A stretch of 64,000 bases of DNA from Chryseobacterium sp. (GTDB lineage Bacteria > Bacteroidota > Bacteroidia > Flavobacteriales > Weeksellaceae), in assembly GCF_019236175.1 (NCBI RefSeq), contig NZ_JAFAJM010000006.1, forward strand, positions 1-64,000, in the 5' to 3' direction. Below are positions 1 through 64,000 of this stretch, piece by piece. The notes under the pieces were generated by a model. The model did no database searches and was not told the origin of the DNA. It was given only the letters and a program-made list of their open reading frames with translations. How positions within the stretch are numbered: the first letter of the stretch is position 1; every line of letters begins with the position of its first letter. Made by a program: the position numbers and the translations under genes.

Positions 1-27
1 CCGAATCTCTTTCGTTTTTCAGTGGGG

Positions 28-58
28 CAAAGATAGAAACTTCTCCATTACCCCGCAA
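28..58 (-). promoter_or_regulatory. Bacteroidetes-type promoter firing leftward
   Basis: On the minus strand the box TATCTTTG (plus 28-35) fits the Bacteroidetes -7 consensus TAnnTTTG, and a TTG (plus 56-58) lies 20 bases upstream, matching the -33 element. It would drive a gene off the left edge. Both boxes are seen; function is inferred. Confidence 0.5.
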
Positions 59-550
59 GTTTATTTAACTTAAAATTCATATAATCGTAATATTTAAGGC
101 TAATATGCTGATCAGCAAGTGGAAAAATTTTAAACAAATGTTTGGGCGGGCTATCCGATACACGGAGCGGAACAGATATTAGTCTATATATATAAGAATA
201 ACGGATGTATGAAGGTGTTTTCGAAAATGGGATATGACCCGGACGGAGATGCATACATTATATATAGGGTAAGGCGAAAGCCTTATCGAATTGGAGAATG
301 TATTTTTAAATGAACGGGCTGAAGACCGCTCCTATGGATGGGTATTATCGTTATTTATCCTGGTTATTGGCTCGCTTCCCATATTTAGCCCCGATAGAAG
401 CGGGTACCCCGCAGTAAGGAATGGAAAGATGAAAGGTATGGTGAGGGAAACCCGGCACGAGGAGTATGAGCGGATAGCGGGTATAAGCTCCTGAATATAC
501 GGGAAGGGACAGGAAAAGTCGGAAAAATCAAATGTGAATTTTTTTTCAAA

Positions 551-590
551 AAAAAGCTGGTTATTATTCTCACGTAATAACCAGCTTTTT
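551..590. terminator. Bidirectional intrinsic terminator
   Basis: A perfect 16-base-pair stem (551-566 with 575-590) encloses an 8-base loop. The stem ends in A5 on the left and T5 on the right, so it can end transcription in either direction. It lies 10 bases past the stop codon of the minus-strand gene at 601-1281, and could also end a rightward transcript from 1-550. Confidence 0.85.
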
Positions 591-600
591 AATGGCGTTT

Positions 601-1281
601 TTACAAGGTCTCTTCCTGATAAATAGTGCTCAAAAATTCGGCGTAAGATTTTTCTAAACCAATAATATCACCTGATTTCAGATTCAAACCTCCGTTTCCG
701 GAAGTATCCGATTTAATTTTAAGAGAAGAAATCTGAAAATACATATTCTCATTATTATCTTTTGGCTGAACTCTGATTGTTGAGCCTAATAATTTTTTTG
801 TTGAAATTGTATAAATCTGCCCGGGAATAATTTTAAATTTTAAAAATGATCTGGGTTTTAAGATATAGTCTTTTTGATTTACACTTATTTTCTGATCTTT
901 TTCAGAGGAAGCAAATATATACATGGCCCCATCACTAACCACTAATTTTTCTTTTGGTGTATAGTAAAGCGAAATTTTATAGTTGGCAGGATTAAACGGC
1001 TCAACTGTACCATCAATTTTATCAAAAGGTTTTAATGCAAATGTATTGGCGCCAATTTCTTTTGCTTTTTTATGAATTAATGAAAAAACAGCTGCGTCGT
1101 CTTTTGAAAATCCCTGGACTCCTATTTCTCCTAAATAAATAGCATCTGCAATTGCACCGTCTTTTTTATATAAAAATTTATCTTTATTGTCGTTGACTTT
1201 CTCAACTTTGTTCAGATAAACATTCTGTGCACTCAAAAGCTGAACACATAATGTCGAAATGATGATTGCAAAGTTTCTCAT
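601..1281 (-). CDS. Secreted hypothetical protein, 226 residues
   Basis: No family is recognised. The protein starts with a clear Sec signal peptide (MRNFAIIIS...LLSAQ), so it is periplasmic or at the outer membrane. I chose the Met at 1281 because it places the signal peptide at the N-terminus; an upstream Met at 1320 would add 13 residues and overlap rfbD. The mature part is mixed beta/alpha with many Lys and Asp and no cysteine-based or catalytic motif that I can see. It lies directly downstream of rfbD on the same strand and is followed by a strong terminator, so it is probably the last gene of that transcript. Confidence 0.7.
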   Translation of the reverse strand: MRNFAIIISTLCVQLLSAQNVYLNKVEKVNDNKDKFLYKKDGAIADAIYLGEIGVQGFSKDDAAVFSLIHKKAKEIGANTFALKPFDKIDGTVEPFNPANYKISLYYTPKEKLVVSDGAMYIFASSEKDQKISVNQKDYILKPRSFLKFKIIPGQIYTISTKKLLGSTIRVQPKDNNENMYFQISSLKIKSDTSGNGGLNLKSGDIIGLEKSYAEFLSTIYQEETL

Positions 1282-1292
1282 ATATTTTAATG

Positions 1293-2156
1293 CTATTGTT
1301 GTGAAAGTATGTTTACACATTCTTCCAGACTATTTTCCCAATGTTTAGGTTCTATTTTATAGATCTGCTCTATTTTGTCTAATGCCATGGTACTTCTTAC
1401 CGGTCTTTTGGCAGGGGTAGGATACTGATCCGTTGTTAAAGGATTCAATTTTATGGAAGACTTTGAAAATTCTGCAATTTTTTTAGCGAATTCAAACCAG
1501 GTTGTTTCAGGATAATTGGAGAAATGGAAAATTCCAAATGTTTTTTCCGGCGTTTCAATAATATCCATTATGGCTTCTGAAAGGTCGTTAGCATTGGTAG
1601 GCTGTCCGAACTGATCGGCAACGATGCCTAATTCTTCTTTTTGCGAAAATAAATTCAGCATGGTTTTAACAAAGTTTTTATTGAACTCTGAATATAACCA
1701 AGATGTTCTCAGGATAATGGATCTCGGGTTAATTTCCAATGCAAGCTCCTCTCCTCTTCTTTTTGACTCTCCGTATACTCCTATCGGATTGGTAAAATCG
1801 TCTTCGGAGTATGAAAGGTTTGTATCTCCATCAAAAACATAGTCGGTAGAAACATGAATCAAAATTGTTTTATATTCTGCGCAAGACTGAGCAAGATTGG
1901 CAACCCCATCGGCATTCACTGCGAATGCTTTTTCTTTTTCAGTTTCAGCGAGGTCGACAGCTGTATAAGCTGAAGCATTGATACAGTAGTCTGGTTTGTT
2001 ATCGTAAAAGAAATCGTTTACCTGTTCTTCGTTTGTAATATTTAAAGTTTCTGAATCGGTAAATAAAAATTCATATTTATGTTCAAAATCAGGGGCTATT
2101 TTTCTAATGCAATTTCCCAATTGGCCATTGCTACCTATTACCAGTATTTTTTTCAT
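1293..2156 (-). CDS. rfbD: dTDP-4-dehydrorhamnose reductase
   Basis: This enzyme reduces dTDP-4-dehydro-L-rhamnose to dTDP-L-rhamnose with NAD(P)H, the last step of rhamnose donor synthesis for surface polysaccharide. It has the extended short-chain dehydrogenase layout: a Rossmann GSNGQLG loop at residues 8-14, the VSTDYVFDG strand, and a YGESK catalytic Tyr/Lys pair. The length (287) is normal. No other rml gene is in the window; the sugar would feed glycan assembly such as the one encoded at 8333-13996, which is an inference from proximity. It shares a strand with the secreted protein downstream and the thioesterase upstream. Confidence 0.9.
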   Translation of the reverse strand: MKKILVIGSNGQLGNCIRKIAPDFEHKYEFLFTDSETLNITNEEQVNDFFYDNKPDYCINASAYTAVDLAETEKEKAFAVNADGVANLAQSCAEYKTILIHVSTDYVFDGDTNLSYSEDDFTNPIGVYGESKRRGEELALEINPRSIILRTSWLYSEFNKNFVKTMLNLFSQKEELGIVADQFGQPTNANDLSEAIMDIIETPEKTFGIFHFSNYPETTWFEFAKKIAEFSKSSIKLNPLTTDQYPTPAKRPVRSTMALDKIEQIYKIEPKHWENSLEECVNILSQQ

Positions 2157-2199
2157 TTATATTATTCTTTAAAATTGACAAAAGATTTACTTGGCTTAT

Positions 2200-2685
2200 T
2201 TAAGAGTTTCTTGCATTTTGAGATCTCAAAAATTTCACTCTTGGCTGAAAATCTTTTTGTTCTAAGTTTACATAAAATTTATGGAAAGTTTCTTTGATAT
2301 CTTCAGGATGAATTTCAGATTTTCTTGTTTTTACATTAAAGTAAATAACGGTTACCCATAATACTGCATGAATCGTTTTTTCGTCTAAACTTTTCATCAG
2401 AATTTCCACTTTAGCAGTTCTGTCCTGTATATCGATTGTTTTACTACTAATAACGACCTGTGTATTGTACCGTACTTCTTTCAGATAAGCAATTTCATTT
2501 TGAATGGCAATCCAGGTACATCCTGTTTGCTTTGTATATTCTTCATAAGTAAATCCGTAAAATGTTTCTACATGATCTTCTCTTGCGTTGAACATATAAT
2601 CCAGATATTTCACATTATTAAGATGTCCGATCGGATCGCAGTCACTAAATCTAACCTTTACCTTGGTTGATACTTCTTTTTCCAT
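2200..2685 (-). CDS. Acyl-CoA thioesterase, 4HBT hotdog family
   Basis: The protein has a single hotdog domain of the 4-hydroxybenzoyl-CoA thioesterase type. The N-terminal motif RFSDCDPIGHLNNVKYLDYM carries the Asp expected at the active site (D in SDCDPIGHLN). The 161-residue length fits. It would hydrolyse acyl-CoA thioesters in the cytoplasm; the substrate cannot be read from the sequence. It stands between rfbD and the ompH pair, with a hairpin terminator of the upstream operon immediately before its start, so it is transcribed separately from the Bam-region genes. Confidence 0.8.
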   Translation of the reverse strand: MEKEVSTKVKVRFSDCDPIGHLNNVKYLDYMFNAREDHVETFYGFTYEEYTKQTGCTWIAIQNEIAYLKEVRYNTQVVISSKTIDIQDRTAKVEILMKSLDEKTIHAVLWVTVIYFNVKTRKSEIHPEDIKETFHKFYVNLEQKDFQPRVKFLRSQNARNS

Positions 2686-2690
2686 TCCGC

Positions 2691-2724
2691 AAAAATAAAA
2701 AAACCACCTCTAAAAGAGGCGGTT
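2691..2724 (-). terminator. Intrinsic terminator after the ompH pair
   Basis: On the minus strand a 10-bp stem (plus 2702-2711 with 2715-2724, one G-U type mismatch, 3-base loop) is followed by a run of T with one interruption (plus 2691-2701). It lies just past the stop of the Skp-like gene at 2756 and closes the porG-uppS-bamA-ompH-ompH unit. Confidence 0.75.
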
Positions 2725-2755
2725 AGTTTTATAAATCTTTGTTAATTCGCAGAAA

Positions 2756-3259
2756 TTATTGAATTCCTAATTCTTTTTTTACAGCTGCAGTAGCATCTGG
2801 TCCTGCTTTATAAACGAATGCTGCTGAATTGGCATCCATGATGTAGTCATATCCACTAGCTTTAGCTACTTTTTCTACTGCATCGTTAAGCTTTTTCTCA
2901 ATAGGTCCGAAAGCTACATCTTGTTTAGCCTGTAGATCTTTTTGAGCTTTTTCCTGCATTTGGCCTATTTCTTCCTGAATTTTTTGTAATTCAGCTTCTC
3001 TAGCTTTGTTTTCGTCTGCAGTTTTCTTAGGAGCTTCTTCACTGTACTGCTTTAGTTTAGCTTGTCCAGCATCTGCCTTTTTCTTGATCTCAGCTTGTTT
3101 TGTATCTAAGAATGTTTTAAGATCAGCATCAGCTTTTTTCTTTTCAGGCATTGCATTAAGAACTCCCATTACATCTAAAGTAGCAATTTTTTGAGCTTTT
3201 GCCATACCTACTGATACAACCATCATTACCGCTGCAAATAATACACTTAATTTTTTCAT
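2756..3259 (-). CDS. Skp/OmpH-family periplasmic chaperone (copy 2)
   Basis: Skp-like proteins are trimeric periplasmic chaperones that hold unfolded outer-membrane proteins on their way to BamA. A signal peptide (MKKLSVLFAAVMMVVSVGMAKAQ) precedes a short beta segment (KIATLDVMGVLNAMP), a long Lys/Glu/Gln-rich alpha-helical hairpin at about 45-120, and a C-terminal strand region, which is the Skp layout. At 167 residues it has the usual length. A second, divergent copy lies directly upstream, as is common next to bamA in Flavobacteriia. The long charged helices suggest the tentacle arms. Confidence 0.88.
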   Translation of the reverse strand: MKKLSVLFAAVMMVVSVGMAKAQKIATLDVMGVLNAMPEKKKADADLKTFLDTKQAEIKKKADAGQAKLKQYSEEAPKKTADENKAREAELQKIQEEIGQMQEKAQKDLQAKQDVAFGPIEKKLNDAVEKVAKASGYDYIMDANSAAFVYKAGPDATAAVKKELGIQ

Positions 3260-3326
3260 AACTGGTAAAATAAATAATTTAATTTGTTTTTAGATTTTAA
3301 ATTTAAGTAAAAGTTAATATAAAAAA

Positions 3327-3881
3327 TTACTTTTTACTTTTATTATTAGTTTTTTCTTTCTTCTCGGTACCCTTTAACAAAATGTCCAGGACCTTATCTG
3401 TAAAATCATATTTTTTCTGAAGAAAAATGACACTAATGTTATTGCTTTTATCAAGAACTATGCCCAAACCGTTTTTCTCGGACATTGTTTTGATAGCATT
3501 CCAGATCTGATCCTGAAACGGCTGCACCAAGTTTGTTCTTAACTTTGTGATTTCGCCGTTGGCACCAAAACGCAAGCTGGTTGTTGTTTTGATATTTTTA
3601 TCAAGATCTACGACTTCTTTTTCTCTCAGCTTTAATTGATCTCCTATCAATAATACTTTTTCACTTTCAAAAGCAGCTTTTTTTCTTTCGTACTCAGACT
3701 GCAGATTTTGAAGTTCTGACTGCCAGGTATCAATCTGAGAGTTTAATCTCGCTTCAGCTTCTTTGTATTGAGGGAGTTTATTTAAAATATAATCAGTATC
3801 CACCACACCTATTTTCTGGGCATTACTTAGTCCAAAAAACAAGAACAAAACGAATGTGAAAGCTACTTTAAAATTTTTCAT
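3327..3881 (-). CDS. Skp/OmpH-family periplasmic chaperone (copy 1)
   Basis: This is a paralogue of the adjacent Skp-like gene with the same order: signal peptide (MKNFKVAFTFVLFLFFGLSNAQ), a strand carrying IGVVDTDYILNKLP, a coiled-coil helical hairpin at about 45-110, and a closing strand. I chose the Met at 3881 because it begins the signal peptide and does not overlap bamA; a Met at 3926 would extend into bamA. A Lys/Asn-rich tail ends the protein. It probably works with BamA just upstream in delivering outer-membrane proteins. Confidence 0.88.
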   Translation of the reverse strand: MKNFKVAFTFVLFLFFGLSNAQKIGVVDTDYILNKLPQYKEAEARLNSQIDTWQSELQNLQSEYERKKAAFESEKVLLIGDQLKLREKEVVDLDKNIKTTTSLRFGANGEITKLRTNLVQPFQDQIWNAIKTMSEKNGLGIVLDKSNNISVIFLQKKYDFTDKVLDILLKGTEKKEKTNNKSKK

Positions 3882-3889
3882 ATGTATAA

Positions 3890-6445
3890 TTATAATGATT
3901 GGTTCATCAAGAAGTGAGTCTTCCATCCGGATGGTTCAGTACCGTTAAGAACTTTATCAAATCCGTAAGCGAAGTCAAATCCAATTAATCCAAATGCACC
4001 CATATATACTCTGACACCAACACCTATAGATCTTTTTAACTGGAACGGATTGTATCCACTCCAAGAGTTCCATACGTTACCTCCTTCAGCAAATGTCAAT
4101 GCATAGATTTTAGCAGTCTGATTCATGGAAATCGGGTATCTTAACTCCAGGGTAAATCTGTTGTAGATTGTTCCACCTCCTTTTGGAGTAATATCACCCT
4201 GAGAAACATCTCCTCCATAACTGGAAGCATTTTCATAACCTCTTAAAGGGATCAGTTCTCTACCATCATATCTACCACCGAATAGCCCTGTTCCTCCCAT
4301 ATAGAATCTTTCAAAAGGCGGCGCTCCCAACTGGCTGTTGTATCCGTCCATGAATCCCATTTCAGCAGAAGATCTTAGTACCAATTTACCAATGATCTCA
4401 TTATAGACATCTGCTTTGAACTTGATTTTATAGAATTCCATCCATTTATACTTGTCAATCGGGTTCATTGTAGAATAATCTTTATTGCTAAACAATGAAT
4501 ATGGAGGAGTCAGTTTTGCCGAAAGTTCGATATTAGAACCCATTGTCGGGAAAATAGGGTCAATACCTGCCGAGTTTCTGCTTAATCCTAAGTTAATACT
4601 AAAGTTATTTGCATTTCCATAGTTTTCTGTAGTATCTCCGAATTGGAACGGATAGTTACTAAAGTTATATTTCTGGAACTGAATTCCTGTATATAAGGAG
4701 AAATAATCATCCGGCCAGTTTAACAGTCTGTTTAACCCCACTGAAGCAGAGAAAATATTCAATCTTGACGGATCTGAACTTGTACTGGTAATAGAGGTAC
4801 TATATCTGACAACAGAGTTGTTAATACTTACAGAAAGTGCTGTAGGTCTTGTTCCAAATAACCATGGTTCAGTAAATGAGATCCCGTAATTCTGGAAATA
4901 TTGTCCTGCCTGCACCTGAATTGATAACGTTTGACCATCACCCTGAGGGACTGGTCTGAAGTCTTTAAATTTAAGGAAATTCTTTAACGAGAAGTTGTTA
5001 AATGTCAATCCTAATGTTCCGATAAAGCTGGAACCACCATAACCGGCCTGCAACTGAACTTGTGAAGATCCTTTTTCCACTAATTTCCAGTTGATATCTA
5101 CCGTATTGTCCTGTTGGTTGGGCTGAATATCCTGTCCGATTTGTTGTGGATCAAAGAATGACATCCCTGCTAAATCAAAATAAGTTCTTTTGATTTCTGT
5201 TTTCTTGAACAAATCACCGGGTCTTGTTCTTAGTGCTCTCAAAATAACGTGGTCATGGGTTGTTGTATTTCCCTGCCATGTCACTTTATTCCAGGTAGCC
5301 TGCTCGCCTTCGTTAATTCTAATTTCAAGATTAACGGCATTCCCTGTTACAGATTTTTCTACCGGTGTTATATTTGAGAAAAGGTAACCATTGTTCATGT
5401 ATACAGATTTGATATCTGAATCATCTTCTTTACCTCCGTCTTCTCCTACTTTTTTATTAAATCCTACGGCATCGTAAATATCACCCTTCTTGTATCCAAG
5501 AAGTCTTTGCAACATTTCCGTATTGTATACTGTATTTCCGGTAAACGTAATATCTCCAATGTAATATTTTTTACCTTCGTTAAGTTTTACATTGATTTCG
5601 TAATTATTTTTCTTATTTCTCCATACAGAATCTGAAACAATTTTTGCATCTCTGTATCCTAATGAGTTATAATAATTGATTAAACTACGTTTATCTTCCT
5701 GATATTTGTCTTCGATAAATTTTGATGATTTCAAAATTCCGCCGATACCAAAACGCTTTTGTTTGGTTTCTTTGAAGGCTTTATTTCTAAGCTTTCTGTC
5801 CGTTACGGTTTCGTTTCCTTCAAATTCAATATGGTCGATCTTTACTCTCTTCCCTTTCTCTACATTGATCGTCCAGTCTACCAAAGCAGGGTCACCGGCA
5901 TTAGCCTTATCCTGAATACTGATTTTAGCATCTGCAAAACCTTTTTTGATATAGTCTTTCGGAATATTTGTTTTAAGACTTGAAATCAGATTCTGAGTGA
6001 TTTTTGTTCCGGGCTTCAGGTTATTATCCTTGGCCAGTTTTTCACTTTTAGATTTACCGATTCCCTTTCCTTTGAATTTAACTTCTCCAAGTTCTTTCAG
6101 GTCTTCCAGATAAAATCTCAGAATGATGGTTTGTCCTTCAATACTCTGAACATAAACTTCCACTTCAGAAAAAGATTGGGTATCCCAAAGCTTTTTAACA
6201 GCATTGCTGATTTTCTGTCCCGGAATATCTACACTCTCTCCTTTGGATAAGCCTGTAAATCTTAAGATTTGAGCTGGTGTATATTTTTTTACCCCATCTA
6301 CTACAATGTCTTTAAGTGTATAAGTGCCTACTTCACTTTCTGCATGTACAGCATTATTTACTTTTGTGCTGTCTTGAGGAGTTACTTGTCCATAAAAATG
6401 TGCAGAAGCAGCAAACATAATGATGGGTAATAGTCTAAACTTCAT
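3890..6445 (-). CDS. bamA: Outer-membrane protein assembly factor BamA
   Basis: BamA is the outer-membrane barrel that folds and inserts other barrel proteins. The protein has a signal peptide (MKFRLLPIIMFAASAHFYGQ), a series of POTRA domains at about 50-440 (for example DIVVDGVKKYTPAQILRFTG and VKIDHIEFEGNETVTDRKL), and an Omp85 beta-barrel to the C-terminus with the FMGGTGLFGGRYDGR-type region. I chose the Met at 6445, where the signal peptide starts; the Met at 6496 would overlap uppS by 23 bases. It sits between uppS and two Skp genes, the standard flavobacterial order. Confidence 0.95.
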   Translation of the reverse strand: MKFRLLPIIMFAASAHFYGQVTPQDSTKVNNAVHAESEVGTYTLKDIVVDGVKKYTPAQILRFTGLSKGESVDIPGQKISNAVKKLWDTQSFSEVEVYVQSIEGQTIILRFYLEDLKELGEVKFKGKGIGKSKSEKLAKDNNLKPGTKITQNLISSLKTNIPKDYIKKGFADAKISIQDKANAGDPALVDWTINVEKGKRVKIDHIEFEGNETVTDRKLRNKAFKETKQKRFGIGGILKSSKFIEDKYQEDKRSLINYYNSLGYRDAKIVSDSVWRNKKNNYEINVKLNEGKKYYIGDITFTGNTVYNTEMLQRLLGYKKGDIYDAVGFNKKVGEDGGKEDDSDIKSVYMNNGYLFSNITPVEKSVTGNAVNLEIRINEGEQATWNKVTWQGNTTTHDHVILRALRTRPGDLFKKTEIKRTYFDLAGMSFFDPQQIGQDIQPNQQDNTVDINWKLVEKGSSQVQLQAGYGGSSFIGTLGLTFNNFSLKNFLKFKDFRPVPQGDGQTLSIQVQAGQYFQNYGISFTEPWLFGTRPTALSVSINNSVVRYSTSITSTSSDPSRLNIFSASVGLNRLLNWPDDYFSLYTGIQFQKYNFSNYPFQFGDTTENYGNANNFSINLGLSRNSAGIDPIFPTMGSNIELSAKLTPPYSLFSNKDYSTMNPIDKYKWMEFYKIKFKADVYNEIIGKLVLRSSAEMGFMDGYNSQLGAPPFERFYMGGTGLFGGRYDGRELIPLRGYENASSYGGDVSQGDITPKGGGTIYNRFTLELRYPISMNQTAKIYALTFAEGGNVWNSWSGYNPFQLKRSIGVGVRVYMGAFGLIGFDFAYGFDKVLNGTEPSGWKTHFLMNQSL

Positions 6446-6473
6446 TTTATCGAGTCTTTCTTTTCTTAAAAAT

Positions 6474-7223
6474 TTATTGGCCTTGTATCTGTTCACCGGT
6501 TAGTCCGTATCTTCTTTCTTTGTTTTGAAAATCAACAATACATTGGAAGAAAATATCTTTTGTAAAATCCGGCCACAGGACATCTAAAAACTGAAATTCC
6601 GCATAAGCAATCTGCCAAAGGAGGAAATTACTTATTCTTATTTCTCCGCTGGTTCTGATCAGTAGGTCTACAGGAGGAAAATCTTTTGTATAGAGGTAGC
6701 TTTCGAATAAATTTTCATCAATATTCTCTACGTCTATTTTTCCTTCTTTTACATCAGAACTTATATTTTTTACAGCATTTAAAATTTCATTTTGCGAGCC
6801 ATAGCTTATCGCCAATACTAAGTTTCCTTTTGTGTTTTCTTTTGTGAGCTCTACCACATGTTGCAACTGCTCTCTTACTAAAGTCGGCAGTGCATTCAGA
6901 TTCCCTATCACATGCATTCTTAACCCTTTGGTAAAAATCTCTTCTGCTTCAAGCAACAAAGTCTCTACAAGCAGATTCATAAGGGTATTTACTTCTTCAG
7001 CCGGACGATTCCAGTTTTCTGAAGAGAATGTATATAATGTTAAATAAGGAATATTGACCTCATTACAAGCATTAATGGCATTTCTTACTGCATTAATGGC
7101 ATTTTTGTGACCGAAAGTTCTTTCTTCGCCACGAGATTTTGCCCATCTTCCATTGCCATCCATAATGATAGCCACGTGTTTTGGTAAATTCTCAGAATTT
7201 ATTTTATCTTTAATCAACGACAT
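6474..7223 (-). CDS. uppS: Isoprenyl transferase (undecaprenyl diphosphate synthase)
   Basis: This cis-prenyltransferase extends farnesyl diphosphate with isopentenyl diphosphate to make the undecaprenyl carrier for peptidoglycan and surface glycans. The signature HVAIIMDGNGRWAKSRG is present with the catalytic Asp at residue 22, as are the SSENWNRP motif and the C-terminal RTSGEIRISNFLLWQ diphosphate-binding motif. The length (249) is typical. It is 5 bases downstream of the porG-like gene and just upstream of bamA, so the three are probably co-transcribed. Confidence 0.95.
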   Translation of the reverse strand: MSLIKDKINSENLPKHVAIIMDGNGRWAKSRGEERTFGHKNAINAVRNAINACNEVNIPYLTLYTFSSENWNRPAEEVNTLMNLLVETLLLEAEEIFTKGLRMHVIGNLNALPTLVREQLQHVVELTKENTKGNLVLAISYGSQNEILNAVKNISSDVKEGKIDVENIDENLFESYLYTKDFPPVDLLIRTSGEIRISNFLLWQIAYAEFQFLDVLWPDFTKDIFFQCIVDFQNKERRYGLTGEQIQGQ

Positions 7224-7228
7224 ATTAA

Positions 7229-8119
7229 TTAATCACAATAACATGGAGGTCTTCCGAATGAAAATGTCAGTCCTAAACTGAAAGTATTCATCCAATCATT
7301 AGATTTATCATCTCCAATATTTCTACTTTTCACAAACGCATCTTGTCTTTCTTTAGAGACTGCGTAATAGCTTCCTGACTGTAATAATGAACCTCCCGTT
7401 GCAGGGTCTAAAATATCTGCATTATAAGAAGTTTTTACATCTTTAGATAAAATTTTACTGTGATCCAGCTGATCAGTCAGTGTATATCTGAAGGTAGCTT
7501 CTGCAAATATAGCCCAAGTATGGTTAAATTTATACTTTAAACCAACTCCAAAAGGAATATGCACTGTTACTTTTTTTCCTAACGAATATTCTGTTCTCGT
7601 CTGGAAGTCTAATTCATTAATAGGCGCTTGCGCCACTCCATCCGCATCTCTTCTGAAGTCATTCACAAGGGTAGCTTTGGGAGCATCAAACATTAAAGCA
7701 CCAATACCTCCGAAAATGTATGGGCTTACCATGCTCACCTGTTCATTATTTATTGGGAAAAAGTTGTATTCGAACATTAAACTTGCTTCGTATACATTAT
7801 TCTTTCCGTATGAGTTTCTGTTTTTTCTATATTCTTCTTTCGCAGCTTTATCACTAAACTGGATCTGATTATATCCTAGATCCAATCTAACAGTTTGATG
7901 CGGGTTAAAATTAAATCTGTATAACAATCCTCCATAAAACGGGACACCCCAATCTGATACTCTGTTTAAATCCAACGGCTTTTGTAAAATATAATTTGTC
8001 CTTCCTACATCTCCCACTAGGTTACTCATCCCTAGACGAACTCCCAATTCGTTTCTTTGTGCTTTAACACTCACCACTCCAAGGAAGGCGAGGAAGCTAA
8101 ACAATAATTTTTTATTCAT
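7229..8119 (-). CDS. porG: PorG-like (DUF6089) outer-membrane barrel protein
   Basis: PorG is a barrel component of the type IX secretion system of Bacteroidetes. The protein has a signal peptide (MNKKLLFSFLAFLGVVSVKAQ) then alternating beta strands through an opening RNELGVRLGMSNLVGDVGR, ending in a CYCD tail after a final FSFGRPP strand. Its place directly upstream of uppS and bamA is the usual place of the DUF6089 gene in Flavobacteriia, which supports the call. I start at 8119 to put the signal peptide first; a Met at 8164 is possible but adds a non-signal leader. That it works in type IX secretion is inferred from the family. Confidence 0.75.
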   Translation of the reverse strand: MNKKLLFSFLAFLGVVSVKAQRNELGVRLGMSNLVGDVGRTNYILQKPLDLNRVSDWGVPFYGGLLYRFNFNPHQTVRLDLGYNQIQFSDKAAKEEYRKNRNSYGKNNVYEASLMFEYNFFPINNEQVSMVSPYIFGGIGALMFDAPKATLVNDFRRDADGVAQAPINELDFQTRTEYSLGKKVTVHIPFGVGLKYKFNHTWAIFAEATFRYTLTDQLDHSKILSKDVKTSYNADILDPATGGSLLQSGSYYAVSKERQDAFVKSRNIGDDKSNDWMNTFSLGLTFSFGRPPCYCD

Positions 8120-8302
8120 AAAAGAATATGGATTTATGGTTATTTTAAAATTTAATTTTTGCAAATATAAAACATTTTTATATTAATGATAATCTTAATG
8201 TTTAGTTAAAAATAAACAAAAAAACATAATTTGTTATAAAGTAAACGGCAAAGTGGCAAAAATATTCTTTTTTTCTCAGATTGAAAATAAATAATATATG
8301 AG

Positions 8303-8326
8303 AAAACCCCCATTAGATGAGGGTTT
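8303..8326 (-). terminator. Probable terminator after the exopolysaccharide operon
   Basis: A 10-bp stem (8304-8313 with 8317-8326, one mismatch, loop of 3) lies 7 bases past the stop of the Wzc-like gene. On the minus strand it is followed only by a short T run, so termination may be partial. Confidence 0.55.
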
Positions 8327-8332
8327 AAGGCT

Positions 8333-10840
8333 CTAATTTTTATTAAACAATGTTCGTACTCTGTTCCTGATCCTAATTAATAGGGGTTCTTTATAATTTT
8401 TATCATCATCAAAATAACCGTATCCATAGCCATAGCCGTATCCATAGCCATATCCGTAACCATATCCCTGTTTTGTATTATAATCATTATAGATAAGGCC
8501 TAAATGATCAATTTCATTGTTATGATATTTATCGGTTACCATCTTCAGCATATATTTTTCTGTGTATTCATGGCGCACAACATAAAGATTGGCATCAGAA
8601 TATTTCATTAATTCATAAGAGTCCGCTACCAGACCTACAGGTGGTGAATCGATGATGATAAAATCATACTTTTCTTTCAATTCTTCTATAAATTTGATAT
8701 TTCTCTGACTCATTAAAAGTTCAGACGGGTTGGGTGGAATGGGTCCCGAAGTTGCCACATCCAGATTCGGAATTTTTGTTTTATTAAGGATCTGATCTAT
8801 TTCTACTTCTCCGGTAAGATAATTTGAAATACCATATTTATTATCAATTTTAAAATCACCAAAGATTTTAGGTTTTCTAAGATCCATTCCTAAAAGGATT
8901 GTTTTTTTATCACTTAAGCCTATTACAGAAGCCAAGTTGATGGAAACATAAGTTTTACCTTCTCCACCGATGGAAGAAGTTACCAATATCATTTTTCCTT
9001 TTTCACTTTCATTATCGATCAGGAACCTCATATTAGCCCTGATTCCTCTAAACGCTTCCGAAACGGAGGACTTAGGCTGTTCCAGTACGGTAAGCATACT
9101 TTCGTTGCTGTTGTTTCCGATAACTCCCAATAATGGAATTTTAGTGGCACTTATCAGCTCTTTAATATTTCTGATCTTACTATCAAGTAGTTCTCCGATG
9201 AGAATAAATACCAAAGGCAGCAGAAGCATTCCTGATATGATACTGATCCTTGCCAGTCTTACATTAGGGCCAATAGGATGTTGTCCCAGATTTTTTGCAG
9301 GGTCAATGACACTGATATCAGATTGATTGGTTGCCATTCTCATCTGGGTATCATTTTGTCTGCTCAAAAGACTGTTATAGGTAGCTTCAATCATATTATA
9401 ACCTCTTTCCGCATCAAGATATTTCCTTTCTTTTTCCGGATAGGAAGCAAGATCAGCATTGGCATTACCTACCTCACGATCAATTTTATTGATTTCATCA
9501 TAATATCTGCCGTAATAATTTCTCAGACTATTCGATGCTCCCATTTTAGCTTCGTTAATCAATCTGTTCACCTCTTTCATGGGCTCAGAGTTAGGCTTAT
9601 AGATCGCAGCCATTTCTGACCTTTTGGTGTACAATGCTTTCAGTTCAGTAACTGTTGCCGTGAACATTCCGTCTTCAAAGCCAGCAGCATTGGTACCGAT
9701 CATTTTATCAAAATCCTGAGACTGGAGGGTATTTTTAATGCTATTTAAAGAACTTATTTTACTGACAATATCAGCTTTTTTTGCTTCTAACTCTTTGATT
9801 TTATCCAGTGATTTTTCATCCCTGTCCTTAATGTTATAAAGTTTTTCCGAAGTCTTTAAGTAATTCAGGACATATGCACTGGAGTCCAGTTTTTTACGAA
9901 TTTTATCCAGATTTCCCTGCAGATAAAGATCCGTATTTTTATTCACTATGTTTTTATCAGCAAGTCTCTTTTTCTGTAATTCTGCGACAGATTTATTCAA
10001 AAAGTTAACCGTACTGTTAAGATTGTACCCTTTTTTAGTAATAACCATAATACTATTAATCTCTTTATCGAAATCAACGGCAATGGTAGAAATAATTTCA
10101 TTAACGCTTTGGTTTACTGAATTCAGACTTACAATAACATTATCCAGTTTGATTTTAGGACTAACCGGGTTTTGAAGTAATCTGAATCTTAAATTAGGTG
10201 AATTATACCATTCATTGACTCTGATGATTTTATTAGCAGGTCTGGCATATGCATTAATTGTCTGAAATCCTTCGGTTTCGAAATTATATAAACTTGTAGA
10301 TTCTCCTTCTTCCGGCAAAACGACTTCATAAGTTCCACCACCTTTTGGAACCAGTGTAAAAGAATAATTAATCTGCTGAAGATGTTTCTTATCTATCTGT
10401 AAAAAAACAGGAGAATCATCTTTATCCAAGTAGGTAGATTTTATCAGTCCTTTTGTGGAATAATTAACAAAAAGATCCAGCTCTTTCACCAAAAACTCGT
10501 TATGAGATCTTGATAAAAGCATTTTTTTTAAGAATATACCGTCCTGATTACCGTTTTGTCCCCAGATAAAGTTAATAGATTGACTTGCCTGGGTAGGTTG
10601 TAAAAAGCTTGCAGTATTATTAGATGTACTTAAGGATATATCTGAAGCAAATATACTTTGTGCATAATATTTACTATAAATCCAGGAAATAGCATAGCCG
10701 ATAAACAGCATAATCACAAACCAGTACCAGTTTTTAAGTAATCTTCTTAAAAAATGTTCAATATCAAATAATGCAAACGCCCCGTACTTATCTTTGGAGG
10801 AGTTGCCTTGTCCTGCTTTAATGTCGTTTTCTGGAATCAT
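8333..10840 (-). CDS. Wzc-like tyrosine autokinase for polysaccharide export
   Basis: This inner-membrane protein couples polysaccharide polymerisation to export and is controlled by tyrosine phosphorylation. It has an N-terminal Wzz-type chain-length domain with a transmembrane segment near residues 35-55, coiled coils at about 270-500, a second transmembrane segment near 530-550, and a cytoplasmic BY-kinase domain with Walker A (GGEGKT, near residue 620), Walker A' (LLGMDLRKPK) and Walker B (IIIDSPPVG). Near the C-terminus are nine successive Gly-Tyr pairs, an unusually regular form of the tyrosine cluster that such kinases phosphorylate. It lies 4 bases downstream of the Wza-like gene, its expected partner. 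Confidence 0.92.
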   Translation of the reverse strand: MIPENDIKAGQGNSSKDKYGAFALFDIEHFLRRLLKNWYWFVIMLFIGYAISWIYSKYYAQSIFASDISLSTSNNTASFLQPTQASQSINFIWGQNGNQDGIFLKKMLLSRSHNEFLVKELDLFVNYSTKGLIKSTYLDKDDSPVFLQIDKKHLQQINYSFTLVPKGGGTYEVVLPEEGESTSLYNFETEGFQTINAYARPANKIIRVNEWYNSPNLRFRLLQNPVSPKIKLDNVIVSLNSVNQSVNEIISTIAVDFDKEINSIMVITKKGYNLNSTVNFLNKSVAELQKKRLADKNIVNKNTDLYLQGNLDKIRKKLDSSAYVLNYLKTSEKLYNIKDRDEKSLDKIKELEAKKADIVSKISSLNSIKNTLQSQDFDKMIGTNAAGFEDGMFTATVTELKALYTKRSEMAAIYKPNSEPMKEVNRLINEAKMGASNSLRNYYGRYYDEINKIDREVGNANADLASYPEKERKYLDAERGYNMIEATYNSLLSRQNDTQMRMATNQSDISVIDPAKNLGQHPIGPNVRLARISIISGMLLLPLVFILIGELLDSKIRNIKELISATKIPLLGVIGNNSNESMLTVLEQPKSSVSEAFRGIRANMRFLIDNESEKGKMILVTSSIGGEGKTYVSINLASVIGLSDKKTILLGMDLRKPKIFGDFKIDNKYGISNYLTGEVEIDQILNKTKIPNLDVATSGPIPPNPSELLMSQRNIKFIEELKEKYDFIIIDSPPVGLVADSYELMKYSDANLYVVRHEYTEKYMLKMVTDKYHNNEIDHLGLIYNDYNTKQGYGYGYGYGYGYGYGYGYFDDDKNYKEPLLIRIRNRVRTLFNKN

Positions 10841-10844
10841 GAGA

Positions 10845-11726
10845 TTAAAGTCTTTGCAGGATTGTGTATAAAGTTAACGCAGTGGTAATTGCCGTCACAC
10901 TGGTAAGCAATGTCTGAATAGGATCTTTTCCGAAACCATTCAGACTCTTCTTTCTGGTATTCAGATAAATCTCATCACCATTTTGTACATAATAATACGG
11001 TGAGTTCATAAGATCCTCACGGGTAAGATCTATTTTGGCTATTTTAATTCCTTCAGGTAATTTTCTGTGAATCACAACACTCTTTCTATCAACAGTTCTG
11101 TTTAAACCACCATTAATAGCTAAAGCTTCAGTGATTGTCATTGTATTTTTGTGAGCTACTTTTTCACCGGAAAGACCTGTAGTTTCCACATCTCCGAGAA
11201 TATAATACGTAATACCGTCAGTATTTAATCTTACTTCTGATTTACCATCCTGAAAGTTTTCATTGACTTTAGTCTGTATCTCTGTTTTTACATCGTCCAA
11301 TGTTCTTCCTTCTGCCTTAATATACCCGATTCCAAAAACATTAACATCTCCGTTGGAGTCTACTTTAAGTCCGTTAAAATAGAAATTAATATTTCCTCCC
11401 ATGCTGGCCCCTCCTCCACCTCCGTTTCCGCCAAGGGCTCTTCCTCCGGCAATGGCGCCTGTATTTTGCGGAGGAACTCCCACTCCTCCCGATGTATTAT
11501 TGGAAGAATAGAATTGTGCGGCATCTCCTTTTGGAGTGGTAACAATATTAAGATTGAGGATGTCATTTTTTGTAATCCGATAAACAGGTATATTGTAGGG
11601 AACAAGACCTTCTTCGTTAATGACAAGACTTTCACTTGGCTGCAGATACCTTACATCTTTTGGGGTAATGCAGGAAGTAAGTAAAAAGGGTAGGATTAAA
11701 AATAAATATTTAAAGTTCTTCATCAT
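10845..11726 (-). CDS. Wza-like polysaccharide export outer-membrane lipoprotein
   Basis: The protein forms the outer-membrane exit channel for exopolysaccharide. A lipoprotein signal peptide ends at LLTSC (Cys 19), followed by a Poly_export domain (YRITKNDILNLNI) and an SLBB-like segment (TYYILGDVETTG) and a C-terminal hydrophobic segment that may cross the membrane. A Gly-rich insertion at about 85-110 interrupts the export domain. The first two codons are both Met, so the start may be 11723. The adjacent Wzc-like gene is its functional partner. Confidence 0.9.
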   Translation of the reverse strand: MMKNFKYLFLILPFLLTSCITPKDVRYLQPSESLVINEEGLVPYNIPVYRITKNDILNLNIVTTPKGDAAQFYSSNNTSGGVGVPPQNTGAIAGGRALGGNGGGGGASMGGNINFYFNGLKVDSNGDVNVFGIGYIKAEGRTLDDVKTEIQTKVNENFQDGKSEVRLNTDGITYYILGDVETTGLSGEKVAHKNTMTITEALAINGGLNRTVDRKSVVIHRKLPEGIKIAKIDLTREDLMNSPYYYVQNGDEIYLNTRKKSLNGFGKDPIQTLLTSVTAITTALTLYTILQRL

Positions 11727-11761
11727 ATTTAGATATGTTTACAAAAGTAAAGATTAAATTA

Positions 11762-12880
11762 TTAATTTTTATTGTTTTTTAAACGATACAGCAAATCAGG
11801 TAAATAAGCTCCTAAAAAGCCTAGTAAAATGATAATCAGCAATAAGATATTCACATTTGTGTGTCTTAAATAATAAGCTATCGCCACAATCATCAGATAA
11901 TAAACAATGATATAAAACGATGATCTTCTGTGTGTGAAGCCAAGTTTTAACAATTTATGGTGAATATGGTTTTTATCCGCATCAAATGGAGATTTTTTAT
12001 TCAGAAGCCTTACTACGATTACGTTTAATGTATCCACAATGGGAAGAATCAGGATAGCAACAGCAACCACAGGAGCGGATTGTAAATGATACCTCGGAAC
12101 ATCTGCCATTTTTTTATCAATAAAAATATCGATAAAACAGATAGAGGTGAAAGCCAGCAAGAAACCCAGCAACATAGAACCGGTATCCCCCATAAAAATT
12201 TTATTCGTCCTATAATTTGACAGATTGTAGTATAAAAATGCCATGACTGTACCTATAATTACGACAGATAATATAACCAGCGGATAATTGTATTCCCCCA
12301 GTCTGTAGTAACTAATACCGAAAAACGCACTGCAAATCACAGAATACCCGCCTGCCAGACCATCAATACCATCTATCAGGTTGAAAGCATTAATCAGCAC
12401 AATAAATGTTATAATACTGAAAACAATGCTCACAAAATATTCGAGTTCATATACTCCGAAAATACCAAATAAGCTTCTTATCCTGATATCTGATCCGATA
12501 ACCACTAATGATGATACAACTATTTGTGCGACCAGCTTTTTATAGGCTCTCATCACCACAATATCATCCATTACCCCCACATATAAGAGAATAATCAATG
12601 AAGCAAATAAGAATTTATAGAGATCAAACAGCTCATAAGCAAATATGGAAGCACAAATCCCTATGGAATAGAAAATGGCAATTCCGCCAAGGTTAGGAAT
12701 TTTTCTGAGATGGGAACTTCTTATTCCCGGTTCATCCATAAGGTTTTTCCTTCTGGAAATTTTAACAATAGTAGGGATGGAAAAAAAGGTTATTAAAAAA
12801 GAGAATACAAAACCTAATCCTATTTTCAAGTAGAAAATAGGGATCCCCGACCCGCTTAAGAACAATTCAAAATTTTTCAT
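11762..12880 (-). CDS. MraY/WecA-type glycosyl-phosphate transferase
   Basis: This polytopic membrane enzyme transfers a sugar phosphate from a UDP-sugar to undecaprenyl phosphate, starting a surface glycan repeat. About ten hydrophobic segments are visible, with the family motifs NLIDGIDGLAGG, the FMGDTGSM loop and an HIHHKLLKLG segment. The first transmembrane helix begins soon after MKNFELFL, so I start at 12880; a Met at 12901 would add seven residues. It follows a GT2 gene and precedes the Wza/Wzc pair, as expected of an exopolysaccharide operon. Confidence 0.9.
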   Translation of the reverse strand: MKNFELFLSGSGIPIFYLKIGLGFVFSFLITFFSIPTIVKISRRKNLMDEPGIRSSHLRKIPNLGGIAIFYSIGICASIFAYELFDLYKFLFASLIILLYVGVMDDIVVMRAYKKLVAQIVVSSLVVIGSDIRIRSLFGIFGVYELEYFVSIVFSIITFIVLINAFNLIDGIDGLAGGYSVICSAFFGISYYRLGEYNYPLVILSVVIIGTVMAFLYYNLSNYRTNKIFMGDTGSMLLGFLLAFTSICFIDIFIDKKMADVPRYHLQSAPVVAVAILILPIVDTLNVIVVRLLNKKSPFDADKNHIHHKLLKLGFTHRRSSFYIIVYYLMIVAIAYYLRHTNVNILLLIIILLGFLGAYLPDLLYRLKNNKN

Positions 12881-12994
12881 TCTTTTTCTTATCCAGTACA
12901 TCTATGCTTCAAATGAAAAATCATAGTGCAGATTCATCGATAATCTTCATTATAATTTTTCTAGTGTTCGAAACAATAGCACTTACATTTGTGT

Positions 12995-13996
12995 TTATAT
13001 CAATTTTCTTATCAATTTCTTTTGTCCTGCAAAAAATAAGAGATAAAAAATCTTTTTCTTCACTGGCAAAGATAAAAGATAATTCTTACCAAAACGACTA
13101 TAGTTCAATATATCTTGAATTTTTATCTCTCTTTTTTTAATAAAAACGCTCAGCTGATCAGCCATTTCATAGAAGACTTTCTCTTCTTTTACAAAGGCCA
13201 GATAGGCCAGAAAAGAATACACTCCTTCAAAAATCTGAAAATTTTTCAGTTCTTTTCTTTTATTTGAATATACGGATCGCTCAAAAGCGTGTTCCACATC
13301 AGCTACTGCTTTAAGAATATCGAGTCCCTTCTCGGTATGAGTTTTTGTAATAGAATCAGTCCGTTCAAGATACTGATAATGGAAATTTTGGGTCTGGGCA
13401 ATATGAGTACAGTCCAATAAAAGCTGGGGAATGAGCTGAATATCCTCAAAATGCACTCCTTTTTTAAATCTTTTCCCGGTAAAAAGGTCTCTTTTAAATA
13501 ATTTATTACAGGCAAAATAGCTCAGATCTGCAAATACGGAAAAATTTTCTTCCAGACAGATGCTCTCAGACATATTGGGAATCTGAGTCAGCTTTTGAGT
13601 AATCTTTCCGTTTTGATCTACTTTCTGAATATTGCAGATCACCATATTAGCCTGATGTTTTTCTGCCAGAAACAACATATCTTCAAACATAGTTTCCGTA
13701 ACATAATCATCACTGTCTACAAAACCTATGTAATCCCCTGTTGTATGATCAAGTCCGAAATTGCGGGCATCACTTAACCCTCCGTTCTCTTTGGTAAAAG
13801 CTTTTATTTTTTCAGGATATTCCCTGGCAAAATTCTGAATAATCTCTTCAGACTGATCCGTACTTCCATCGTTTACAACAATAATCTCAATATTCTGAAG
13901 ACTTTGATGAACTAAAGAATTTAAACATGTTGCCAAATAATTTTCGACATTATAAACGGGAACAATGATGGAAACTTTTGAGGGAACGTTTATCAT
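12995..13996 (-). CDS. Family 2 glycosyltransferase
   Basis: A GT-A fold enzyme that adds a sugar from a nucleotide-sugar donor to a growing glycan on the cytoplasmic face of the inner membrane. The N-terminus shows VSIIVPVYNVENYL, then VVNDGSTDQS and the metal-binding DSDD (in GFVDSDDYV). The C-terminal third, from about residue 220, is helical and basic with no membrane helix. Length 333 is normal for single-domain GT2. It starts 3 bases after the upstream arginase-fold gene, so the two are likely co-transcribed. The donor and acceptor are unknown. Confidence 0.88.
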   Translation of the reverse strand: MINVPSKVSIIVPVYNVENYLATCLNSLVHQSLQNIEIIVVNDGSTDQSEEIIQNFAREYPEKIKAFTKENGGLSDARNFGLDHTTGDYIGFVDSDDYVTETMFEDMLFLAEKHQANMVICNIQKVDQNGKITQKLTQIPNMSESICLEENFSVFADLSYFACNKLFKRDLFTGKRFKKGVHFEDIQLIPQLLLDCTHIAQTQNFHYQYLERTDSITKTHTEKGLDILKAVADVEHAFERSVYSNKRKELKNFQIFEGVYSFLAYLAFVKEEKVFYEMADQLSVFIKKREIKIQDILNYSRFGKNYLLSLPVKKKIFYLLFFAGQKKLIRKLI

Positions 13997-13999
13997 ACA

Positions 14000-15070
14000 T
14001 TAAAATTTCATCAGTCTTGCATTCAGCCAGCCTTTTTTGGCATCATCAAAATCCCTTCTGGAACATGGGACACAGTTTTCTATATTTTCATCTTCACCAA
14101 AATACCACAAATTGCTGAAGGTATCCCTTTTAAAAGCATATTGTCTGTCATCTACCAGAACATAGAACAATTCGTAATGTCTTTCTTTCGGATGTGACCG
14201 CTGAATATTAATACCTTCAATCAGATACCATAACATCTGCGCTAGCAACTGATGATTCAGCTGATTTTCCGAATAAATATTATAATTAAAGATACCTACA
14301 GATTTCAGGTTTTCACTTAATCCGATTTCTTTCATATAAGCGCAGACCTCTCTTCTGTTTAATCCATTTACCTGCGGATTCATTGAAAAAGGCTCACTAA
14401 AACTTTCGATAGCATCACAATTGACAGTCACCAGATCTGCTTTTCTGAAAAAAGGCTCTGTTTTCTCAGTGGAATTCATCATTTCGGCCAGACGAATGAT
14501 ATCGAACTCTACTTCTTTAATCAATCGTACAGAATCCATTTCATTCAAATGTTTCTGATATCCTAGATGATGATAGTTTTTAATAGAAAAATTCTTGGCT
14601 CCGAAAATTTTACTCAAAAAGGTATGTTCATTAATATTTTCACCTTGTTTAAGAGAAATAATATTGCTTACCTGGGTATAATTGATCTCTTTTCGATGAA
14701 AATTCAATGCTGAAAAGAGAGAAAATGCAAAGTCGTTGGATCCGCCGATAATCACCGGAAGTGCTCTTTTATAATGACAGGCAGATAAAACTTCCTGCAG
14801 AATATAATGAGAATCCTGAACAGATTTTCCGGACACCAAATCCCCAAGATCCACAACCGGAATGTCAAAATCCAACTGTGACAGTTTGTAAAATTCCTTT
14901 CTGACCGCTGTAAAATCCTGTACTTCCGCCTCTCCGTTTGCTCCTCTGTAGTCCGACACGAATAAAAGCACAATACTGTCTTCTTTTATATCTTTTGTGA
15001 TACGATTACCGATTTGCCAGCTTTCTGTTTTGAAATTTCTTGGTGAAATGATAAAGTCTTCAAAATCCAT
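14000..15070 (-). CDS. Arginase/formimidoylglutamase-fold protein, metal site lost
   Basis: The sequence follows the ureohydrolase (arginase, agmatinase, HutG) fold, with a VLLFVSDYRGANGEA start, a VIIGGSNDFAFSLFSAL segment where active enzymes have GGDHS, and a VTVNCDAIESF segment where they have SxDxDxxDP. The DAHxD manganese motif is replaced (SLKQGE region). At least three of the motifs supplying the manganese ligands are altered, so ordinary ureohydrolase activity is unlikely. Length 356 is normal for the family. It lies just downstream of topA and 3 bases upstream of a GT2 gene. Databases often name such proteins formimidoylglutamase; I would not trust that as an activity. Confidence 0.75.
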   Translation of the reverse strand: MDFEDFIISPRNFKTESWQIGNRITKDIKEDSIVLLFVSDYRGANGEAEVQDFTAVRKEFYKLSQLDFDIPVVDLGDLVSGKSVQDSHYILQEVLSACHYKRALPVIIGGSNDFAFSLFSALNFHRKEINYTQVSNIISLKQGENINEHTFLSKIFGAKNFSIKNYHHLGYQKHLNEMDSVRLIKEVEFDIIRLAEMMNSTEKTEPFFRKADLVTVNCDAIESFSEPFSMNPQVNGLNRREVCAYMKEIGLSENLKSVGIFNYNIYSENQLNHQLLAQMLWYLIEGINIQRSHPKERHYELFYVLVDDRQYAFKRDTFSNLWYFGEDENIENCVPCSRRDFDDAKKGWLNARLMKF

Positions 15071-15165
15071 ATTCTAACTTAAAATGTAATAACTTATTAA
15101 TTTCTTGATATAACAAACATACAAAAAAACCATAGGAAGACATGAGGCTGTGATACTTTTGTTCA

Positions 15166-15196
15166 TAAAAAAAACCGTCAACATTTCTGTTAACGG
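15166..15196 (-). terminator. Intrinsic terminator after topA
   Basis: On the minus strand a 9-bp stem (plus 15175-15183 with 15188-15196, one mismatch, 4-base loop) is followed by eight T (plus 15167-15174). It begins about 20 bases past the topA stop. Confidence 0.8.
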
Positions 15197-15216
15197 CTCT
15201 ATGGTATTTTTTGATA

Positions 15217-17778
15217 TTATTTCTTTTTGGCGGCAGGCTTTTTTACAGCAGTTGTTTTCTTGGCTGCAGTTGTTTTTTTAGCCGCTGGTTTTTTCTTTTC
15301 TGCAAAAGCATTTTTATCCTGATCCGTGATCCATTTTTTTACTTCATCCAGAGAAACCTCTTTCAGTTCTTCCGCATCATATTTGGTGTCATCACTTTTC
15401 TTTGGAATTTTAAACATTGCTTTTCCAAATTTAATGAAAGGACCCCACCTCCCGTTTTCAAGGGAAATCTTTTCTTTCTCCCATTGTTGGATATAGCGGT
15501 TGGCTTCTTTTTCCAGTTTAGCATCAATCAGCTCATTGATATCCGTTTGAGAAAGGTTATCAAAATTGTATTTTTTAGGAACATTTACAAAAATATCTTT
15601 GTATTTAATAAATGGTCCAAACCTTCCTGTTCCTTTCGTTACCGGCTCACCTTTATAAGTAGCAATCGGGGCATCAGCTTTTTTCTTTTCGCTGATGATT
15701 TCTTCTGCGCGGTTTTGGTCTACCGAAAGCGGATCTTCACCCTTTGGAATACTGATATATGTTTCTCCCCATTTTACATAAGGACCAAATCTTCCTACTC
15801 CTACAGAAACCGGCTGTCCGTCTACTTCACTTAAATCAAAAGGTAATTTGAACAGCTCAAGTGCTTCTTCAAAAGTAATGGTTGCAATATTCTGACCTGC
15901 CATTAATGAGGCAAAAATTGGTTTTTCCTCATCATCTGTTTCTCCGATCTGAATCATTGCTCCAAATCTGCCGATTCGGGCATGTACATTTTTACCTGTT
16001 TTAGGATCTACTCCTAACAACCTGTCTCCGGTTGCACGATCAGCATTTTCCTCTACATCTTCAATTCTCGGGTGGAATTTGGAGTAGAAATTCGTCATCA
16101 TTTCTTTCCACTTCTGATCTCCGCTCGCAATTTCGTCAAAACTTTCTTCTACTCTTGCTGTAAAACCATAATCCAGGATTTCCGTAAAGTTATCTGTAAG
16201 GAAGTCATTCACGACTTCTCCTATATCGGTAGGAATAAATTTATTTTTATCACCTCCGAACTTTTCGCTGAGAACCACTTTCTTGATTTTATCTTTCACC
16301 AGAGACATTTTAATGACTTCACGGGTGTGTGGTTCAATCTCACGTTTATCAACATATTCTCTGTTCTGGATCGTCTGAATCGTAGGCGCATAAGTAGAAG
16401 GTCTACCAATCCCTAATTCCTCAAGTTTTCTTACCAGACCCGCTTCCGTATATCTTGCACTTGGTCTGGTAAATTTTTCAGTAGCGGTGATTGTTTTATA
16501 GCTTAGAATTTCACCAACTTTTACTTTTGGCAATAGCTTTTCATTGTTTTCTTCATCATCTTCTTCCGTCTTTACAATACCATAAGCTTTTAAAAATCCG
16601 TCAAATATAATTACTTCTCCCTGTGCTTCAAAATGATGCGGTAAGGAAGCATTTCCGATTTCAATAACTGTTTTTTCAATCTTGGCATTTGCCATCTGGG
16701 AAGCAAGTGTTCTTCTGTATATCAATTGATACAGTTTGTTCAGCTGAGCATCACTAATACTTGTCACGCCAAAATCCGTAGGACGGATCGCTTCGTGAGC
16801 TTCCTGTGCAGATGCAGACTTTGTTGTATAATTTCTTGGTGAAGAATATTCGGCACCGTATTCTGAAATAATTTGTTTTTTTGCTCCTTCAATCGCTTCC
16901 TGAGAAAGGTTTACCGAGTCTGTTCTCATATAAGTAATAAACCCTTCTTCATATAATCTTTGCGCCAGACGCATCGTATTAGTCACATTATACCCTAATC
17001 TTGAAGAAGCTTCCTGCTGTAATGTGGAAGTGGTAAATGGAGCCGATGCAGAACGCATTCCGGGCTTGGTTTCAACATTGAGAACTTTAAACTCCGTTGT
17101 TTTTGCCTGTTCAAGGAATTTTTCAGCATCTGCTTCTTTATCGAAGTCTTTTTTAAGTTTTGCGGCAATTTCCTGTTCTGCATTATGTAAGAAAATTCCA
17201 TCCAGTTTAAAGCTTGCTTTTGGCGTAAACTCACGGATTTCTTTTTCTCTTTCTACTATTAATCTTACAGCAACAGACTGCACCCTTCCTGCAGACAACC
17301 CTGGTTTTACTTTCTTCCACAATACCGGTGACATTTCAAAACCTACAATTCTATCTAAAACTCTTCTTGCCTGTTGGGCATTTACGAGATTCTGATCAAT
17401 ATCTCTTGGATTATCTATTGCTTTTAGAATGGCATTTTTAGTAATTTCATGGAAAACAATTCTTTTTCTGTTTTCAGGCTTCAGTTTTAATTCATCGGCT
17501 AAGTGCCATGCAATAGCTTCTCCCTCACGGTCTTCATCGGAAGCCAGCCACACCATCTCCGCTTTCTTTACTGCTGCCTTTAATTCCGTTACTAATTTCT
17601 TTTTATCTGCGGAAACTTCGTAATCAGGGCTGAATGTAGCAAGGTCTATTCCCATACCTTTTTTAGGCAAATCCCGGATATGTCCGAAACTGGATTTCAC
17701 TTCAAAATCCTTTCCTAAATATTTCTGAATAGTTTTTGCTTTTGCCGGGGACTCGACGATTACTAAATTTTTCGACAT
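15217..17778 (-). CDS. topA: DNA topoisomerase I
   Basis: TopA relaxes negative supercoils by transient cleavage of one DNA strand. The Toprim domain opens with NLVIVESPAKAKTI and includes the acidic DEDREGE motif. The catalytic tyrosine lies in EEGFITYMRTDSVNLS. The C-terminal part lacks cysteine zinc fingers and instead has several repeats built around GRFGPFIKY/GRWGPFIKF, then a Lys/Ala-rich basic tail (PAAKK repeats). I chose the Met at 17778 (MSKNLVIVES); the Met at 17796 adds six residues with no family match. It is followed by its own terminator. Confidence 0.96.
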   Translation of the reverse strand: MSKNLVIVESPAKAKTIQKYLGKDFEVKSSFGHIRDLPKKGMGIDLATFSPDYEVSADKKKLVTELKAAVKKAEMVWLASDEDREGEAIAWHLADELKLKPENRKRIVFHEITKNAILKAIDNPRDIDQNLVNAQQARRVLDRIVGFEMSPVLWKKVKPGLSAGRVQSVAVRLIVEREKEIREFTPKASFKLDGIFLHNAEQEIAAKLKKDFDKEADAEKFLEQAKTTEFKVLNVETKPGMRSASAPFTTSTLQQEASSRLGYNVTNTMRLAQRLYEEGFITYMRTDSVNLSQEAIEGAKKQIISEYGAEYSSPRNYTTKSASAQEAHEAIRPTDFGVTSISDAQLNKLYQLIYRRTLASQMANAKIEKTVIEIGNASLPHHFEAQGEVIIFDGFLKAYGIVKTEEDDEENNEKLLPKVKVGEILSYKTITATEKFTRPSARYTEAGLVRKLEELGIGRPSTYAPTIQTIQNREYVDKREIEPHTREVIKMSLVKDKIKKVVLSEKFGGDKNKFIPTDIGEVVNDFLTDNFTEILDYGFTARVEESFDEIASGDQKWKEMMTNFYSKFHPRIEDVEENADRATGDRLLGVDPKTGKNVHARIGRFGAMIQIGETDDEEKPIFASLMAGQNIATITFEEALELFKLPFDLSEVDGQPVSVGVGRFGPYVKWGETYISIPKGEDPLSVDQNRAEEIISEKKKADAPIATYKGEPVTKGTGRFGPFIKYKDIFVNVPKKYNFDNLSQTDINELIDAKLEKEANRYIQQWEKEKISLENGRWGPFIKFGKAMFKIPKKSDDTKYDAEELKEVSLDEVKKWITDQDKNAFAEKKKPAAKKTTAAKKTTAVKKPAAKKK

Positions 17779-17829
17779 TCTAAAAATTTTTTGCAAAAGT
17801 AAAGCTTTTTTATTATATACTTTTTATAA

Positions 17830-18978
17830 TCAAATTTTATTTAGCAATTCTAAAGGGGCAACAAAGACCCTGTAAAGGATTCCTTCGAATGTAAAACCCC
17901 ATCCTGACATCTCCACTCTATATAGTAATGAGAAGATTATGATACTTAGCACCACGTAAAACTTCTTGTTGACCATGATGGGTTCATAAACATAAATTGA
18001 GCGCCCATTCCTCAGCACTAAAGCAAAAAGCACAATCATAAGCATCATATGGATATACATCCACCTTCCCCAGTCTATAGCCAGATAAAAGAGTGGTAAT
18101 GAAAACAAAAGTGCACCGATCAACAAAATAGATAAAATCTTTCGGTTATTTAGATATTTGAAATAATACCCTATATGAAAAACACTTATTGCCAGACTTA
18201 CAAAATAAAGTCTATATTCTTTGGCATGTTCCTTTATATATTGTCTTTCATCAATACTCCAATAAAAAATACCATAGGTAGGGTGTACTCCTCTTTTATT
18301 TAAAATCTCCAGAGACATACCCTCATTGACATTTTTACCAAAAAGGATAATCAGCACAGCCGGTACTCCAGCGGCTATAAAATATTTTATATATCCGGCA
18401 TACTCCAGCTTTCCTCTTTTTAAATAAAGTGCAATGGCAAAATAAGGAATATAAAAGAGTGTCACCTCATGCAATAATGTACTGATACAAAGCAATACGC
18501 AAAAAATATACTCTTTTGTTTTGGAAAGTTTATCATGATCCAGTAAGTAAACAAAATAAGTAAACAACAGAAAGACAATGAATTCTTTTTTTCCTACATA
18601 GGTTACCGTATTTAATAATCCGATAAAACCTATAGCAGACATCAACAATGACAGATAAAGAAAGTCCGTTACCTTATACCGGATCAGCTTTGTATAGTAC
18701 CAGAAGAATCCGGCAATAATTAAAAATTGAAAAAAGTAAACAATATAATTAAGCCTCAGTCCTGTAAGATCCTGTAAAATAAAGAAAAAACTTCCGGAAA
18801 GCCCTCTTCTTTTAAACCCGCCGTCTTCATAATTGATCAGCCAGTCTGCGAGAATATATCCGTCATCTTTAAAATTATAGATATAGGTAAAAGCGAGAGT
18901 ATAAATGGCAGTAACTGCAATAAGAAAATAAATAAAGATCTTAATATTAAAACAGTGTATAAATTTCTCTAACCTCAT
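17830..18978 (-). CDS. Polytopic membrane protein of unknown function
   Basis: The 382-residue protein has about ten hydrophobic segments and a short cytoplasmic N-terminus. A conserved-looking NYEDGGFKRRGLSG stretch follows the first helix. Size and topology resemble Wzy/EpsG-type or glycosyltransferase-C-like membrane proteins, and it shares a region with an EpsG-like protein at 22796 and another membrane protein at 23932, but I do not recognise a family. A role in surface glycan assembly is a guess from context. It reads in the same direction as topA but lies upstream of it. Confidence 0.65.
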   Translation of the reverse strand: MRLEKFIHCFNIKIFIYFLIAVTAIYTLAFTYIYNFKDDGYILADWLINYEDGGFKRRGLSGSFFFILQDLTGLRLNYIVYFFQFLIIAGFFWYYTKLIRYKVTDFLYLSLLMSAIGFIGLLNTVTYVGKKEFIVFLLFTYFVYLLDHDKLSKTKEYIFCVLLCISTLLHEVTLFYIPYFAIALYLKRGKLEYAGYIKYFIAAGVPAVLIILFGKNVNEGMSLEILNKRGVHPTYGIFYWSIDERQYIKEHAKEYRLYFVSLAISVFHIGYYFKYLNNRKILSILLIGALLFSLPLFYLAIDWGRWMYIHMMLMIVLFALVLRNGRSIYVYEPIMVNKKFYVVLSIIIFSLLYRVEMSGWGFTFEGILYRVFVAPLELLNKI

Positions 18979-19164
18979 AGTGTATTTTTAAAACCTGTAA
19001 AAAGAAACAACCTGGAAAACTGGCTGCTGCTCATTTTTTATAAGTCCTAAAATTATGAATTTACAAATATTCATAAGCATATATTTCTTTTTTTTAACAG
19101 GATTAATTCATGATCATTGTTTAAGAGTGAATGACATGTTCAGCCTACAATACACAACCATAAA

Positions 19165-19186
19165 GCCGGCCCCATATGGAACCGGC
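19165..19186 (-). terminator. Hairpin after the FISUMP-like gene
   Basis: On the minus strand a GCCGG/CCGGC stem extends by two G-U and two C-G pairs to nine pairs around an AUAU loop. It lies about 27 bases past the stop of the 19213-22542 gene. The following T run is weak, so this is a probable rather than certain terminator. Confidence 0.5.
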
Positions 19187-19212
19187 ATATTTTCAGTTCT
19201 GCTCCCGCACAT

Positions 19213-22200
19213 TTATTTTTTTTCATTAACCTCTTCTTCACGAAAAGTTATCAACTCCCTTGTCAATGCAGATGAAACCGTGACCTGATCTTTAGGAATA
19301 GGCCCTGATTCATTACCATTGGCATCAGATTTCATTTTTACACATCTGCAATTCATTCCGAAATAAGGATCATTATTATCATGAAAAGCAATCATCCGGT
19401 TTGTGGAAGAAGCCGCATCCCACAGAACACCAATGGGCCTTCCTATGTAATTTGAAAGCAGAGCTCCCGTCCAGATTCCGGGATATTGGAAATTAATAAC
19501 ATTATAATTTCCTGCTGCGCTTTGATTACCGGTCACACTTCTGAATCCTCGCGAGCCTGAATTCGGATATGTCCCGATTCTGTATGACCGGTCATCAAAG
19601 GTATATCCAATTGTAGTTGTCGTACTGGGATTTCTTACCCGTGTCCCTAAATAATCTGTAAGTATACTATACGACGTTGCTACATTTTTATCTTTTTTAT
19701 ACCACGGGGAAATTCCAAAATCCTGATTCGCTGTAATGGCAGTCCCTATGACATCCGGAATTCTCCATCCGTCAGGACACGGATCAAAAGGTGATTTTTT
19801 AGTTGCTCTTCCCCATCTGTCGGGCGCCAGATTAGGTTCATTGGCCAGCCAGTCTGTTCCGTTTGTAAAATTGGGAGCAGCACTGTTAAAAGGAGCAAAA
19901 GTACTCGGAATCATGTATACCAAAGGATTTCGTACAGAATAAGTTAAAACTTTTGAAATTTTATCTGCAATTTTATCTGAAGTCACCACATTGGCATTGG
20001 CAGCATTTGTATAGGTATTAAACGGCACAATATAGTTTCCGGGGAAATTATTATAAGTTGCCGAGGTCAGGGTCGTATAGCTTACCGTTCCGTCTGCCGC
20101 TGTACTTCCTAAAAATATATTATAAGAAGCTCTGTTATCAGCATACTGAAAAGTGGGAATCGGATCTTTTCTTCCCCATTGATAGTGCATTCCTGTTGAA
20201 GCCCGAATTTTTGACAGTTCTGCCGCGGTAGGAGTTAACGGATTGGCAATTAACGGAAAAGCATCGGTAGCACCAAGGTTCCGGTCCATAAACTCTGTCT
20301 GCAATGGACCTGATCCTTTATCAACATAATTTACGTAATTCACAGCATCCGTATTCGGCAGTTCGGTGGTGTAAGAAATGGAAGCGACCGGAGTATCCGT
20401 AACCCAAATATGCCAGCTCCAATAAACAGGATTTGCAATACTTCCGTTATGCAAAGTTACTACTGCATTTCCACTTTGATTGGGGGTAACCACAACAACA
20501 ATTTTAGTATTTGAAATTCCGGAAAGTGAACCTGGCGAAGCATTAGGAATTGTTATTTTACTTATCAGGCCTGAATTTGTACTCCAGAGAACGTTAGCTT
20601 TTAAATTATTAAAATTCAGCGGAGAAAGAATATCTCTATTATTTAAAATTTCACTTTGAACAGAGAATGCCTTGTTTACAGGAATCTCAAGAGTAGTGGC
20701 TGTTGCGCTTTTTACAATCTGATAGGTATTCGGATTATTCATTCCCTCTCTGAATTCAACAACAGGAGGTAAATATTCCGTGGGAAAGTCATAATTATCC
20801 AGCACATATAAAGGATCTTTTATACACCGGCATGCATTAGCTCCCGAAGTTTCTCCGGTTGCTAAGGGCATATACCAGTACCTGCCTTTGATAGCGGGAA
20901 AAGCAGCATCAGGAATATCCGGCTGATCTTTATCTGGAACCATAAAAAGTGTTCTTGCTCCAACTACCGGCGTATTATCGAAATGCTTGGCCATAGTTGC
21001 CGTCCACAAACCGGTATGGTGCTGATCTGTATATTGTCCTAAATGAACCGTAAGCCCCAATTGCCCCGTCCCCGGAAACACACCCATATTCAAACCATTC
21101 ACACTGGACAAATCAAACCCTGTGTTGGCATATAATTTAAACCCCTTCATATAATCCGGAGTATTGGCATCCGTTGGCTTGATTATATGATATTTATTAG
21201 TCTCAAAAGTATTTTTACTCATATTTGTTCTCACTCCAAAGGGTGAAAAGTCTATTCTTACATCATCTATATAAGTTTGAGATGCCAGATTGGCTACCAG
21301 TACTGAAGGAATTCGCCAACCATTCGGACAGGGGTCATAGGAAGATTTATCCCTGTAGGGTCTTGCATTTCCGTCATCATTATAATTAACATCAATTTTT
21401 CCCTGAGAATTATCTGACCATAAATTCAGCTCAGAAAGCTGTGCATCCGGGATGGAAGCTGATTTTCCGAACCAGTTGACCATCAGCGCTGTATTGTTAT
21501 TATAATAAGCAGGCCCTGAGTTATCGTCTTTATTAACATAAATAAGGCTTAGCGGATTTTTGACAGACAGCCTGATATTATTACCTACTTCAGCATTGGA
21601 AAGCAGTACAAATTTTCTAAGATCATCAATTTTCACAGCCCCTGTAAAATTTTTAGCATCTCTGTGTCTTACTCTTCCTATTGATCCGGAAACTTCATAA
21701 AAATCATTCCCTTTTAAAGCCAGTGGCGGAATAGGATCTTTTCTTCCCCATTGATAAAGCAAACCTCCGTTTTTATTCCATTCTGCGGATGTGATTGAAT
21801 TGCCGAGAGCACCCAGATTCCTGTCCATCCACTTCCATTCGGCGTCCGGAATCTTCTCTGTAACTCCGTTCGTCCGTTGTCTTGATACTCCGGTAAAACT
21901 TTTGTAAGTTGAACCATTCTCAGGAGTATCCGTTACCCAAATATGCCATGACCAGAAGACTTCATCATTAATTTTCAAAGCAACAACAGCATTTCCTTCT
22001 TTAGATTTATTAATGGGGACTTTTATTTTAGCATTTTCTCCGGAATCTATTATTTCCAGGACATATCCTACACCTGACTTTATCAGCCCCGGATTATCTT
22101 CCCAAAGAACATCTGCCGTAACTTTTCCGGCAGGAATTCCCGAACCTCCGAGGATTTTATCCTGCAGCCACATGACATATGCCTTCTTTACAGGAACATA

Positions 22201-22542
22201 CAAACCTTCATTATTCTGACTTGGATCAAAAAAATAACTATTAGGAGCTTTTGTCCAGTCTCTTCCATCATCATAAATCTTTCTGCTGACCTTCTGATTA
22301 TTTTTGTAGTCTGAAAAGCCTACATGCATCGCTTTCTTATCCCGCTTTATACGGAAGTGATCAGAATTGCGGGTATTTCCATCCTTTGACCGAGAGATAA
22401 CGGCAATCGTATCCGTATAATTTTTGTGAAGTTTCTCAACCCTAACCTCCCGTTTTTTAAGCTCTATACCATAAACAGAGCCTATACATATCAACACTAG
22501 GCAAATCATTGCCACTAACGTTTTAAACACTGATTTTTTCAT
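19213..22542 (-). CDS. Large secreted protein with duplicated FISUMP-like unit
   Basis: The 1109-residue protein has an N-terminal membrane signal (residues 8-26) and then two copies of one unit about 515 residues long. Each unit shows WSWHIWVTDTP, MDRNLGA (near 240 and 752), YQWGRKDPIP, DPCPxGWRIP (near 405 and 925) and a closing CRC (near 572 and 1067). MDRNLGA plus CPxGWRIP is typical of FISUMP-like surface proteins of Bacteroidetes, whose function is not established. No type IX C-terminal sorting domain is obvious. It is followed by a hairpin and lies downstream of the EpsG-like gene but after a terminator, so it is probably transcribed alone. Confidence 0.75.
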   Translation of the reverse strand: MKKSVFKTLVAMICLVLICIGSVYGIELKKREVRVEKLHKNYTDTIAVISRSKDGNTRNSDHFRIKRDKKAMHVGFSDYKNNQKVSRKIYDDGRDWTKAPNSYFFDPSQNNEGLYVPVKKAYVMWLQDKILGGSGIPAGKVTADVLWEDNPGLIKSGVGYVLEIIDSGENAKIKVPINKSKEGNAVVALKINDEVFWSWHIWVTDTPENGSTYKSFTGVSRQRTNGVTEKIPDAEWKWMDRNLGALGNSITSAEWNKNGGLLYQWGRKDPIPPLALKGNDFYEVSGSIGRVRHRDAKNFTGAVKIDDLRKFVLLSNAEVGNNIRLSVKNPLSLIYVNKDDNSGPAYYNNNTALMVNWFGKSASIPDAQLSELNLWSDNSQGKIDVNYNDDGNARPYRDKSSYDPCPNGWRIPSVLVANLASQTYIDDVRIDFSPFGVRTNMSKNTFETNKYHIIKPTDANTPDYMKGFKLYANTGFDLSSVNGLNMGVFPGTGQLGLTVHLGQYTDQHHTGLWTATMAKHFDNTPVVGARTLFMVPDKDQPDIPDAAFPAIKGRYWYMPLATGETSGANACRCIKDPLYVLDNYDFPTEYLPPVVEFREGMNNPNTYQIVKSATATTLEIPVNKAFSVQSEILNNRDILSPLNFNNLKANVLWSTNSGLISKITIPNASPGSLSGISNTKIVVVVTPNQSGNAVVTLHNGSIANPVYWSWHIWVTDTPVASISYTTELPNTDAVNYVNYVDKGSGPLQTEFMDRNLGATDAFPLIANPLTPTAAELSKIRASTGMHYQWGRKDPIPTFQYADNRASYNIFLGSTAADGTVSYTTLTSATYNNFPGNYIVPFNTYTNAANANVVTSDKIADKISKVLTYSVRNPLVYMIPSTFAPFNSAAPNFTNGTDWLANEPNLAPDRWGRATKKSPFDPCPDGWRIPDVIGTAITANQDFGISPWYKKDKNVATSYSILTDYLGTRVRNPSTTTTIGYTFDDRSYRIGTYPNSGSRGFRSVTGNQSAAGNYNVINFQYPGIWTGALLSNYIGRPIGVLWDAASSTNRMIAFHDNNDPYFGMNCRCVKMKSDANGNESGPIPKDQVTVSSALTRELITFREEEVNEKK

Positions 22543-22718
22543 CTTACTGATATTTATACAAACACCAGCACACCTTTACACCTTTAATATAAAATACGCT
22601 ACGTTTTCATAAACAAACACAACATAAACCGAACTAACACCAAATAGTTCAATTCAATCGCTTTATGAATAAAAAATCAATAATTTAAAATTAACACGAT
22701 CAAAAAATACACCAAAAG

Positions 22719-22746
22719 AAAAAAGTGGCATTAATACCACTTTTTA
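22719..22746. terminator. Intrinsic terminator after the EpsG-like gene
   Basis: A 9-bp perfect stem (22720-22728 with 22737-22745) with an 8-base loop carries A runs on the left and T runs on the right. It lies about 50 bases past the stop of the minus-strand gene at 22796. Confidence 0.75.
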
Positions 22747-22795
22747 TTTTATATTTTTAATGTTAATAAGCTTTTTGTAAAAAAATAAGACAACA

Positions 22796-23935
22796 CTATG
22801 GAAGTAAATAATTTTTATATAAATCAATAGTAAATCTTCCTGCTTTTATATTATTGAAAGCGGAGAAAACTACAAAATTGAAAATAGTAAGCGCTATAAT
22901 AAATGCATAAATCATTCTTTTAACATTGGCTGAAACTACATACATAGCATTAGGAATCAGCAAATAGGAGAATCCGATAAACGCTCCGGCCAATCTTGAT
23001 GAAAAGATAGGATTATTTCTAAAGATAAAATAAAAGCAAATCCCGATAACAGCATAGGCTCTATGATATTCATAATAAGGATAGAGCTCTTTCATTTTGG
23101 TATCAAAAGCAAACAGGAAAAAAGTCAGAATAGCCATCATGGCTTCGGGAATTCCAAAACCGCCGTTCAGCCTCTGAATAGATTCATCCATATACCCGTT
23201 AAACCCTTCCACCAGCATCGTACTTCCGGCGACACCATCCAGAAAACTTCCAAAAGTTCTGTATACTTCAAACGGAGATAAAAATATCGAGGTAATAATC
23301 AGTATCAGCATGGTAATCTTATTCAACGGAATGCGAACAAGCCAGTACATTGGTAAAAACAAATAACTGACACTATGTATTCCGGCTGCCAGTAATATAA
23401 AGAAAAGGTAATGCCAGAATTTTCGTTCTTTAATATACCGTATGGCAAAATACACCATAAAGGTCCCTAAATTCTGCCTGATCTGTCCGCTTTCACCAAT
23501 AAAAAATCCGGGAATAAAAATCAACAATGTAAAAGTAAAGGGATAGAATGTATTATCATCTGTATATTCTACTTTGAAGAATACTGCAAAAATAGCAATG
23601 ACCAGGGTAAGCATATAAAAAGGTGCGTCAAAGACGTTAAGTAAAATCTTATTTATCAACGTATAGAGCCATTCCACATCCAAATGCTCAGGTCCTTCCA
23701 TATGAAGGGCTTTCATAATAATACTTAGATAACTTTTTGTATCAGAATAAATATAAATTCCCCGATAACTTCCATAATCAGGCCCTACATTATCACGAAG
23801 ACCCGCAATAAGAATCAGATAAACCCCTAGAAACCAGAACCACTTCTTTTCCACCTTTCTGCCAAAGACTTCCTGAATACTGAAAAACAGCATATAAACA
23901 ATGGCGATTATATAATATGGATGCAATAAACTCAT
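22796..23935 (-). CDS. EpsG-family polysaccharide polymerase-like membrane protein
   Basis: The 379-residue polytopic protein opens with a helix, then GRKVEKKWFWFLGVYLILIAGLRDNVGPDYGSYRGIY, the charged GLRxxxGxDYxxY motif of EpsG proteins. EpsG-like proteins are thought to polymerise exopolysaccharide repeats at the inner membrane. About ten hydrophobic segments follow. It overlaps the stop of the upstream membrane gene by 4 bases (ATGA), so the two are translationally coupled. Confidence 0.78.
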   Translation of the reverse strand: MSLLHPYYIIAIVYMLFFSIQEVFGRKVEKKWFWFLGVYLILIAGLRDNVGPDYGSYRGIYIYSDTKSYLSIIMKALHMEGPEHLDVEWLYTLINKILLNVFDAPFYMLTLVIAIFAVFFKVEYTDDNTFYPFTFTLLIFIPGFFIGESGQIRQNLGTFMVYFAIRYIKERKFWHYLFFILLAAGIHSVSYLFLPMYWLVRIPLNKITMLILIITSIFLSPFEVYRTFGSFLDGVAGSTMLVEGFNGYMDESIQRLNGGFGIPEAMMAILTFFLFAFDTKMKELYPYYEYHRAYAVIGICFYFIFRNNPIFSSRLAGAFIGFSYLLIPNAMYVVSANVKRMIYAFIIALTIFNFVVFSAFNNIKAGRFTIDLYKNYLLP

Positions 23936-24942
23936 TGATTCGGTATAAAATTTTTAAACTGATGTGAAGCGATCACAATTCCTGTAAGAATTAAGGGTAA
24001 AAACAATCTTGTTTCCCAAAAAAGGCCTACCATTGTAATCATGGCAAGGTAAGGTAACGAAAAGAAAAGAAATTTTTTAAAAACAAGTTTAGAGCCGGAT
24101 TCGCTGCACAGTATATAACTAAAATAAAATCCTATAATCCCAAAAAGCAACCCTGCCAGATTATAAAAACTTGTAAAGTTTTTAAGAAAATAGATCCCCT
24201 CAAAAAAAGAAGACTTCTGAGAGATGCTCAGCCTCAAGCCTATATAAGCCACACAAAATGCAGCGAAAACAAAGAAAATATCTCTTACAGACCTGTAGTC
24301 TTTATTTTTAAATGTATTCCAATCAAAAAATACGGCGGCAAAAAAAGCAATATTCAGGCAGGCCGTTTCCCTTACGAATGTTGAAACAAAAATCACTATA
24401 CACAAAGTAATTAAACTCATGGTCTCTCTTTTATGAAAATATTGTAAGCTAAGAAAAATACCCCACAGGTAAAAGAAAATAGCAATAAGATCACAATTGG
24501 TCGGAACATACTGAACGATTACAATCAGAAAAACCGCCAACAGATGAACCAACATTCTGACTCTGGAATTTAACAGCAACCCTGCTGATTTCAGTTGTAA
24601 GATTTTATCTAAAATAATAGATGATAGAATAAAAAAGAAAGCATTGATGAGAAAGGTGCTATGATAAAAATAAGATCCGCTTTTTGACAATGTTTTTTTC
24701 AGAAAAGGAGTATAATTTTCAACAACATACGTGAAAATCTCCGTCACGTGCACACTGAGAAAATTTGGAATCACCCGGTAAGCATATACGGAAGTAAACA
24801 TAAAATCCGGAGCCTTTTCTGCAGATTTTATCCACAAAACATACGAAGTTTCAAACCCGTAGTATGCCATAGCGAAAAGCAGGAAAGGGAAAATTATGAC
24901 CAATAAAAGTCCGTTTATTTTTTCATCAATTTTTTTAAACAT
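23932..24942 (-). CDS. Polytopic membrane protein coupled to the EpsG-like gene
   Basis: The 336-residue protein has eight to ten hydrophobic segments and a SVYAYRVIPNFLS motif in the first periplasmic loop. I recognise no family. Its 4-base overlap with the EpsG-like gene implies co-expression and perhaps a shared role in surface glycan assembly. It is divergent from the flexirubin locus, from which it is separated by a 194-base promoter region. Confidence 0.68.
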   Translation of the reverse strand: MFKKIDEKINGLLLVIIFPFLLFAMAYYGFETSYVLWIKSAEKAPDFMFTSVYAYRVIPNFLSVHVTEIFTYVVENYTPFLKKTLSKSGSYFYHSTFLINAFFFILSSIILDKILQLKSAGLLLNSRVRMLVHLLAVFLIVIVQYVPTNCDLIAIFFYLWGIFLSLQYFHKRETMSLITLCIVIFVSTFVRETACLNIAFFAAVFFDWNTFKNKDYRSVRDIFFVFAAFCVAYIGLRLSISQKSSFFEGIYFLKNFTSFYNLAGLLFGIIGFYFSYILCSESGSKLVFKKFLFFSLPYLAMITMVGLFWETRLFLPLILTGIVIASHQFKNFIPNQ

Positions 24943-25012
24943 ATCAAAATCTCAATTTCTTACTCAAGAAGTTTTTTGTTTTAAAATACATTTTATCAAA
25001 AGGGAACTTTTG

Positions 25013-25020
25013 CAAAAGTA
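25013..25020 (-). promoter_or_regulatory. Possible -7 box for the EpsG-like pair
   Basis: On the minus strand the sequence TACTTTTG fits TAnnTTTG, 71 bases upstream of the start at 24942. No TTG is seen at the expected distance, so this is a weaker candidate than the plus-strand promoter in the same gap. Confidence 0.3.
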
Positions 25021-25085
25021 GATTTTTTTTTCATTCCTGCTAGAATATTTTATTGATTTTCAGCCAAAACTTACCCCTAAACTAT

Positions 25086-25115
25086 TTTGAACTAATACTT
25101 AAAAATTTAAATTTG
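25086..25115 (+). promoter_or_regulatory. Promoter of the flexirubin plus-strand operon
   Basis: TTTG (25086-25089) is separated by 18 bases from TAAATTTG (25108-25115), a full match to the Bacteroidetes -33/-7 consensus. Transcription would start about 15 bases before the ATG at 25137. The same string, TAAATTTGCAGACTT, occurs upstream of ileS at 63225. Confidence 0.75.
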
Positions 25116-25136
25116 CAGACTTGACTTTATAATGTA

Positions 25137-28100
25137 ATGCATCGTTTTTTTATATTTTTATATTATCTTATTTCCAGAAACAAAATCCTTTCTGTATTTA
25201 TTGCATTAGGGATCGCTGTAATGTGTATCTTTTTTGCTTCAAAAATCAACTTTGAAGAGGATATCAATCAGATCATTCCCAAAAATGAAAAATCTGATCT
25301 TACAGCAAAAGTTCTCAAACAGTTAAACTTCTCAGACAAGATTATTGTTATCATACAGAACAAATCCGGTGATGACAGCTTTCAGCTTTCTGAAACAGCG
25401 GACTCCTTCCTGCAAAAGATTGAGCCTTTGAAAAAATACATCGGTTCTGTACAGGGAAAGGTAAATGATAATGAAATTTCCGAAACGTTTGATTTTGTCA
25501 ATCAAAACCTGCCTTTATTCCTGAATGAAAATGATTATAAAGAAATTGAAAGAAAACTTCAGAAGGACAGCATTGCCCAACAGGTAGAAAATAATTATAT
25601 TTCTCTGGTCTCACCAACGAGTCTTGTCACTAAAAATTTCATCAAAAAAGATCCTCTTGGATTAACTTTTCTGGGAATAAAAAAACTGAATGCCCTCAAC
25701 ATCAGTAAAGACTTCAAACTTGAAGACAGCTATATTGTTACCAAAGACGGAAAAAATCTATTATTATTTATAGACCCTAAAAATAAAAGTAATGATACCA
25801 AATCTAATGAGGCTTTTATTGACGGATTAAATTTAATAAAAGAGAACATCAACAAAGAGTTCAGAGGCAAAACAGAAATCAGTTATTTCGGTTCCCCTGT
25901 AATTGCTGTGGCCAATGCCAAACAGATCAAGAAAGATATTCAGAATACGGTAGTCATCTCCATGACCGTTCTGTTAATCTTACTGATTTATTATTTCAGG
26001 AATTTCTTCACACCTGTGATCGTTTTTCTTCCTACTGTATTTTCCGTTTTACTGGCTTTACTGATTCTATATTTCATTAAAGATAAAATCTCAGCAATCT
26101 CATTAAGTGTAGGAGCCATTCTTATCGGAATTACTATTGATTATGCCCTGCATATTCTTACTCATTATAAGCACAATAACAATATTGAAGAACTTTATAA
26201 AGAGATTACCCAACCAATTGTTTTAAGCAGTGCTACTACTGCGGTTTCTTTTCTCTGCCTGGTTTTTGTACGCTCTGAAGCATTAAAAGATCTGGGGCTT
26301 TTTGCAGCCATTACCGTGATTTTATCTTCTGTCACAGCATTGATTATTGTTCCGCAGCTCTATAAACCTAAGGAAACAAGTGAAAAACACAGCACAAATT
26401 TCATTGATAGGATCGGCTCTTATCCCTACGAAAAAAACAAACCCCTGATTATTGGCTGTTCTGTAATTATTCTGGCCTGTTTATTTGGATTCAGACATGT
26501 AAAATTCAACGAAGACATCGGGGACCTGAACTACATTCCGAAAGAATTAAAACTCAGCGAAGCTAAGCTACAAAAGCTTTCAGATATCACATCCAAGTCT
26601 ATCTATACTATTTCTTACGGAAATTCTGAAGAAGAAGCTCTAACCAGAAATTCACAACTGACAGATTTTCTTGAAAAAGAAAAGAAAGAAGGGAAAATAT
26701 TAAGTTATAATTCCATCGGAAGTATTGTGCTTTCTGAAAAAGATCAGCAAAAGAAAATTAATGAATGGAAGGCTTTTTGGGATACCCATAAAAAACAACA
26801 GACCATTTCCGAGCTTATCACCAATGGAAACAAGTTCGGATTCAACAGCGCAGCTTTTGATAATTTCAATGATGTTCTGAATAAAAATTATTCCGCGTTA
26901 CCGCTGAAAGACTACAAAAAAGTAAAAGCTCTGCAGATTTCTGAGTTTCTGAGTAATGAAAACGGTTTTTACACAGTATCCAATGTCGTGAAGGTGGATG
27001 AAACAAAAAGAGATTCCTTTATCAAAGACATTGAAAAGAAACATGATGCAATTGCTATCGACCGTCAGCAAATGAATGAAAACTTTCTGGGATTACTGAA
27101 AAGAGATTTTAATACACTGATTAATTATTCTCTGCTGGCTATCATTTTAACAATTATTGTCTTCTTCAGAAACTTTGAACTGACTGTACTGACTATGTTT
27201 CCCATAGTATTAACGGGAGTTGTAACAGCAGGGATTTTATATTTCCTGGGGCTAGAACTCAACATCTTCAGTACGGTAGTCTGTACATTAGTCTTCGGGG
27301 TAGGTGATGACTTCAGTATTTTCCTGACTCAGGCAATGCAAAAAGAACACACTTCCGGTAAAAACGAACTTCCTACCTATAGAATTTCAATTATCCTGGC
27401 TGTTTTCACCACCATTCTTTCCATCGGCTCTTTGATCTTTGCCAGACATCCTGCTCTCCATTCTTTAGCATTGGTGGCTCTGATCGGAATGTTCTCGGTA
27501 ATCATCATTACCTCAACATTATACCCGTTCTGGTTTAGGCTACTGATTACAAACAGAGCAAAAAAAGGACTCTCCCCGATTACCTTCAGGTTGCTTGCCA
27601 ATTCACTTCTTTCATTTTTATATTACGGAGTGGGAGGCTTTTTATTTTCAGCGTTCGGAAGCTTCTTTGTTAAAAATTCCAGGGGTAGAACACTCAATAT
27701 TATTAAACTGATTCTTGCAAAATTTTTAACCTCGGTATTGTATTCAAATCCTTTCGTTAAGAAAAGGATTATCATAAATCCGGAAGAAGACTTCAGCAAA
27801 CCTGCCGTTATCATTGCCAATCATACGTCATTTCTGGATACATTAGCTATTGCAATGACGACTCATAAAATCATCTATCTGGTCAACGACTGGGTATATC
27901 AATCCCCTATTTTCGGGAAACTGGTAAGAGCACTGGGATTCTTTCCTGTATCTCAGGGTATTGAAAACGGGATGGATAAACTGAAAGAAAAAGTGGCACA
28001 AGGCTACTCACTTGTTGTTTTTCCTGAAGCAGAACGATCTTACACCAATGACATTAAAAGGTTTCACAAGGGAGCATTCTATCTTGCAGAACAATTTAAT

Positions 28101-28790
28101 CTGGATATTCTTCCTATTTATATTCACGGAAACTCTGAGGTATTACCCAAAGGAGATTTTATTATTTACGATGGAAGCATTACGGTAAAAATAGGCGACA
28201 GAATTAGTAAAGACGATATCAGCTTCGGAAAAAATTATTCTGAAAGAACAAAAAAAATCAATGCCTATTTCAGAGATGAGTTTGCCCGACTACGTGAAAC
28301 GCTTGAAGATGAAAATTATTTTAAAAAGAAACTGTTTTTAAGTTATTTATACAAAAACAGTGATGTGGTAAAAGAAGTAAAAGAAGATTTCAACACCCAT
28401 AAATCTGTCTACTTCGAACTGAATAAACATATTCCCAAAGATGCTAACATTCTTCATATTGCCAATGATTTCGGGCAGAAAGATGCTCTTCTGACTCTTT
28501 ATCAGGCAGGCAGAAGAATATTCAGCATTATTAAAGATGACGAGAAAAGAGAAACCGCAGCACACAGTTATCTGGTTAAAAAAAGAAAACTGCATTATAT
28601 TAAAGACTTTACGGAAGTGAATAAAGACATTGATGTACTTATTATTTCAGATCCGGACTTCAACATGAATGACATCCGGATTTCACCTGACACCATCATT
28701 TTTGTTAATACTCAAAATACTCCGTTGTTAAGCCAAAACCATTCATTAAAATTCAGTTCTGAATCATTAAAAGTATTTAAAGTCTCATAA
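25137..28790 (+). CDS. MMPL transporter / acyltransferase / methyltransferase-like fusion
   Basis: The 1217-residue protein joins three parts. Residues 1-820 form an RND/MMPL exporter with two sets of membrane helices (about 10-420 and 665-810). Residues 870-1040 form a lysophospholipid acyltransferase domain with NHTSFLD (near 895) and PEAERS (near 961). Residues about 1090-1215 look like a Rossmann methyltransferase, but the glycine-rich SAM loop is degraded (HIANDFGQKDA). The same three-part layout is annotated as trifunctional in other flexirubin clusters. The likely role is export and membrane anchoring of the pigment. It heads the locus behind a strong promoter. Confidence 0.9.
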   Translation: MHRFFIFLYYLISRNKILSVFIALGIAVMCIFFASKINFEEDINQIIPKNEKSDLTAKVLKQLNFSDKIIVIIQNKSGDDSFQLSETADSFLQKIEPLKKYIGSVQGKVNDNEISETFDFVNQNLPLFLNENDYKEIERKLQKDSIAQQVENNYISLVSPTSLVTKNFIKKDPLGLTFLGIKKLNALNISKDFKLEDSYIVTKDGKNLLLFIDPKNKSNDTKSNEAFIDGLNLIKENINKEFRGKTEISYFGSPVIAVANAKQIKKDIQNTVVISMTVLLILLIYYFRNFFTPVIVFLPTVFSVLLALLILYFIKDKISAISLSVGAILIGITIDYALHILTHYKHNNNIEELYKEITQPIVLSSATTAVSFLCLVFVRSEALKDLGLFAAITVILSSVTALIIVPQLYKPKETSEKHSTNFIDRIGSYPYEKNKPLIIGCSVIILACLFGFRHVKFNEDIGDLNYIPKELKLSEAKLQKLSDITSKSIYTISYGNSEEEALTRNSQLTDFLEKEKKEGKILSYNSIGSIVLSEKDQQKKINEWKAFWDTHKKQQTISELITNGNKFGFNSAAFDNFNDVLNKNYSALPLKDYKKVKALQISEFLSNENGFYTVSNVVKVDETKRDSFIKDIEKKHDAIAIDRQQMNENFLGLLKRDFNTLINYSLLAIILTIIVFFRNFELTVLTMFPIVLTGVVTAGILYFLGLELNIFSTVVCTLVFGVGDDFSIFLTQAMQKEHTSGKNELPTYRISIILAVFTTILSIGSLIFARHPALHSLALVALIGMFSVIIITSTLYPFWFRLLITNRAKKGLSPITFRLLANSLLSFLYYGVGGFLFSAFGSFFVKNSRGRTLNIIKLILAKFLTSVLYSNPFVKKRIIINPEEDFSKPAVIIANHTSFLDTLAIAMTTHKIIYLVNDWVYQSPIFGKLVRALGFFPVSQGIENGMDKLKEKVAQGYSLVVFPEAERSYTNDIKRFHKGAFYLAEQFNLDILPIYIHGNSEVLPKGDFIIYDGSITVKIGDRISKDDISFGKNYSERTKKINAYFRDEFARLRETLEDENYFKKKLFLSYLYKNSDVVKEVKEDFNTHKSVYFELNKHIPKDANILHIANDFGQKDALLTLYQAGRRIFSIIKDDEKRETAAHSYLVKKRKLHYIKDFTEVNKDIDVLIISDPDFNMNDIRISPDTIIFVNTQNTPLLSQNHSLKFSSESLKVFKVS

Positions 28791-28805
28791 TAAATATGAA
28801 AAACA

Positions 28806-28813
28806 TATTTTTG
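28806..28813 (+). promoter_or_regulatory. Possible internal -7 box before darA
   Basis: TATTTTTG fits TAnnTTTG and lies 20 bases before the darA start. No TTG occurs at the right distance upstream, so this may add to read-through from the main promoter or be chance. Confidence 0.3.
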
Positions 28814-28832
28814 TAAACGCTAATAAACAGTA

Positions 28833-29747
28833 ATGAAAAAAAATATACTTGTCATATACTATTCTCAGACCGGTCAACTGGAGGAGATTGTACGAAACAT
28901 CGCCAAGCCTTTTGAAGCCAAAAAGGAAGAATATGATATCACCTATTATAATATACAGCTAAAGGAAGACTTTCCTTTTCCCTGGCCGGGAGATGTTTTT
29001 TTCAACACTTTTCCGGAATCTTATCTACAGATTCCAAAAGAAATTCTGCCACCATCAGAAGAAGTACTGAATAAAAAGTATGATCTCATTCTGTTTGGAT
29101 ATCAGGTATGGTATCTCACACCATCCATCCCTATCATCTCCTTTCTGAAAAGTGGCTATGCAGAGAATATCCTGAGAGACACTCCGGTTGTAACCATTTC
29201 AGGAACCAGAAATATGTGGATGCTTTCTCAGGAAAAACTGAAAGTATATTTAAAGGATCTTAAAGCAAAACTTGTAGGAAATATAGCACTGGTAGACAGA
29301 CATGACAATTACACCAGTGTGCTGACTATTTTACGGTGGCTGACCACGGGACAGAAAGAAAAATCAGGGATGCTTCCTGCTGCCGGTATTTCGGATGAAG
29401 AAATTACAGGCTCTGTAAAATATGGGAAAATCATTGAGAACCACTTTAGAAATAACGACCTGGGGCAGCTACAGCCGGATCTTGTTAAAAACGGAGCCAT
29501 AGAAATTCGCCCGTTCCTGGTGCGGGTTGAGAAGGTTGGAAATAAAATTTTCACCGTGTGGTCTAATCTGATTATAAAGAAAAAAGAAAAACGCCCATTG
29601 CTAATAAAATTCTTTAAGGTATATTTGATGGCTGCGATATGGATTATCTCACCTGTCGTGTTGGTTTTGCACCTCCTTACAACCCCTATATTTTGGTTTA
29701 AAAGACAAAAGCAAAAAAGATATTTACAAGGAATTAATTTAAAATAG
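28833..29747 (+). CDS. darA: Dialkylresorcinol condensing enzyme DarA
   Basis: DarA acts with DarB in making the dialkylresorcinol half of flexirubins, joining and aromatising two beta-ketoacyl units. The N-terminus has a flavodoxin-like nucleotide-binding start (ILVIYYSQTGQLEEIV), then an FGYQVWYLTPSIPIISFLKS segment, with a C-terminal pair of hydrophobic segments near 265-290 suggesting membrane attachment. Length (304) matches proteins annotated DarA in Flavobacteriia. It is followed after 1 base by darB, with which it is always paired. Confidence 0.82.
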   Translation: MKKNILVIYYSQTGQLEEIVRNIAKPFEAKKEEYDITYYNIQLKEDFPFPWPGDVFFNTFPESYLQIPKEILPPSEEVLNKKYDLILFGYQVWYLTPSIPIISFLKSGYAENILRDTPVVTISGTRNMWMLSQEKLKVYLKDLKAKLVGNIALVDRHDNYTSVLTILRWLTTGQKEKSGMLPAAGISDEEITGSVKYGKIIENHFRNNDLGQLQPDLVKNGAIEIRPFLVRVEKVGNKIFTVWSNLIIKKKEKRPLLIKFFKVYLMAAIWIISPVVLVLHLLTTPIFWFKRQKQKRYLQGINLK

Positions 29748-29748
29748 A

Positions 29749-30888
29749 ATGTACGACGTATTTATAACAAAAGCATCAAAGTTCTTACCTAATGAGCCGG
29801 TATCGAATGATGAAATGGAAACTTATCTCGGGCTGATCAATGATGCGCGATCTAAAGCGAAATCACTTATTTTAAGAAATAATAAAATCACCACAAGATA
29901 TTACGCTCTGGATAAAGAAGGAAACCCTACGCATACCAATGCGCAGCTTACCGCAAAAGCAATTGAAGGACTTTTTGACGAAAATTTCAAAAAGGAAGAT
30001 ATGAAATTATTATCTGTAGGAACTACTTCTCCGGACCAGATTCAGCCTTCCCATGCCTCCATGGTTCATGGTGAGCTGAACATTGGAAAATCTATTGAGA
30101 TCAATACCTCAACAGGTCTTTGCAATTCCGGAATGAATGCACTTAATTACGGTTTCCTTTCTGTAAAAGCCGGTGTACAGCAAAATGCAGTATGTGCCGG
30201 CTCCGAAAGAATGTCTGCATGGATGACTGCAGACAAATTTAATCACGAAGCCGAAAATCTAATATTACTGGAAGAAAGACCTATCATTGCATTCAAAAGA
30301 GAATTCCTAAGATGGATGCTTTCTGACGGCGCAGGTTCTTTTCTGTTAGAAAATAAACCCAGAGAAAACAGCACTTCTTTAAGAATTGAATTTATAGATT
30401 TTTATTCTTATGCTCACGAAATCGAGGCATGTATGTATGCAGGATGCGAAAAACAGGAAGACGGAAGTCTAAAATCATGGGCAGATTACCCTTCAGATGA
30501 ATGGCTGAAGCAATCAATCTTCGCAATAAAACAGGACACTAAAATTCTGGATAAATACATTCTGGTAAAAGGTGCTGAAAGCTTAAGAGCTTCTTTTGAC
30601 AAGCATCAGCTGGATCCTGACAAAATAGACCATGTACTGGCCCATATTTCTTCCGGTTATTTTAAAGATGGACTGAAAGAAGAATTTGCTAAAAAAGGAA
30701 TGGACTTTCCTGCGGAGAAATGGTTCTATAACCTTTCTGACGTTGGAAATATTGGTGCAGGTTCTATTTTTGTTGCTTTGGAGGAACTGATGAATTCCGG
30801 AACATTAAAAAAAGGAGAAAAAGTGCTTCTTTGTGTTCCTGAAAGCGGAAGATTTGCCTATTCTTGTGCATTATTAACTGTCTGCTAA
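29749..30888 (+). CDS. darB: KAS III-type ketosynthase DarB
   Basis: DarB condenses beta-ketoacyl thioesters for dialkylresorcinol synthesis. It has the thiolase-fold layout of FabH with Cys125 (in TGLCNSG), His299 (in VLAHISSG) and Asn334 (in DVGNIGAG), the full Cys-His-Asn triad. Length (379) is somewhat over that of FabH. It starts 1 base after the darA stop and its stop overlaps the next start by one base (TAATG), so it is part of one translated unit with the neighbouring hotdog genes. Confidence 0.88.
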   Translation: MYDVFITKASKFLPNEPVSNDEMETYLGLINDARSKAKSLILRNNKITTRYYALDKEGNPTHTNAQLTAKAIEGLFDENFKKEDMKLLSVGTTSPDQIQPSHASMVHGELNIGKSIEINTSTGLCNSGMNALNYGFLSVKAGVQQNAVCAGSERMSAWMTADKFNHEAENLILLEERPIIAFKREFLRWMLSDGAGSFLLENKPRENSTSLRIEFIDFYSYAHEIEACMYAGCEKQEDGSLKSWADYPSDEWLKQSIFAIKQDTKILDKYILVKGAESLRASFDKHQLDPDKIDHVLAHISSGYFKDGLKEEFAKKGMDFPAEKWFYNLSDVGNIGAGSIFVALEELMNSGTLKKGEKVLLCVPESGRFAYSCALLTVC

Positions 30889-31319
30889 TGGAAAACAGAC
30901 TCCCCACATCTGATCAGGACTTTATTGAAGGTCTTATTCCACAAAGATTCCCCTTTGTAATGGTACACGGGCTTACAGAATATTCTGAAAATCATCTTAT
31001 TTCTGCATTTGAAATAAAAGAAGACAACCTTTTTGTACAGGACGGAAACTTTCAGGCTTCAGGAATAATTGAACATCAGGCACAAAGCGTAGCACTACAC
31101 ACCGGTTATAAATATTATTTATCCGGAAAGGATGCTCCTACAGGATATATTGGAGCCATTAAGTCCTTCGAGGCGGAAACTCTGCCTAAAACAGGAGACC
31201 ATCTCACCTCCGAGGTCACTATTCTTAATGAAGTAATGGGAGTAACACTCGTAGATATTATCACCAGACTGAATGGTGAGGTGATTGCAAAATCTCAAAT
31301 GAAAACTGCCGTAAAATAA
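30888..31319 (+). CDS. Hotdog dehydratase-like protein without the catalytic His loop
   Basis: The 143-residue protein resembles FabZ/FabA: IPQRFPFVMVHGLTEY at the start, then GIIEHQAQS where FabZ has PGVLxxEAMAQ. The Glu of the catalytic pair is kept (E in GIIEHQAQ), but the HFPxxPVMPG loop with the His is shortened and its His is missing. It may act as a dehydratase partner, or as a non-catalytic subunit like ApeP-type proteins in aryl polyene clusters. The start at 30888 overlaps the darB stop; a Met at 30864 would lie inside darB. Confidence 0.75.
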   Translation: MENRLPTSDQDFIEGLIPQRFPFVMVHGLTEYSENHLISAFEIKEDNLFVQDGNFQASGIIEHQAQSVALHTGYKYYLSGKDAPTGYIGAIKSFEAETLPKTGDHLTSEVTILNEVMGVTLVDIITRLNGEVIAKSQMKTAVK

Positions 31320-31324
31320 GCCTA

Positions 31325-31768
31325 ATGGAAATCAGGGAAGAACATATTATCAATATACACAATTTTTTACCTCATCGTGATCCCATGCTGATGGCAGATT
31401 ACATTCTGGAATTAACGGAAGAAAAAGTTGTGACTTCCTTTGAAATAAAAGAAGATAATATCTTTGTTCACCGGAATGAATTTGTGGAAGCCGGCCTGAT
31501 TGAAAATCTGGCACAAACCTGTTCTTCTATTCTGGGGCAAAGTTTCTTTGAAAATCCGGAAGCAGATACCAGAGTGATCGGTTTTATTACCCATATCAAA
31601 AAAATCGAGATCTTTGCTCTTCCCAACGTAGGTGATACCATTATCTCAAAAGCATCCCTTGTTTCACAGTTTGAAAATATCTGTCATATCTTCTGTGAGA
31701 CGTTCAATAACGATGAACTACTGATCAGGGCAGATATAAACCTGTTTATTCAGGAGGTAAAATCTTAA
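31325..31768 (+). CDS. Second hotdog dehydratase-like protein
   Basis: This is a 147-residue paralogue of the protein encoded just upstream, sharing FEIKEDNxFV and the GLIENLAQT segment. It starts with FLPHRDPMLMADYI like FabZ. The Glu in GLIENLAQ is kept; a His in FVHRNE sits near the place of the catalytic loop, but HFPG is absent. The two proteins could form a heteromeric dehydratase. The gene is followed by a strong terminator, so it ends the darA-darB transcription unit. Confidence 0.75.
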   Translation: MEIREEHIINIHNFLPHRDPMLMADYILELTEEKVVTSFEIKEDNIFVHRNEFVEAGLIENLAQTCSSILGQSFFENPEADTRVIGFITHIKKIEIFALPNVGDTIISKASLVSQFENICHIFCETFNNDELLIRADINLFIQEVKS

Positions 31769-31796
31769 GTATAAATTACATTCAATTTAAAATAAT

Positions 31797-31826
31797 AAAA
31801 GCTGTACATTCTGTGCAGCTTTTTTC
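31797..31826 (+). terminator. Intrinsic terminator after the hotdog pair
   Basis: The 8-bp stem GCTGTACA/TGTGCAGC (31801-31808 with 31812-31819, one G-U pair) is extended by A-T pairs and followed by six T. It lies about 30 bases past the stop at 31768. Confidence 0.8.
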
Positions 31827-32016
31827 TTCTTATGATACTTATTTTGAGTTTAAAAATAAGCAAATGAATCCCGGAATTGATATTATTTTTTATTGAAAAA
31901 TCCGTAAAACATACAGGACAGCCACTGAACACAAATAAAATAAACATCTAAAAAACAACAACTTAACCACTTAAAAAAGCACTGTTAATTCTGATAAAAA
32001 ATATATCAATCCGATG

Positions 32017-32052
32017 CATTTCACGTGAAACATTATACAAATCCGTGAAACA
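32017..32052. promoter_or_regulatory. parS-like ParB-binding site plus half-site
   Basis: The 16-mer at 32017-32032 matches the bacterial parS consensus TGTTTCACGTGAAACA at 14 of 16 positions, including the whole TTTCACGTGAAAC core; only the first two bases differ. A right half-site (CGTGAAACA) recurs at 32044-32052, exactly 20 bases downstream. parS sites bind ParB to organise and segregate the chromosome origin region. Confidence 0.75.
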
Positions 32053-32086
32053 TTCATGATCAGAGGTAAGCTCATGTTATTAATAA

Positions 32087-32116
32087 AAAAAGTGAGGCGT
32101 TTCCGCCTCACTTTTT
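32087..32116. terminator. Bidirectional terminator between convergent genes
   Basis: A perfect 13-bp stem (32087-32099 with 32104-32116) with loop TTTC and A/T runs on both sides. It lies 23 bases past the stop of the M16 peptidase gene. Confidence 0.85.
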
Positions 32117-32139
32117 ACATATTATGGACTAAAAAGAGA

Positions 32140-35052
32140 TTAGTATCCGAAGATCTCTTCAAGAGACACCTCCTGGAACTCACCCATTTTATGAATAGAT
32201 TCCATATTCAGATTTTCTTTCTTTCCGATAATTGCCGTATTGTATTGTACAGGTTTTACTTCAGTATTGTAAAATCCTGTAAGCTGAGGCAATGTCAGAC
32301 CCTGAATTTCCGCGTAGGTATCCTTTCTGATATCATAATCAATTCCTAGCTTTTTCAGCGCCAGCTGGCTAAAGAAAATATTCGTTCTGTTGATTCTGTT
32401 CGAAGCAATTTGTTTTAATGCGGAACCTTTCGCATTTTCAAACTGTGCCGGAATTTGTGGCAATTCTTCCATCAAATCATTCATCGCAGTTACCGCCTGC
32501 GGAAGTTTATTAGACTGCGTTCCTATATAATTGGTAATATAATTGGCAAGTCCTTTTTCCGAAGCATTAGCATAAGAGACATAAGCAGTATAAGCCAGAG
32601 ATTTACTTTCTCTGATTTCCTGAAAAACAATAGAGGAAAGCCCCCTTCCGAAGTATTCATTGAAAACGTTGGCTTTTCCGAAATTACTAAGATTCACCGT
32701 ACTTCCTTTTGCTACTTTAGACATCTCCATCTGTACCATATCATAATTCGTAAAGTATACTTTTCCTATGGTAGCAGGCTCTGTATATACTTTAGCTTTT
32801 GCAGGCTGAAGGCTTGTATTAACGATATAAGGTTTCACTGCTTTTTCCAATCCTGCCTGATCTTGTCCGTAAAGAAGGATCTGGTAAGGATATTGGGTTA
32901 ATGTTTTTGCCTTTTTCATCAGTTCGGCAACATCAATCTTTTCAAGACGGTCTTTAGAAACAATATCCGTCATTCTTGAATCTTTACCATACTTAGCATA
33001 ATTAGTAAGAGCGGCCATGATTTTTGTTTTATCCTTTTTAGCAACAGCTCTTGCCTCTAAAATAGTCTTCACCGTTTGATCATAAACCGCTTTATCGGCT
33101 TTTACATTTGTCATCCAGTGGTTCATAAGCTCTACCCCTTTTTTCATATTGCTTTCAAGACCTGTTAAAGTAATAACCATCTGATCATTGGTAGTTCTGA
33201 TGTTGGTGGTGATCCCAAGTTTATAGAATTCTTCCTTCAACTGTTCCGGTGTGTATTTATCTGTCCCAAGATATCCGAAAAGAGTTCCTGCAATAGAAAG
33301 CTCTTTATCATTGTCTGTTCCAAAAGGGAAAATATAGCTTACCTGTGCAACTTCGTTATATTTATTTTTTACAAAGCTTACCGTCTTATCTTTGATCTGA
33401 GAAGTCTGGATTGCTGTTTTATAATCTACAAACTCAGGTTTGATCTCTGCAACTTTTGTATTTAGAATATCTTTCAGGAAAGGAGACTGAGCCTCTCTGT
33501 TTAATTTAATCGGTGTAATCCCGGGGTTTTCTACACGGACAAGCTTATCATTCACCCCTTTCTCTTTATAAACGACTACATAATTATCTTTAAAAAAATC
33601 GTTGGCAAATTTCACAACATCTGTTTTTGTGATCTTCTCATACTGATTAATATCATCAAGCTCCTGTTCCCAAGTTCTTCCCTTGATATAAGCACCATAA
33701 AGCTCTGTAGCCAGCCCGTCTGCCGTTTCCCAGCCTTTCATACGCTGAACCTTCTTATCATTAACGATCGCCTTAAGCATCCAGTCCGGAAATTGTCCTT
33801 TTTTCACAAGATCCAGCTGATCCATCAATAGTTTTTGGGCTTCATCAAAACTCTGCCCTTCTTTAGGAGTAACTACCAGAGCAAACATTCCGTACATTTT
33901 AAACGGAGATTCATAAGCGCCCGCTCCAAGGGTCTTTTGTTTCTGATTGATATTAAGGTCAATTAATCCCGCATCTCCCCTGTTGCTTAAAATTTCAGAA
34001 ACGATGTCTGCCAGTCTTGCTTCCTGACTTCCGTAAGAATCTGTTCTCCAGGCCATGGTCATTCTTGGTGTAGAAGGACTTTTTACAGTTCTGGAGACAA
34101 TCTTAGTCATCGGTTCTTCTGTCACCATCTTCTTCATAGGAAGCTCTTTGTATTTGAAAGAACCGAAATATTGATCAACTAATTTTATAGTTTTGTCAAA
34201 ATCAAGATCACCTACCATTACAACGGCCATATTATTAGGAACGTAATAGGTATCAAAATATTTATGGATTGCAACCATTGAAGGGCTTTTTAAGTGCTCC
34301 GAAGTTCCGATAGTTGTTTGCTGTCCGTTCGGGTGCTTAGGGAAAAGAGCTTCCATTAATGCATAATTAACCAGGCGTCCGTCATTATCCTGCGCTCTGT
34401 TATATTCTTCATATACTGCTTCAAGCTCTGTATGGAAAAGGCGTAATACCAGTTCTGAAAAACGCTCTTTCTCTATCTTAAGCCATTTTTCGAGCTCATT
34501 GGATGGAATATTATTTTTATAAACTGTTTCATCCAGCCAGGTATGAGCATTCGTTCCCGTAGCTCCTAATGAAGAAATTACTTTATCATATTCATTAGCA
34601 ATCGCATATTTCGAAGCTTCCTGAGAAACCTCATCGATTTTTTTATAAAGATCTTTCTTTTTAGCAGGGTCTTTTTCAGCCTTGTGTTGTTCATAAAGAT
34701 CAGAGATCTGTTGCAGCAAAGCCTTTTCCTTTACCCAATCCTGGGTTCCCAAATGCGAGGTTCCTTTAAAAATCATATGTTCCAGATAGTGGGCCAGCCC
34801 TGTATTATCACTTGGGTCATTATTTGACCCTGTCCTTACAGGAATATAGGTCTGGATTCTCGGAGCATCCTCATTTTTTGCAAGGTATACTTTCAGTCCG
34901 TTTTTCAGCGTATACACTCTTACACCGGCCTGATCATTCTTTACCGTTTCATAGTTGTATCCCTGAGCATCCGTCAGCTTTTGGGTATCGAATTTCTGGG
35001 CCATTGCACTCAGCATACAGAAAAGCGAAACAGAAATAAAAAACTTCTTCAT
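32140..35052 (-). CDS. M16-family zinc metallopeptidase, two-domain
   Basis: This secreted protease has a signal peptide (MKKFFISVSLFCMLSAMAQ) and the inverted zinc motif HYLEH at residues 88-92, with a downstream ELEAVYEEYNR segment supplying the third ligand. The 970 residues hold two M16 halves; the second half (from about 530) lacks an HxxEH and is presumably structural. It probably degrades peptides in the periplasm. It points against the flexirubin genes on both sides and shows no link to pigment synthesis. Confidence 0.92.
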   Translation of the reverse strand: MKKFFISVSLFCMLSAMAQKFDTQKLTDAQGYNYETVKNDQAGVRVYTLKNGLKVYLAKNEDAPRIQTYIPVRTGSNNDPSDNTGLAHYLEHMIFKGTSHLGTQDWVKEKALLQQISDLYEQHKAEKDPAKKKDLYKKIDEVSQEASKYAIANEYDKVISSLGATGTNAHTWLDETVYKNNIPSNELEKWLKIEKERFSELVLRLFHTELEAVYEEYNRAQDNDGRLVNYALMEALFPKHPNGQQTTIGTSEHLKSPSMVAIHKYFDTYYVPNNMAVVMVGDLDFDKTIKLVDQYFGSFKYKELPMKKMVTEEPMTKIVSRTVKSPSTPRMTMAWRTDSYGSQEARLADIVSEILSNRGDAGLIDLNINQKQKTLGAGAYESPFKMYGMFALVVTPKEGQSFDEAQKLLMDQLDLVKKGQFPDWMLKAIVNDKKVQRMKGWETADGLATELYGAYIKGRTWEQELDDINQYEKITKTDVVKFANDFFKDNYVVVYKEKGVNDKLVRVENPGITPIKLNREAQSPFLKDILNTKVAEIKPEFVDYKTAIQTSQIKDKTVSFVKNKYNEVAQVSYIFPFGTDNDKELSIAGTLFGYLGTDKYTPEQLKEEFYKLGITTNIRTTNDQMVITLTGLESNMKKGVELMNHWMTNVKADKAVYDQTVKTILEARAVAKKDKTKIMAALTNYAKYGKDSRMTDIVSKDRLEKIDVAELMKKAKTLTQYPYQILLYGQDQAGLEKAVKPYIVNTSLQPAKAKVYTEPATIGKVYFTNYDMVQMEMSKVAKGSTVNLSNFGKANVFNEYFGRGLSSIVFQEIRESKSLAYTAYVSYANASEKGLANYITNYIGTQSNKLPQAVTAMNDLMEELPQIPAQFENAKGSALKQIASNRINRTNIFFSQLALKKLGIDYDIRKDTYAEIQGLTLPQLTGFYNTEVKPVQYNTAIIGKKENLNMESIHKMGEFQEVSLEEIFGY

Positions 35053-35500
35053 AGTTGTTATTTGTTAATTAATTTTTCAATCCAAATTTCTTAAACATTA
35101 GTCTTATTCTAGGATATACTTGTTACAGCCGACTGCTTACAAGTAGGAATAACAAAAATACTAATATTGTTAGTTAAGATTCTATTCCACCCCATTAGTT
35201 AAACATAGAGCCCATCACAACTGCTGTAAAAATAAATACTCAAAGCCTGCCGGTAACCGGAAATGATATAAGCTCAGCCGATTATAAATTTCCACAGGTT
35301 TCAAACGGAAGTAAATACAATAATATATCTTAAATGAATCTGCATTTTATCCCAAATAACCCCTTTTTCTCTCACAATAACTCCTCAGAATTTAATATGA
35401 TTTACATATAATGTATTTTCACTATTTTAGCCACCTGATTAAAATAATCAAAACAGGTGAACCATTTTTCATCTGGAATCTAAAAAATAATATTATTTAG
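35053..35500. other. 448-base divergent intergenic region
   Basis: No coding frame is supported. On the minus strand TATTTTTG (plus 35153-35160) could be the -7 box of the M16 peptidase, though no TTG lies at the right distance. Upstream of the plus-strand HTH gene there is an inverted repeat at 35432-35459. No clear TAnnTTTG box is seen for the plus gene. Confidence 0.55.
35432..35459. repeat. Nested inverted repeat upstream of the HTH gene
   Basis: TGATTA (35436-35441) and TAATCA (35445-35450) form a perfect inverted repeat with a 3-base centre, flanked by CACCTG (35432) and CAGGTG (35454). The layout, 42 bases before the HTH gene, would suit an operator, possibly for autoregulation. Confidence 0.4.
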
Positions 35501-35905
35501 ATGAAAAAACAAGACCTACCTCAAGACGAAAGCAATCTTAAATCCGCCAATATGACGGAGGTTCTGTATGTAACGGATGAAAATGACAATTATACTACCG
35601 CCAACAGCACAGGCTGGGATGCAAAGAAAGCGGCTTTGGATGAATCCATGGAGCTTATTCATGAAAGAATTCAGGATGCAAAACAAAATGTAGCCAATAA
35701 TATAGCCAGTCCGATCGTTTATTTTATGGAACTGAATAAAATGGACCTGCCTGTTCTTGCTTCATACGTAGGGATGTGGCAATGGAGAGTGAAAAGACAC
35801 TTTAAACCCGGAAAATTTAAAACACTAAGTGAAACAACACTGAAAAAATATGCCGATGCATTTGGAATTTCAGTAGATGAATTAAAAAACTTCGATGGAA
35901 AATAA
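35501..35905 (+). CDS. Small XRE-like helix-turn-helix protein
   Basis: The 134-residue protein has an unstructured acidic N-terminus and a C-terminal helical domain, LASYVGMWQWRVKRHFKP...LKKYADAFGISVDELKNF, which follows the Cro/C1 (XRE) pattern. It is probably a DNA-binding regulator, perhaps of this locus. It is the first gene of the second plus-strand block and lies 45 bases upstream of the BtrH-like gene. Two inverted repeats flank it (35432-35459 and 35906-35922), which would fit autoregulation, but binding is not shown. Confidence 0.68.
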   Translation: MKKQDLPQDESNLKSANMTEVLYVTDENDNYTTANSTGWDAKKAALDESMELIHERIQDAKQNVANNIASPIVYFMELNKMDLPVLASYVGMWQWRVKRHFKPGKFKTLSETTLKKYADAFGISVDELKNFDGK

Positions 35906-35922
35906 ATGGAATCAGATTCCAT
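35906..35922. repeat. 17-base perfect palindrome ATGGAATC-A-GATTCCAT
   Basis: Two 8-base arms in perfect inverted repeat around one central base begin immediately after the stop codon of the HTH gene and lie 29 bases before the BtrH-like gene. This could be an operator or a small mRNA hairpin. Confidence 0.5.
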
Positions 35923-35950
35923 TTCCCAATGAAAAAGATACAAGCTGCAA

Positions 35951-36946
35951 ATGAAATTAAACTTTGAACACCATCAGACTGCACATTGCGAAAACGGTGT
36001 TGCCTCTAATCTACTGCTTAATAAAGGACTCAAACTAAGCGAACCTATGATTTTCGGAATCGGTTCCGGATTGTTTTTTGTATATCTTCCTTTTTTAAAA
36101 GTGAATTTTGCCCCCGGTTTCAGCTATCGCCCGATGCCCGGCGCTATTTTTAGCAAAGCAGCCAAAAGATTAGGAATTAAAATAAAAAGAGAAAAATTTT
36201 CAAATCCTAAAGATGCCCAAAAAGCCCTGGAAAGAAATCTTGAGCAAAATATTCCTACAGGATTACAGGTAGGAGTTTTTAATCTGACCTATTTTCCGGA
36301 AGAATATAAATTCCATTTTAATGCCCACAATCTTGTTGTTTATGGGAAAGAAGAAGGAAATTTTTTAATCAGTGATCCGGTAATGGACTATGTCACTTCT
36401 CTTTCAGAATCGGAATTGGAAAAAGTAAGATATGCTAAAGGAGCACTTCCTCCGAAAGGACATATGTATTATCCTATTTATGTTCCCGAAAATATCAATC
36501 TGGAAGAAGCCATTAAAAAAGGAATTAAAGATACCTGTAAAAATATGCTGGCTCCTGTACCTCTTATCGGAGTTAAAGCCATGAGATGGGTAGCCAGAAG
36601 TATCCCGAAATGGGCTGAAAAAAAAGGTTCCAAAGTGACCAATCATTATCTGGGCCAGCTGATCAGAATGCAGGAAGAAATAGGAACCGGAGGCGGAGGA
36701 TTCAGGTTTATCTATGGCGCATTTCTTCAGGAAGCTTCTGTCATCCTTAAAAACGACCAGTTAAAAGAGCTTTCAAAAGAGATTACAGCCATCGGAGATC
36801 TTTGGAGAGATTTTGCCGTGGATATTGCCAGAGTATATAAAAACAGAAACTCAAAAAGCAATATTTATCAGGAACTTTCAAAAACAATGCTTCATATAGC
36901 CGATCTGGAAGAAGCTTTCTATAAAAAACTGAGAAATGCAATCTGA
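35951..36946 (+). CDS. BtrH N-terminal domain protein (putative acyl-ACP transferase)
   Basis: The first 140 residues follow the BtrH_N family: HHQTAHCENGVASNLL with the Cys expected as nucleophile (Cys13), IFGIGSGLFFVY, and FNAHNLVVYG with a His. Butirosin BtrH transfers an acyl group from an ACP onto an acceptor. In this locus the same chemistry could join the aryl polyene acyl-ACP to an acceptor such as dialkylresorcinol; that is an inference. The remaining ~190 residues are helical with no assigned fold. It overlaps the ABC ATPase start by 11 bases. Confidence 0.75.
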   Translation: MKLNFEHHQTAHCENGVASNLLLNKGLKLSEPMIFGIGSGLFFVYLPFLKVNFAPGFSYRPMPGAIFSKAAKRLGIKIKREKFSNPKDAQKALERNLEQNIPTGLQVGVFNLTYFPEEYKFHFNAHNLVVYGKEEGNFLISDPVMDYVTSLSESELEKVRYAKGALPPKGHMYYPIYVPENINLEEAIKKGIKDTCKNMLAPVPLIGVKAMRWVARSIPKWAEKKGSKVTNHYLGQLIRMQEEIGTGGGGFRFIYGAFLQEASVILKNDQLKELSKEITAIGDLWRDFAVDIARVYKNRNSKSNIYQELSKTMLHIADLEEAFYKKLRNAI

Positions 36947-37706
36947 TATGACGGACACGATGATTGAGGTTAAAAATTTATATAAAAAATACAAAAATTC
37001 TGATGAGTTTTCTGTAAATGATATCTCCTTGACTATTGATAAAAATGAGATCTACGGAATTCTCGGTCCCAACGGCGCAGGAAAAACCACACTGATTTCT
37101 ATGCTCTCCGGATTAATCAAGCCTACTTCAGGGCAGTTTAAGATCAATGGTATGTCTCCACAAAAAGATCATTTCAAAATCAGGCAGATCATTGGCATTG
37201 TTCCTCAGGAATATGCTCTGTATCCTACCCTTACCGCCCGGGAAAATCTCATGTTTTTCGGAAGTTTATATGGCTTAAAACACAGAACACTAAAAAAAGC
37301 AATCGATGAGTCTCTGGAAATCATGGGTCTTTCAAAATTCGCAGATAAGCAGGTAGGTCAGTTTTCCGGAGGAATGAAACGCCGTTGCAACCTTATCGCC
37401 GGAACGCTTCACAATCCTAAAGTTTTATTTTTGGATGAGCCTACCGTAGGCGTAGATGTCCAGTCAAAGAAAGTGATTATTGATTTTTTACAGGAACTGA
37501 ATAAAAACGGTACCTGTATTATTTATACCTCTCACCACCTTTCTGAAGCGGAAGAATTCTGTACCAAAATCGCTATTATCGACAGAGGAAGAATTCATGC
37601 TGTGGGAACTCCTGAAGAGCTCGTAGCTCAGATTGCCCATGCTGAAAACCTTGAGGATGTTTTCATTTCATTAACCGGAAAAGAACTAAGAGATGTTGTT
37701 GTATAA
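36936..37706 (+). CDS. ABC transporter ATP-binding protein
   Basis: The nucleotide-binding subunit of an ABC exporter, with Walker A GPNGAGKTT, Q-loop VPQEYALYP, signature FSGGMKRR, Walker B VLFLDEPTVGVD and H-loop His in TSHHLSEAEE. Length 256 is standard. The start at 36936 overlaps the previous gene; Met at 36948 or 36960 would be alternatives. It overlaps the permease gene by 14 bases and must form the transporter with it. Confidence 0.93.
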   Translation: MQSDMTDTMIEVKNLYKKYKNSDEFSVNDISLTIDKNEIYGILGPNGAGKTTLISMLSGLIKPTSGQFKINGMSPQKDHFKIRQIIGIVPQEYALYPTLTARENLMFFGSLYGLKHRTLKKAIDESLEIMGLSKFADKQVGQFSGGMKRRCNLIAGTLHNPKVLFLDEPTVGVDVQSKKVIIDFLQELNKNGTCIIYTSHHLSEAEEFCTKIAIIDRGRIHAVGTPEELVAQIAHAENLEDVFISLTGKELRDVVV

Positions 37707-38961
37707 ACTGTGGAGAAGTTTTGTTAAAGAAATTCTTCTTCTGAAAAGAGATATCGGAGGAATCGTCATCATTTTCGTGATGCCCCTACTTTTGATTGTC
37801 ACCATTACCCTGATTCAGGATTCTACTTTTAAAAACCTTGAAGGTTCAAAAATCCCTATTATCTTCATTGACAATGATCAATCAGAGGTTTCAAAAAATA
37901 TAAAAGGTGAGCTGGAAAACAGCAAAACCTTCCAGCTGCTCACCAATTTCAATGAGAAATCAGCTCAGAAAGCGGTGTTTGCCGGAGATTATCAAATGGC
38001 TATCGTTATTCCTGAGCATCTTACCCAGGATTTAAATTCAAATATTGATTCAAAAGTTCAGGCCATCGTCAGTTCTTTTGGGCTTGAAAGTGATTCAACG
38101 GCCACTAAAAAGCCGGTTTCCAAGACCAAAGAGATTCATTTGTATTTTGACCCGGCCACCAATGCCGGATTCAAAAATTCTGTGATGAACTCTGTCAACA
38201 AAATGGTTTTTGAAATCGAAAATAAAAAGATTTACAAAGCATTTCAGGATCAGCTCGGAACTACAGAAAATCTTGATGAAAATAAAAACCTGATCAGCTT
38301 TAAAGAGATTAGCCCTAAAAAAGGGACCATGGATGTCATTCCAAACTCTGTTCAGCATAATGTTCCGGCCTGGACATTATTTGCCATCTTCTTCATTGTA
38401 GTTCCTTTATCTATTAACCTTGTCAAAGAAAAAAGCCAGGGAACGAGTGTAAGGGCAAGAATAAGTCCTACTCCGTATTTTGTACATATTTTAGGAAAAA
38501 CATGTACCTATCTTATCATTTGTATCATTCAGTTTTTACTGATGGTTGCAGTAGGCGTTTATCTTTTTCCTTATATGGATCTTCCGGCATTTGATGTTTC
38601 CGGAAAAATGGCTCAGCTGCTTACGGTAACCTTATTTGCAGGACTTGCAGCCATAGGCTTTGGAGTTTTACTGGGAACTATTGCAGATACCCAGGAACAG
38701 TCTGCTCCTTTTGGAGCCACTTCTGTAGTGGTATTAGCCGCTATCGGAGGAATTTGGGTGCCTGTATTTCTGATGCCCGAATTTATGCAGACCGTAGCAA
38801 AATTCTCTCCCATGAACTGGGGACTGAATGCTTATTACGACATTATTTTAAGAAATAGCGGAATCGGCGGAATTGCCAAAGAACTGGCATTTTTGCTTCT
38901 ATTCTATATAGCTACCGTATCCATTTCTATTTTTTACGAAAGAAAACTCCACAACGTTTAA
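37693..38961 (+). CDS. ABC-2 type transporter permease
   Basis: The membrane subunit partner of the preceding ATPase. It has one helix near residues 18-38, a large extracytoplasmic domain (about 40-210), then five helices from about 228 to the end, which is the ABC-2 DrrB/YhgE-like layout. It probably exports the pigment, a precursor or a lipid. It is followed 5 bases later by a thioesterase gene. Confidence 0.9.
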   Translation: MLLYKLWRSFVKEILLLKRDIGGIVIIFVMPLLLIVTITLIQDSTFKNLEGSKIPIIFIDNDQSEVSKNIKGELENSKTFQLLTNFNEKSAQKAVFAGDYQMAIVIPEHLTQDLNSNIDSKVQAIVSSFGLESDSTATKKPVSKTKEIHLYFDPATNAGFKNSVMNSVNKMVFEIENKKIYKAFQDQLGTTENLDENKNLISFKEISPKKGTMDVIPNSVQHNVPAWTLFAIFFIVVPLSINLVKEKSQGTSVRARISPTPYFVHILGKTCTYLIICIIQFLLMVAVGVYLFPYMDLPAFDVSGKMAQLLTVTLFAGLAAIGFGVLLGTIADTQEQSAPFGATSVVVLAAIGGIWVPVFLMPEFMQTVAKFSPMNWGLNAYYDIILRNSGIGGIAKELAFLLLFYIATVSISIFYERKLHNV

Positions 38962-38966
38962 ACACA

Positions 38967-39395
38967 ATGCAATCTAAAGAAAACAGATTAACCTGTACTG
39001 AAGAGGTAAGAGTAAGATTCAATGAGACAGATCCACTGGGAATTGTCTGGCACGGTCATTATATCGTTTATTTTGAAGATGGCAGAGAAGCTTTCGGACG
39101 TGAACACGGTCTGACTTATCTTGATATTCAAAAAGCAGGATATGTAACTCCTATTGTAAAAAGTACCTGTGAGCACTTTCTTCCTCTTAAATATGGTGAA
39201 ACTTTCAGCATTGTCACTACCTTTATCAATACCGTTTCTGCAAAACTGATTTATAAATACGAACTTTTCAATCAGGAAGGCAAACTGGTCTGCAGTGGAG
39301 AAACGATTCAGGTATTCCTGGATGGAGACGGAAATTTATGCTTATATAATCCGGAGTTTTTTCAAACCTGGAAAGATAAAATGGAACTATCATGA
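38967..39395 (+). CDS. Thioesterase, 4HBT hotdog family
   Basis: The 142-residue hotdog protein shows the 4HBT motif RFNETDPLGIVWHGHYIVYFED with the catalytic Asp (D in ETDPLG). In aryl polyene clusters a thioesterase of this type (ApeL-like) accompanies the ketosynthases, perhaps for editing stalled chains or releasing products. It overlaps the next ketosynthase start by 4 bases (ATGA). Confidence 0.85.
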   Translation: MQSKENRLTCTEEVRVRFNETDPLGIVWHGHYIVYFEDGREAFGREHGLTYLDIQKAGYVTPIVKSTCEHFLPLKYGETFSIVTTFINTVSAKLIYKYELFNQEGKLVCSGETIQVFLDGDGNLCLYNPEFFQTWKDKMELS

Positions 39396-40552
39396 TGAAG
39401 GAAATTTATATCACCGGATACAATTGCGTTACTCCTCTTGGATTTAATGTGGAAGCCAATTGGAATTCTCTCTTAAAAGGAAAATCAGGAGTAGCTTTAC
39501 ATCAGATTATAGAAAACTCAACCGGTAATCCTGAAGATCAAAATGAGGGTGCTTTTTATGCATCCATGATTGATTCTGAACAACTGAACAAGACATTCAG
39601 CAGCAGCTTTGAAAATCAGGACTTCACAAGACTGGAAAAAATGCTGCTTCTCAGTATGAAACCTTTAGCTGAACAGTATGAATTTACGGAAGAAACTGCT
39701 TTCATCCTATCCACAACAAAAGGAAATATCAGCTTATTAAAAAACCAAACCGAATTGCCTGAAGGAGTTTATCTTTCAGTATTAGCAAAAAAAATAGCAG
39801 ATTTTTTCGGATGTAAAACCCGCCCTGTCGTAGTTTCCAACGCCTGTGTTTCAGGGGTAATGGCTATTGCTGTTGCTAAAAATCTTATTCAGGCAGGAAA
39901 ATATAAAAATGCTTTTGTTATCGCAGGAGATGAGATTTCCGAATTTGTGATCTCAGGCTTCAATTCATTTCAGGCCATAGGATCGGAACCCTGTAAACCC
40001 TATGATATAAACAGAAACGGAATTAATATCGGTGAAGCTGCCGCAGCAGTGTATATCACAGCTGAACCTACCGGAAATGAAAAATTCAGATTTAAAGTCT
40101 TAGGAGATTCCGCCATTAATGATGCCAATCATATTTCGGGTCCCTCAAGAACAGGAGACGGTCTGTATGCAAGTATCAGAAATGCCATGACAGAAGCCGG
40201 CCTTTCTCCGGAACATATTGGCTTTATTTCTGCCCATGGCACTGCTACCCTGTACAATGACGAAATGGAAGCCATTGCATTCAACAGAATGAATCTTCAG
40301 CACATCCCTTTAAACAGTATGAAAGGGTTCTACGGGCATTGTCTGGGCGCTTCCGGATTGCTGGAAAGTATTATTTCTATGGAAAGTGCACGCCACAGCA
40401 TCCTGATTCCGTCTAAAAACTTCGAGGAAACAGGAGTATCCCAACCTTTAAATATCATTAAAGAAACCCAGCCTGCAACGATCCGGTATATCCTGAAAAC
40501 AGCCTCAGGCTTTGGAGGATGTAATGCCGCACTTGTATTGGAAAAATGTTAG
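39392..40552 (+). CDS. Beta-ketoacyl-ACP synthase with intact active site
   Basis: A KAS I/II-type condensing enzyme with Cys152 (NACVSG), His282 (ISAHGTAT) and His316 (YGHCLGAS). The family condenses malonyl-ACP with acyl-ACP. It is one of three ketosynthases in the locus with an intact triad besides DarB. Length 386 is slightly short. Its start overlaps the thioesterase and it is followed 4 bases later by a truncated ketosynthase-like gene. Confidence 0.88.
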
Positions 40553-40556
40553 AAAA

Positions 40557-41096
40557 ATGATGAAAACCAGTACCTGCACTATAGAAAATTCAAAAATAAC
40601 GATTGACGGAAACCTTATTTTTGAAAGCGAAAATCTTAGTTTCCCCGACTTTGCAAAAGAAGCATATAAGCATCTGGAACTAAGCTATCCGAAGTTCCAT
40701 AAAATGGATAATCTGAGTAAACTCGCTTTCCTTGCCTCAGAAATGATTTTAAAAGATGAAGACCACAGCAGAACAGCTCTGGTTTTTGCCAACAGATCAT
40801 CCAGCCTGGATACCGATCACAAATATCAGGAAAGTATCAATTCTCAGGACAGCTATTTTCCCAGTCCTGCCGTTTTTGTCTATACATTACCCAACATCTG
40901 CGTGGGAGAAATCAGCATTAAACACAAAATGCAGACAGAGAATGCTTTTTTTGTTTTAGATCAGTTTGATGAAAAATTTTTAAATGATTATTCTGAACAG
41001 ATCCTAAGTTCAGGAAAGGCAGATAAAGTATTATGTGGCTGGGTTGAATTGTATCAGGAAAATTACAAAGCTTTTGTATATTTGCTAACCTTATAA
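40557..41096 (+). CDS. Short ketosynthase-like protein
   Basis: The 179-residue protein aligns loosely with the N-terminal half of a ketosynthase: a helix [13 protein letters not shown], a FANRSSS strand, and [20 protein letters not shown] where a Cys sits near the nucleophile place. The C-terminal half with both His residues is absent. Similar short proteins, annotated 3-oxoacyl-ACP synthase, are known in flexirubin clusters, so this is a genuine small gene and not a recent frame break. I start at 40557 just after the previous stop; a Met at 40512 would lie inside the upstream gene. A non-catalytic partner role is possible. Confidence 0.7.
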
Positions 41097-41097
41097 T

Positions 41098-41163
41098 AAA
41101 TGTAACAATATCACAATATAGCAATGCAACAATAATTGATAAACTGTTACATTGATACATTGG
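41098..41163. repeat. Inverted-repeat element, AATGTAACAAT family (copy A)
   Basis: The ends AATGTAACAATATCACAA and (as reverse complement) AATGTATCAATGTAACAG agree at 14 of 18 positions, so the element folds back on itself. It fills the gap between the short ketosynthase-like gene and the ACP gene. Two related copies occur at 53209-53296 and 54815-54910. Confidence 0.6.
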
Positions 41164-41178
41164 AAAATTAAATTAATT

Positions 41179-41436
41179 ATGGAAAACTTAAAAACTGAAT
41201 TGAAGCACAAAATTATCGATGTTCTTAATCTTGAAGATGTTTCTGTAGAGGAAATTAAAGATACGGATCCGTTATTCGGAGGCGGATTAGGCCTTGATTC
41301 CATCGATGCCCTGGAGCTTATTGTTCTTCTTGATAAAGACTACGGAATAAAATTAGCTGATCCTAAAAAAGGAAAGGAAATTTTTCAATCCATCGATACC
41401 ATGGCTGCATTCATCGAAGAAAACAGAACAAAATAA
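41179..41436 (+). CDS. Acyl carrier protein
   Basis: An 85-residue ACP carrying growing chains on a phosphopantetheine arm. The attachment Ser is Ser41 in LGLDSIDALEL. I start at 41179 (MENLKTELK), which lies after repeat A and gives a normal ACP length; the earlier Met at 41152 falls inside the repeat. It is one of two ACPs in the locus; the other is at 53323 on the minus strand, and they may serve different chains. Confidence 0.92.
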   Translation: MENLKTELKHKIIDVLNLEDVSVEEIKDTDPLFGGGLGLDSIDALELIVLLDKDYGIKLADPKKGKEIFQSIDTMAAFIEENRTK

Positions 41437-41440
41437 TTTT

Positions 41441-41607
41441 TTTAAACGCTAGGTTCCCTAAGCTTTTTAAACATTAAAAATATTTTCGGGCGCAGGGGCG
41501 CTTCGCTTAGCAATGAATACCAATTATGTTTTCTTAGCTGAGTGAAACGTCCTTGCGAACTTAAAACGCTTTGATCATACAAAAGCTTTGCGCTCATTGC
41601 GTTTAAA
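41441..41607. repeat. 167-bp hairpin element between ACP and ketosynthase genes
   Basis: The outer ends are inverted: TTTAAACGC at 41441 with GCGTTTAAA at 41599, then ten unmatched bases, then AAGCTTTT at 41460 with AAAAGCTT at 41581. An inner pair (41491-41511 with 41537-41557) matches at 16 of 21 positions; all mismatches are transitions and four of the five make G-U pairs, so an RNA would fold with 20 of 21 pairs. No ORF lies inside. It looks like a dispersed intergenic repeat or MITE-like element. Confidence 0.65.
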
Positions 41608-41628
41608 TAATTCATAGAAAACTAATTA

Positions 41629-42828
41629 ATGAGTCAAAAAATTGCCATAACAGGAATGGGCATCATCTCCTCCATTGGAAATAATGTGGAGGAAAGCTTT
41701 ATTTCTCTTCAATCCGGAAAACATGGAATTTCAGACATTCAGATGTTTGAAACCCGTCATGCCGGAGCTATTAAAACAGGAGAAATAAAATTATCCAATG
41801 AGGAGCTTGTACAAAAACTTCAGCTTCATGAAGACAATAACGTTACAAGAACTTCTCTATTGGGAATGATTGCTGCAAAAGAAGCCATAGAAAGTGCAGG
41901 AATTTCAGAGATTAACGAATACAGAACCGGTCTTATTTCTTCTACCAGTGTGGGAGGAATGGATATCACTGAAAAATATTTCTACTCTTACGAAGACTTT
42001 CCTGAAAAGCAAAAATATATTGACGCTCACGATGCCGGAAATTCTTCTCTGGCTATTGCCGGTTATCTGGGATTAAAAGGCATGGTTTCTACCATAAGTA
42101 CAGCCTGCTCATCAGCCGCCAATGCTATTATGATGGGCGCTAAGCTTATCAAAAACGGTGTTCTGGACCGTGTGATTGTCGGAGGAACAGATTCTCTTTC
42201 AAAATTTACGCTAAACGGGTTCAATACCCTGATGATCCTTACGGATTCATACAATACTCCTTTTGATAATGACCGTAAAGGACTCAATTTAGGAGAGGCC
42301 GCTGCTTTTTTAGTTCTTGAATCTGAAGAAGTGGTAAAAAAAGACCATAAAAAAGTACTGGCTTACCTTTCCGGATATGGAAATGCCAATGATGCCCATC
42401 ATCAGACCGCTTCGTCAGAAAACGGACAAGGCGCCTTTTTAGCCATGCAACAGGCTTTGAAAATCTCGGGTTTGGCAAAAGAAGATATTGATTATATTAA
42501 CGTTCATGGAACAGCTACCCCCAATAACGATCTGTCGGAAGGAATTGCCATGATCAGAATTTTTGGAGAAAACCAGGTTCCTGAATTCAGTTCCACCAAA
42601 GCATTTACAGGACACACTTTAGCTGCAGCAGCCGGAATTGAAGCTGTGTTTTCAATTTTAGCGATGCAGCATAACCTCATTTTCCCGAATCTGAATTTTA
42701 AAACGAAAATGGCAGAATTTGATTTAACACCTGTTACCGAACTGAAAAAGAAGGACATTCATCATGTTCTTTCCAATTCATTCGGATTTGGAGGCAATTG
42801 TTCAACTTTAATATTTTCGAAATCATGA
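41629..42828 (+). CDS. Beta-ketoacyl-ACP synthase II-type, active
   Basis: A 399-residue KAS II-type enzyme starting KIAITGMGIISSIGNN, with Cys160 (TACSSAAN), His293 (VHGTATPNND) and His329 (FTGHTLAA). It overlaps the next gene by 4 bases (ATGA); that gene encodes a ketosynthase homologue with no catalytic residues. This arrangement is that of KS/chain-length-factor pairs of type II polyketide and aryl polyene systems (ApeO/ApeC). It is the best candidate for the polyene-elongating KS. Confidence 0.92.
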   Translation: MSQKIAITGMGIISSIGNNVEESFISLQSGKHGISDIQMFETRHAGAIKTGEIKLSNEELVQKLQLHEDNNVTRTSLLGMIAAKEAIESAGISEINEYRTGLISSTSVGGMDITEKYFYSYEDFPEKQKYIDAHDAGNSSLAIAGYLGLKGMVSTISTACSSAANAIMMGAKLIKNGVLDRVIVGGTDSLSKFTLNGFNTLMILTDSYNTPFDNDRKGLNLGEAAAFLVLESEEVVKKDHKKVLAYLSGYGNANDAHHQTASSENGQGAFLAMQQALKISGLAKEDIDYINVHGTATPNNDLSEGIAMIRIFGENQVPEFSSTKAFTGHTLAAAAGIEAVFSILAMQHNLIFPNLNFKTKMAEFDLTPVTELKKKDIHHVLSNSFGFGGNCSTLIFSKS

Positions 42829-43886
42829 ATCCGGTCTACATCAACAGTGCATCCTGCATCTCTGTTCAGGACACTTTAAATAAAAATATTCTTCAGAATC
42901 TTACTCCCGAAAATTCAGTACAGATTCTAAAAGCCATAGAACCGAATTATAAGGAATTTATTCCTCCTGCAATGATCAGGAGAATGTCTAAAACAGTAAA
43001 AATGAGTTCCGTAGCCTCCCATTATGCTTTACAGGAAGCAGGCATTGAAAAACCGGATGCTATCATTGTAGGTACCGGAATGGGCTGCTCCCAGGATTCT
43101 GAAAAGTTTCTGAAAAATGTGATTGATAATAATGAGGAGTTTTTAACACCTACCTTTTTTATACAATCTACCCATAATACAGTTGCAGGGCAGATTGCAC
43201 TTGGATTACAATGCCATTCCTACAACTTTACCTATGTAAATACTTCTTCATCACTTGAGTTTTCATTACTGGATGCACAGCTTCAGATCAATGATGATGA
43301 AGCGGAAAATGTTCTGGTAGGTTCCACCGATGAACAAACCGACAGAACAATGGAACTTTACCGTCTTAACAATACCATTAAAAAAGAAGCAGACCTTCCT
43401 GCCGATTATTTATCCTCTACTACAAACGGAGTGATCTGGGGTGAAGGGGCTAGTTTTTTCGTGGTTGGTAAAAACAAAACTGAGCAGTCTTATGCTGGTT
43501 TAAAAGACATCCGGATTATTAATACATTGGAACCAGACCATATTCAGAATTGTATTATTGATTTTTTAACCCGAAATCAGCTCTCCGGTAATGATATCGA
43601 TGTTGTTATACTAGGCTTTAGTGGTGATGCAACTTCAGATATCTATTACGCCGAAGCAATGGATCTATTCCCGGATTCAGCAATATTATATTACAAACAT
43701 CTGAGTGGCGAATTCAATACAGCCAGCGGATTTTCAATGTTTACGGCCTGTCATATTCTTAAGGAACAACAGATTCCGGAAATAATGATGATTAATCAGG
43801 TGAATAAAAATGAAGTGAAGAATATTCTCCTTTACAATCATCTGGCCGGTCATGATCACAGCCTGATATTATTGGAAAAGGTATAA
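42825..43886 (+). CDS. Chain-length-factor-like ketosynthase homologue, inactive
   Basis: The 353-residue thiolase-fold protein lacks every catalytic residue: Ser (about 142, in NTSSSLEF) replaces the Cys, GFSGDAT replaces VHGTAT, and SGEFNTAS replaces TGHTLAA. This is what is expected of a chain-length factor that shapes the pocket of the active KS. The start at 42825 overlaps the KS stop; a Met at 42798 lies inside the KS. Coupled translation supports an equimolar KS/CLF dimer. Confidence 0.85.
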   Translation: MNPVYINSASCISVQDTLNKNILQNLTPENSVQILKAIEPNYKEFIPPAMIRRMSKTVKMSSVASHYALQEAGIEKPDAIIVGTGMGCSQDSEKFLKNVIDNNEEFLTPTFFIQSTHNTVAGQIALGLQCHSYNFTYVNTSSSLEFSLLDAQLQINDDEAENVLVGSTDEQTDRTMELYRLNNTIKKEADLPADYLSSTTNGVIWGEGASFFVVGKNKTEQSYAGLKDIRIINTLEPDHIQNCIIDFLTRNQLSGNDIDVVILGFSGDATSDIYYAEAMDLFPDSAILYYKHLSGEFNTASGFSMFTACHILKEQQIPEIMMINQVNKNEVKNILLYNHLAGHDHSLILLEKV

Positions 43887-43939
43887 CCGAATAAAGGAAA
43901 AGCGGCCGATTTCTAAAAACAGACTTAAAACAGCGAACG

Positions 43940-44695
43940 ATGAGACATTATTCATTCATCCTATTTTATCTTTTCTGTAACGTTTTTATTTATGCGTTTC
44001 AAGGGAGCTTCTGGGTATATATTTTTTGTTTTCTGGCTTTTTCTGCTGTAGTAGTCTGGGGCTCTTTTCATATCGAACTGGGCTACTTTGTTAACAGTAT
44101 TATTCATAAACGTACCCGGATTAAGGAAATTGCCCTCACTTTTGATGACGGCCCTACTGAATTTACCCCTAAATTTCTGGATCTGTTAAAAGAACATCAG
44201 GTAAAAGCGACGTTCTTTTGTATCGGAAAACAGATTGAAAAATATCCGGAAACCTTTCAGCGGATTATTGCTGAAGGTCATTGCATTGGAAATCACACAC
44301 TATCTCACTCCAATTCAACCGGTTTTTTATCTGTTTCCAAAATGGTTCAGGAAATTGAAAAATGTGATGATATCATATACAATACCGGAAATACACAAAC
44401 GAAACTCTACAGACCTCCTTTCGGGGTTACCAATCCCAACATTGCCAAAGCCATCCGGAAAACTCAAAAGATAAGTATCGGATGGAATGTCCGTTCTTTA
44501 GATACCATTATTGATAACGAAAAGAAAATTTACGGAAGAATTACAAGGAACCTTAAAAAAGGCAGCATCATCCTTCTCCATGATACCTCAGAAAAAACGT
44601 ATCGTGTTCTGATAGATTTATTAGTATTTTTGAAAGATAAAAAGTACTCAACTTTTACCATTGATTCAATTATAAATTCAAAGAAAAATGATTAA
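43940..44695 (+). CDS. NodB-type polysaccharide deacetylase family protein
   Basis: A carbohydrate esterase family 4 fold with two N-terminal membrane helices (about 8-48) and a NodB domain: TFDDGPTEF (catalytic Asp and metal Asp), GNHTLSHS (metal His pair), YRPPFGVTN and LLHDT. All the usual catalytic motifs are present, so it should remove acetyl or similar groups outside the inner membrane. Why a pigment locus needs it is unknown; it could act on a sugar attached to or near the pigment. It overlaps the LolA-like gene by 8 bases. Confidence 0.9.
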   Translation: MRHYSFILFYLFCNVFIYAFQGSFWVYIFCFLAFSAVVVWGSFHIELGYFVNSIIHKRTRIKEIALTFDDGPTEFTPKFLDLLKEHQVKATFFCIGKQIEKYPETFQRIIAEGHCIGNHTLSHSNSTGFLSVSKMVQEIEKCDDIIYNTGNTQTKLYRPPFGVTNPNIAKAIRKTQKISIGWNVRSLDTIIDNEKKIYGRITRNLKKGSIILLHDTSEKTYRVLIDLLVFLKDKKYSTFTIDSIINSKKND

Positions 44696-45314
44696 AAATA
44701 TTGCTTTTGGAGCATTTTTATTAGCATCCAGTCTTTTTTTTGCTCAGAATACGGCAATGTCAGGAGCTGAAGCAAAAGCATTTGTCTCCAAAGTTTCCTC
44801 AGAAACCAAGGAGATCAAAACTTTACAAAGCGACTTTACCCAAACCAAAAAAATGGATTTTTTGGACAAAAGCATTGTGACTTACGGAAAAATGTCATTA
44901 CAGACACCCAATATGCTGAGCTGGAAATATACCAAGCCTTACCAATACAGCATTGTTTTTAAAAGCAATAAAATCTACATTAACGATCAGGGCAAGAAAT
45001 CGTCTGTGGATGCCAAGAGTAAAACTTTTGAAAAAATCAATAAACTGATTGTCGGAAGCTCAAACGGCACGATGTTCAATGATCCTGAATTTACGGTCAC
45101 TTATTTCAAAAACGGAAACTACAATATGGCTAAGTTTGTTCCTAAGACGGCACAGCTGCTGAAATATATCAAACAGATTGAACTGTATTTCCCTAAGAAC
45201 CAATCCACGGTTTCTCAGGTTAACATGACAGAAGCATCCGGAGATACTACCAATATTATTTTTAAAAATACAAAGATCAATGCTTCGATACCTGCGTCTG
45301 AGTTTAGTTTGTAG
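44688..45314 (+). CDS. LolA-like outer-membrane carrier protein
   Basis: A periplasmic protein with signal peptide (MIKNIAFGAFLLASSLFFAQ) and a LolA fold: LQSDFTQTKKMDFLDKSI, MSLQTPNMLSWKYTKPYQYSIVF, and DTTNIIFKNTKIN near the end. LolA carries lipoproteins across the periplasm; relatives in aryl polyene clusters (ApeM-type) are thought to carry the pigment lipid. The following lipoprotein gene overlaps it by 35 bases. Together with the MMPL exporter this suggests a dedicated pigment route to the outer membrane. Confidence 0.88.
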   Translation: MIKNIAFGAFLLASSLFFAQNTAMSGAEAKAFVSKVSSETKEIKTLQSDFTQTKKMDFLDKSIVTYGKMSLQTPNMLSWKYTKPYQYSIVFKSNKIYINDQGKKSSVDAKSKTFEKINKLIVGSSNGTMFNDPEFTVTYFKNGNYNMAKFVPKTAQLLKYIKQIELYFPKNQSTVSQVNMTEASGDTTNIIFKNTKINASIPASEFSL

Positions 45315-45927
45315 TCTGATAATCATCCTGTTTGCTTCCTGCAAATCGTATCAGCTCACAGGGGTAAAACCGGTTTCCGATTCAAAAAAAATGGTGGAAA
45401 ATCTATATTTTTCATCTTCTGAAGATTATGTATACAAATGTCAGATGGACATTTATAAAAATCATGTCAGCGGAATTCTGATCATCAAAAAAATAAATGA
45501 TACGACGCACCGTGTCGTATTAACATCAGATTTTGGAAACAAACTGATTGATTTTGAAATTTCAGATCATGATTTTAAGCTCAACTACGTTCTTCCGGAT
45601 CTCGATAAAAAGATTGTTATTAATTTTTTAAAAAATGATTTTCAACAACTTTTAAAAAAACAATATCCCGTAAGTGAAAGTTTTGAGAATGAAAATGCAA
45701 GGATATACCTTTCAAAAGAAGATCATAAAAGCTATTATTTATTTTTCAACAAAGAAAATAATCTCCTGAAACAGATTATTTACACGAAAAACAACAGGGA
45801 AAAAATCGATTTTACTTTTGAAGCAAAAAAGCATATCTTCGCGGACAGCTTACATCTTATACACAAAGACTTTAAGATCACTATCAAATTATTTCAAATA
45901 ACCGAAACGGAAACCGATTCAAATTAA
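45280..45927 (+). CDS. Putative lipoprotein of the flexirubin locus
   Basis: The 215-residue protein has a lipoprotein signal with lipobox LFASC (Cys 21). The mature part is rich in beta strands and Lys, broadly like LolB/DUF4292-type proteins, but I do not assign a family. Its position after a LolA-like carrier suggests a LolB-like receptor at the outer membrane; this is inferred from context. Start at 45280 lies within lolA; no later Met preserves the lipobox. Confidence 0.65.
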   Translation: MLRYLRLSLVCSLIIILFASCKSYQLTGVKPVSDSKKMVENLYFSSSEDYVYKCQMDIYKNHVSGILIIKKINDTTHRVVLTSDFGNKLIDFEISDHDFKLNYVLPDLDKKIVINFLKNDFQQLLKKQYPVSESFENENARIYLSKEDHKSYYLFFNKENNLLKQIIYTKNNREKIDFTFEAKKHIFADSLHLIHKDFKITIKLFQITETETDSN

Positions 45928-45929
45928 AC

Positions 45930-46532
45930 ATGAAAAAACTCTATTTCTTAGCCTTGATTTTTTGGGCAGCCTTATCATCTGCACAGGTAACCTTTAATCC
46001 GGGAATAAGACTTGGCGCCAATATTTCGCATCTTTCCAACGGTCCTACCACAGATTATTGGTCTTATAGCGACAGCAATGGTTATTATCAATACGGAACG
46101 AATAAATTTGACATCAAATCAAAAGTCGATTTTTATATTGGTTTTCAGGCCAATATCCGTTTTGCCAGATTCTATGCATTGCAGCCTGAATTATACTACA
46201 GCCGTCAGGGAGCTAAGTTTGAAAGCCAGAATCCGGCTGTAGAGTCTAAAACAGTAAACCTTTCTTATGTAGGGGCAGCCGTTGTGAATAAATTTTACTT
46301 TGACCGGTTTAATATTCATTTTGGTCCCACACTAGAATTTTTAACAGACAGTGACAATATTCCTTCCCCTACCGCTGTGGATATGGGCATTTTATTGGGC
46401 GCCGGATATGATATTACCAAGAATATCGGACTGGAAGCCCGAATCAAAAAAGGATTTGTACACGCTTATAACGATCATACCAATGTGACATTCCAGGCGG
46501 GAGTGTATTACACCTTTACTCTTAAAAAATAA
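45930..46532 (+). CDS. PorT-family outer-membrane beta-barrel protein
   Basis: Signal peptide (MKKLYFLALIFWAALSSAQ) followed by alternating amphipathic strands (FNPGIRLGANISHL, DFYIGFQANIRFARFYALQPELYYSRQGAKF) and a C-terminal strand ending in YYTFTLKK. This fits the OMP_b-brl_2/PorT group of eight-stranded barrels. It starts 2 bases after the lipoprotein gene. It may help localise the pigment in the outer membrane; the role is not known. Confidence 0.8.
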   Translation: MKKLYFLALIFWAALSSAQVTFNPGIRLGANISHLSNGPTTDYWSYSDSNGYYQYGTNKFDIKSKVDFYIGFQANIRFARFYALQPELYYSRQGAKFESQNPAVESKTVNLSYVGAAVVNKFYFDRFNIHFGPTLEFLTDSDNIPSPTAVDMGILLGAGYDITKNIGLEARIKKGFVHAYNDHTNVTFQAGVYYTFTLKK

Positions 46533-46536
46533 GATC

Positions 46537-46917
46537 ATGCAAACTATTCTTACAAACTTTTATACCTTAGAATCTTACGAAAAAGCAGAAAATGGAAGTT
46601 TTACAGCCTTTATCCGTTTAAATAAGGACCATGATATTTTCAAGGGCCATTTTCCGGGAAATCCGGTAACTCCGGGAGTTTGTATGATGCAAATCGTAAA
46701 AGAACTGACTGAAGAATTCACCGGATCAAAATTATTTTTAAAAACAGCTTCCAATGTAAAATTTATGGCGATTATCAATCCTTTTGAAACGCCGGATTTA
46801 AAACTTCAGCTGGATATTAATGGAGACGGGGAAGATGTTAAAGTCAAAAATACCACTTCTTTTGGCGAGACTATTGCATTAAAAATGTCTGTAAGCTATA
46901 AAAAATTACCATCATGA
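46537..46917 (+). CDS. 3-Hydroxyacyl-ACP dehydratase with intact active site (ApeI-like)
   Basis: A 126-residue hotdog protein with the classic loop KGHFPGNPVTPGV, placing the catalytic His at residue 38. It is the only dehydratase of the locus with this full loop, and is thus the likely enzyme that makes each double bond of the polyene. It resembles ApeI-type dehydratases. It overlaps the next gene by 4 bases. Confidence 0.85.
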   Translation: MQTILTNFYTLESYEKAENGSFTAFIRLNKDHDIFKGHFPGNPVTPGVCMMQIVKELTEEFTGSKLFLKTASNVKFMAIINPFETPDLKLQLDINGDGEDVKVKNTTSFGETIALKMSVSYKKLPS

Positions 46918-47390
46918 AACTTATTTTATCATTCTTAGCCGCATTTGTCTTTTTCTTTCAGTCTGATCTGGAATCTGTACGAAACAGTTATGCAAAAGCG
47001 AATGAATCTAATACCAATACGCAGACATTTATAGATATTGCCGAAAAGCAGCCCGGATCCGATGCCGTAACGGTTGGGTATAAAGCTGCCGCTAAAATTA
47101 TGGAAGCGAAAGTTTCGAAAGGAAACAGAAAAGCATTGGTAAAAACAGGAGCCACCAGTCTTGAAAGCGTCATCAAAAGCAATCCGAACAATGCTGAGCT
47201 CCGTCTGATCAGATTAAGTGTTCAGGAAAACATTCCTAAAATTGTAGGATACAGAGGAAGTCTGAAGGATGACAAGGAATTTCTTCTTACGCATTACAGC
47301 AAACAGAATGCTGCCTTGAAAAACTATATCAAGAGATTTGCCATGCAGTCTAAAACCATCACCGAGGCTGAAAGAGCCACTTTAAAATAA
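46914..47390 (+). CDS. Secreted small protein of unknown function
   Basis: The 158-residue protein has an N-terminal signal (MKLILSFLAAFVFFFQS) and an all-helical mature part with a SNPNNAELRLIRLSVQENIP stretch that resembles a TPR-like helix pair. I do not recognise the family. Its start overlaps the dehydratase stop (ATGA), which places it firmly in the flexirubin operon; homologues of similar size occur at this place in other such loci as far as I recall. Confidence 0.65.
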   Translation: MKLILSFLAAFVFFFQSDLESVRNSYAKANESNTNTQTFIDIAEKQPGSDAVTVGYKAAAKIMEAKVSKGNRKALVKTGATSLESVIKSNPNNAELRLIRLSVQENIPKIVGYRGSLKDDKEFLLTHYSKQNAALKNYIKRFAMQSKTITEAERATLK

Positions 47391-47394
47391 ACCA

Positions 47395-48567
47395 ATGCCT
47401 TTTGCTGAAGTACAAAATGCAATTTCTGAGAAGAAAATTTGTGTTTTAATACCCACATACAACAATGAGAAAACTCTGAAAAGAGTAATTGACGGTGTTT
47501 TATACTATACCGAAAGTATTATTGTGGTCAATGACGGGTCTACTGATTCTACCCCGGATATTCTTTTACAGTATCCTCAGATTACGGTGATTACACTCCC
47601 TGAAAATAAGGGAAAAGGAAACGGGTTAAAAACAGGCTTCAGAAAAGCAAAAGAACAGGGCTATGCTTATGCAATCACTATTGATTCTGACGGACAGCAT
47701 TATCCTGATGACATCCCTGTATTCGTAAATGCACTCATTGAGGAAAAGGAAGATGTTCTTCTCATCGGAAACCGGAATATGTCTCAGAATGGTATTCCAA
47801 AGAAAAGCAGCTTTGGAAACCGTTTTTCTAATTTCTGGTTTTGGTTTGAAACCGGAATTAAGCTGGAAGATACGCAATCAGGCTACAGAATGTACCCTCT
47901 TCATAAAATTCCGAAGAAATATTTCACCCCGAAATTTGAATTTGAAATTGAGATTATTGTCAGAACTGCATGGAGGCATGTTCCGGTAAAAAATGTACCT
48001 GTCAAGGTATTGTATGATCCGGCAGAAAGAGTTTCTCATTTCAGACCGTTCAGGGATTTTACGAGGATCAGTATTCTGAATACCGTTCTGGTAACCATTA
48101 CCCTGTTTTATATTATTCCGAGAAACTTCGTGAATAATTTCAAAAAAAAAAGCTTTAAACAATTCATTCAGGAAGATGTCTTAGAAAGTGACGGCAGCAA
48201 CCGTACCAAGGCTTTTTCCATTGCATTGGGGGTATTCATCGGTCTCTCTCCTTTTTGGGGATTTCAGACCCTTCTTGTCATCAGTCTATCTGTACTTTTC
48301 AAATTGAATAAAGTGCTTGCATTTGTAGCATCCAATGTAAGTTTACCTCCGTTCATTCCTTTCATCATTGCAGCTTCTTTATTTCTGGGAGCTCCGTTTG
48401 TTCATGGAGACAGCAATATTCTTGGCCAGGATTTGAATTTTGAACTGATTAAAAACAATCTGCTTCAGTATATCATCGGCAGTTTTATTTTAAGTACCAC
48501 TTTATCCGCAATTTCCGGGGTTGCAACATTTCTTTTCTTAAACAGACTAAATCCGGAGAACAATTAA
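47395..48567 (+). CDS. GT2 glycosyltransferase fused to a DUF2062 membrane domain
   Basis: The 390-residue protein has an N-terminal GT2 domain (ICVLIPTYNNEKTLKRV, VVNDGSTDST, DSDGQHYPDD, EDTQSGYRMYP) and a C-terminal DUF2062 region from about 265 with three hydrophobic segments and the LGVFIGLSPFWGFQT motif. The GT2 resembles polyprenyl-phosphate sugar transferases. It is the last gene of the plus block and converges on the minus operon. Glycosylation of pigment or a lipid is possible but not shown. Confidence 0.88.
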   Translation: MPFAEVQNAISEKKICVLIPTYNNEKTLKRVIDGVLYYTESIIVVNDGSTDSTPDILLQYPQITVITLPENKGKGNGLKTGFRKAKEQGYAYAITIDSDGQHYPDDIPVFVNALIEEKEDVLLIGNRNMSQNGIPKKSSFGNRFSNFWFWFETGIKLEDTQSGYRMYPLHKIPKKYFTPKFEFEIEIIVRTAWRHVPVKNVPVKVLYDPAERVSHFRPFRDFTRISILNTVLVTITLFYIIPRNFVNNFKKKSFKQFIQEDVLESDGSNRTKAFSIALGVFIGLSPFWGFQTLLVISLSVLFKLNKVLAFVASNVSLPPFIPFIIAASLFLGAPFVHGDSNILGQDLNFELIKNNLLQYIIGSFILSTTLSAISGVATFLFLNRLNPENN

Positions 48568-48590
48568 ATCTAGCACCTGTTCTCAGCATT

Positions 48591-48956
48591 CTACTTATAC
48601 ACAACATCGGAAAACGATAAGGGGCTCATCATAATGGTCACAAATACAGCAAGGATGACCAAAGCCAGCTGTGTGGTATGGTATATTTTTTCCTTTTCAT
48701 CTTCCTTTATTTCAAAAGTAAATGCAATTTTATCCGGTCTTTTGATAATCCGCCATGTAAAAATAAGGATGGCTATATTCAGCAATACAGGCAGAAACAG
48801 GAATACTTTACTCCCATAGAGATCGGGATTATTTCCGTAACTGTGAATAGGTATTGTTTCAGGTATTGATCCGTATACCACACATAGATAAATAAAATAG
48901 CCGATAATGATTAAGACAGGAATACAGAACAGGAATTTAATATGTTTAGGAATCAT
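48591..48956 (-). CDS. DUF1648-domain small membrane protein
   Basis: The 121-residue protein has three to four hydrophobic segments and a DUF1648 signature between the first two (PETIPIHSYGNNPDLYGSKVF), as in SdpI-like proteins. Its function here is unknown. The start overlaps the stop of the C45 gene (ATGA), so it is the last gene of the minus operon. No clear terminator is seen in the 23 bases separating it from the convergent gene. Confidence 0.7.
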   Translation of the reverse strand: MIPKHIKFLFCIPVLIIIGYFIYLCVVYGSIPETIPIHSYGNNPDLYGSKVFLFLPVLLNIAILIFTWRIIKRPDKIAFTFEIKEDEKEKIYHTTQLALVILAVFVTIMMSPLSFSDVVYK

Positions 48957-50632
48957 TTCAGTTTCTTCAAAGTTTTCTTCAGATATTTTTCAACATTCTT
49001 TTGATCCGGAATTGTTGTAATTTCTTTGGATAAGGCCACCTCAAATTCAGTTTTTGCCTTTGAGTATTCTTTTCTGGAAAAATAATATTTCCCAACCAGA
49101 TAATATCCTTTCCAAAAATAAGGATTTAAAGATACATAACGGGCAAGAAATTCATCCGTGAGTACATTCTTACTGTCAATAGCATGATTTACTTTTGATT
49201 GCAGAATTCTGTATTCTTCATAGTCTTTAAATTCCCGGGTATCTACAAAAGGATCTCTGGCAATATTGAGTTCAGGTTTCGAAAAATCATGTGACAAAAT
49301 TCCATCTGAAAAGATTGTATTCAGATCATAGCATACAAATTCGCCCAGCTGATAAGGATTGGAGGAAACCCAGACCAGTTTTTTCTGTGGTGAAAATATA
49401 ACGGCATGGTGTGCCAGTAGCTGATTCAGTGCTTTTTCATTTCCGTACCCTATTTCTTTATCTTTTAATCCTGAGCGGTTTCTTAAAATGGAAGCCATCT
49501 TTTCAGGAGTCAGCTTCGGGTTTTCCTGTAAAAGTTCCTGTAACTTTTCGTAGCGGTATTCCGAGTGGCTTTCCTCAATATGCCTCTGATTTCTTTTATC
49601 CTCTTTATAAGGCTCAGACTGGAAGTGATTGGTACAAACTACCTGCGCCGTATTCTGTACACGATAGACTCCGAAATTCTTAGGAGACACTTCAATGAGC
49701 ACTGCACTTTTATCATGGGCACTCCCCACCAATATAGATTCGGAAACAAAAACTTTCCTTTTCCGGGCTATTGTAATCGCTTCTTCAATATTTTTAGCAT
49801 ATTGAAGAATTTCTCTTGTAACCAGAGAAATAGGAGTTTTTGCCGTTAAAGGAATCTTTGACTTTCCTGCATTGATTGTCACGGTGACTCCTTCTTTATT
49901 CATCCCCGAAACTACCCCGATCATTCCAGGCCAGCTTACTGACATATAAGGGATACCATCTTCAGGCACTACAAATTCCACCAGTTTATTTTTAGCAAAG
50001 TCATCTCCCACATAAAAATCGAAGTTTCTTCCGATCAGAAGATCCCCGTCTTCTGTATTTTCATTCCAGACAGCCAGTGAAGAACATCCTACTATGGCAA
50101 GGTCCTGCAAGGCATGTCCTATATCATGAGCCCCATGGAGATAGAGGTTTCTTAAATATTTAGGTGCAATAAAATCATACTGGTCTGAAGAATACTGTGA
50201 CAACCCATATAATTCTGCCTGATAATCCTCACGTATATTAAGATACATTTTTCTGTTGTACCATTTTAAAAAGCCTCTCAACAGTCTTTGTCTGAATTTT
50301 GAAGGAACAAAACTTTCCACTTTTGAAAAGAATATCGCTTCCTGTTTCTGCATCAGATCTTGAGTTAAAGCTCCATTATTATAGCCTAACTGCAGGGGAT
50401 TTCCTTTAATGTAGAGTTCCCAAAGCTGTTGCTTATTTTTGGTTAAATAATTTTGCTGATAGCTGAACGTAGTATCATTAATTTTTTTCACCTGTGGAAC
50501 TTGCAGGGGATATTGGCTGACTTCAGGGATATGATGAACAGACTTTGAAATTCCGCATGAAATAGGCATCAATGCAGGTAGTGAGTAAAAAAGGAGCTTT
50601 ATAAATAAAGGGTAGGTTTTAGTTTTTTTCAC
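48953..50632 (-). CDS. C45-family acyltransferase/peptidase-like protein with TPR tail
   Basis: This Ntn-hydrolase-type protein shows IVGCSSLAVWNENTEDG, where the Cys would become the N-terminal nucleophile after self-cleavage, and GRNFDFY. The relatives include acyl-CoA:6-aminopenicillanate acyltransferase. An N-terminal signal with a weak lipobox (MPISC) suggests export and lipid anchoring. The last 90 residues form one or two TPR-like helices. In this locus it could make or break an ester or amide of the pigment; this is inferred. It lies 10 bases downstream of the CrtI-like gene. Confidence 0.8.
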   Translation of the reverse strand: MKKTKTYPLFIKLLFYSLPALMPISCGISKSVHHIPEVSQYPLQVPQVKKINDTTFSYQQNYLTKNKQQLWELYIKGNPLQLGYNNGALTQDLMQKQEAIFFSKVESFVPSKFRQRLLRGFLKWYNRKMYLNIREDYQAELYGLSQYSSDQYDFIAPKYLRNLYLHGAHDIGHALQDLAIVGCSSLAVWNENTEDGDLLIGRNFDFYVGDDFAKNKLVEFVVPEDGIPYMSVSWPGMIGVVSGMNKEGVTVTINAGKSKIPLTAKTPISLVTREILQYAKNIEEAITIARKRKVFVSESILVGSAHDKSAVLIEVSPKNFGVYRVQNTAQVVCTNHFQSEPYKEDKRNQRHIEESHSEYRYEKLQELLQENPKLTPEKMASILRNRSGLKDKEIGYGNEKALNQLLAHHAVIFSPQKKLVWVSSNPYQLGEFVCYDLNTIFSDGILSHDFSKPELNIARDPFVDTREFKDYEEYRILQSKVNHAIDSKNVLTDEFLARYVSLNPYFWKGYYLVGKYYFSRKEYSKAKTEFEVALSKEITTIPDQKNVEKYLKKTLKKLK

Positions 50633-50642
50633 GGTAGGTTTA

Positions 50643-52160
50643 TTAGGTCATTTGCCGAAGACGAAGATCAATAATCTCTTTTCCTAAAATTTCAGCACAG
50701 GTATTAAATGCACCGATCGTTACTCCGAGTATTCCATGCATATTGACTGACTGCCCTGTCAGAAACAAGTTCTCAATCTTAGTCCGCGGAGAAACCATTG
50801 TTTTAAGGGGGTTCTCTGAACTTTTCATATAACCGTACATATTTCCGTCAATACTCCCAATATAATCCCGATAAGATAAGGGTGAGGATGCATATATTTT
50901 CTTTACCGCATGTCTGAGATTGGGAATCTTCTTTTCCAGCGCAGTCAACATTTTTTCAGTTTTTTCCAGCTTGAAGCTTTCATACTGCAAACCTCTTTCA
51001 TGCTCGTCTGCTATCGTATTAAAAGTAGCCTCCCATTCTCTGACCTCATCAAAATCCATATAAGAAATCGCTGTTAAGCTTTCCGCAAACTCAGGATGAT
51101 GCTTTGACGGGGAAGAGGACAGCATATAGGTTTCCGGCCATGCTTCTTTCCTGTAGCGAAAGGCATTCCAGACCAGCTCTTCTGATGAATAATGGTATAT
51201 ATTATAATTAAAATTAGGAAGACTCTGAGGTTTTAAAACCACATAAATACTGAAACATGATGAGACAGGCTTCCAGCTTAATACCCTGTTAAGAAATGAT
51301 TTTTTAAGCCTTTCTTCTCCAATCAGCCTGATTATAGAGCGAATTTCAATATTCGAGATAAACTGTTTTGCGGCATATTCCTTTCCAGAAACCGTTTTTA
51401 CTGAAGACAGAATATTATTTTCATTAAAAATAAATTCCGAAACTTCCGAATGTTTATGAACTTCAGCTCCGTACCGGCGGAGTTTCCTGATCAGCAGCTT
51501 AGAAATCTGGCTTCCTCCTTTTACACACTTATAGGCACTTTGAATATAAGAGTTAACCGTTAAGGCATGAACATAAAAAGGAATATTTTCAGAATCTCCT
51601 GCATACAGAAAATTAGAGCCTAATAAAATAGACTGAAGTTTTTTATTCGGAGTCACCGATTCTATAAATCGGCGGGTATTTAAATGTAGAATTTCTTCAT
51701 TATATTCCTCTTTTCCCACGACATTATATCTCGGAAAATGACTGCATACATACTGAATTTCTTCACAGTAATTCTCCAGATTTTCTCTTTCCTCCGGAAA
51801 ATAGGCAGAAAGTTGTTCCACAAAATTCTGATATCCCTGAGCATGGGGATATTCTACATGATCTTCACCAAAGGAAATTCTGTCATAGCCGTCCTCATCC
51901 ATTTGCTGAAGCTCAAGCTCATCCATAATTTCGAGATAAGAAAAGAAACGGTTCAGATTCTGACCTTTAGAAAGGCCGCCCAGATAATGTACCCCTGTAT
52001 CGAAAATAAGCTTGTCTCTCGAAAAAGTCTGTAAATTTCCTCCATACTGATTATTCTTTTCCAGTACACAGACTTTCAGACCTTCTTTCGCTAAAATAAG
52101 AGCTGAAACAAGACCTCCCAATCCACTGCCGATTACAAGTATGTCATATTCTTTTTTCAA
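50643..52160 (-). CDS. CrtI-like FAD-dependent oxidoreductase
   Basis: The 505-residue protein has the N-terminal FAD motif ILVIGSGLGGLVSALILAKEG followed by EKNNQYGGNLQTF, and a C-terminal NLFLTGQSVNMHGILGVTIGA motif, as in phytoene desaturases and retinol saturases. A C-terminal motif of this type places the FAD. In this locus its substrate is probably the polyene chain or its aromatic head, not a carotenoid, since no other carotenoid gene is present. The upstream gap of 151 bases has an imperfect hairpin but no clear promoter. Confidence 0.85.
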   Translation of the reverse strand: MKKEYDILVIGSGLGGLVSALILAKEGLKVCVLEKNNQYGGNLQTFSRDKLIFDTGVHYLGGLSKGQNLNRFFSYLEIMDELELQQMDEDGYDRISFGEDHVEYPHAQGYQNFVEQLSAYFPEERENLENYCEEIQYVCSHFPRYNVVGKEEYNEEILHLNTRRFIESVTPNKKLQSILLGSNFLYAGDSENIPFYVHALTVNSYIQSAYKCVKGGSQISKLLIRKLRRYGAEVHKHSEVSEFIFNENNILSSVKTVSGKEYAAKQFISNIEIRSIIRLIGEERLKKSFLNRVLSWKPVSSCFSIYVVLKPQSLPNFNYNIYHYSSEELVWNAFRYRKEAWPETYMLSSSPSKHHPEFAESLTAISYMDFDEVREWEATFNTIADEHERGLQYESFKLEKTEKMLTALEKKIPNLRHAVKKIYASSPLSYRDYIGSIDGNMYGYMKSSENPLKTMVSPRTKIENLFLTGQSVNMHGILGVTIGAFNTCAEILGKEIIDLRLRQMT

Positions 52161-52311
52161 AAGAGCCTGTGTTTTTAAAATTAAGAAATGTTGAAACTAA
52201 AGGAGCCGGAATGAGATGATCGTCCCACAATACGATCCGGCGTTCTTACATTCTCAAAATCTTAAAGGTTTTTAGTTTTTTTGTTAGTTTTCGAGGGTAA
52301 AAATAGAAAAA

Positions 52312-53196
52312 TTAATCAATATCATCCCAAAAATCAAAATAATTAAACCATTGAAACGGGTATTTTTTTACCATAGTCTCAAGATTTTGAACATAAGAAT
52401 GTAATAATCCCTGTGAATCACGATTTTTGATATTTTGAGCAATTCTGGCATACAAATGATAATGAAGGTTATTTTCTTTCATTACATACACATATACTAC
52501 AGGTACTCCTAATCTGGATGCAATAAGAAAAGGACCGGCCGGAAATTTTGCTGTTTTCCCCAACAGCTCAGCTTCAAGGTATTTTGATCCTTCAAAATAA
52601 CGGTCACCGGTAAAACAGATCAGCTCGTTATTAGCCAATGCCTGATTGATCTCAAAGATATGAGACATATCTTCTTTGACATAAATGAATTTGATATTAC
52701 TTTCTTTTACGGCAACACTTTCGAGATATTCTTTGATCACCGTAACTTCCTGATCAGTAGTCACCAGATTGATCTGGCAGTCAAAATCAATATCGGCAAA
52801 AAAATGCTCGGCAATTTCAAAATTACCAATATGAGCACTGATCAGAACCCCGCCTTTCTTTGCAGCCAAAAGGTTTCTGAGATTTTCAATACCATCGAAC
52901 TCATAGGTATATTTCTCTCTCAGCCCGGCAGAAATAGCCGTTTTGTCAATAAGAACTTTTCCAAAAGTAAAATAGCTGCTGAAGATGGAACGCCTGGCTT
53001 TCCAATAGTCATACGTAAGTCTTTTCTGAAAATAATAAAGGATATACCGGTTACTCTTTTTCTGGAACAGAACGTAATAAGTCGCAACAAAATAAAGGAC
53101 AACATATGAATTTCTGATCCCGATATTTCTAATACACCAAACGAATATTCTGTAGCCCAGAACCGTTCCTTTAGATTTACCTTTCCACTTATTCAT
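52312..53196 (-). CDS. LpxL/HtrB-type lysophospholipid acyltransferase
   Basis: A membrane-bound acyltransferase with an N-terminal hydrophobic anchor (about 20-45) and the HxxxxE catalytic motif in ISAHIGNFEIAEHFF, followed by FTGDRYFEGS and AKFPAGPFLIASRLGVPVV. These enzymes move acyl chains from ACP onto lipid acceptors. A relative (ApeD-type) is part of aryl polyene clusters. It is a candidate for attaching the pigment to a lipid. It follows the ACP gene, after repeat copy B. Confidence 0.88.
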   Translation of the reverse strand: MNKWKGKSKGTVLGYRIFVWCIRNIGIRNSYVVLYFVATYYVLFQKKSNRYILYYFQKRLTYDYWKARRSIFSSYFTFGKVLIDKTAISAGLREKYTYEFDGIENLRNLLAAKKGGVLISAHIGNFEIAEHFFADIDFDCQINLVTTDQEVTVIKEYLESVAVKESNIKFIYVKEDMSHIFEINQALANNELICFTGDRYFEGSKYLEAELLGKTAKFPAGPFLIASRLGVPVVYVYVMKENNLHYHLYARIAQNIKNRDSQGLLHSYVQNLETMVKKYPFQWFNYFDFWDDID

Positions 53197-53208
53197 ATGT
53201 AAAATTTG

Positions 53209-53296
53209 TCAGTATAACGATATACCAATGTAACAATCGTTGTATGAAATATGCACAGCACGGTTATGCTGCTGCATTATGTATTACATTGGTACT
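53209..53296. repeat. Inverted-repeat element, AATGTAACAAT family (copy B)
   Basis: TACCAATGTAA (53223-53233) is repeated in perfect inverted form at 53284-53294. Between them a smaller hairpin (CAGCA/TGCTG) is visible. It lies between the LpxL-like gene and the ACP gene and shares the CAATGTAACAATC string with copies A and C. Confidence 0.6.
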
Positions 53297-53322
53297 TTTT
53301 AAGAATAGAGATCTACTCGATA

Positions 53323-53577
53323 TTAAGCGTTTTTCTCAGCAATCTTATTCTCAATAGTTGTATAGAAATCATCAAATGTTACCATTTTTTTGAAATCTGT
53401 CTCTCCTAATTTCACTCCGAAATTAGATTCGATCACAACGACCATATCAATATAATCTAAACTGTCTAAGCCTAATGTATTTTTAAGGTTAGCCTCATTG
53501 CTGATTTCATCTCCGTCTACTTCAAATTCATTGACAAGAAAATCATTAACAATGGCCACTATTTTTTCCCTTTCCAT
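53323..53577 (-). CDS. Acyl carrier protein
   Basis: An 84-residue ACP with the phosphopantetheine Ser39 in LGLDSLDYIDM. I start at 53577 (MEREKIV), 4 bases after the ketosynthase stop, which gives standard length; a Met at 53589 overlaps the ketosynthase. This ACP probably works with the KAS II-type enzyme and FabG-like reductase of the same operon. Confidence 0.92.
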   Translation of the reverse strand: MEREKIVAIVNDFLVNEFEVDGDEISNEANLKNTLGLDSLDYIDMVVVIESNFGVKLGETDFKKMVTFDDFYTTIENKIAEKNA

Positions 53578-53581
53578 GTTT

Positions 53582-54802
53582 TTAATCAAATTTTTTAACT
53601 ATTAATGCAGAATTGGTTCCCCCAAAACCAAAAGAATTCGACAAAAATACATCAATTTTTTGATTTTTTGTTTTCGAGATCAAATTTATACGTTGAGCCT
53701 CATTATCAGGGTTTTCCAGGTTAATATTCGGAGCAACAAAATCATGTTGCATCATCAGAATTGAGTAAATAACTTCACTTGCACCAGCCATCCAGCATTC
53801 ATGCCCTGTCATGGATTTGGTGGAACTTACCGGAACCTCACTTCCGAAAATTTCATAAATAGCTTTTGCTTCATTGGCATCTCCGATAGGAGTAGATGTT
53901 GCGTGAGCATTAATATAATCAATATCTGAAGCCTTTAATCCCGATTGTTTTAAAGCTCTCTCCATGGCCAAAGCGGGTCCGTCAACATTAGGGGTTGAAA
54001 TATGCCCGCCATTGGAAGAGAATCCATAGCCAATAATTTCAGCCAGAATCGGAACCCCTCTTCTTTGGGCGGATTCAAGGCTTTCGACAATCAAAGTTGC
54101 TGCTCCTCCGCTGGGAATAAGACCGTCTCTGTCTGCATCAAAAGGTCTTGATGCTTTCGCAGGCTCCTCTTCTCTGGCTGAGAAAACTCCTAATCCATCA
54201 AAACTTGCCATGGAATATTTGTTGGTTTCCTGAGCGCCGCCGCATATAATCATATCCTGAAACCCGTTCTTGATCATCATATAGGCAAGTCCTAAAGAAT
54301 GCGAACCACTTGCACATGCAGCACTGATGGTAAGATTAATTCCTTTCAGTTTAAAAATCGTAGAAAGGTTCATCGTTACCGTTGAGTTCATTGATTTAAA
54401 GATCGCTCCCGATCCCATCAATGTAGTATCTTTCTTTTCCCTTGCAATATCAATAGATTCTACCACTGCCTGGGAAACACTGTCGTTTCCATATAAAATC
54501 CCAACTTCGTGGGCGTCTAAAAAAGTTTCATCAAGATGAGCCTGTTTCAATGCATTAACGGTAGCAAGATAAGCATATTCACTTTCTTCTCCCATGCTTA
54601 CACGCTGCCGCCTGTTCAGGAGGTTTTTCAGATCCGGTTTTGGTACAACACCTGTAAGCCCTGATCTGAAACCAAATTCCTTTCTATCCTGGTCTAAAAT
54701 GATACCTGATTTTCCTTGATATAGGGATTCCCTGACCTCTTCTAAAGAAGTCCCGATGCAGGAATAAATCCCCATTCCGGTAATCACAACCCTATTTTCC
54801 AT
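53582..54802 (-). CDS. Beta-ketoacyl-ACP synthase II-type, active
   Basis: A 406-residue FabF-like enzyme (VVITGMGIYSCIGTS at the start) with Cys163 (SAACASGS), His in INAHATSTPIGD and His in MTGHECWMAGA, so the triad is complete. It sits between the ACP and the FabG-like reductase in the TAL-headed operon. It could start the polyene chain from coumaroyl-ACP or supply fatty precursors; sequence alone does not decide. Confidence 0.92.
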   Translation of the reverse strand: MENRVVITGMGIYSCIGTSLEEVRESLYQGKSGIILDQDRKEFGFRSGLTGVVPKPDLKNLLNRRQRVSMGEESEYAYLATVNALKQAHLDETFLDAHEVGILYGNDSVSQAVVESIDIAREKKDTTLMGSGAIFKSMNSTVTMNLSTIFKLKGINLTISAACASGSHSLGLAYMMIKNGFQDMIICGGAQETNKYSMASFDGLGVFSAREEEPAKASRPFDADRDGLIPSGGAATLIVESLESAQRRGVPILAEIIGYGFSSNGGHISTPNVDGPALAMERALKQSGLKASDIDYINAHATSTPIGDANEAKAIYEIFGSEVPVSSTKSMTGHECWMAGASEVIYSILMMQHDFVAPNINLENPDNEAQRINLISKTKNQKIDVFLSNSFGFGGTNSALIVKKFD

Positions 54803-54814
54803 GCTTTTATATTT

Positions 54815-54910
54815 AAATGTAACAATGTATCAGTATAATGGTAACAATCATTTTATTCCGTTCAAATAGAAACTGCTACACTGGTAAATTGCTATACTGT
54901 TAGATTGTTT
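54815..54910. repeat. Inverted-repeat element, AATGTAACAAT family (copy C)
   Basis: AACAATGTATCAGTATA (54821-54837) matches the reverse complement of 54893-54909 at 15 of 17 positions. It lies between the ketosynthase and fabG-like genes; its right end reaches the stop codon of the reductase. A third copy of the family seen at 41098 and 53209. Confidence 0.65.
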
Positions 54911-55640
54911 ATGAGTAAATTCCGCCGTTGATATTAATAACTTCTCCGGTAATATAGGACGCTTTTTTAGAGGCTAAAAAGGCAACCAGATCTGCCACTT
55001 CTTCCGCTTCGCCAAATCTGTTGGCCGGAATCATTGCTTTAAGATCATCTTCATTGAATTCCTGGGTCATATCCGTTTTAATAAAGCCCGGAGCTACTGC
55101 ATTTACAGTAATATTTCTTTTAGCCACTTCCTGAGCAAGCGCTTTCGTAGCACCTACTAAAGCTCCTTTTGCTGCTGAATAGTTCGTTTGACCGGCAGTT
55201 CCCTTTACCCCGGAAACAGAGACCATATTAATGATTCTCCCGTATTTATTACGTAGTAATTTCTGAATAAAAAAGTTCGTTACATTAAAAAAACCATTCA
55301 GACTGGTATTGATTACACTGTTCCAGTCTTCTTTCGGCATCCACATAAAAAGGCCGTCTTTTGTGATTCCTGCATTATTCACAATCACTTCTACCACAGC
55401 ACCGGAATTTTTCTCCTGCCACGCGGTAAGAACTTGTTGGGTTTCTTCTGTATTTCCTACATCAAACTTAAGAATTTCTCCTGTAGCACCCAATTCTTCC
55501 ACTTTAGCCAGCGTTTCTTTGGCGGCAGCTTCATTGGAAGTATAATTGATCAGAATATGATAGTTCTTTTCTTCGGCCAGTTTTATACAGATAGCTCTCC
55601 CGATTCCTCTGGAGCCTCCTGTTACAATTGCACATTTCAT
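54909..55640 (-). CDS. fabG: 3-Oxoacyl-ACP reductase, FabG family
   Basis: A 243-residue classical short-chain dehydrogenase with the NADP-binding VTGGSRGIG near residue 7, NNAG, the catalytic Ser-Tyr-Lys (VSVSGVKG, then YSAAKGAL), and a C-terminal ASKKASYITGEVININGG. It would reduce the 3-oxo group in each polyene elongation cycle, the same role as ApeQ. It is the second gene of the TAL operon. The housekeeping fabG is expected elsewhere. Confidence 0.9.
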   Translation of the reverse strand: MKCAIVTGGSRGIGRAICIKLAEEKNYHILINYTSNEAAAKETLAKVEELGATGEILKFDVGNTEETQQVLTAWQEKNSGAVVEVIVNNAGITKDGLFMWMPKEDWNSVINTSLNGFFNVTNFFIQKLLRNKYGRIINMVSVSGVKGTAGQTNYSAAKGALVGATKALAQEVAKRNITVNAVAPGFIKTDMTQEFNEDDLKAMIPANRFGEAEEVADLVAFLASKKASYITGEVININGGIYS

Positions 55641-55691
55641 GCGTTAGTGTTTATTTCGTTTTTAGTTTTTTTAGTTCGCTATAATATAATG

Positions 55692-55709
55692 ACAATTAAT
55701 GTTAATTGT
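55692..55709. repeat. 18-base palindrome ACAATTAA-TG-TTAATTGT
   Basis: Perfect 8-base arms around a 2-base centre, in the 72-base gap between TAL and the reductase gene, 4 bases past the TAL stop. It is A/T-rich and could be an operator or a chance palindrome; no T run follows, so it is unlikely to be a terminator. Confidence 0.35.
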
Positions 55710-55712
55710 TAA

Positions 55713-57233
55713 TTACATTGCTTTTAAATATTTTTTCACCTCCTCCAGATAAGGATACATGATCATATCATCTGAAAATGCAGGAATAATTTTTCTGATT
55801 TCGTTATAAAGTTCTTTCGTAGAAGAGGAAACTTCATTTTGAAAACCCAGGTATTCAATAGCCTGAACAATAGTAATTGCTTCAATAGCCAGTACTTCAA
55901 AGGCATTTTCAATCACTTTTCTGCAGATTACGGCAGCATTGGTTCCCATACTAACGATATCCTGATTATCATTATTATTAGGAATACTGTGAACATACAT
56001 AGAGTTAGACAACATCTGGCTTTCTGCTGTAGTGGAAGTTGCCGTAAACTGTACTCCCTGCATCCCGAAATTAAAACCTAATTTACCTAAATTTACAAAA
56101 GGAGGCAAAATTTCATTGATTTTAGCGTTCAGAAGATAATTCAGCTGTCTTTCTGCAAGCATTGTCAACTTCGTCACCACAATTTTAAGCTTGTCCATTT
56201 CCAGAGAAATATAATCTCCATGGAAGTTTCCGCCGTGATAGACATGTTGGTCTTCCACATTGATAATCGGGTTATCGTTGGCAGAATTGATTTCATTTTC
56301 AAGAACCTTTTCCGTGTATTCCAATGTATCCAGTACGGGTCCTAAAATCTGCGGTACACATCGTAACGAATAATATTCCTGTACTTTTTCTTTAAATACT
56401 TTTTCCTGTTCTTCAAAATGGGTATACAGATGGTCTGCTCTTTTTCTGATCAGTTTACTGTCTGCAAGATGAGCACGCATTCTTTCTGCTACTTTCTGTT
56501 GGCCATAATGTCTTTTTGTACCATTCAGTGCTTCAGACAAATGATCATCATAGGCCTGAACAATTTCATTGATTGCACAGGAAAGTTTAATGGAAATTTC
56601 AGTCAGCTGCTCCGCTTTATAGGCATTCACAATACCGATACCGGACATTACCGAGGTTCCGTTCATCAAAGCAAGACCTTCACGGATTTCCACTTTTATA
56701 GGCTCCAGTCCTTCCGTTTCAAAAACTTCTCTAGTAGATTTTCTTTCTCCTTTATAAAATACTTCTCCTTCACCTATCAGTACCAAAGCGAGGTGAGCCA
56801 GCTGAACCAGATCACCACTTGCTCCTACTCCTCCATGTTCAAAAATCAACGGAATAATATCTCTGTTGATTAATTCCTGAAGCAGGTAGATAACAGACTG
56901 GTGTACTCCGGAATTTCCTAATGATAAAGTATTCATTCTGGCCAGCATACAAGCCTTTACTTCCTTTGCAGGCAAAGGATTTCCGATTCCAGAAGAATGG
57001 CTTCTTATCAGATTGTACTGAAGCTGATGAGTATCTTCATCACTGATTTTGAATTGAGCCATTGGCCCAAAACCGGTATTTACACCATATATTACTTTAT
57101 TTTTTGAAAACTCTTTCAAAAACTGGAAGCTTGCGTTCACTCTTGATAAAAGTGATTCATCCAGTTCGATTTTTTCATTCTCAATGATAATTTTTTGAAA
57201 GTCTTTCAGCTCTAAAAAGTGGTTTATTTTCAT
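55713..57233 (-). CDS. Tyrosine ammonia-lyase (HAL/PAL/TAL family)
   Basis: The enzyme removes ammonia from L-tyrosine to give p-coumarate, the aromatic starter of flexirubin. The self-forming MIO cofactor comes from Ala138-Ser139-Gly140 in GGVGASGDL, and the catalytic Tyr49 lies in VIYGVNTGFGP. The whole sequence closely resembles, from memory, the F. johnsoniae enzyme shown to be a TAL, including the LIRSHSSG selectivity segment (residues 75-82), which is of the Ser-His type also seen in histidine lyases. No other histidine-degradation gene is adjacent apart from the inactive arginase-fold protein 41 kb away. It heads the minus operon. Confidence 0.9.
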   Translation of the reverse strand: MKINHFLELKDFQKIIIENEKIELDESLLSRVNASFQFLKEFSKNKVIYGVNTGFGPMAQFKISDEDTHQLQYNLIRSHSSGIGNPLPAKEVKACMLARMNTLSLGNSGVHQSVIYLLQELINRDIIPLIFEHGGVGASGDLVQLAHLALVLIGEGEVFYKGERKSTREVFETEGLEPIKVEIREGLALMNGTSVMSGIGIVNAYKAEQLTEISIKLSCAINEIVQAYDDHLSEALNGTKRHYGQQKVAERMRAHLADSKLIRKRADHLYTHFEEQEKVFKEKVQEYYSLRCVPQILGPVLDTLEYTEKVLENEINSANDNPIINVEDQHVYHGGNFHGDYISLEMDKLKIVVTKLTMLAERQLNYLLNAKINEILPPFVNLGKLGFNFGMQGVQFTATSTTAESQMLSNSMYVHSIPNNNDNQDIVSMGTNAAVICRKVIENAFEVLAIEAITIVQAIEYLGFQNEVSSSTKELYNEIRKIIPAFSDDMIMYPYLEEVKKYLKAM

Positions 57234-57237
57234 TAAT

Positions 57238-57331
57238 CAAAAGTAATAGTTGATAATTTTGTAAAATATTAATTAATTGTCACTAATTTTGCGGCAAAGA
57301 TAGAAGTTATTATTAAAATAAAAAATCAAAG
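57238..57331. promoter_or_regulatory. Divergent promoter region of TAL and halogenase-like operons
   Basis: On the plus strand TAATTTTG (57284-57291) with TTTG at 57258-57261 (22-base spacing) could drive the flavoprotein gene at 57332. On the minus strand TATCTTTG (plus 57295-57302) could drive TAL, with a TTG (plus 57327-57329) at a long 24-base spacing; start of transcription would fall about 55 bases before the TAL ATG. The two -7 boxes are only 3 bases apart, so the promoters probably compete. Confidence 0.6.
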
Positions 57332-58579
57332 ATGAGCAAAGAATTTGTTGACGTTCTTGTAATCGGGGCTGGACCTTCCGGATGCGTATCTTCTTCATAC
57401 CTAAAGAAGAATAACGTCAACGTAAAAGTGGTCGAAAAGACAAAATTTCCAAGACTGGTAGTCGGAGAAAGCTTAATTCCAAGGGTAATGGACCACTTTG
57501 ATGAAGCCGGCCTTTTTCCTGCTCTGGATAAAATGGGCTTCGAAAAAAAACTGGGGGCCCGCTTTCTTCGCGGTGACGAAGTATGCATTTTTGACTTCAG
57601 TAATAAATTCGGAGAAGGCTGGGACTGGACATGGCAGGTTCCGAGAGCTGATTTTGACAACACTCTTGCTCAGGAGGTGATTAATAAAGGTATTGATCTT
57701 GAATTTGAGACAGAAGTTATTGATATCAAATTTCAGGGTACCGATTCAATTACCACCGTCAGAGGTAAAGACGGTGAGACTAAAGAAATCCACGCAAAGT
57801 TTGTGATTGATTCCAGTGGGTACGGAAGAGTTTTACCCCGCTTACTGGATTTGGAAAAGCCTTCGAAATTGTCTCCGCATTCTGCAATTTTTTCACATGT
57901 GAAAGACATTAACAGGGAATCCGGAGAAGAAGGAACACTGATCTCTTTTGATATTATTGAAACTGAAGTATGGCTTTGGGTAATTCCTTTTTCTAATGGG
58001 AACACAAGTTTAGGCATTGTAGGGCCTACAGAATATATTGAAAAACTGGCTGAAAACGGAGATACGGCAGAAGCTTTAAGAAAAGCGATTTCTCTTTCGG
58101 ATTATTACATAAAACGTTTTGGTGGGGTAGATTTCCTTTTTGAGCCCAAACATCTGAAAGATTATTCATGCTCTGTAAAAAGTTTATTCGGGGACGGATT
58201 TGCTTTAACGGGTAACGCTTCTGAATTCCTTGATCCGGTTTTCTCATCAGGAATGGCTTTTGCCACAGAGTCCGGAATGCTGGCTGCAAAACTGGCTTTA
58301 AGACAGCTCAACGGAGAAAAAATCAACTGGCAGACAGAGTATACGGATTACATTCTTTATGGTGTAGATGTATTCACAACCTATGTTAAAGAATGGTACA
58401 CCGGAAATCTTCAGGAGCTGTTTTTCCACCAGCCCGAAAATCCGGATGTAAAGAAAAAGATCTGCGCAGTATTAGCAGGATATGTATGGAATAAAGACAA
58501 TCCTTTTGTAAAAAAACACGATACGGTTATTAAAAACCTTGCCAATCTGATTAAAATGGAAAAGCAGGAACAACAATAA
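57332..58579 (+). CDS. Halogenase-like FAD-dependent monooxygenase
   Basis: The 415-residue flavoprotein has the FAD motif VDVLVIGAGPSGC at the N-terminus, FPRLVVGESLIPR, VPRADFDNTLAQ, and VWLWVIPFSNG, which resembles the WxWxIP motif of flavin-dependent halogenases. Flexirubins can carry ring chlorine, and this protein or a hydroxylase of the same family could perform the step; sequence does not separate the two. It is divergent from the TAL operon and followed by a strong terminator. Confidence 0.82.
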   Translation: MSKEFVDVLVIGAGPSGCVSSSYLKKNNVNVKVVEKTKFPRLVVGESLIPRVMDHFDEAGLFPALDKMGFEKKLGARFLRGDEVCIFDFSNKFGEGWDWTWQVPRADFDNTLAQEVINKGIDLEFETEVIDIKFQGTDSITTVRGKDGETKEIHAKFVIDSSGYGRVLPRLLDLEKPSKLSPHSAIFSHVKDINRESGEEGTLISFDIIETEVWLWVIPFSNGNTSLGIVGPTEYIEKLAENGDTAEALRKAISLSDYYIKRFGGVDFLFEPKHLKDYSCSVKSLFGDGFALTGNASEFLDPVFSSGMAFATESGMLAAKLALRQLNGEKINWQTEYTDYILYGVDVFTTYVKEWYTGNLQELFFHQPENPDVKKKICAVLAGYVWNKDNPFVKKHDTVIKNLANLIKMEKQEQQ

Positions 58580-58612
58580 AAAAAACGGTCTGAAATTCAG
58601 ACCGTTTTTTGT
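58578..58612. terminator. Bidirectional terminator between convergent genes
   Basis: Stem ACGGTCT/AGACCGT with further A-T pairs on both sides (58581-58591 with 58599-58609), a 7-base loop and T6 on the right. On the minus strand eight or more T follow, so it serves both the flavoprotein gene and the gene at 58614. Confidence 0.85.
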
Positions 58613-58613
58613 T

Positions 58614-59216
58614 TTATTTGATATTTTTATTGATCTCTTTAGCCAGCTCTTTTCCTGTTTTTTCGTAAGCTGCGGATATTCTTCCATACTCCATTCCGTA
58701 ATCTACTTTGCTTCCTACTCCTTCAATTTTATCCGTTTGGATTTTTGTTAACCCTTTCCCGGAATTATCTGTTTCCACAAACGTTATCACAGTAGATAAT
58801 TTAGCAGGCTGCATGATCATTCCGCCACTCCATCCCGGATAAATCCATTTTGTTTCTACAATCAGCGTATATTTTGTTTTTATATCCTTTCCAAATCTGA
58901 TTTTCTTTGATTTAGCATTCAATCCCTCAATAAACTTATTCATAAACACAGATTCTGTATGCTCTTTCCATTCTTCGATCCAGCTCTTCCACGCATCTTC
59001 ACCCTTCTTAGCCAGTGTTTCAGTCTTTCTTCTTTCAAGATATTGTTCTTCGGTATAATGATCTACCTGAAACAAAACATTTTCAAATACATACTGAACA
59101 TTTACTTCCTTCTGATCTTTAAGGAAATCAAAATTTCCATATTCATAATTAAATTTACTTTGTGCAGAAACAGAAGTGACAACCGCTATGAACAGCAGTA
59201 ATAATAATTTTTTCAT
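58614..59216 (-). CDS. Secreted protein, paralogue of the neighbouring gene (copy 2)
   Basis: The 200-residue protein has a signal peptide (MKKLLLLLFIAVVTSVSAQ) and shares its layout with the next gene upstream: FLKDQKxxxVxxxFExVxF, a TEEQYxxxR helix, KYTLIVExxWI and TFVETxN, then a C-terminal helix. The family is unknown to me. Being the last gene before a terminator and downstream of the ligase, the pair is probably part of the flexirubin locus. A role in the periplasm or outer membrane is implied by the signal peptide. Confidence 0.72.
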   Translation of the reverse strand: MKKLLLLLFIAVVTSVSAQSKFNYEYGNFDFLKDQKEVNVQYVFENVLFQVDHYTEEQYLERRKTETLAKKGEDAWKSWIEEWKEHTESVFMNKFIEGLNAKSKKIRFGKDIKTKYTLIVETKWIYPGWSGGMIMQPAKLSTVITFVETDNSGKGLTKIQTDKIEGVGSKVDYGMEYGRISAAYEKTGKELAKEINKNIK

Positions 59217-59248
59217 ATTTAGTTTAGAATTTTAAAGCGTAGCGTATT

Positions 59249-59848
59249 TTATTTATTAGCGTAATGATCAACTTTAAGGGCCAGCATTTTTGAGGTCTTT
59301 GCAAAGCATTCGGCAATACGGTCATTGTGGTTAGGAATTCCGATAACATTATCTCCTGTAGCTTTCAATCCTTCAACAACCATGAGAACATGATCGGGAT
59401 TTTCTGTTTCCACAAAGGTCATTTTAGAATTCATTTCAGCTGGAATACTGCCCACTCCGGCAAAGATACCCTGAGAAATCCAGGTAGGTTCTACAATCAA
59501 TGTATACCTGGTTTTTTCGAACTTAGTCGCTGCTCTGATGTCTGTATTTTTATTCCAGGAGGCCAGAAATTTATCCTGAAAAGTTTTGGCTTTTGAATAT
59601 TCCCAGTCGTTTTTCCATTTTTGGGCTTCCTCTTTTCCGCTTCTTTTCTCAATCTCATCCATTCTTTCAGCAATATACTGCTCTTCCGTTATTTTTTTCC
59701 TGTTAAAAGTTACTCCTTCAAACCGGAACACTACTTTAATGAATTTTTGGTCTTTTAAAAAATGATAATCACCGGAAGCCAGCCTGACTCTTTGTGCTGT
59801 TACACAGATGGAAACAGCGATCATAAATAGAAATAATGTTTTTTTCAT
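59249..59848 (-). CDS. Secreted protein, paralogue of the neighbouring gene (copy 1)
   Basis: The 199-residue protein begins with a signal peptide (MKKTLFLFMIAVSICVTAQ). The mature part has FLKDQKFIKVVFRFEGVTF, ITEEQYIAERMDEIEK, RYTLIVEPTWISQG and TFVETENPD, matching the downstream paralogue segment by segment. No enzymatic motif is visible. The order ligase, copy 1, copy 2 on one strand, with gaps of 17 and 32 bases, suggests a single transcript. Confidence 0.72.
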   Translation of the reverse strand: MKKTLFLFMIAVSICVTAQRVRLASGDYHFLKDQKFIKVVFRFEGVTFNRKKITEEQYIAERMDEIEKRSGKEEAQKWKNDWEYSKAKTFQDKFLASWNKNTDIRAATKFEKTRYTLIVEPTWISQGIFAGVGSIPAEMNSKMTFVETENPDHVLMVVEGLKATGDNVIGIPNHNDRIAECFAKTSKMLALKVDHYANK

Positions 59849-59865
59849 GGTTATTCTTAGTTTTT

Positions 59866-61158
59866 TTATCTTAAATCTACAAACGTAATAGGTTTTCTGC
59901 TGTTTGGATTAAACACGGTTTTAGATAAAATATCAAATTCAATGATTTCAATTTTAGGACTTACCCTAAGTTTTGCCCGAAAATGGTCTCTCACTTCATT
60001 GACAAAATTTTCATTTTCTTCGTCTGTACTCAATCTGATGATAATTTCGTCCAGACCGATCTCATTAGCCTGAATAACGATCTGATAGCATAGAATAGTA
60101 TTAAAATCATTCAGAATATCGTTCATGGCAGGCGGATACAACGTCGTCCCTTTATATTTGATCATCTGCTGTTTCCGTCCCACTACGGGACCCAGCCTCA
60201 TCGTGTTTCTTCCGCACTGACAAGGCTCATAATGAGCTTTTACAATATCTCCTGTTTTAAATCTTAACAGCGGAATCGCCTCTACTCCCAGAGTAGTAAT
60301 CGTCAGTTCGCCACTCTCATCATCTTTGACAGGATTCTCTTCATCATCAAGGATTTCCGTAATGATCAGTTCAGGGTGATGATGTCCTCCTGTCTGGAAC
60401 TCACATTCTGTAAAAGCAGTGCTCATTTCAGTAGAAGCATAAGTGGAAAAAAGCTTAATATTCCATTTTTCCTTAATTTTTTGTGAAAGAATATTGTCTG
60501 TAAAATCCTGGTTTTTGATGCTTTCTCCAATACAAACGGCTCCGTAAACACCTGAATTTTTATAGTCTAATCCATGTTTTTCGGCATAATCAATCATTTT
60601 CAGCAAAAAAGAAGGAACAGTAATTAGATATTTAGGCTTATATCGGAAAATAGAATCCCACTGAAGTTCGGGGATTCCCGGCCCCATTCTCACCACACTT
60701 GCACCCATTTTTCTCAATCCTAAAAAATAAGCAAGTCCGGCCATAAATCGTTTATCAATTGTAGTAATCATCTGTACCACATCTCCCTTTTGAATTCCGG
60801 CACAGGCAAAAGAGATCGCCTCATTATAAGCCAGTCTTTCGAGGTCATTGTCTGACAAACCAAAGGTAACAGGATCGCCCAATGTTCCTGAGGTAGTACT
60901 GTAATCTACAATCTTATCCGGTGGAATACAGAAAAAATCATGATTATGCTGCTGCAAATCATTTTTTGTGGTAGTGGGAATTTTCTGCAGATCTTCTAAG
61001 GTCCGGATATCCTCTGCCTTTATATTATTTTCACTGAATAGCTTCTGATAAAATGGTGAATTGCCTTCAAGATAAATCAATAGCTCACGAAGCTTTTCCT
61101 CCTGAAACTTTTTGATTTCCCGAATATCTGATCTTTCGATGGATGGATAGAATTCCAA
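59866..61158 (-). CDS. PaaK-type AMP-forming aryl-CoA/ACP ligase
   Basis: The 430-residue adenylating enzyme belongs to the phenylacetate-CoA ligase group: YSTTSGTLGDPVTF (phosphate-binding loop), YASTEMSTAF (Ala-Ser-Thr-Glu motif), LLRFKTGDIVKAHYEPCQCGR with Cys residues typical of PaaK, and a C-terminal lid. It probably activates p-coumarate from TAL for transfer to CoA or ACP, playing the role ApeH plays in aryl polyene clusters. Its own promoter lies just upstream. Confidence 0.88.
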   Translation of the reverse strand: MEFYPSIERSDIREIKKFQEEKLRELLIYLEGNSPFYQKLFSENNIKAEDIRTLEDLQKIPTTTKNDLQQHNHDFFCIPPDKIVDYSTTSGTLGDPVTFGLSDNDLERLAYNEAISFACAGIQKGDVVQMITTIDKRFMAGLAYFLGLRKMGASVVRMGPGIPELQWDSIFRYKPKYLITVPSFLLKMIDYAEKHGLDYKNSGVYGAVCIGESIKNQDFTDNILSQKIKEKWNIKLFSTYASTEMSTAFTECEFQTGGHHHPELIITEILDDEENPVKDDESGELTITTLGVEAIPLLRFKTGDIVKAHYEPCQCGRNTMRLGPVVGRKQQMIKYKGTTLYPPAMNDILNDFNTILCYQIVIQANEIGLDEIIIRLSTDEENENFVNEVRDHFRAKLRVSPKIEIIEFDILSKTVFNPNSRKPITFVDLR

Positions 61159-61178
61159 TGATTTTAATTTTTAAAAGA

Positions 61179-61207
61179 CAAATGTATTTAAAATTAAAAG
61201 ACTGCAA
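61179..61207 (-). promoter_or_regulatory. Promoter of the PaaK-type ligase
   Basis: On the minus strand TACATTTG (plus 61179-61186) fits the -7 consensus, and TTG (plus 61205-61207) lies 18 bases upstream. Transcription would start about 15 bases before the ATG at 61158. Confidence 0.65.
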
Positions 61208-61243
61208 CATGAAAAGGCTAAAAGATTAGCTTGTTCTTTTGAT

Positions 61244-62932
61244 TTATCTCTGAAAAGTAAAAGTCTGGATATTGATATTCCCTGCGGTATTCACCGTTGT
61301 CACCTTTAACGTATGTGCTCCTGAACTTTTCGGGCATTTTTCATCAAAAGTATAAATGAAATCATCTTTTGACCGGGCAAAACGCAGCCATCGCCCATCC
61401 AGTTCAGCTCTGAATGAAACAATATCGCCAACTTTTGTTTTCCCTTTAAGGCGCAGAATACTGCTGTTTACCATTGCTCCGTCCTTCCAGTCCGTATAAA
61501 CGGAAGGCAGGCTATCATCCACTATCAGCTTGACCATTCCCAATCTGTTGAACTGCCCTTCTGCCTGATCGCCATTCCATTTTGCTTTTACCACATCTTT
61601 ATCACTTCCGTAATCAAGCACCATCACGACTTTGCCTTGTTCTTCTTTCGTCAGTTTTCTATTGGGATTAATTTTCAAGGTATAATAATCATGAACAGGA
61701 ACATAAGGAGTGTGGAGTACAATAATATCGGAAACCGGATTCACCTCAGCATCTGTTTTTTCGTACGGATTAAGATGTACCGCATCATAAAATGCATTTT
61801 TGCTAAAATTCATTTCGGCATGATCTGTAGTGATGGTTTTGGCCTCACCGGACATTATTGCTTTTGCTGAAGGAGCAATGGGTATCCCCGTTGTATTAAG
61901 CTGAACTTTTGTAATCAGTCTGCTTGTATTTCCTCTGACATCTTTTAAAACAACTTCAATAGTATGAAGGTCTCCGTCCTGAAGACTGATAACTCCAGAT
62001 AAACCGGGGATACTGTAGTTCTGCAGCTTCATTCCCGGCAATGCGGATAAATGCTGGATACTTGCTTTATCTCTTATAAATTTGGTATAGTCTATACACC
62101 CGTTCAGATAACGGGTATCATCATAGCTTATTTTATCGATAGAAAAGCCATAAATAAGTTTTCCGTCCATCAGCAGTTCCGCCCGGTAAATACCAAGATT
62201 GAACCCCTGATTTGCCTTATCAAAAGCTTTAACCCCGAGACTTATCATCGGTGAGTTTACCTTAATTACATCAGTTGTATAGGTATTTCCGGATTTCTTC
62301 ACGGCAATTCCGTTAGCACCGGGCTCATAGGTACTGAATCTTCGGTCATACCAATATAACCCGCTGATAACAGGTGCAACATTATCCGGAATAGCAAAGC
62401 CGAATAACAGCGGATTGAGACATTCCTCGGTGTTAGTATCCCGGATTTCAAAATGCAAATGAGGTCCTGCAGAACCGCCTGTATTTCCACTTAATGCAAT
62501 CAATTGTCCCTTTGTAACAGGAAATTGCCCTGGCTGAAAAGTGATATCCTGCTCCCATTTTTCATCTTTATATTGTCTTTCTTTGACATACTCATCAAGT
62601 GCATTAAAGTAGCTGTTCAAATGAGCATATACAGTCGTATATCCATTGGCATGGGTAACATAAACTGCATTTCCAAAGCCATACCTTTCCACTTTTATTC
62701 TGCTTACATATCCGTCAGCCGCAGCCACTACGGGTAAATTTTCCTGGCTATTGGTCCGGATATCCAGTCCCATGTGAAAATGATTTCCTCTTACTGCTCC
62801 GAAATTGGCAGCCAGCTGTATAGGAATATTCAACGGATTACGGAAATAATTCTGTGGATAATTATTCTGAGCCTGTACGGAGATGATATTGATGAAACAC
62901 ACAATCAACATCAGTTTAGAAAAGATTTTCAT
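61244..62932 (-). CDS. M23-family metallopeptidase
   Basis: A secreted LytM-type endopeptidase with signal peptide (MKIFSKLMLIVCFINIISVQAQ), the zinc motif HFHMGLDIRTN near residues 51-61, and HLHFE near 158-162, so both metal motifs are complete. The catalytic domain lies at about 40-175; the remaining 390 residues are beta-rich, with no assigned family, possibly a cell-wall or partner-binding part. It likely cuts peptidoglycan cross-links in the periplasm. It stands apart from the flexirubin operon. Confidence 0.9.
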   Translation of the reverse strand: MKIFSKLMLIVCFINIISVQAQNNYPQNYFRNPLNIPIQLAANFGAVRGNHFHMGLDIRTNSQENLPVVAAADGYVSRIKVERYGFGNAVYVTHANGYTTVYAHLNSYFNALDEYVKERQYKDEKWEQDITFQPGQFPVTKGQLIALSGNTGGSAGPHLHFEIRDTNTEECLNPLLFGFAIPDNVAPVISGLYWYDRRFSTYEPGANGIAVKKSGNTYTTDVIKVNSPMISLGVKAFDKANQGFNLGIYRAELLMDGKLIYGFSIDKISYDDTRYLNGCIDYTKFIRDKASIQHLSALPGMKLQNYSIPGLSGVISLQDGDLHTIEVVLKDVRGNTSRLITKVQLNTTGIPIAPSAKAIMSGEAKTITTDHAEMNFSKNAFYDAVHLNPYEKTDAEVNPVSDIIVLHTPYVPVHDYYTLKINPNRKLTKEEQGKVVMVLDYGSDKDVVKAKWNGDQAEGQFNRLGMVKLIVDDSLPSVYTDWKDGAMVNSSILRLKGKTKVGDIVSFRAELDGRWLRFARSKDDFIYTFDEKCPKSSGAHTLKVTTVNTAGNINIQTFTFQR

Positions 62933-63268
62933 ACAACATTTGGTTTTTCGTTAATTTAAATATACGAAAATCCGGAGAGACATTTATAAAAACATCTTTA
63001 TAACCGGTGAAGATCTGCAGGGAGCTGCCGTAAATCTCTATCGACTAAAGGATGATTATTCTTGTAACATAAGCGGATATAGAGCCATTTCTGGTGAAGA
63101 AAAAATTCACATAAAGTTCATTTACGAGACTCTTTTAACCCTTTTTCCGTTTATATTTCTGAAATTGAAGTTTTTAATAGAAATTACCTAAATAAAACAT
63201 ATATTATAAACCGACAAAATTTAGTAAATTTGCAGACTTAATTAATCAACGATATTGAGATATTTACA
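62933..63268. other. 336-base divergent gap before ileS
   Basis: No coding frame is supported. It must hold the minus-strand promoter for the M23 gene, which I cannot place, and the ileS promoter described separately. No tRNA-like or T-box-like structure is evident. Confidence 0.5.
63225..63232 (+). promoter_or_regulatory. -7 box of ileS
   Basis: TAAATTTG lies 36 bases before the ileS ATG. It is followed by CAGACTT, the same seven bases that follow the flexirubin promoter box at 25108. No TTG is found at the normal distance upstream. Confidence 0.5.
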
Positions 63269-64000
63269 ATGAGCCAATTTAAAGAATACAAAAACCTCAA
63301 CCTTATTGACATAGCTGACAATGTAGCGGAATTTTGGAAACAGAATAATACGTTCAGTAAAAGTGTTGAGATTCGTCAGGGTAATCCTGAGTTTGTTTTT
63401 TATGAAGGTCCGCCTTCAGCAAACGGTATGCCTGGAATTCACCACGTAATGGCAAGAGCATTGAAAGATATTTTCTGCCGTTACCAGACGCAAAACGGAA
63501 AACAGGTTTTCCGTAAAGCGGGTTGGGATACGCATGGTCTTCCTGTGGAACTGGGTGTAGAAAAAGAATTAGGAATCACTAAAGAAGATATTGGCAAAAA
63601 AATCTCTATTGAAGACTACAACAAGGCTTGTCGTGAAGCAGTAATGCGCTATACAGACGTCTGGAATAACCTTACCGAGAAAATCGGATATTGGGTAGAT
63701 CTTAACGATCCGTATATCACATACAAGTCAAAATATATGGAAACGGTTTGGTGGTTACTGAAACAATTGTACGATAAAAGCTTATTGTACAAGGGTTACA
63801 CGATCCAGCCTTACTCTCCTAAGGCAGGAACAGGACTTTCTTCCCATGAGCTCAACCAGCCTGGAACCTATCGTGATGTTTCAGATACAACGGTTGTGGC
63901 TCAGTTTAAAGTTAAGAAAGATTCTTCAGCATTATTCAATGATGTTGCCGGAGATGTACATATCCTTGCATGGACGACAACTCCATGGACGCTTCCTTCC
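63269..64000 (+). CDS. ileS: Isoleucyl-tRNA synthetase, 5' part
   Basis: The frame is open to the right edge (244 codons seen of roughly 1100). It charges tRNA-Ile with isoleucine. The start MSQFKEYKNLNLIDIADNVAEFW, the class I HIGH-like motif GPPSANGMPGIHHV, and HGLPVELGVEKELGI identify it. The ATG at 63269 is the first in frame after the -7 box. The rest, including KMSKS and editing domains, lies outside the window. Confidence 0.95.
   Translation, partial: MSQFKEYKNLNLIDIADNVAEFWKQNNTFSKSVEIRQGNPEFVFYEGPPSANGMPGIHHVMARALKDIFCRYQTQNGKQVFRKAGWDTHGLPVELGVEKELGITKEDIGKKISIEDYNKACREAVMRYTDVWNNLTEKIGYWVDLNDPYITYKSKYMETVWWLLKQLYDKSLLYKGYTIQPYSPKAGTGLSSHELNQPGTYRDVSDTTVVAQFKVKKDSSALFNDVAGDVHILAWTTTPWTLPS

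Follow-up and report, generated by a model that had tools for sequence, protein, structure and literature searches.

Extra parS sites are commonly explained in one of two ways: as places where Smc-ScpAB is loaded, or as weak additional sites. In Pseudomonas aeruginosa, the remaining six parS sites cannot replace the four origin-proximal ones, as reported in PMC4368675. ParB of this organism binds parS7-9, in which one arm is exact and the other carries two changes, better than the sites changed in both arms; these one-arm-changed sites rank below the perfect and the one-mismatch sites, and keeping the CACGTG core intact is said to be important for the binding (PMC4368675). Furthermore, P. aeruginosa ParB also binds lone heptamers, GTTTCAC and GTTCCAC being its two preferred ones (PMC10419367). 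In Caulobacter, the flanking DNA with which ParB associates extends over about 10 kb, and the zone around the native parS cluster in which a second cluster is tolerated measures no more than about 500 kb (PMC5815017). According to PMC10197239, the origin is not always found together with dnaA, and its two Bacteroidetes have no known condensin. The Noc binding site (NBS) is marked by A at position 1 and C at position 6 (PMC7383237). Among the matches listed in the open-access literature, no title concerns parS in Chryseobacterium or Flavobacterium.

The sequence under study, CATTTCACGTGAAACA, occupies positions 32017-32032 of the window, i.e. the whole stretch of 64,000 nucleotides that was analysed, which is a part of contig C9 of a Chryseobacterium genome of 4.75 Mb in 24 contigs. 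This 16-bp word, to which no strand is assigned, matches parS (TGTTTCACGTGAAACA) at 14 of 16 positions, and the 12-bp palindrome TTTCACGTGAAA is unbroken inside it; the right arm is exact and the left arm is off at its two outermost bases. Up to two mismatches to parS is the criterion used in PMC10197239. A half-site, GTGAAAC, lies on the plus strand at 32045-32051, in register and exactly 20 bp after the GTGAAAC of the right arm (32025-32031). The original prediction of a near-consensus parS with a full palindromic core, followed by a half-site exactly 20 bases downstream, is thus borne out by the sequence in both its parts.

Two convergent genes end on either side of the element and leave a gap of 371 bp around it. 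They are a 147-aa ORF upstream (31325-31768, plus strand) and an M16 peptidase gene downstream (32140-35052, minus strand), the latter assigned from the ORF list and Pfam. A Pfam search of the 147-aa ORF returned no match; we take it to be FabZ-like, and 'flexirubin' and 'pigment', as labels for the gene region around the site, are likewise assumed or come from the original prediction. Elsewhere in the window, a single ORF at 25137-28790 fuses MMPL and acyltransferase domains, as judged by Pfam. The hairpin scan displays one terminator-like hairpin at 31797-31823 (plus strand), after the upstream plus-strand genes, and another at 32087-32116 (minus strand), after the M16 peptidase gene, two being found against 0.2 expected in shuffles. 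No ORF of at least 80 aa lies wholly inside the gap, and a 97-aa ORF that begins at 32056 runs into the peptidase gene of the opposite strand. The predicted position between two terminators, in a gap with no gene, agrees with these observations.

Within the window alone the match is weak, because 30 of 100 shuffles also give at least one match at ≤3 mismatches, where one is observed and 0.34 are expected. The own genome contains two exact parS sites on contig C19 (G000:C19:292239 and 294169; L079 8001 and 9931); the window site, with two mismatches, is the next best, and 19 others have three. At ≤3 mismatches the own genome yields 22 sites against 22 in the reversed control, and at ≤2 mismatches three sites against none, so that the genome-wide search ranks the window site third and leaves the rest at control level. 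In the genus (98 genomes, own included), 391 sites at ≤2 mismatches were recorded against 89 in the control, and the exact pair near mnmG would make up about half of the 391. The exact core TTTCACGTGAAA is present in one to four copies per genome in the 21 single-contig genomes of the genus, and beyond the parS pair it is nearly absent from them. The proposal that parS sites are spread in this lineage is not supported by such low copy numbers. Judged from the aligned sequences, it is the conservation at the locus, rather than the match itself, that lifts the site far beyond chance.

Conservation was followed in locus stretches read in 68 of the 98 genus genomes (30 loci from the DNA search, 37 fetched and one more), the other 30 genomes falling outside the coverage. 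Of the rows that a DNA search with 31700-32260 listed, 26 have an alignment whose first base is 32018. The 15-mer ATTTCACGTGAAACA (32018-32032) is exact in 32 of the 68 stretches and carries one change in two; in the remaining 34 the best match has four to six mismatches and none has two or three, which makes the presence of the site all-or-none. The 34 site-less stretches are an upper bound, as some may not span the whole gap; in G068, for example, the flanks are ~9 kb apart and the stretch read covers 1.2 kb. A tree built by a quick method from one short gene of the locus, that of the 147-aa protein, calls for two changes of the site; it comprises 51 of the 58 loci with a tblastn match, namely those with ≥90 aligned residues. 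One clade of 32 rows carries the site throughout, and a pair (G034/G095) carries it inside a group otherwise without it. The site is present in a part of the genus and was not found in its other members.

Where the site is present, every column from 32017 to 32034 (consensus TATTTCACGTGAAACATT, no strand assigned) is conserved in 33 or 34 of the 34 sequences; among the 320 columns, the second-longest run at this level spans three. The mean pairwise identity of the 34 sequences is 0.99 in the 15-mer. On its upstream side the value is 0.39; the spacer gives 0.54, the half-site 0.74, the sequence beyond the half-site 0.48, the terminator 0.73 and the third codon positions of the M16 gene 0.60. 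The core is CACGTG in 33 of 34 copies and CATGTG in one. C at 32017 is unique to the window's copy among the 34, and A at 32018, where exact parS sites have G, is common to all of them; the consensus of the 34 orthologs accordingly matches TGTTTCACGTGAAACA at 15 of 16 positions. The half-site takes the form GTGAAAC in 19 sequences and GTGGAAC in 10, being an exact heptamer of the GTTTCAC or GTTCCAC type in 29 of 34; one further sequence has a single mismatch and four lack the half-site. Its offset in the 30 carrying sequences is 20 bp in 27, 19 bp in two and 18 bp in one. The two forms differ by the same T/C wobble as the P. aeruginosa half-parS heptamers GTTTCAC/GTTCCAC, and the arm change in G036 (GTGGAACA) is that wobble as well. 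An exact scan for the composite in a collection of 84,980 species, from which close kin of the window's genome may be left out, gave 28 records, all titled Chryseobacterium. Preservation of the word at the same locus in 34 stretches (≤1 of 15 letters changed), together with the 18-column run, upholds the earlier view of a selected chromosomal site in an intergenic gap; both of the checks proposed with that view, on how rare the word is and on its conservation in related genomes, turn out in its favour.

The exact pair flanks mnmG/gidA, as read in the own genome only, where dnaA is on C11 and parAB on C1, away from the pair on C19. A pair of cores separated by ~1.93 kb is seen in 20 of 21 single-contig genomes; G087 has one change in its second copy. 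The third-codon GC skew of the relative G020, a complete genome, is negative in 8/8 samples between 1600 and 3300 kb and positive in 10/10 from 3450 kb round to 850 kb, two samples, at 1100 and 1350 kb, being mixed. The origin of G020 was placed between 3300 and 3450 kb because the skew changes sign there; its pair lies at 3385 kb, and its dnaA is found where the record begins. Across the pair of the own genome, the sign of the skew flips, as judged from ~8-9 kb per side, and the same sampling in G002 was noisy, with no clear origin. dnaA is ~1.2-2.0 Mb from the pair in 21/21 single-contig genomes, and it was rejected as an origin mark on account of this distance and of the skew switch of G020 falling at the pair. 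The skew of G020, together with its local course in the own genome, suggests that oriC of the genus is near mnmG and not near dnaA.

In G042, ~100 bp lies between the positions to which the right ends of C9 and C19 map; from this adjacency we infer that the window site is ~344 kb, or ~7% of the chromosome, from the exact pair, and it is thus not clustered beside oriC. The site is present at its locus in 13 of the 21 single-contig genomes, among them G063, which is 75% complete. In 11 of the 13, 328-414 kb separates the site from the pair; the separation is roughly 0.87 Mb in G054 (length rounded) and 2.1 Mb in G002. The common distance in the 11 may merely reflect shared gene order, and it is not claimed as selected because G002 and G054 break the spacing. 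The original prediction had also offered, as one of two readings, that the locus lies within the ParB-loaded domain, here that of the origin cluster; this is not supported by a separation of ~344 kb from exact parS, as against the flank of ~10 kb described for Caulobacter ParB in PMC5815017. At 344 kb the site is outside a centred zone of the size tolerated in Caulobacter, so either the Caulobacter rule differs here or a weaker site is tolerated.

Other near-parS words occur in the genus. The word GTTTCATGTGAAAC is present in 24 of 98 genomes, against four in the reversed control, as two orthologous sets and one single. One set comprises 12 genomes, none with the window site (L148, L152, L154, L155, L156, L159, L161, L163, L164, L165, L170, L171); it lies in a region that looks coding by eye, and in the two genomes with a listed position the pair is 6.6-6.8 kb away. 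The other set, in which this second near-parS reads TGTTTCATGTGAAACA, is orthologous in 11 genomes, all with the window site (L149, L150, L151, L153, L157, L158, L160, L162, L166, L167, L168), and is ~102-165 kb from the pair in its five single-contig genomes. Judging by these two sets, the complement of additional near-parS sites seems to change from clade to clade. L145 (G013:C1:289504) has a different outlying site, CGTTTCACGTGAAACT, just 3' of a terminator-like hairpin (by eye) and ~151 kb from the pair. Among 30 exact parS sites, one per relative, and the two own sites, none has a half-site at 18-20 bp; a half-site at 57-64 bp from exact parS was recorded in 7 of the 30 loci (L023, L028, L040, L041, L045, L046, L047).

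The own genome encodes a chromosomal ParA-ParB pair: its single HTH_ParB match is in a full-length ParB with ParB_N, HTH_ParB and ParB_C on C1, where a ParA-like ORF, named by eye, adjoins the ParB gene. We take this ParB to be parS-type, by eye, at the residues reading positions 1 and 6 (R173 and G201 in Caulobacter numbering). A second, weak HTH_ParB match is present in 4 of 21 single-contig genomes (G025, G042, G054 and G086), all of which have the window site; it is a 338-aa frame in the first three and a 128-aa frame in G086, and another protein that reads the site is possible in these four. ScpA (PF02616) was found in 0 of 60 genus genomes, own included, in a search whose control gives a match in 9 of 14 known genomes. 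The own genome gave eight SMC matches, none over the cut-off, and the three that were inspected look like an ABC transporter, SbcC and RecF by eye. Loading of Smc-ScpAB at the site is doubtful because ScpA was not found in the 60 genomes.

Taken together, the window site is very probably a genuine, selected, outlying third parS, which stands apart from the origin cluster and is not drawn from a large scattered set, and is very probably bound by ParB. Its role as a lower-affinity nucleation point for chromosomal ParB is likely, on the evidence of sequence comparison. The observations behind it are the rarity of the word, its strict conservation at one locus in a part of the genus, the parAB pair, the exact parS pair flanking mnmG and the change of sign of the GC skew at this parS pair, seen in G020 and, over the nearby sequence, in the own genome. 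Against a third parS stand the left arm, which is always off consensus, the absence of the half-site from 4 of 34 sequences, the half of the 68 stretches that are site-less, and the spacing, which is not fixed.

As a third parS, the site would present its core and right arm for good binding by ParB and its left arm for less good binding, and the half-site 20 bp on would help a second ParB to dock or to be retained. CTP-ParB clamps would load at the site and slide into the transcription-quiet convergent gap. A small second partition complex would then form ~340 kb from oriC, be drawn into the origin cluster or follow it via ParA, and help to order one chromosome arm near the origin. A bolder extension, to which we attach a rather low probability, is a bipartite and deliberately weakened ParB site, made of a parS with one arm always off consensus and the phased half-site, placed on one arm of the chromosome some hundreds of kb from oriC, in cells without Smc-ScpAB. 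ParB itself would there bridge the outlying complex to that of the origin and so fold or orient the region around the origin in place of that condensin.

Among the alternatives, a purely local purpose of bound ParB, i.e. the silencing or insulation of read-through where the upstream genes and the M16 peptidase gene meet, survives best, and it is itself unlikely. The location between convergent units would suit it, and excess ParB represses promoters adjoining P. aeruginosa parS3 and parS4 (PMC5521831); however, two terminator-like hairpins already part the units, and when 25 half-parS were mutated in P. aeruginosa only two adjacent genes changed (PMC10419367). An operator for another DNA-binding protein, which would read the CACGTG-centred palindrome and control the neighbour genes, is still less probable. 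It would accommodate the invariant A of the left arm where parS has G, as well as the further, weak HTH_ParB match of G025, G042, G054 and G086, all carriers of the site. Promoter-like matches in 31700-32300 are at chance (three against 2.8 expected, in a scan that models sigma-70 sites of other bacteria), although one of them, on the minus strand at 32029-32000 (9/12), overlaps the site. The operator was rejected on this ground and because both flanking genes end here, the site being past their 3' ends and between the two terminators; the near-restriction of the 12-bp core to the parS pair in the 21 single-contig genomes and the agreement of the half-site wobble with ParB also speak against it.

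That the site is an old parS in decay, inherited but without function, is strongly disfavoured. The occurrence of the site in one main clade and one genome pair, with two changes on the quick tree of the neighbour gene, and the loss of one more outer base from the window's copy could be read in favour of such a relic, but the 18-column run at 33-34 of 34 contrasts with 39-54% identity in nearby gap columns, and the all-or-none presence shows no intermediate decay. A chance match, for which the frequency of matches in the window shuffles might be cited, is refuted by the same word being kept at the same locus in 34 genomes.

Comparison with known systems places the probable third parS as follows. 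NBS resembles the window site in A at position 1, which is shared in one arm only; at position 6 of its arms the window site has A and not C. The own genome has one HTH_ParB protein and no second one was found in it that could be a Noc paralogue of ParB, a weak second match being confined to the 4 of 21 relatives. An NBS/Noc site was rejected owing to the wrong core and to this single protein.

The parS sites of Limosilactobacillus reuteri at -180, -17 and +206 kb (PMC10197239) are similar in that single sites lie hundreds of kb from the origin in both. L. reuteri is among the species named in PMC10197239 as encoding Smc-ScpAB, whereas ScpA was not found in the Chryseobacterium genus. An outlying parS that is near-invariant between species where ScpA was not found allows its role without that condensin to be asked directly.

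The parS5-parS10 sites of P. aeruginosa and the window site are all two-mismatch parS, and those sites are outside the origin-closest cluster of four there; with parS7-9 the window site further shares one exact arm and two changes in the other (PMC4368675). P. aeruginosa has six such two-mismatch sites (PMC4368675), whereas here one locus is kept across species. The half-site belongs to the same two heptamers, GTTTCAC/GTTCCAC, as the half-parS of P. aeruginosa; those number a few hundred or more and are scattered (PMC10419367), whereas here there is one, phased 20 bp from a near-full parS. As compared to oriC parS (TGTTTCACGTGAAACA), the window site has A for G in the left arm (34/34), lies ~344 kb off the exact pair and carries a half-site at 18-20 bp; it is alike to that site and to ParABS in the core palindrome, the right arm, the following TT, the genomic rarity and the presence of parAB.

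Follow-up and report, generated by a model that had tools for sequence, protein, structure and literature searches.

The flexirubin locus and its BtrH-type gene

The window analyzed here, a whole stretch of 64,000 nucleotides of Chryseobacterium sp. DNA, contains genes for both halves of a flexirubin, the aryl polyene and the dialkylresorcinol (Table 1). DarB, DarG, FlxA, LolA2, and LolB2 all score above their NCBIfam curated cut-offs, indicating a complete flexirubin locus, and the pairing of darA with darB has been published (PMC3992019). The C-terminal half of DarG reads like an XRE-type helix-turn-helix domain. The M16 peptidase gene listed in Table 1 is missing from the resorcinol block of a Flavobacterium-type genome (G056, L060).

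Table 1. Features of the flexirubin locus in the window.
Feature	Coordinates	Strand	Remarks
MMPL exporter fused to PlsC-type acyltransferase	25137..28790	+	Kept in polyene-only clusters
DarA, putative resorcinol aromatase	28833..29747	+	Assigned by co-conservation and its place next to DarB; matched by no family model
DarB, dialkylresorcinol-forming ketosynthase	29749..30888	+	NF053539, 638 bits (cut-off 550)
M16 peptidase	32140..35052	-	Within the resorcinol block, flanked by dehydratases and DarG; opposite strand
DarG	35501..35905	+	Small partner gene directly upstream of DarH; above NCBIfam cut-off
DarH	35951..36946	+	ATG start, 331 aa; BtrH_N + DUF4872 acyltransferase family; C13-H126-D142
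ABC transporter ATPase, resorcinol block	36936..37706	+	Directly after DarH
ABC-2 type permease, resorcinol block	37693..38961	+	Directly after the ABC ATPase
Acyl carrier protein	41152..41436	+	Possible polyenyl donor
C45/AAT-family protein (FlxW by gene order)	48953..50632	-	N-terminal hydrophobic segment; rival candidate
LpxL-like acyltransferase	52312..53196	-	Rival candidate; kept in polyene-only clusters
Second acyl carrier protein	53323..53589	-	Possible donor
FlxA, tyrosine ammonia-lyase (TAL)	55713..57233	-	Polyene start; NF053541, 899 bits (cut-off 700)

DarH carries a BtrH_N domain at residues 12-143 (Pfam, E = 9.6e-50) and a C-terminal DUF4872 domain at residues 155-327 (E = 1.4e-58), the domain arrangement of BtrH-type acyltransferases. 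It belongs to the NCBIfam family NF053550 (DarH_acyl), matching model positions 1-325 of 325 and scoring 506.5 bits (curated cut-off 300), and it coexists with DarA and DarB. The family and its label, "BtrH-related acyltransferase DarH", are already in NCBIfam (June 2026), so neither the gene nor the idea of an acyltransferase is new; the name carries no tested substrate, and the ester role is the argument of the present analysis. We found no published enzyme or deletion test of the role of DarH in the open-licence literature. No signal-like segment is apparent at the N-terminus.

An earlier note on this DNA had described a BtrH_N protein with a Cys13/His pair beside an ABC exporter within the locus. 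This description is confirmed: the histidine is His126, and Asp142 completes the set. The identity of DarH and its setting in a flexirubin locus are far beyond chance. The LpxL-like and C45 proteins that the same note named as rivals for the ester step are likewise both present.

Conserved residues and predicted fold of DarH

His12, Cys13, Glu14, His126, and Asp142 are invariant across 30 homologues, with identity down to 24%, in an alignment that took in BtrH relatives at 24-27% identity. An AlphaFold2 model of DarH (mean pLDDT 91.6, pTM 0.89) was compared with solved structures using Foldseek and VIA-align. The best fold match is CtaG (Z 25.0, 293 residues, rmsd 3.4), and AziU3 (Z 24) and CcbD (Z 22) also match the whole chain. 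Papain-like and C39 domains give shorter matches to the N-terminal part, mostly of 130-160 residues with Z about 12-16. The invariant residues and the matches of the modeled fold place a Cys-His-acid set in a predicted papain-like fold. The CtaG variants named in PDB titles, C11A, H128A, and D144N, correspond in residue kind and order to C13, H126, and D142 of DarH.

CtaG and CcbD were not reached when solved structures were searched by sequence with single BtrH proteins or a DarH profile, and AziU3 appeared only at E 0.2. DarH is therefore linked to its solved relatives by fold only. The significant matches of the DarH profile among solved structures were designed coiled-coils covering only the helical C-terminus.

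Comparison with known BtrH-type enzymes

BtrH acts on amino groups, and CtaG makes amides. BtrH, which has the BtrH_N domain, is described as an acyl carrier protein:aminoglycoside acyltransferase (PMC10318531). In place of an aminoglycoside acceptor, DarH has resorcinol and polyene genes beside it and would act on a phenol. Gene context speaks against an assignment as BtrH proper, the butirosin enzyme, as the neighbors are flexirubin genes.

CcbD passes an acyl group from a carrier protein through its own cysteine to an amine, by a Cys-His-Glu ping-pong mechanism, and accepts fatty acyl groups (PMC12945683); its structure has been solved together with its carrier protein. CcbD and LmbD, from lincosamide pathways, resemble DarH: the catalytic Cys19 and His131 of CcbD have a spacing of 112, and the corresponding spacing in DarH is 113. 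However, the product of CcbD is an amide, its set is Cys-His-Glu rather than Cys-His-Asp, and its identity to DarH is about 12%. CtaG, which was solved with PHBA, also differs from DarH in its pathway (closthioamide) and is 12-13% identical. Set against the amino-group acylation by BtrH and CcbD, phenolic ester formation by DarH would be a new acceptor type among the relatives compared.

Co-occurrence of DarH with the two pigment halves

DarH and DarA share exactly the same 74 of 236 Flavobacteriales genomes, with no discordant genome, but most of this match is not independent evidence, since neighbors in an operon come and go together. In a second sample, DarH scores above its cut-off in 18 of 247 Bacteroidota genomes, and all 18 have a DarB match above 390 bits, DarB being counted only at full-length matches of about 390 bits upward because loose thresholds catch related ketosynthases in every genome; the genome samples are phylogenetically uneven, and Fisher values for the co-occurrence serve only as description. 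One genome in the second sample, G237, has a DarB-like gene without DarH, and no DarA was found within the 40 kb read around that gene. FlxA was found in all DarH-bearing Bacteroidota genomes checked. Across the Bacteroidota sampled, DarH is present with both halves and absent from polyene-only genomes, which is the distribution sought for a flexirubin ester synthase. This strict co-occurrence with the resorcinol genes is shown by the analysis, as are the family of DarH, its conserved residues, and its predicted fold.

In four genomes (G117, G432, G341, and G237), the polyene cluster holds FlxA, KR, ketosynthases, ACP, LpxL-like protein, LolA2, GT, MMPL, C45 protein, and ligase, and none of DarA, DarB, DarG, DarH, or the ABC pair was found in these cluster regions. 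Immediately after the LpxL-like gene in these clusters come the dehydratase and thioesterase that, in flexirubin clusters, border the resorcinol block. The region read in a further genome, G265, lay at a contig edge, and this genome was left out of the clean polyene-only cases. G310, of the same assigned genus as G341, has a polyene cluster and, about 350 kb away, a separate DarA-DarB-DarG-DarH-ABC-ABC-ACP-KS-KS block. Together with the polyene-only clusters, this genome indicates that the genes of the resorcinol block, DarH among them, behave as a unit.

At 80 DarH loci from named genomes, DarG lies directly upstream of DarH in 79, and DarB and DarA accompany it in 56 and 51, respectively, counted within the sequence stretch around each locus (flanks up to 10 kb). 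Taibaiella-type genomes have DarG-DarH alone among housekeeping genes such as those for aminoacyl-tRNA synthetases, and in G016 DarH and DarB lie on separate contigs. In all 18 examined Bacteroidota genomes whose DarH locus lacks DarA and DarB, DarB and FlxA are encoded elsewhere in the genome. That DarH, DarB, and FlxA belong to one pathway is better supported by this retention without linkage than by linkage.

DarG stays beside DarH even where the other flexirubin genes lie elsewhere. Two genomes, G379 (L150, L151) and G443 (L152, L153), have a resorcinol block and a reduced core of polyene genes, FlxA lying some 60-70 kb off; neither C45 nor MMPL-PlsC genes were detected in them, perhaps reflecting a different export route or acyl chain.

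Alternative candidates for the ester step

For Chitinophaga pinensis, Schoner and colleagues suggested FlxW, a ligase-like enzyme, as the one that joins the two halves (PMC3992019). We found no experiment in the open-licence literature that assigns this step, for which FlxW is the published candidate. In our own letter mapping of the C. pinensis cluster by gene order (25 genes, A to Y), W is the C45/AAT protein and Y the coumarate ligase; the mapping agrees with the published account for A (ammonia-lyase), Y (ligase), ketosynthases C, I, N, and O, and the export genes (PMC3992019). Position X reads like an AcpS-type phosphopantetheinyl transferase. Acyltransferases are known among AAT-family enzymes, and FlxW might make the ester while DarH has another role; the distribution of the C45 protein nevertheless argues against this. 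It occurs in 76 of 236 Flavobacteriales genomes, a set that, relative to that of DarH, lacks G379 and G443 and adds G117, G265, G341, and G432. Among the 247 Bacteroidota it shares the same 19 genomes with the LpxL-like protein, adding G117 and G237 to the DarH set and lacking G098. The C45 protein is thus kept in all four polyene-only genomes, and also in G265, and was not detected in the both-halves genomes G379, G443, and G098. Moreover, most C45 copies begin with a hydrophobic membrane- or lipoprotein-type segment, several ending in a lipoprotein-like cysteine, which suggests placement outside the cytoplasm, away from ACP thioesters. FlxW looks like an enzyme of the polyene branch, and we regard it as improbable that it forms the ester.

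The LpxL-like protein and the PlsC domain of the MMPL fusion both come from acyl-ACP-type O-acyltransferase families, and either might make the ester. Both genes are, however, retained in polyene-only clusters. The LpxL-like protein is present in G117 and G237, which have neither DarH nor DarA, and was not found in G098, and the MMPL-PlsC protein was not detected in G379, G443, or G098; related acyltransferase genes are a general feature of polyene clusters (PMC3949708). An ester made by either protein is accordingly quite unlikely. The LpxL-like and C45 rivals of the earlier note are both weakened, as they track the polyene and stay in clusters without the resorcinol block. DarH itself might instead serve elsewhere in the resorcinol branch as an acyltransferase or thioesterase, for example in precursor off-loading or with another acyl group, given its place in the resorcinol block; in Chitinophaga and Azoarcus this block includes an ACP and ketosynthases of its own. 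Yet darA and darB alone gave the dialkylresorcinol in heterologous expression (PMC3992019), and the polyene starter enzyme FlxA accompanies DarH in every Bacteroidota genome checked. Such a role is about as doubtful as ester formation by FlxW, if anything marginally more so. A role for DarH as a C39-like peptidase working with the neighboring ABC transporter would fit the ABC genes that adjoin it, the annotation of its Azoarcus counterpart as a BtrH-like peptidase, and the resemblance of its N-terminal domain to C39 peptidase domains (131-136 residues matched at Z about 15). But the whole of DarH, including the helical C-terminal domain, matches carrier-protein acyltransferases at higher Z, and no ABC-2 permease adjoins DarGH in Taibaiella-type genomes, making a peptidase role extremely improbable.

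A proposed role for DarH

From these genome comparisons, DarH is a better candidate than the literature-proposed FlxW for joining the two flexirubin halves. The suggestion in the earlier note that this protein is a candidate for the ester bond holds up: the protein tracks the dialkylresorcinol genes (74 of 74 genomes with DarA), and its predicted fold resembles, from end to end, that of carrier-protein acyltransferases. Co-expression of darA and darB in a heterologous host yielded free resorcinol (PMC3992019). DarH is thus not needed for the resorcinol half and would act after it.

In our proposal, DarH is a BtrH-type acyltransferase of papain fold, located in the cytoplasm, and unites the two halves. 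The finished aryl-polyenyl thioester, carried by an ACP, would dock on DarH, and Cys13, through activation by His126 and orientation by Asp142, would take up the acyl group as an acyl-enzyme. His126 would then deprotonate a phenolic hydroxyl of the proposed acceptor, the dialkylresorcinol made by DarA and DarB, and attack by this hydroxyl would release the ester. The pigment would subsequently be carried toward the outer membrane, probably with the help of the adjacent ABC-2 transporter and LolA2/LolB2, for which pigment transport is only suggested in the literature (PMC11885536). In this scheme we infer the donor, the acceptor, the ester product, the ping-pong order, and the role in transport. 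Overall, we consider it likely that DarH loads the aryl-polyenyl group from the ACP onto Cys13 and passes it to the resorcinol hydroxyl.

DarH-like genes in other lineages and distant BtrH proteins

Azoarcus BH72 makes arcuflavin, a proposed polyene-resorcinol ester, and its dar operon runs darA, darB, darD, darE (BtrH-like), darF (ABC ATPase), a PHD/PilT pair, darI (permease), darC (ACP), and darJ (ketosynthase) (PMC3949708). Compared from the published gene table, the order darA-darB-small protein-BtrH-ABC ATPase, with DarE (BtrH-like peptidase, azo0290), is as in the window, and the operon as a whole follows the Chitinophaga order except for an inserted toxin-antitoxin-like pair. The names clash, as Azoarcus darH is the PilT-domain gene and not the NCBIfam DarH. 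DarG-DarH was also found in Desulfobacterota MAGs, and of four checked, three have a DarB-like gene in the genome. In at least one Desulfuromonadaceae MAG (G464), possibly incomplete, the pair occurs with no detected DarB, which weighs against the proposed role. One Desulfobulbaceae MAG has a gene for a B12-binding radical SAM protein (L139:13090-14400) with the ABC permease gene on one side and the DarB-like gene on the other, which suggests a modified, perhaps methylated, resorcinol.

Searches of plasmids returned only distant BtrH paralogues, which have no bearing on the ester. A distant BtrH_N protein on Acinetobacter plasmids accounts for 45 of 55 plasmid matches; on the one such plasmid that was read, its gene (L064:5953-6924) adjoins two PaaI thioesterase genes and genes for a P450, a ferredoxin, and a TetR regulator, a different BtrH-type setting. 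A few Bacteroidota encode a second BtrH_N paralogue with 25-29% identity to DarH (L059:9480-10382, L058:6339-7298, L167, L168), with no flexirubin-cluster neighbor except one generic reductase match. DarB-like ketosynthases occur alone on Bacteroidales plasmids, again with no bearing on the ester; on Phocaeicola and Prevotella plasmids (L066, L067) one lies beside a TetR regulator, and neither DarA nor DarH was recognised there.

Implications for flexirubin biosynthesis

DarH is a protein of a known family whose assignment to the ester step is well supported and directly testable. With somewhat less assurance, though still as the probable case, we propose that this papain-fold enzyme of the BtrH type links two separate natural-product pathways, those of aryl-polyenyl-ACP and dialkylresorcinol, through an intermolecular phenolic ester, and that it is carried with an all-or-none resorcinol block that accompanies ordinary aryl-polyene clusters in Bacteroidota and, it appears, in Desulfobacterota and Betaproteobacteria.

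Flexirubins, which are orange bacterial pigments, serve as a standard taxonomic marker for Bacteroidota. If the proposed role is correct, BtrH-type enzymes would be extended from N-acylation to O-acylation of phenols, and DarH would offer a tool for coupling polyene acids with resorcinols. It would also be a better genome marker of true flexirubins than the polyene genes alone.
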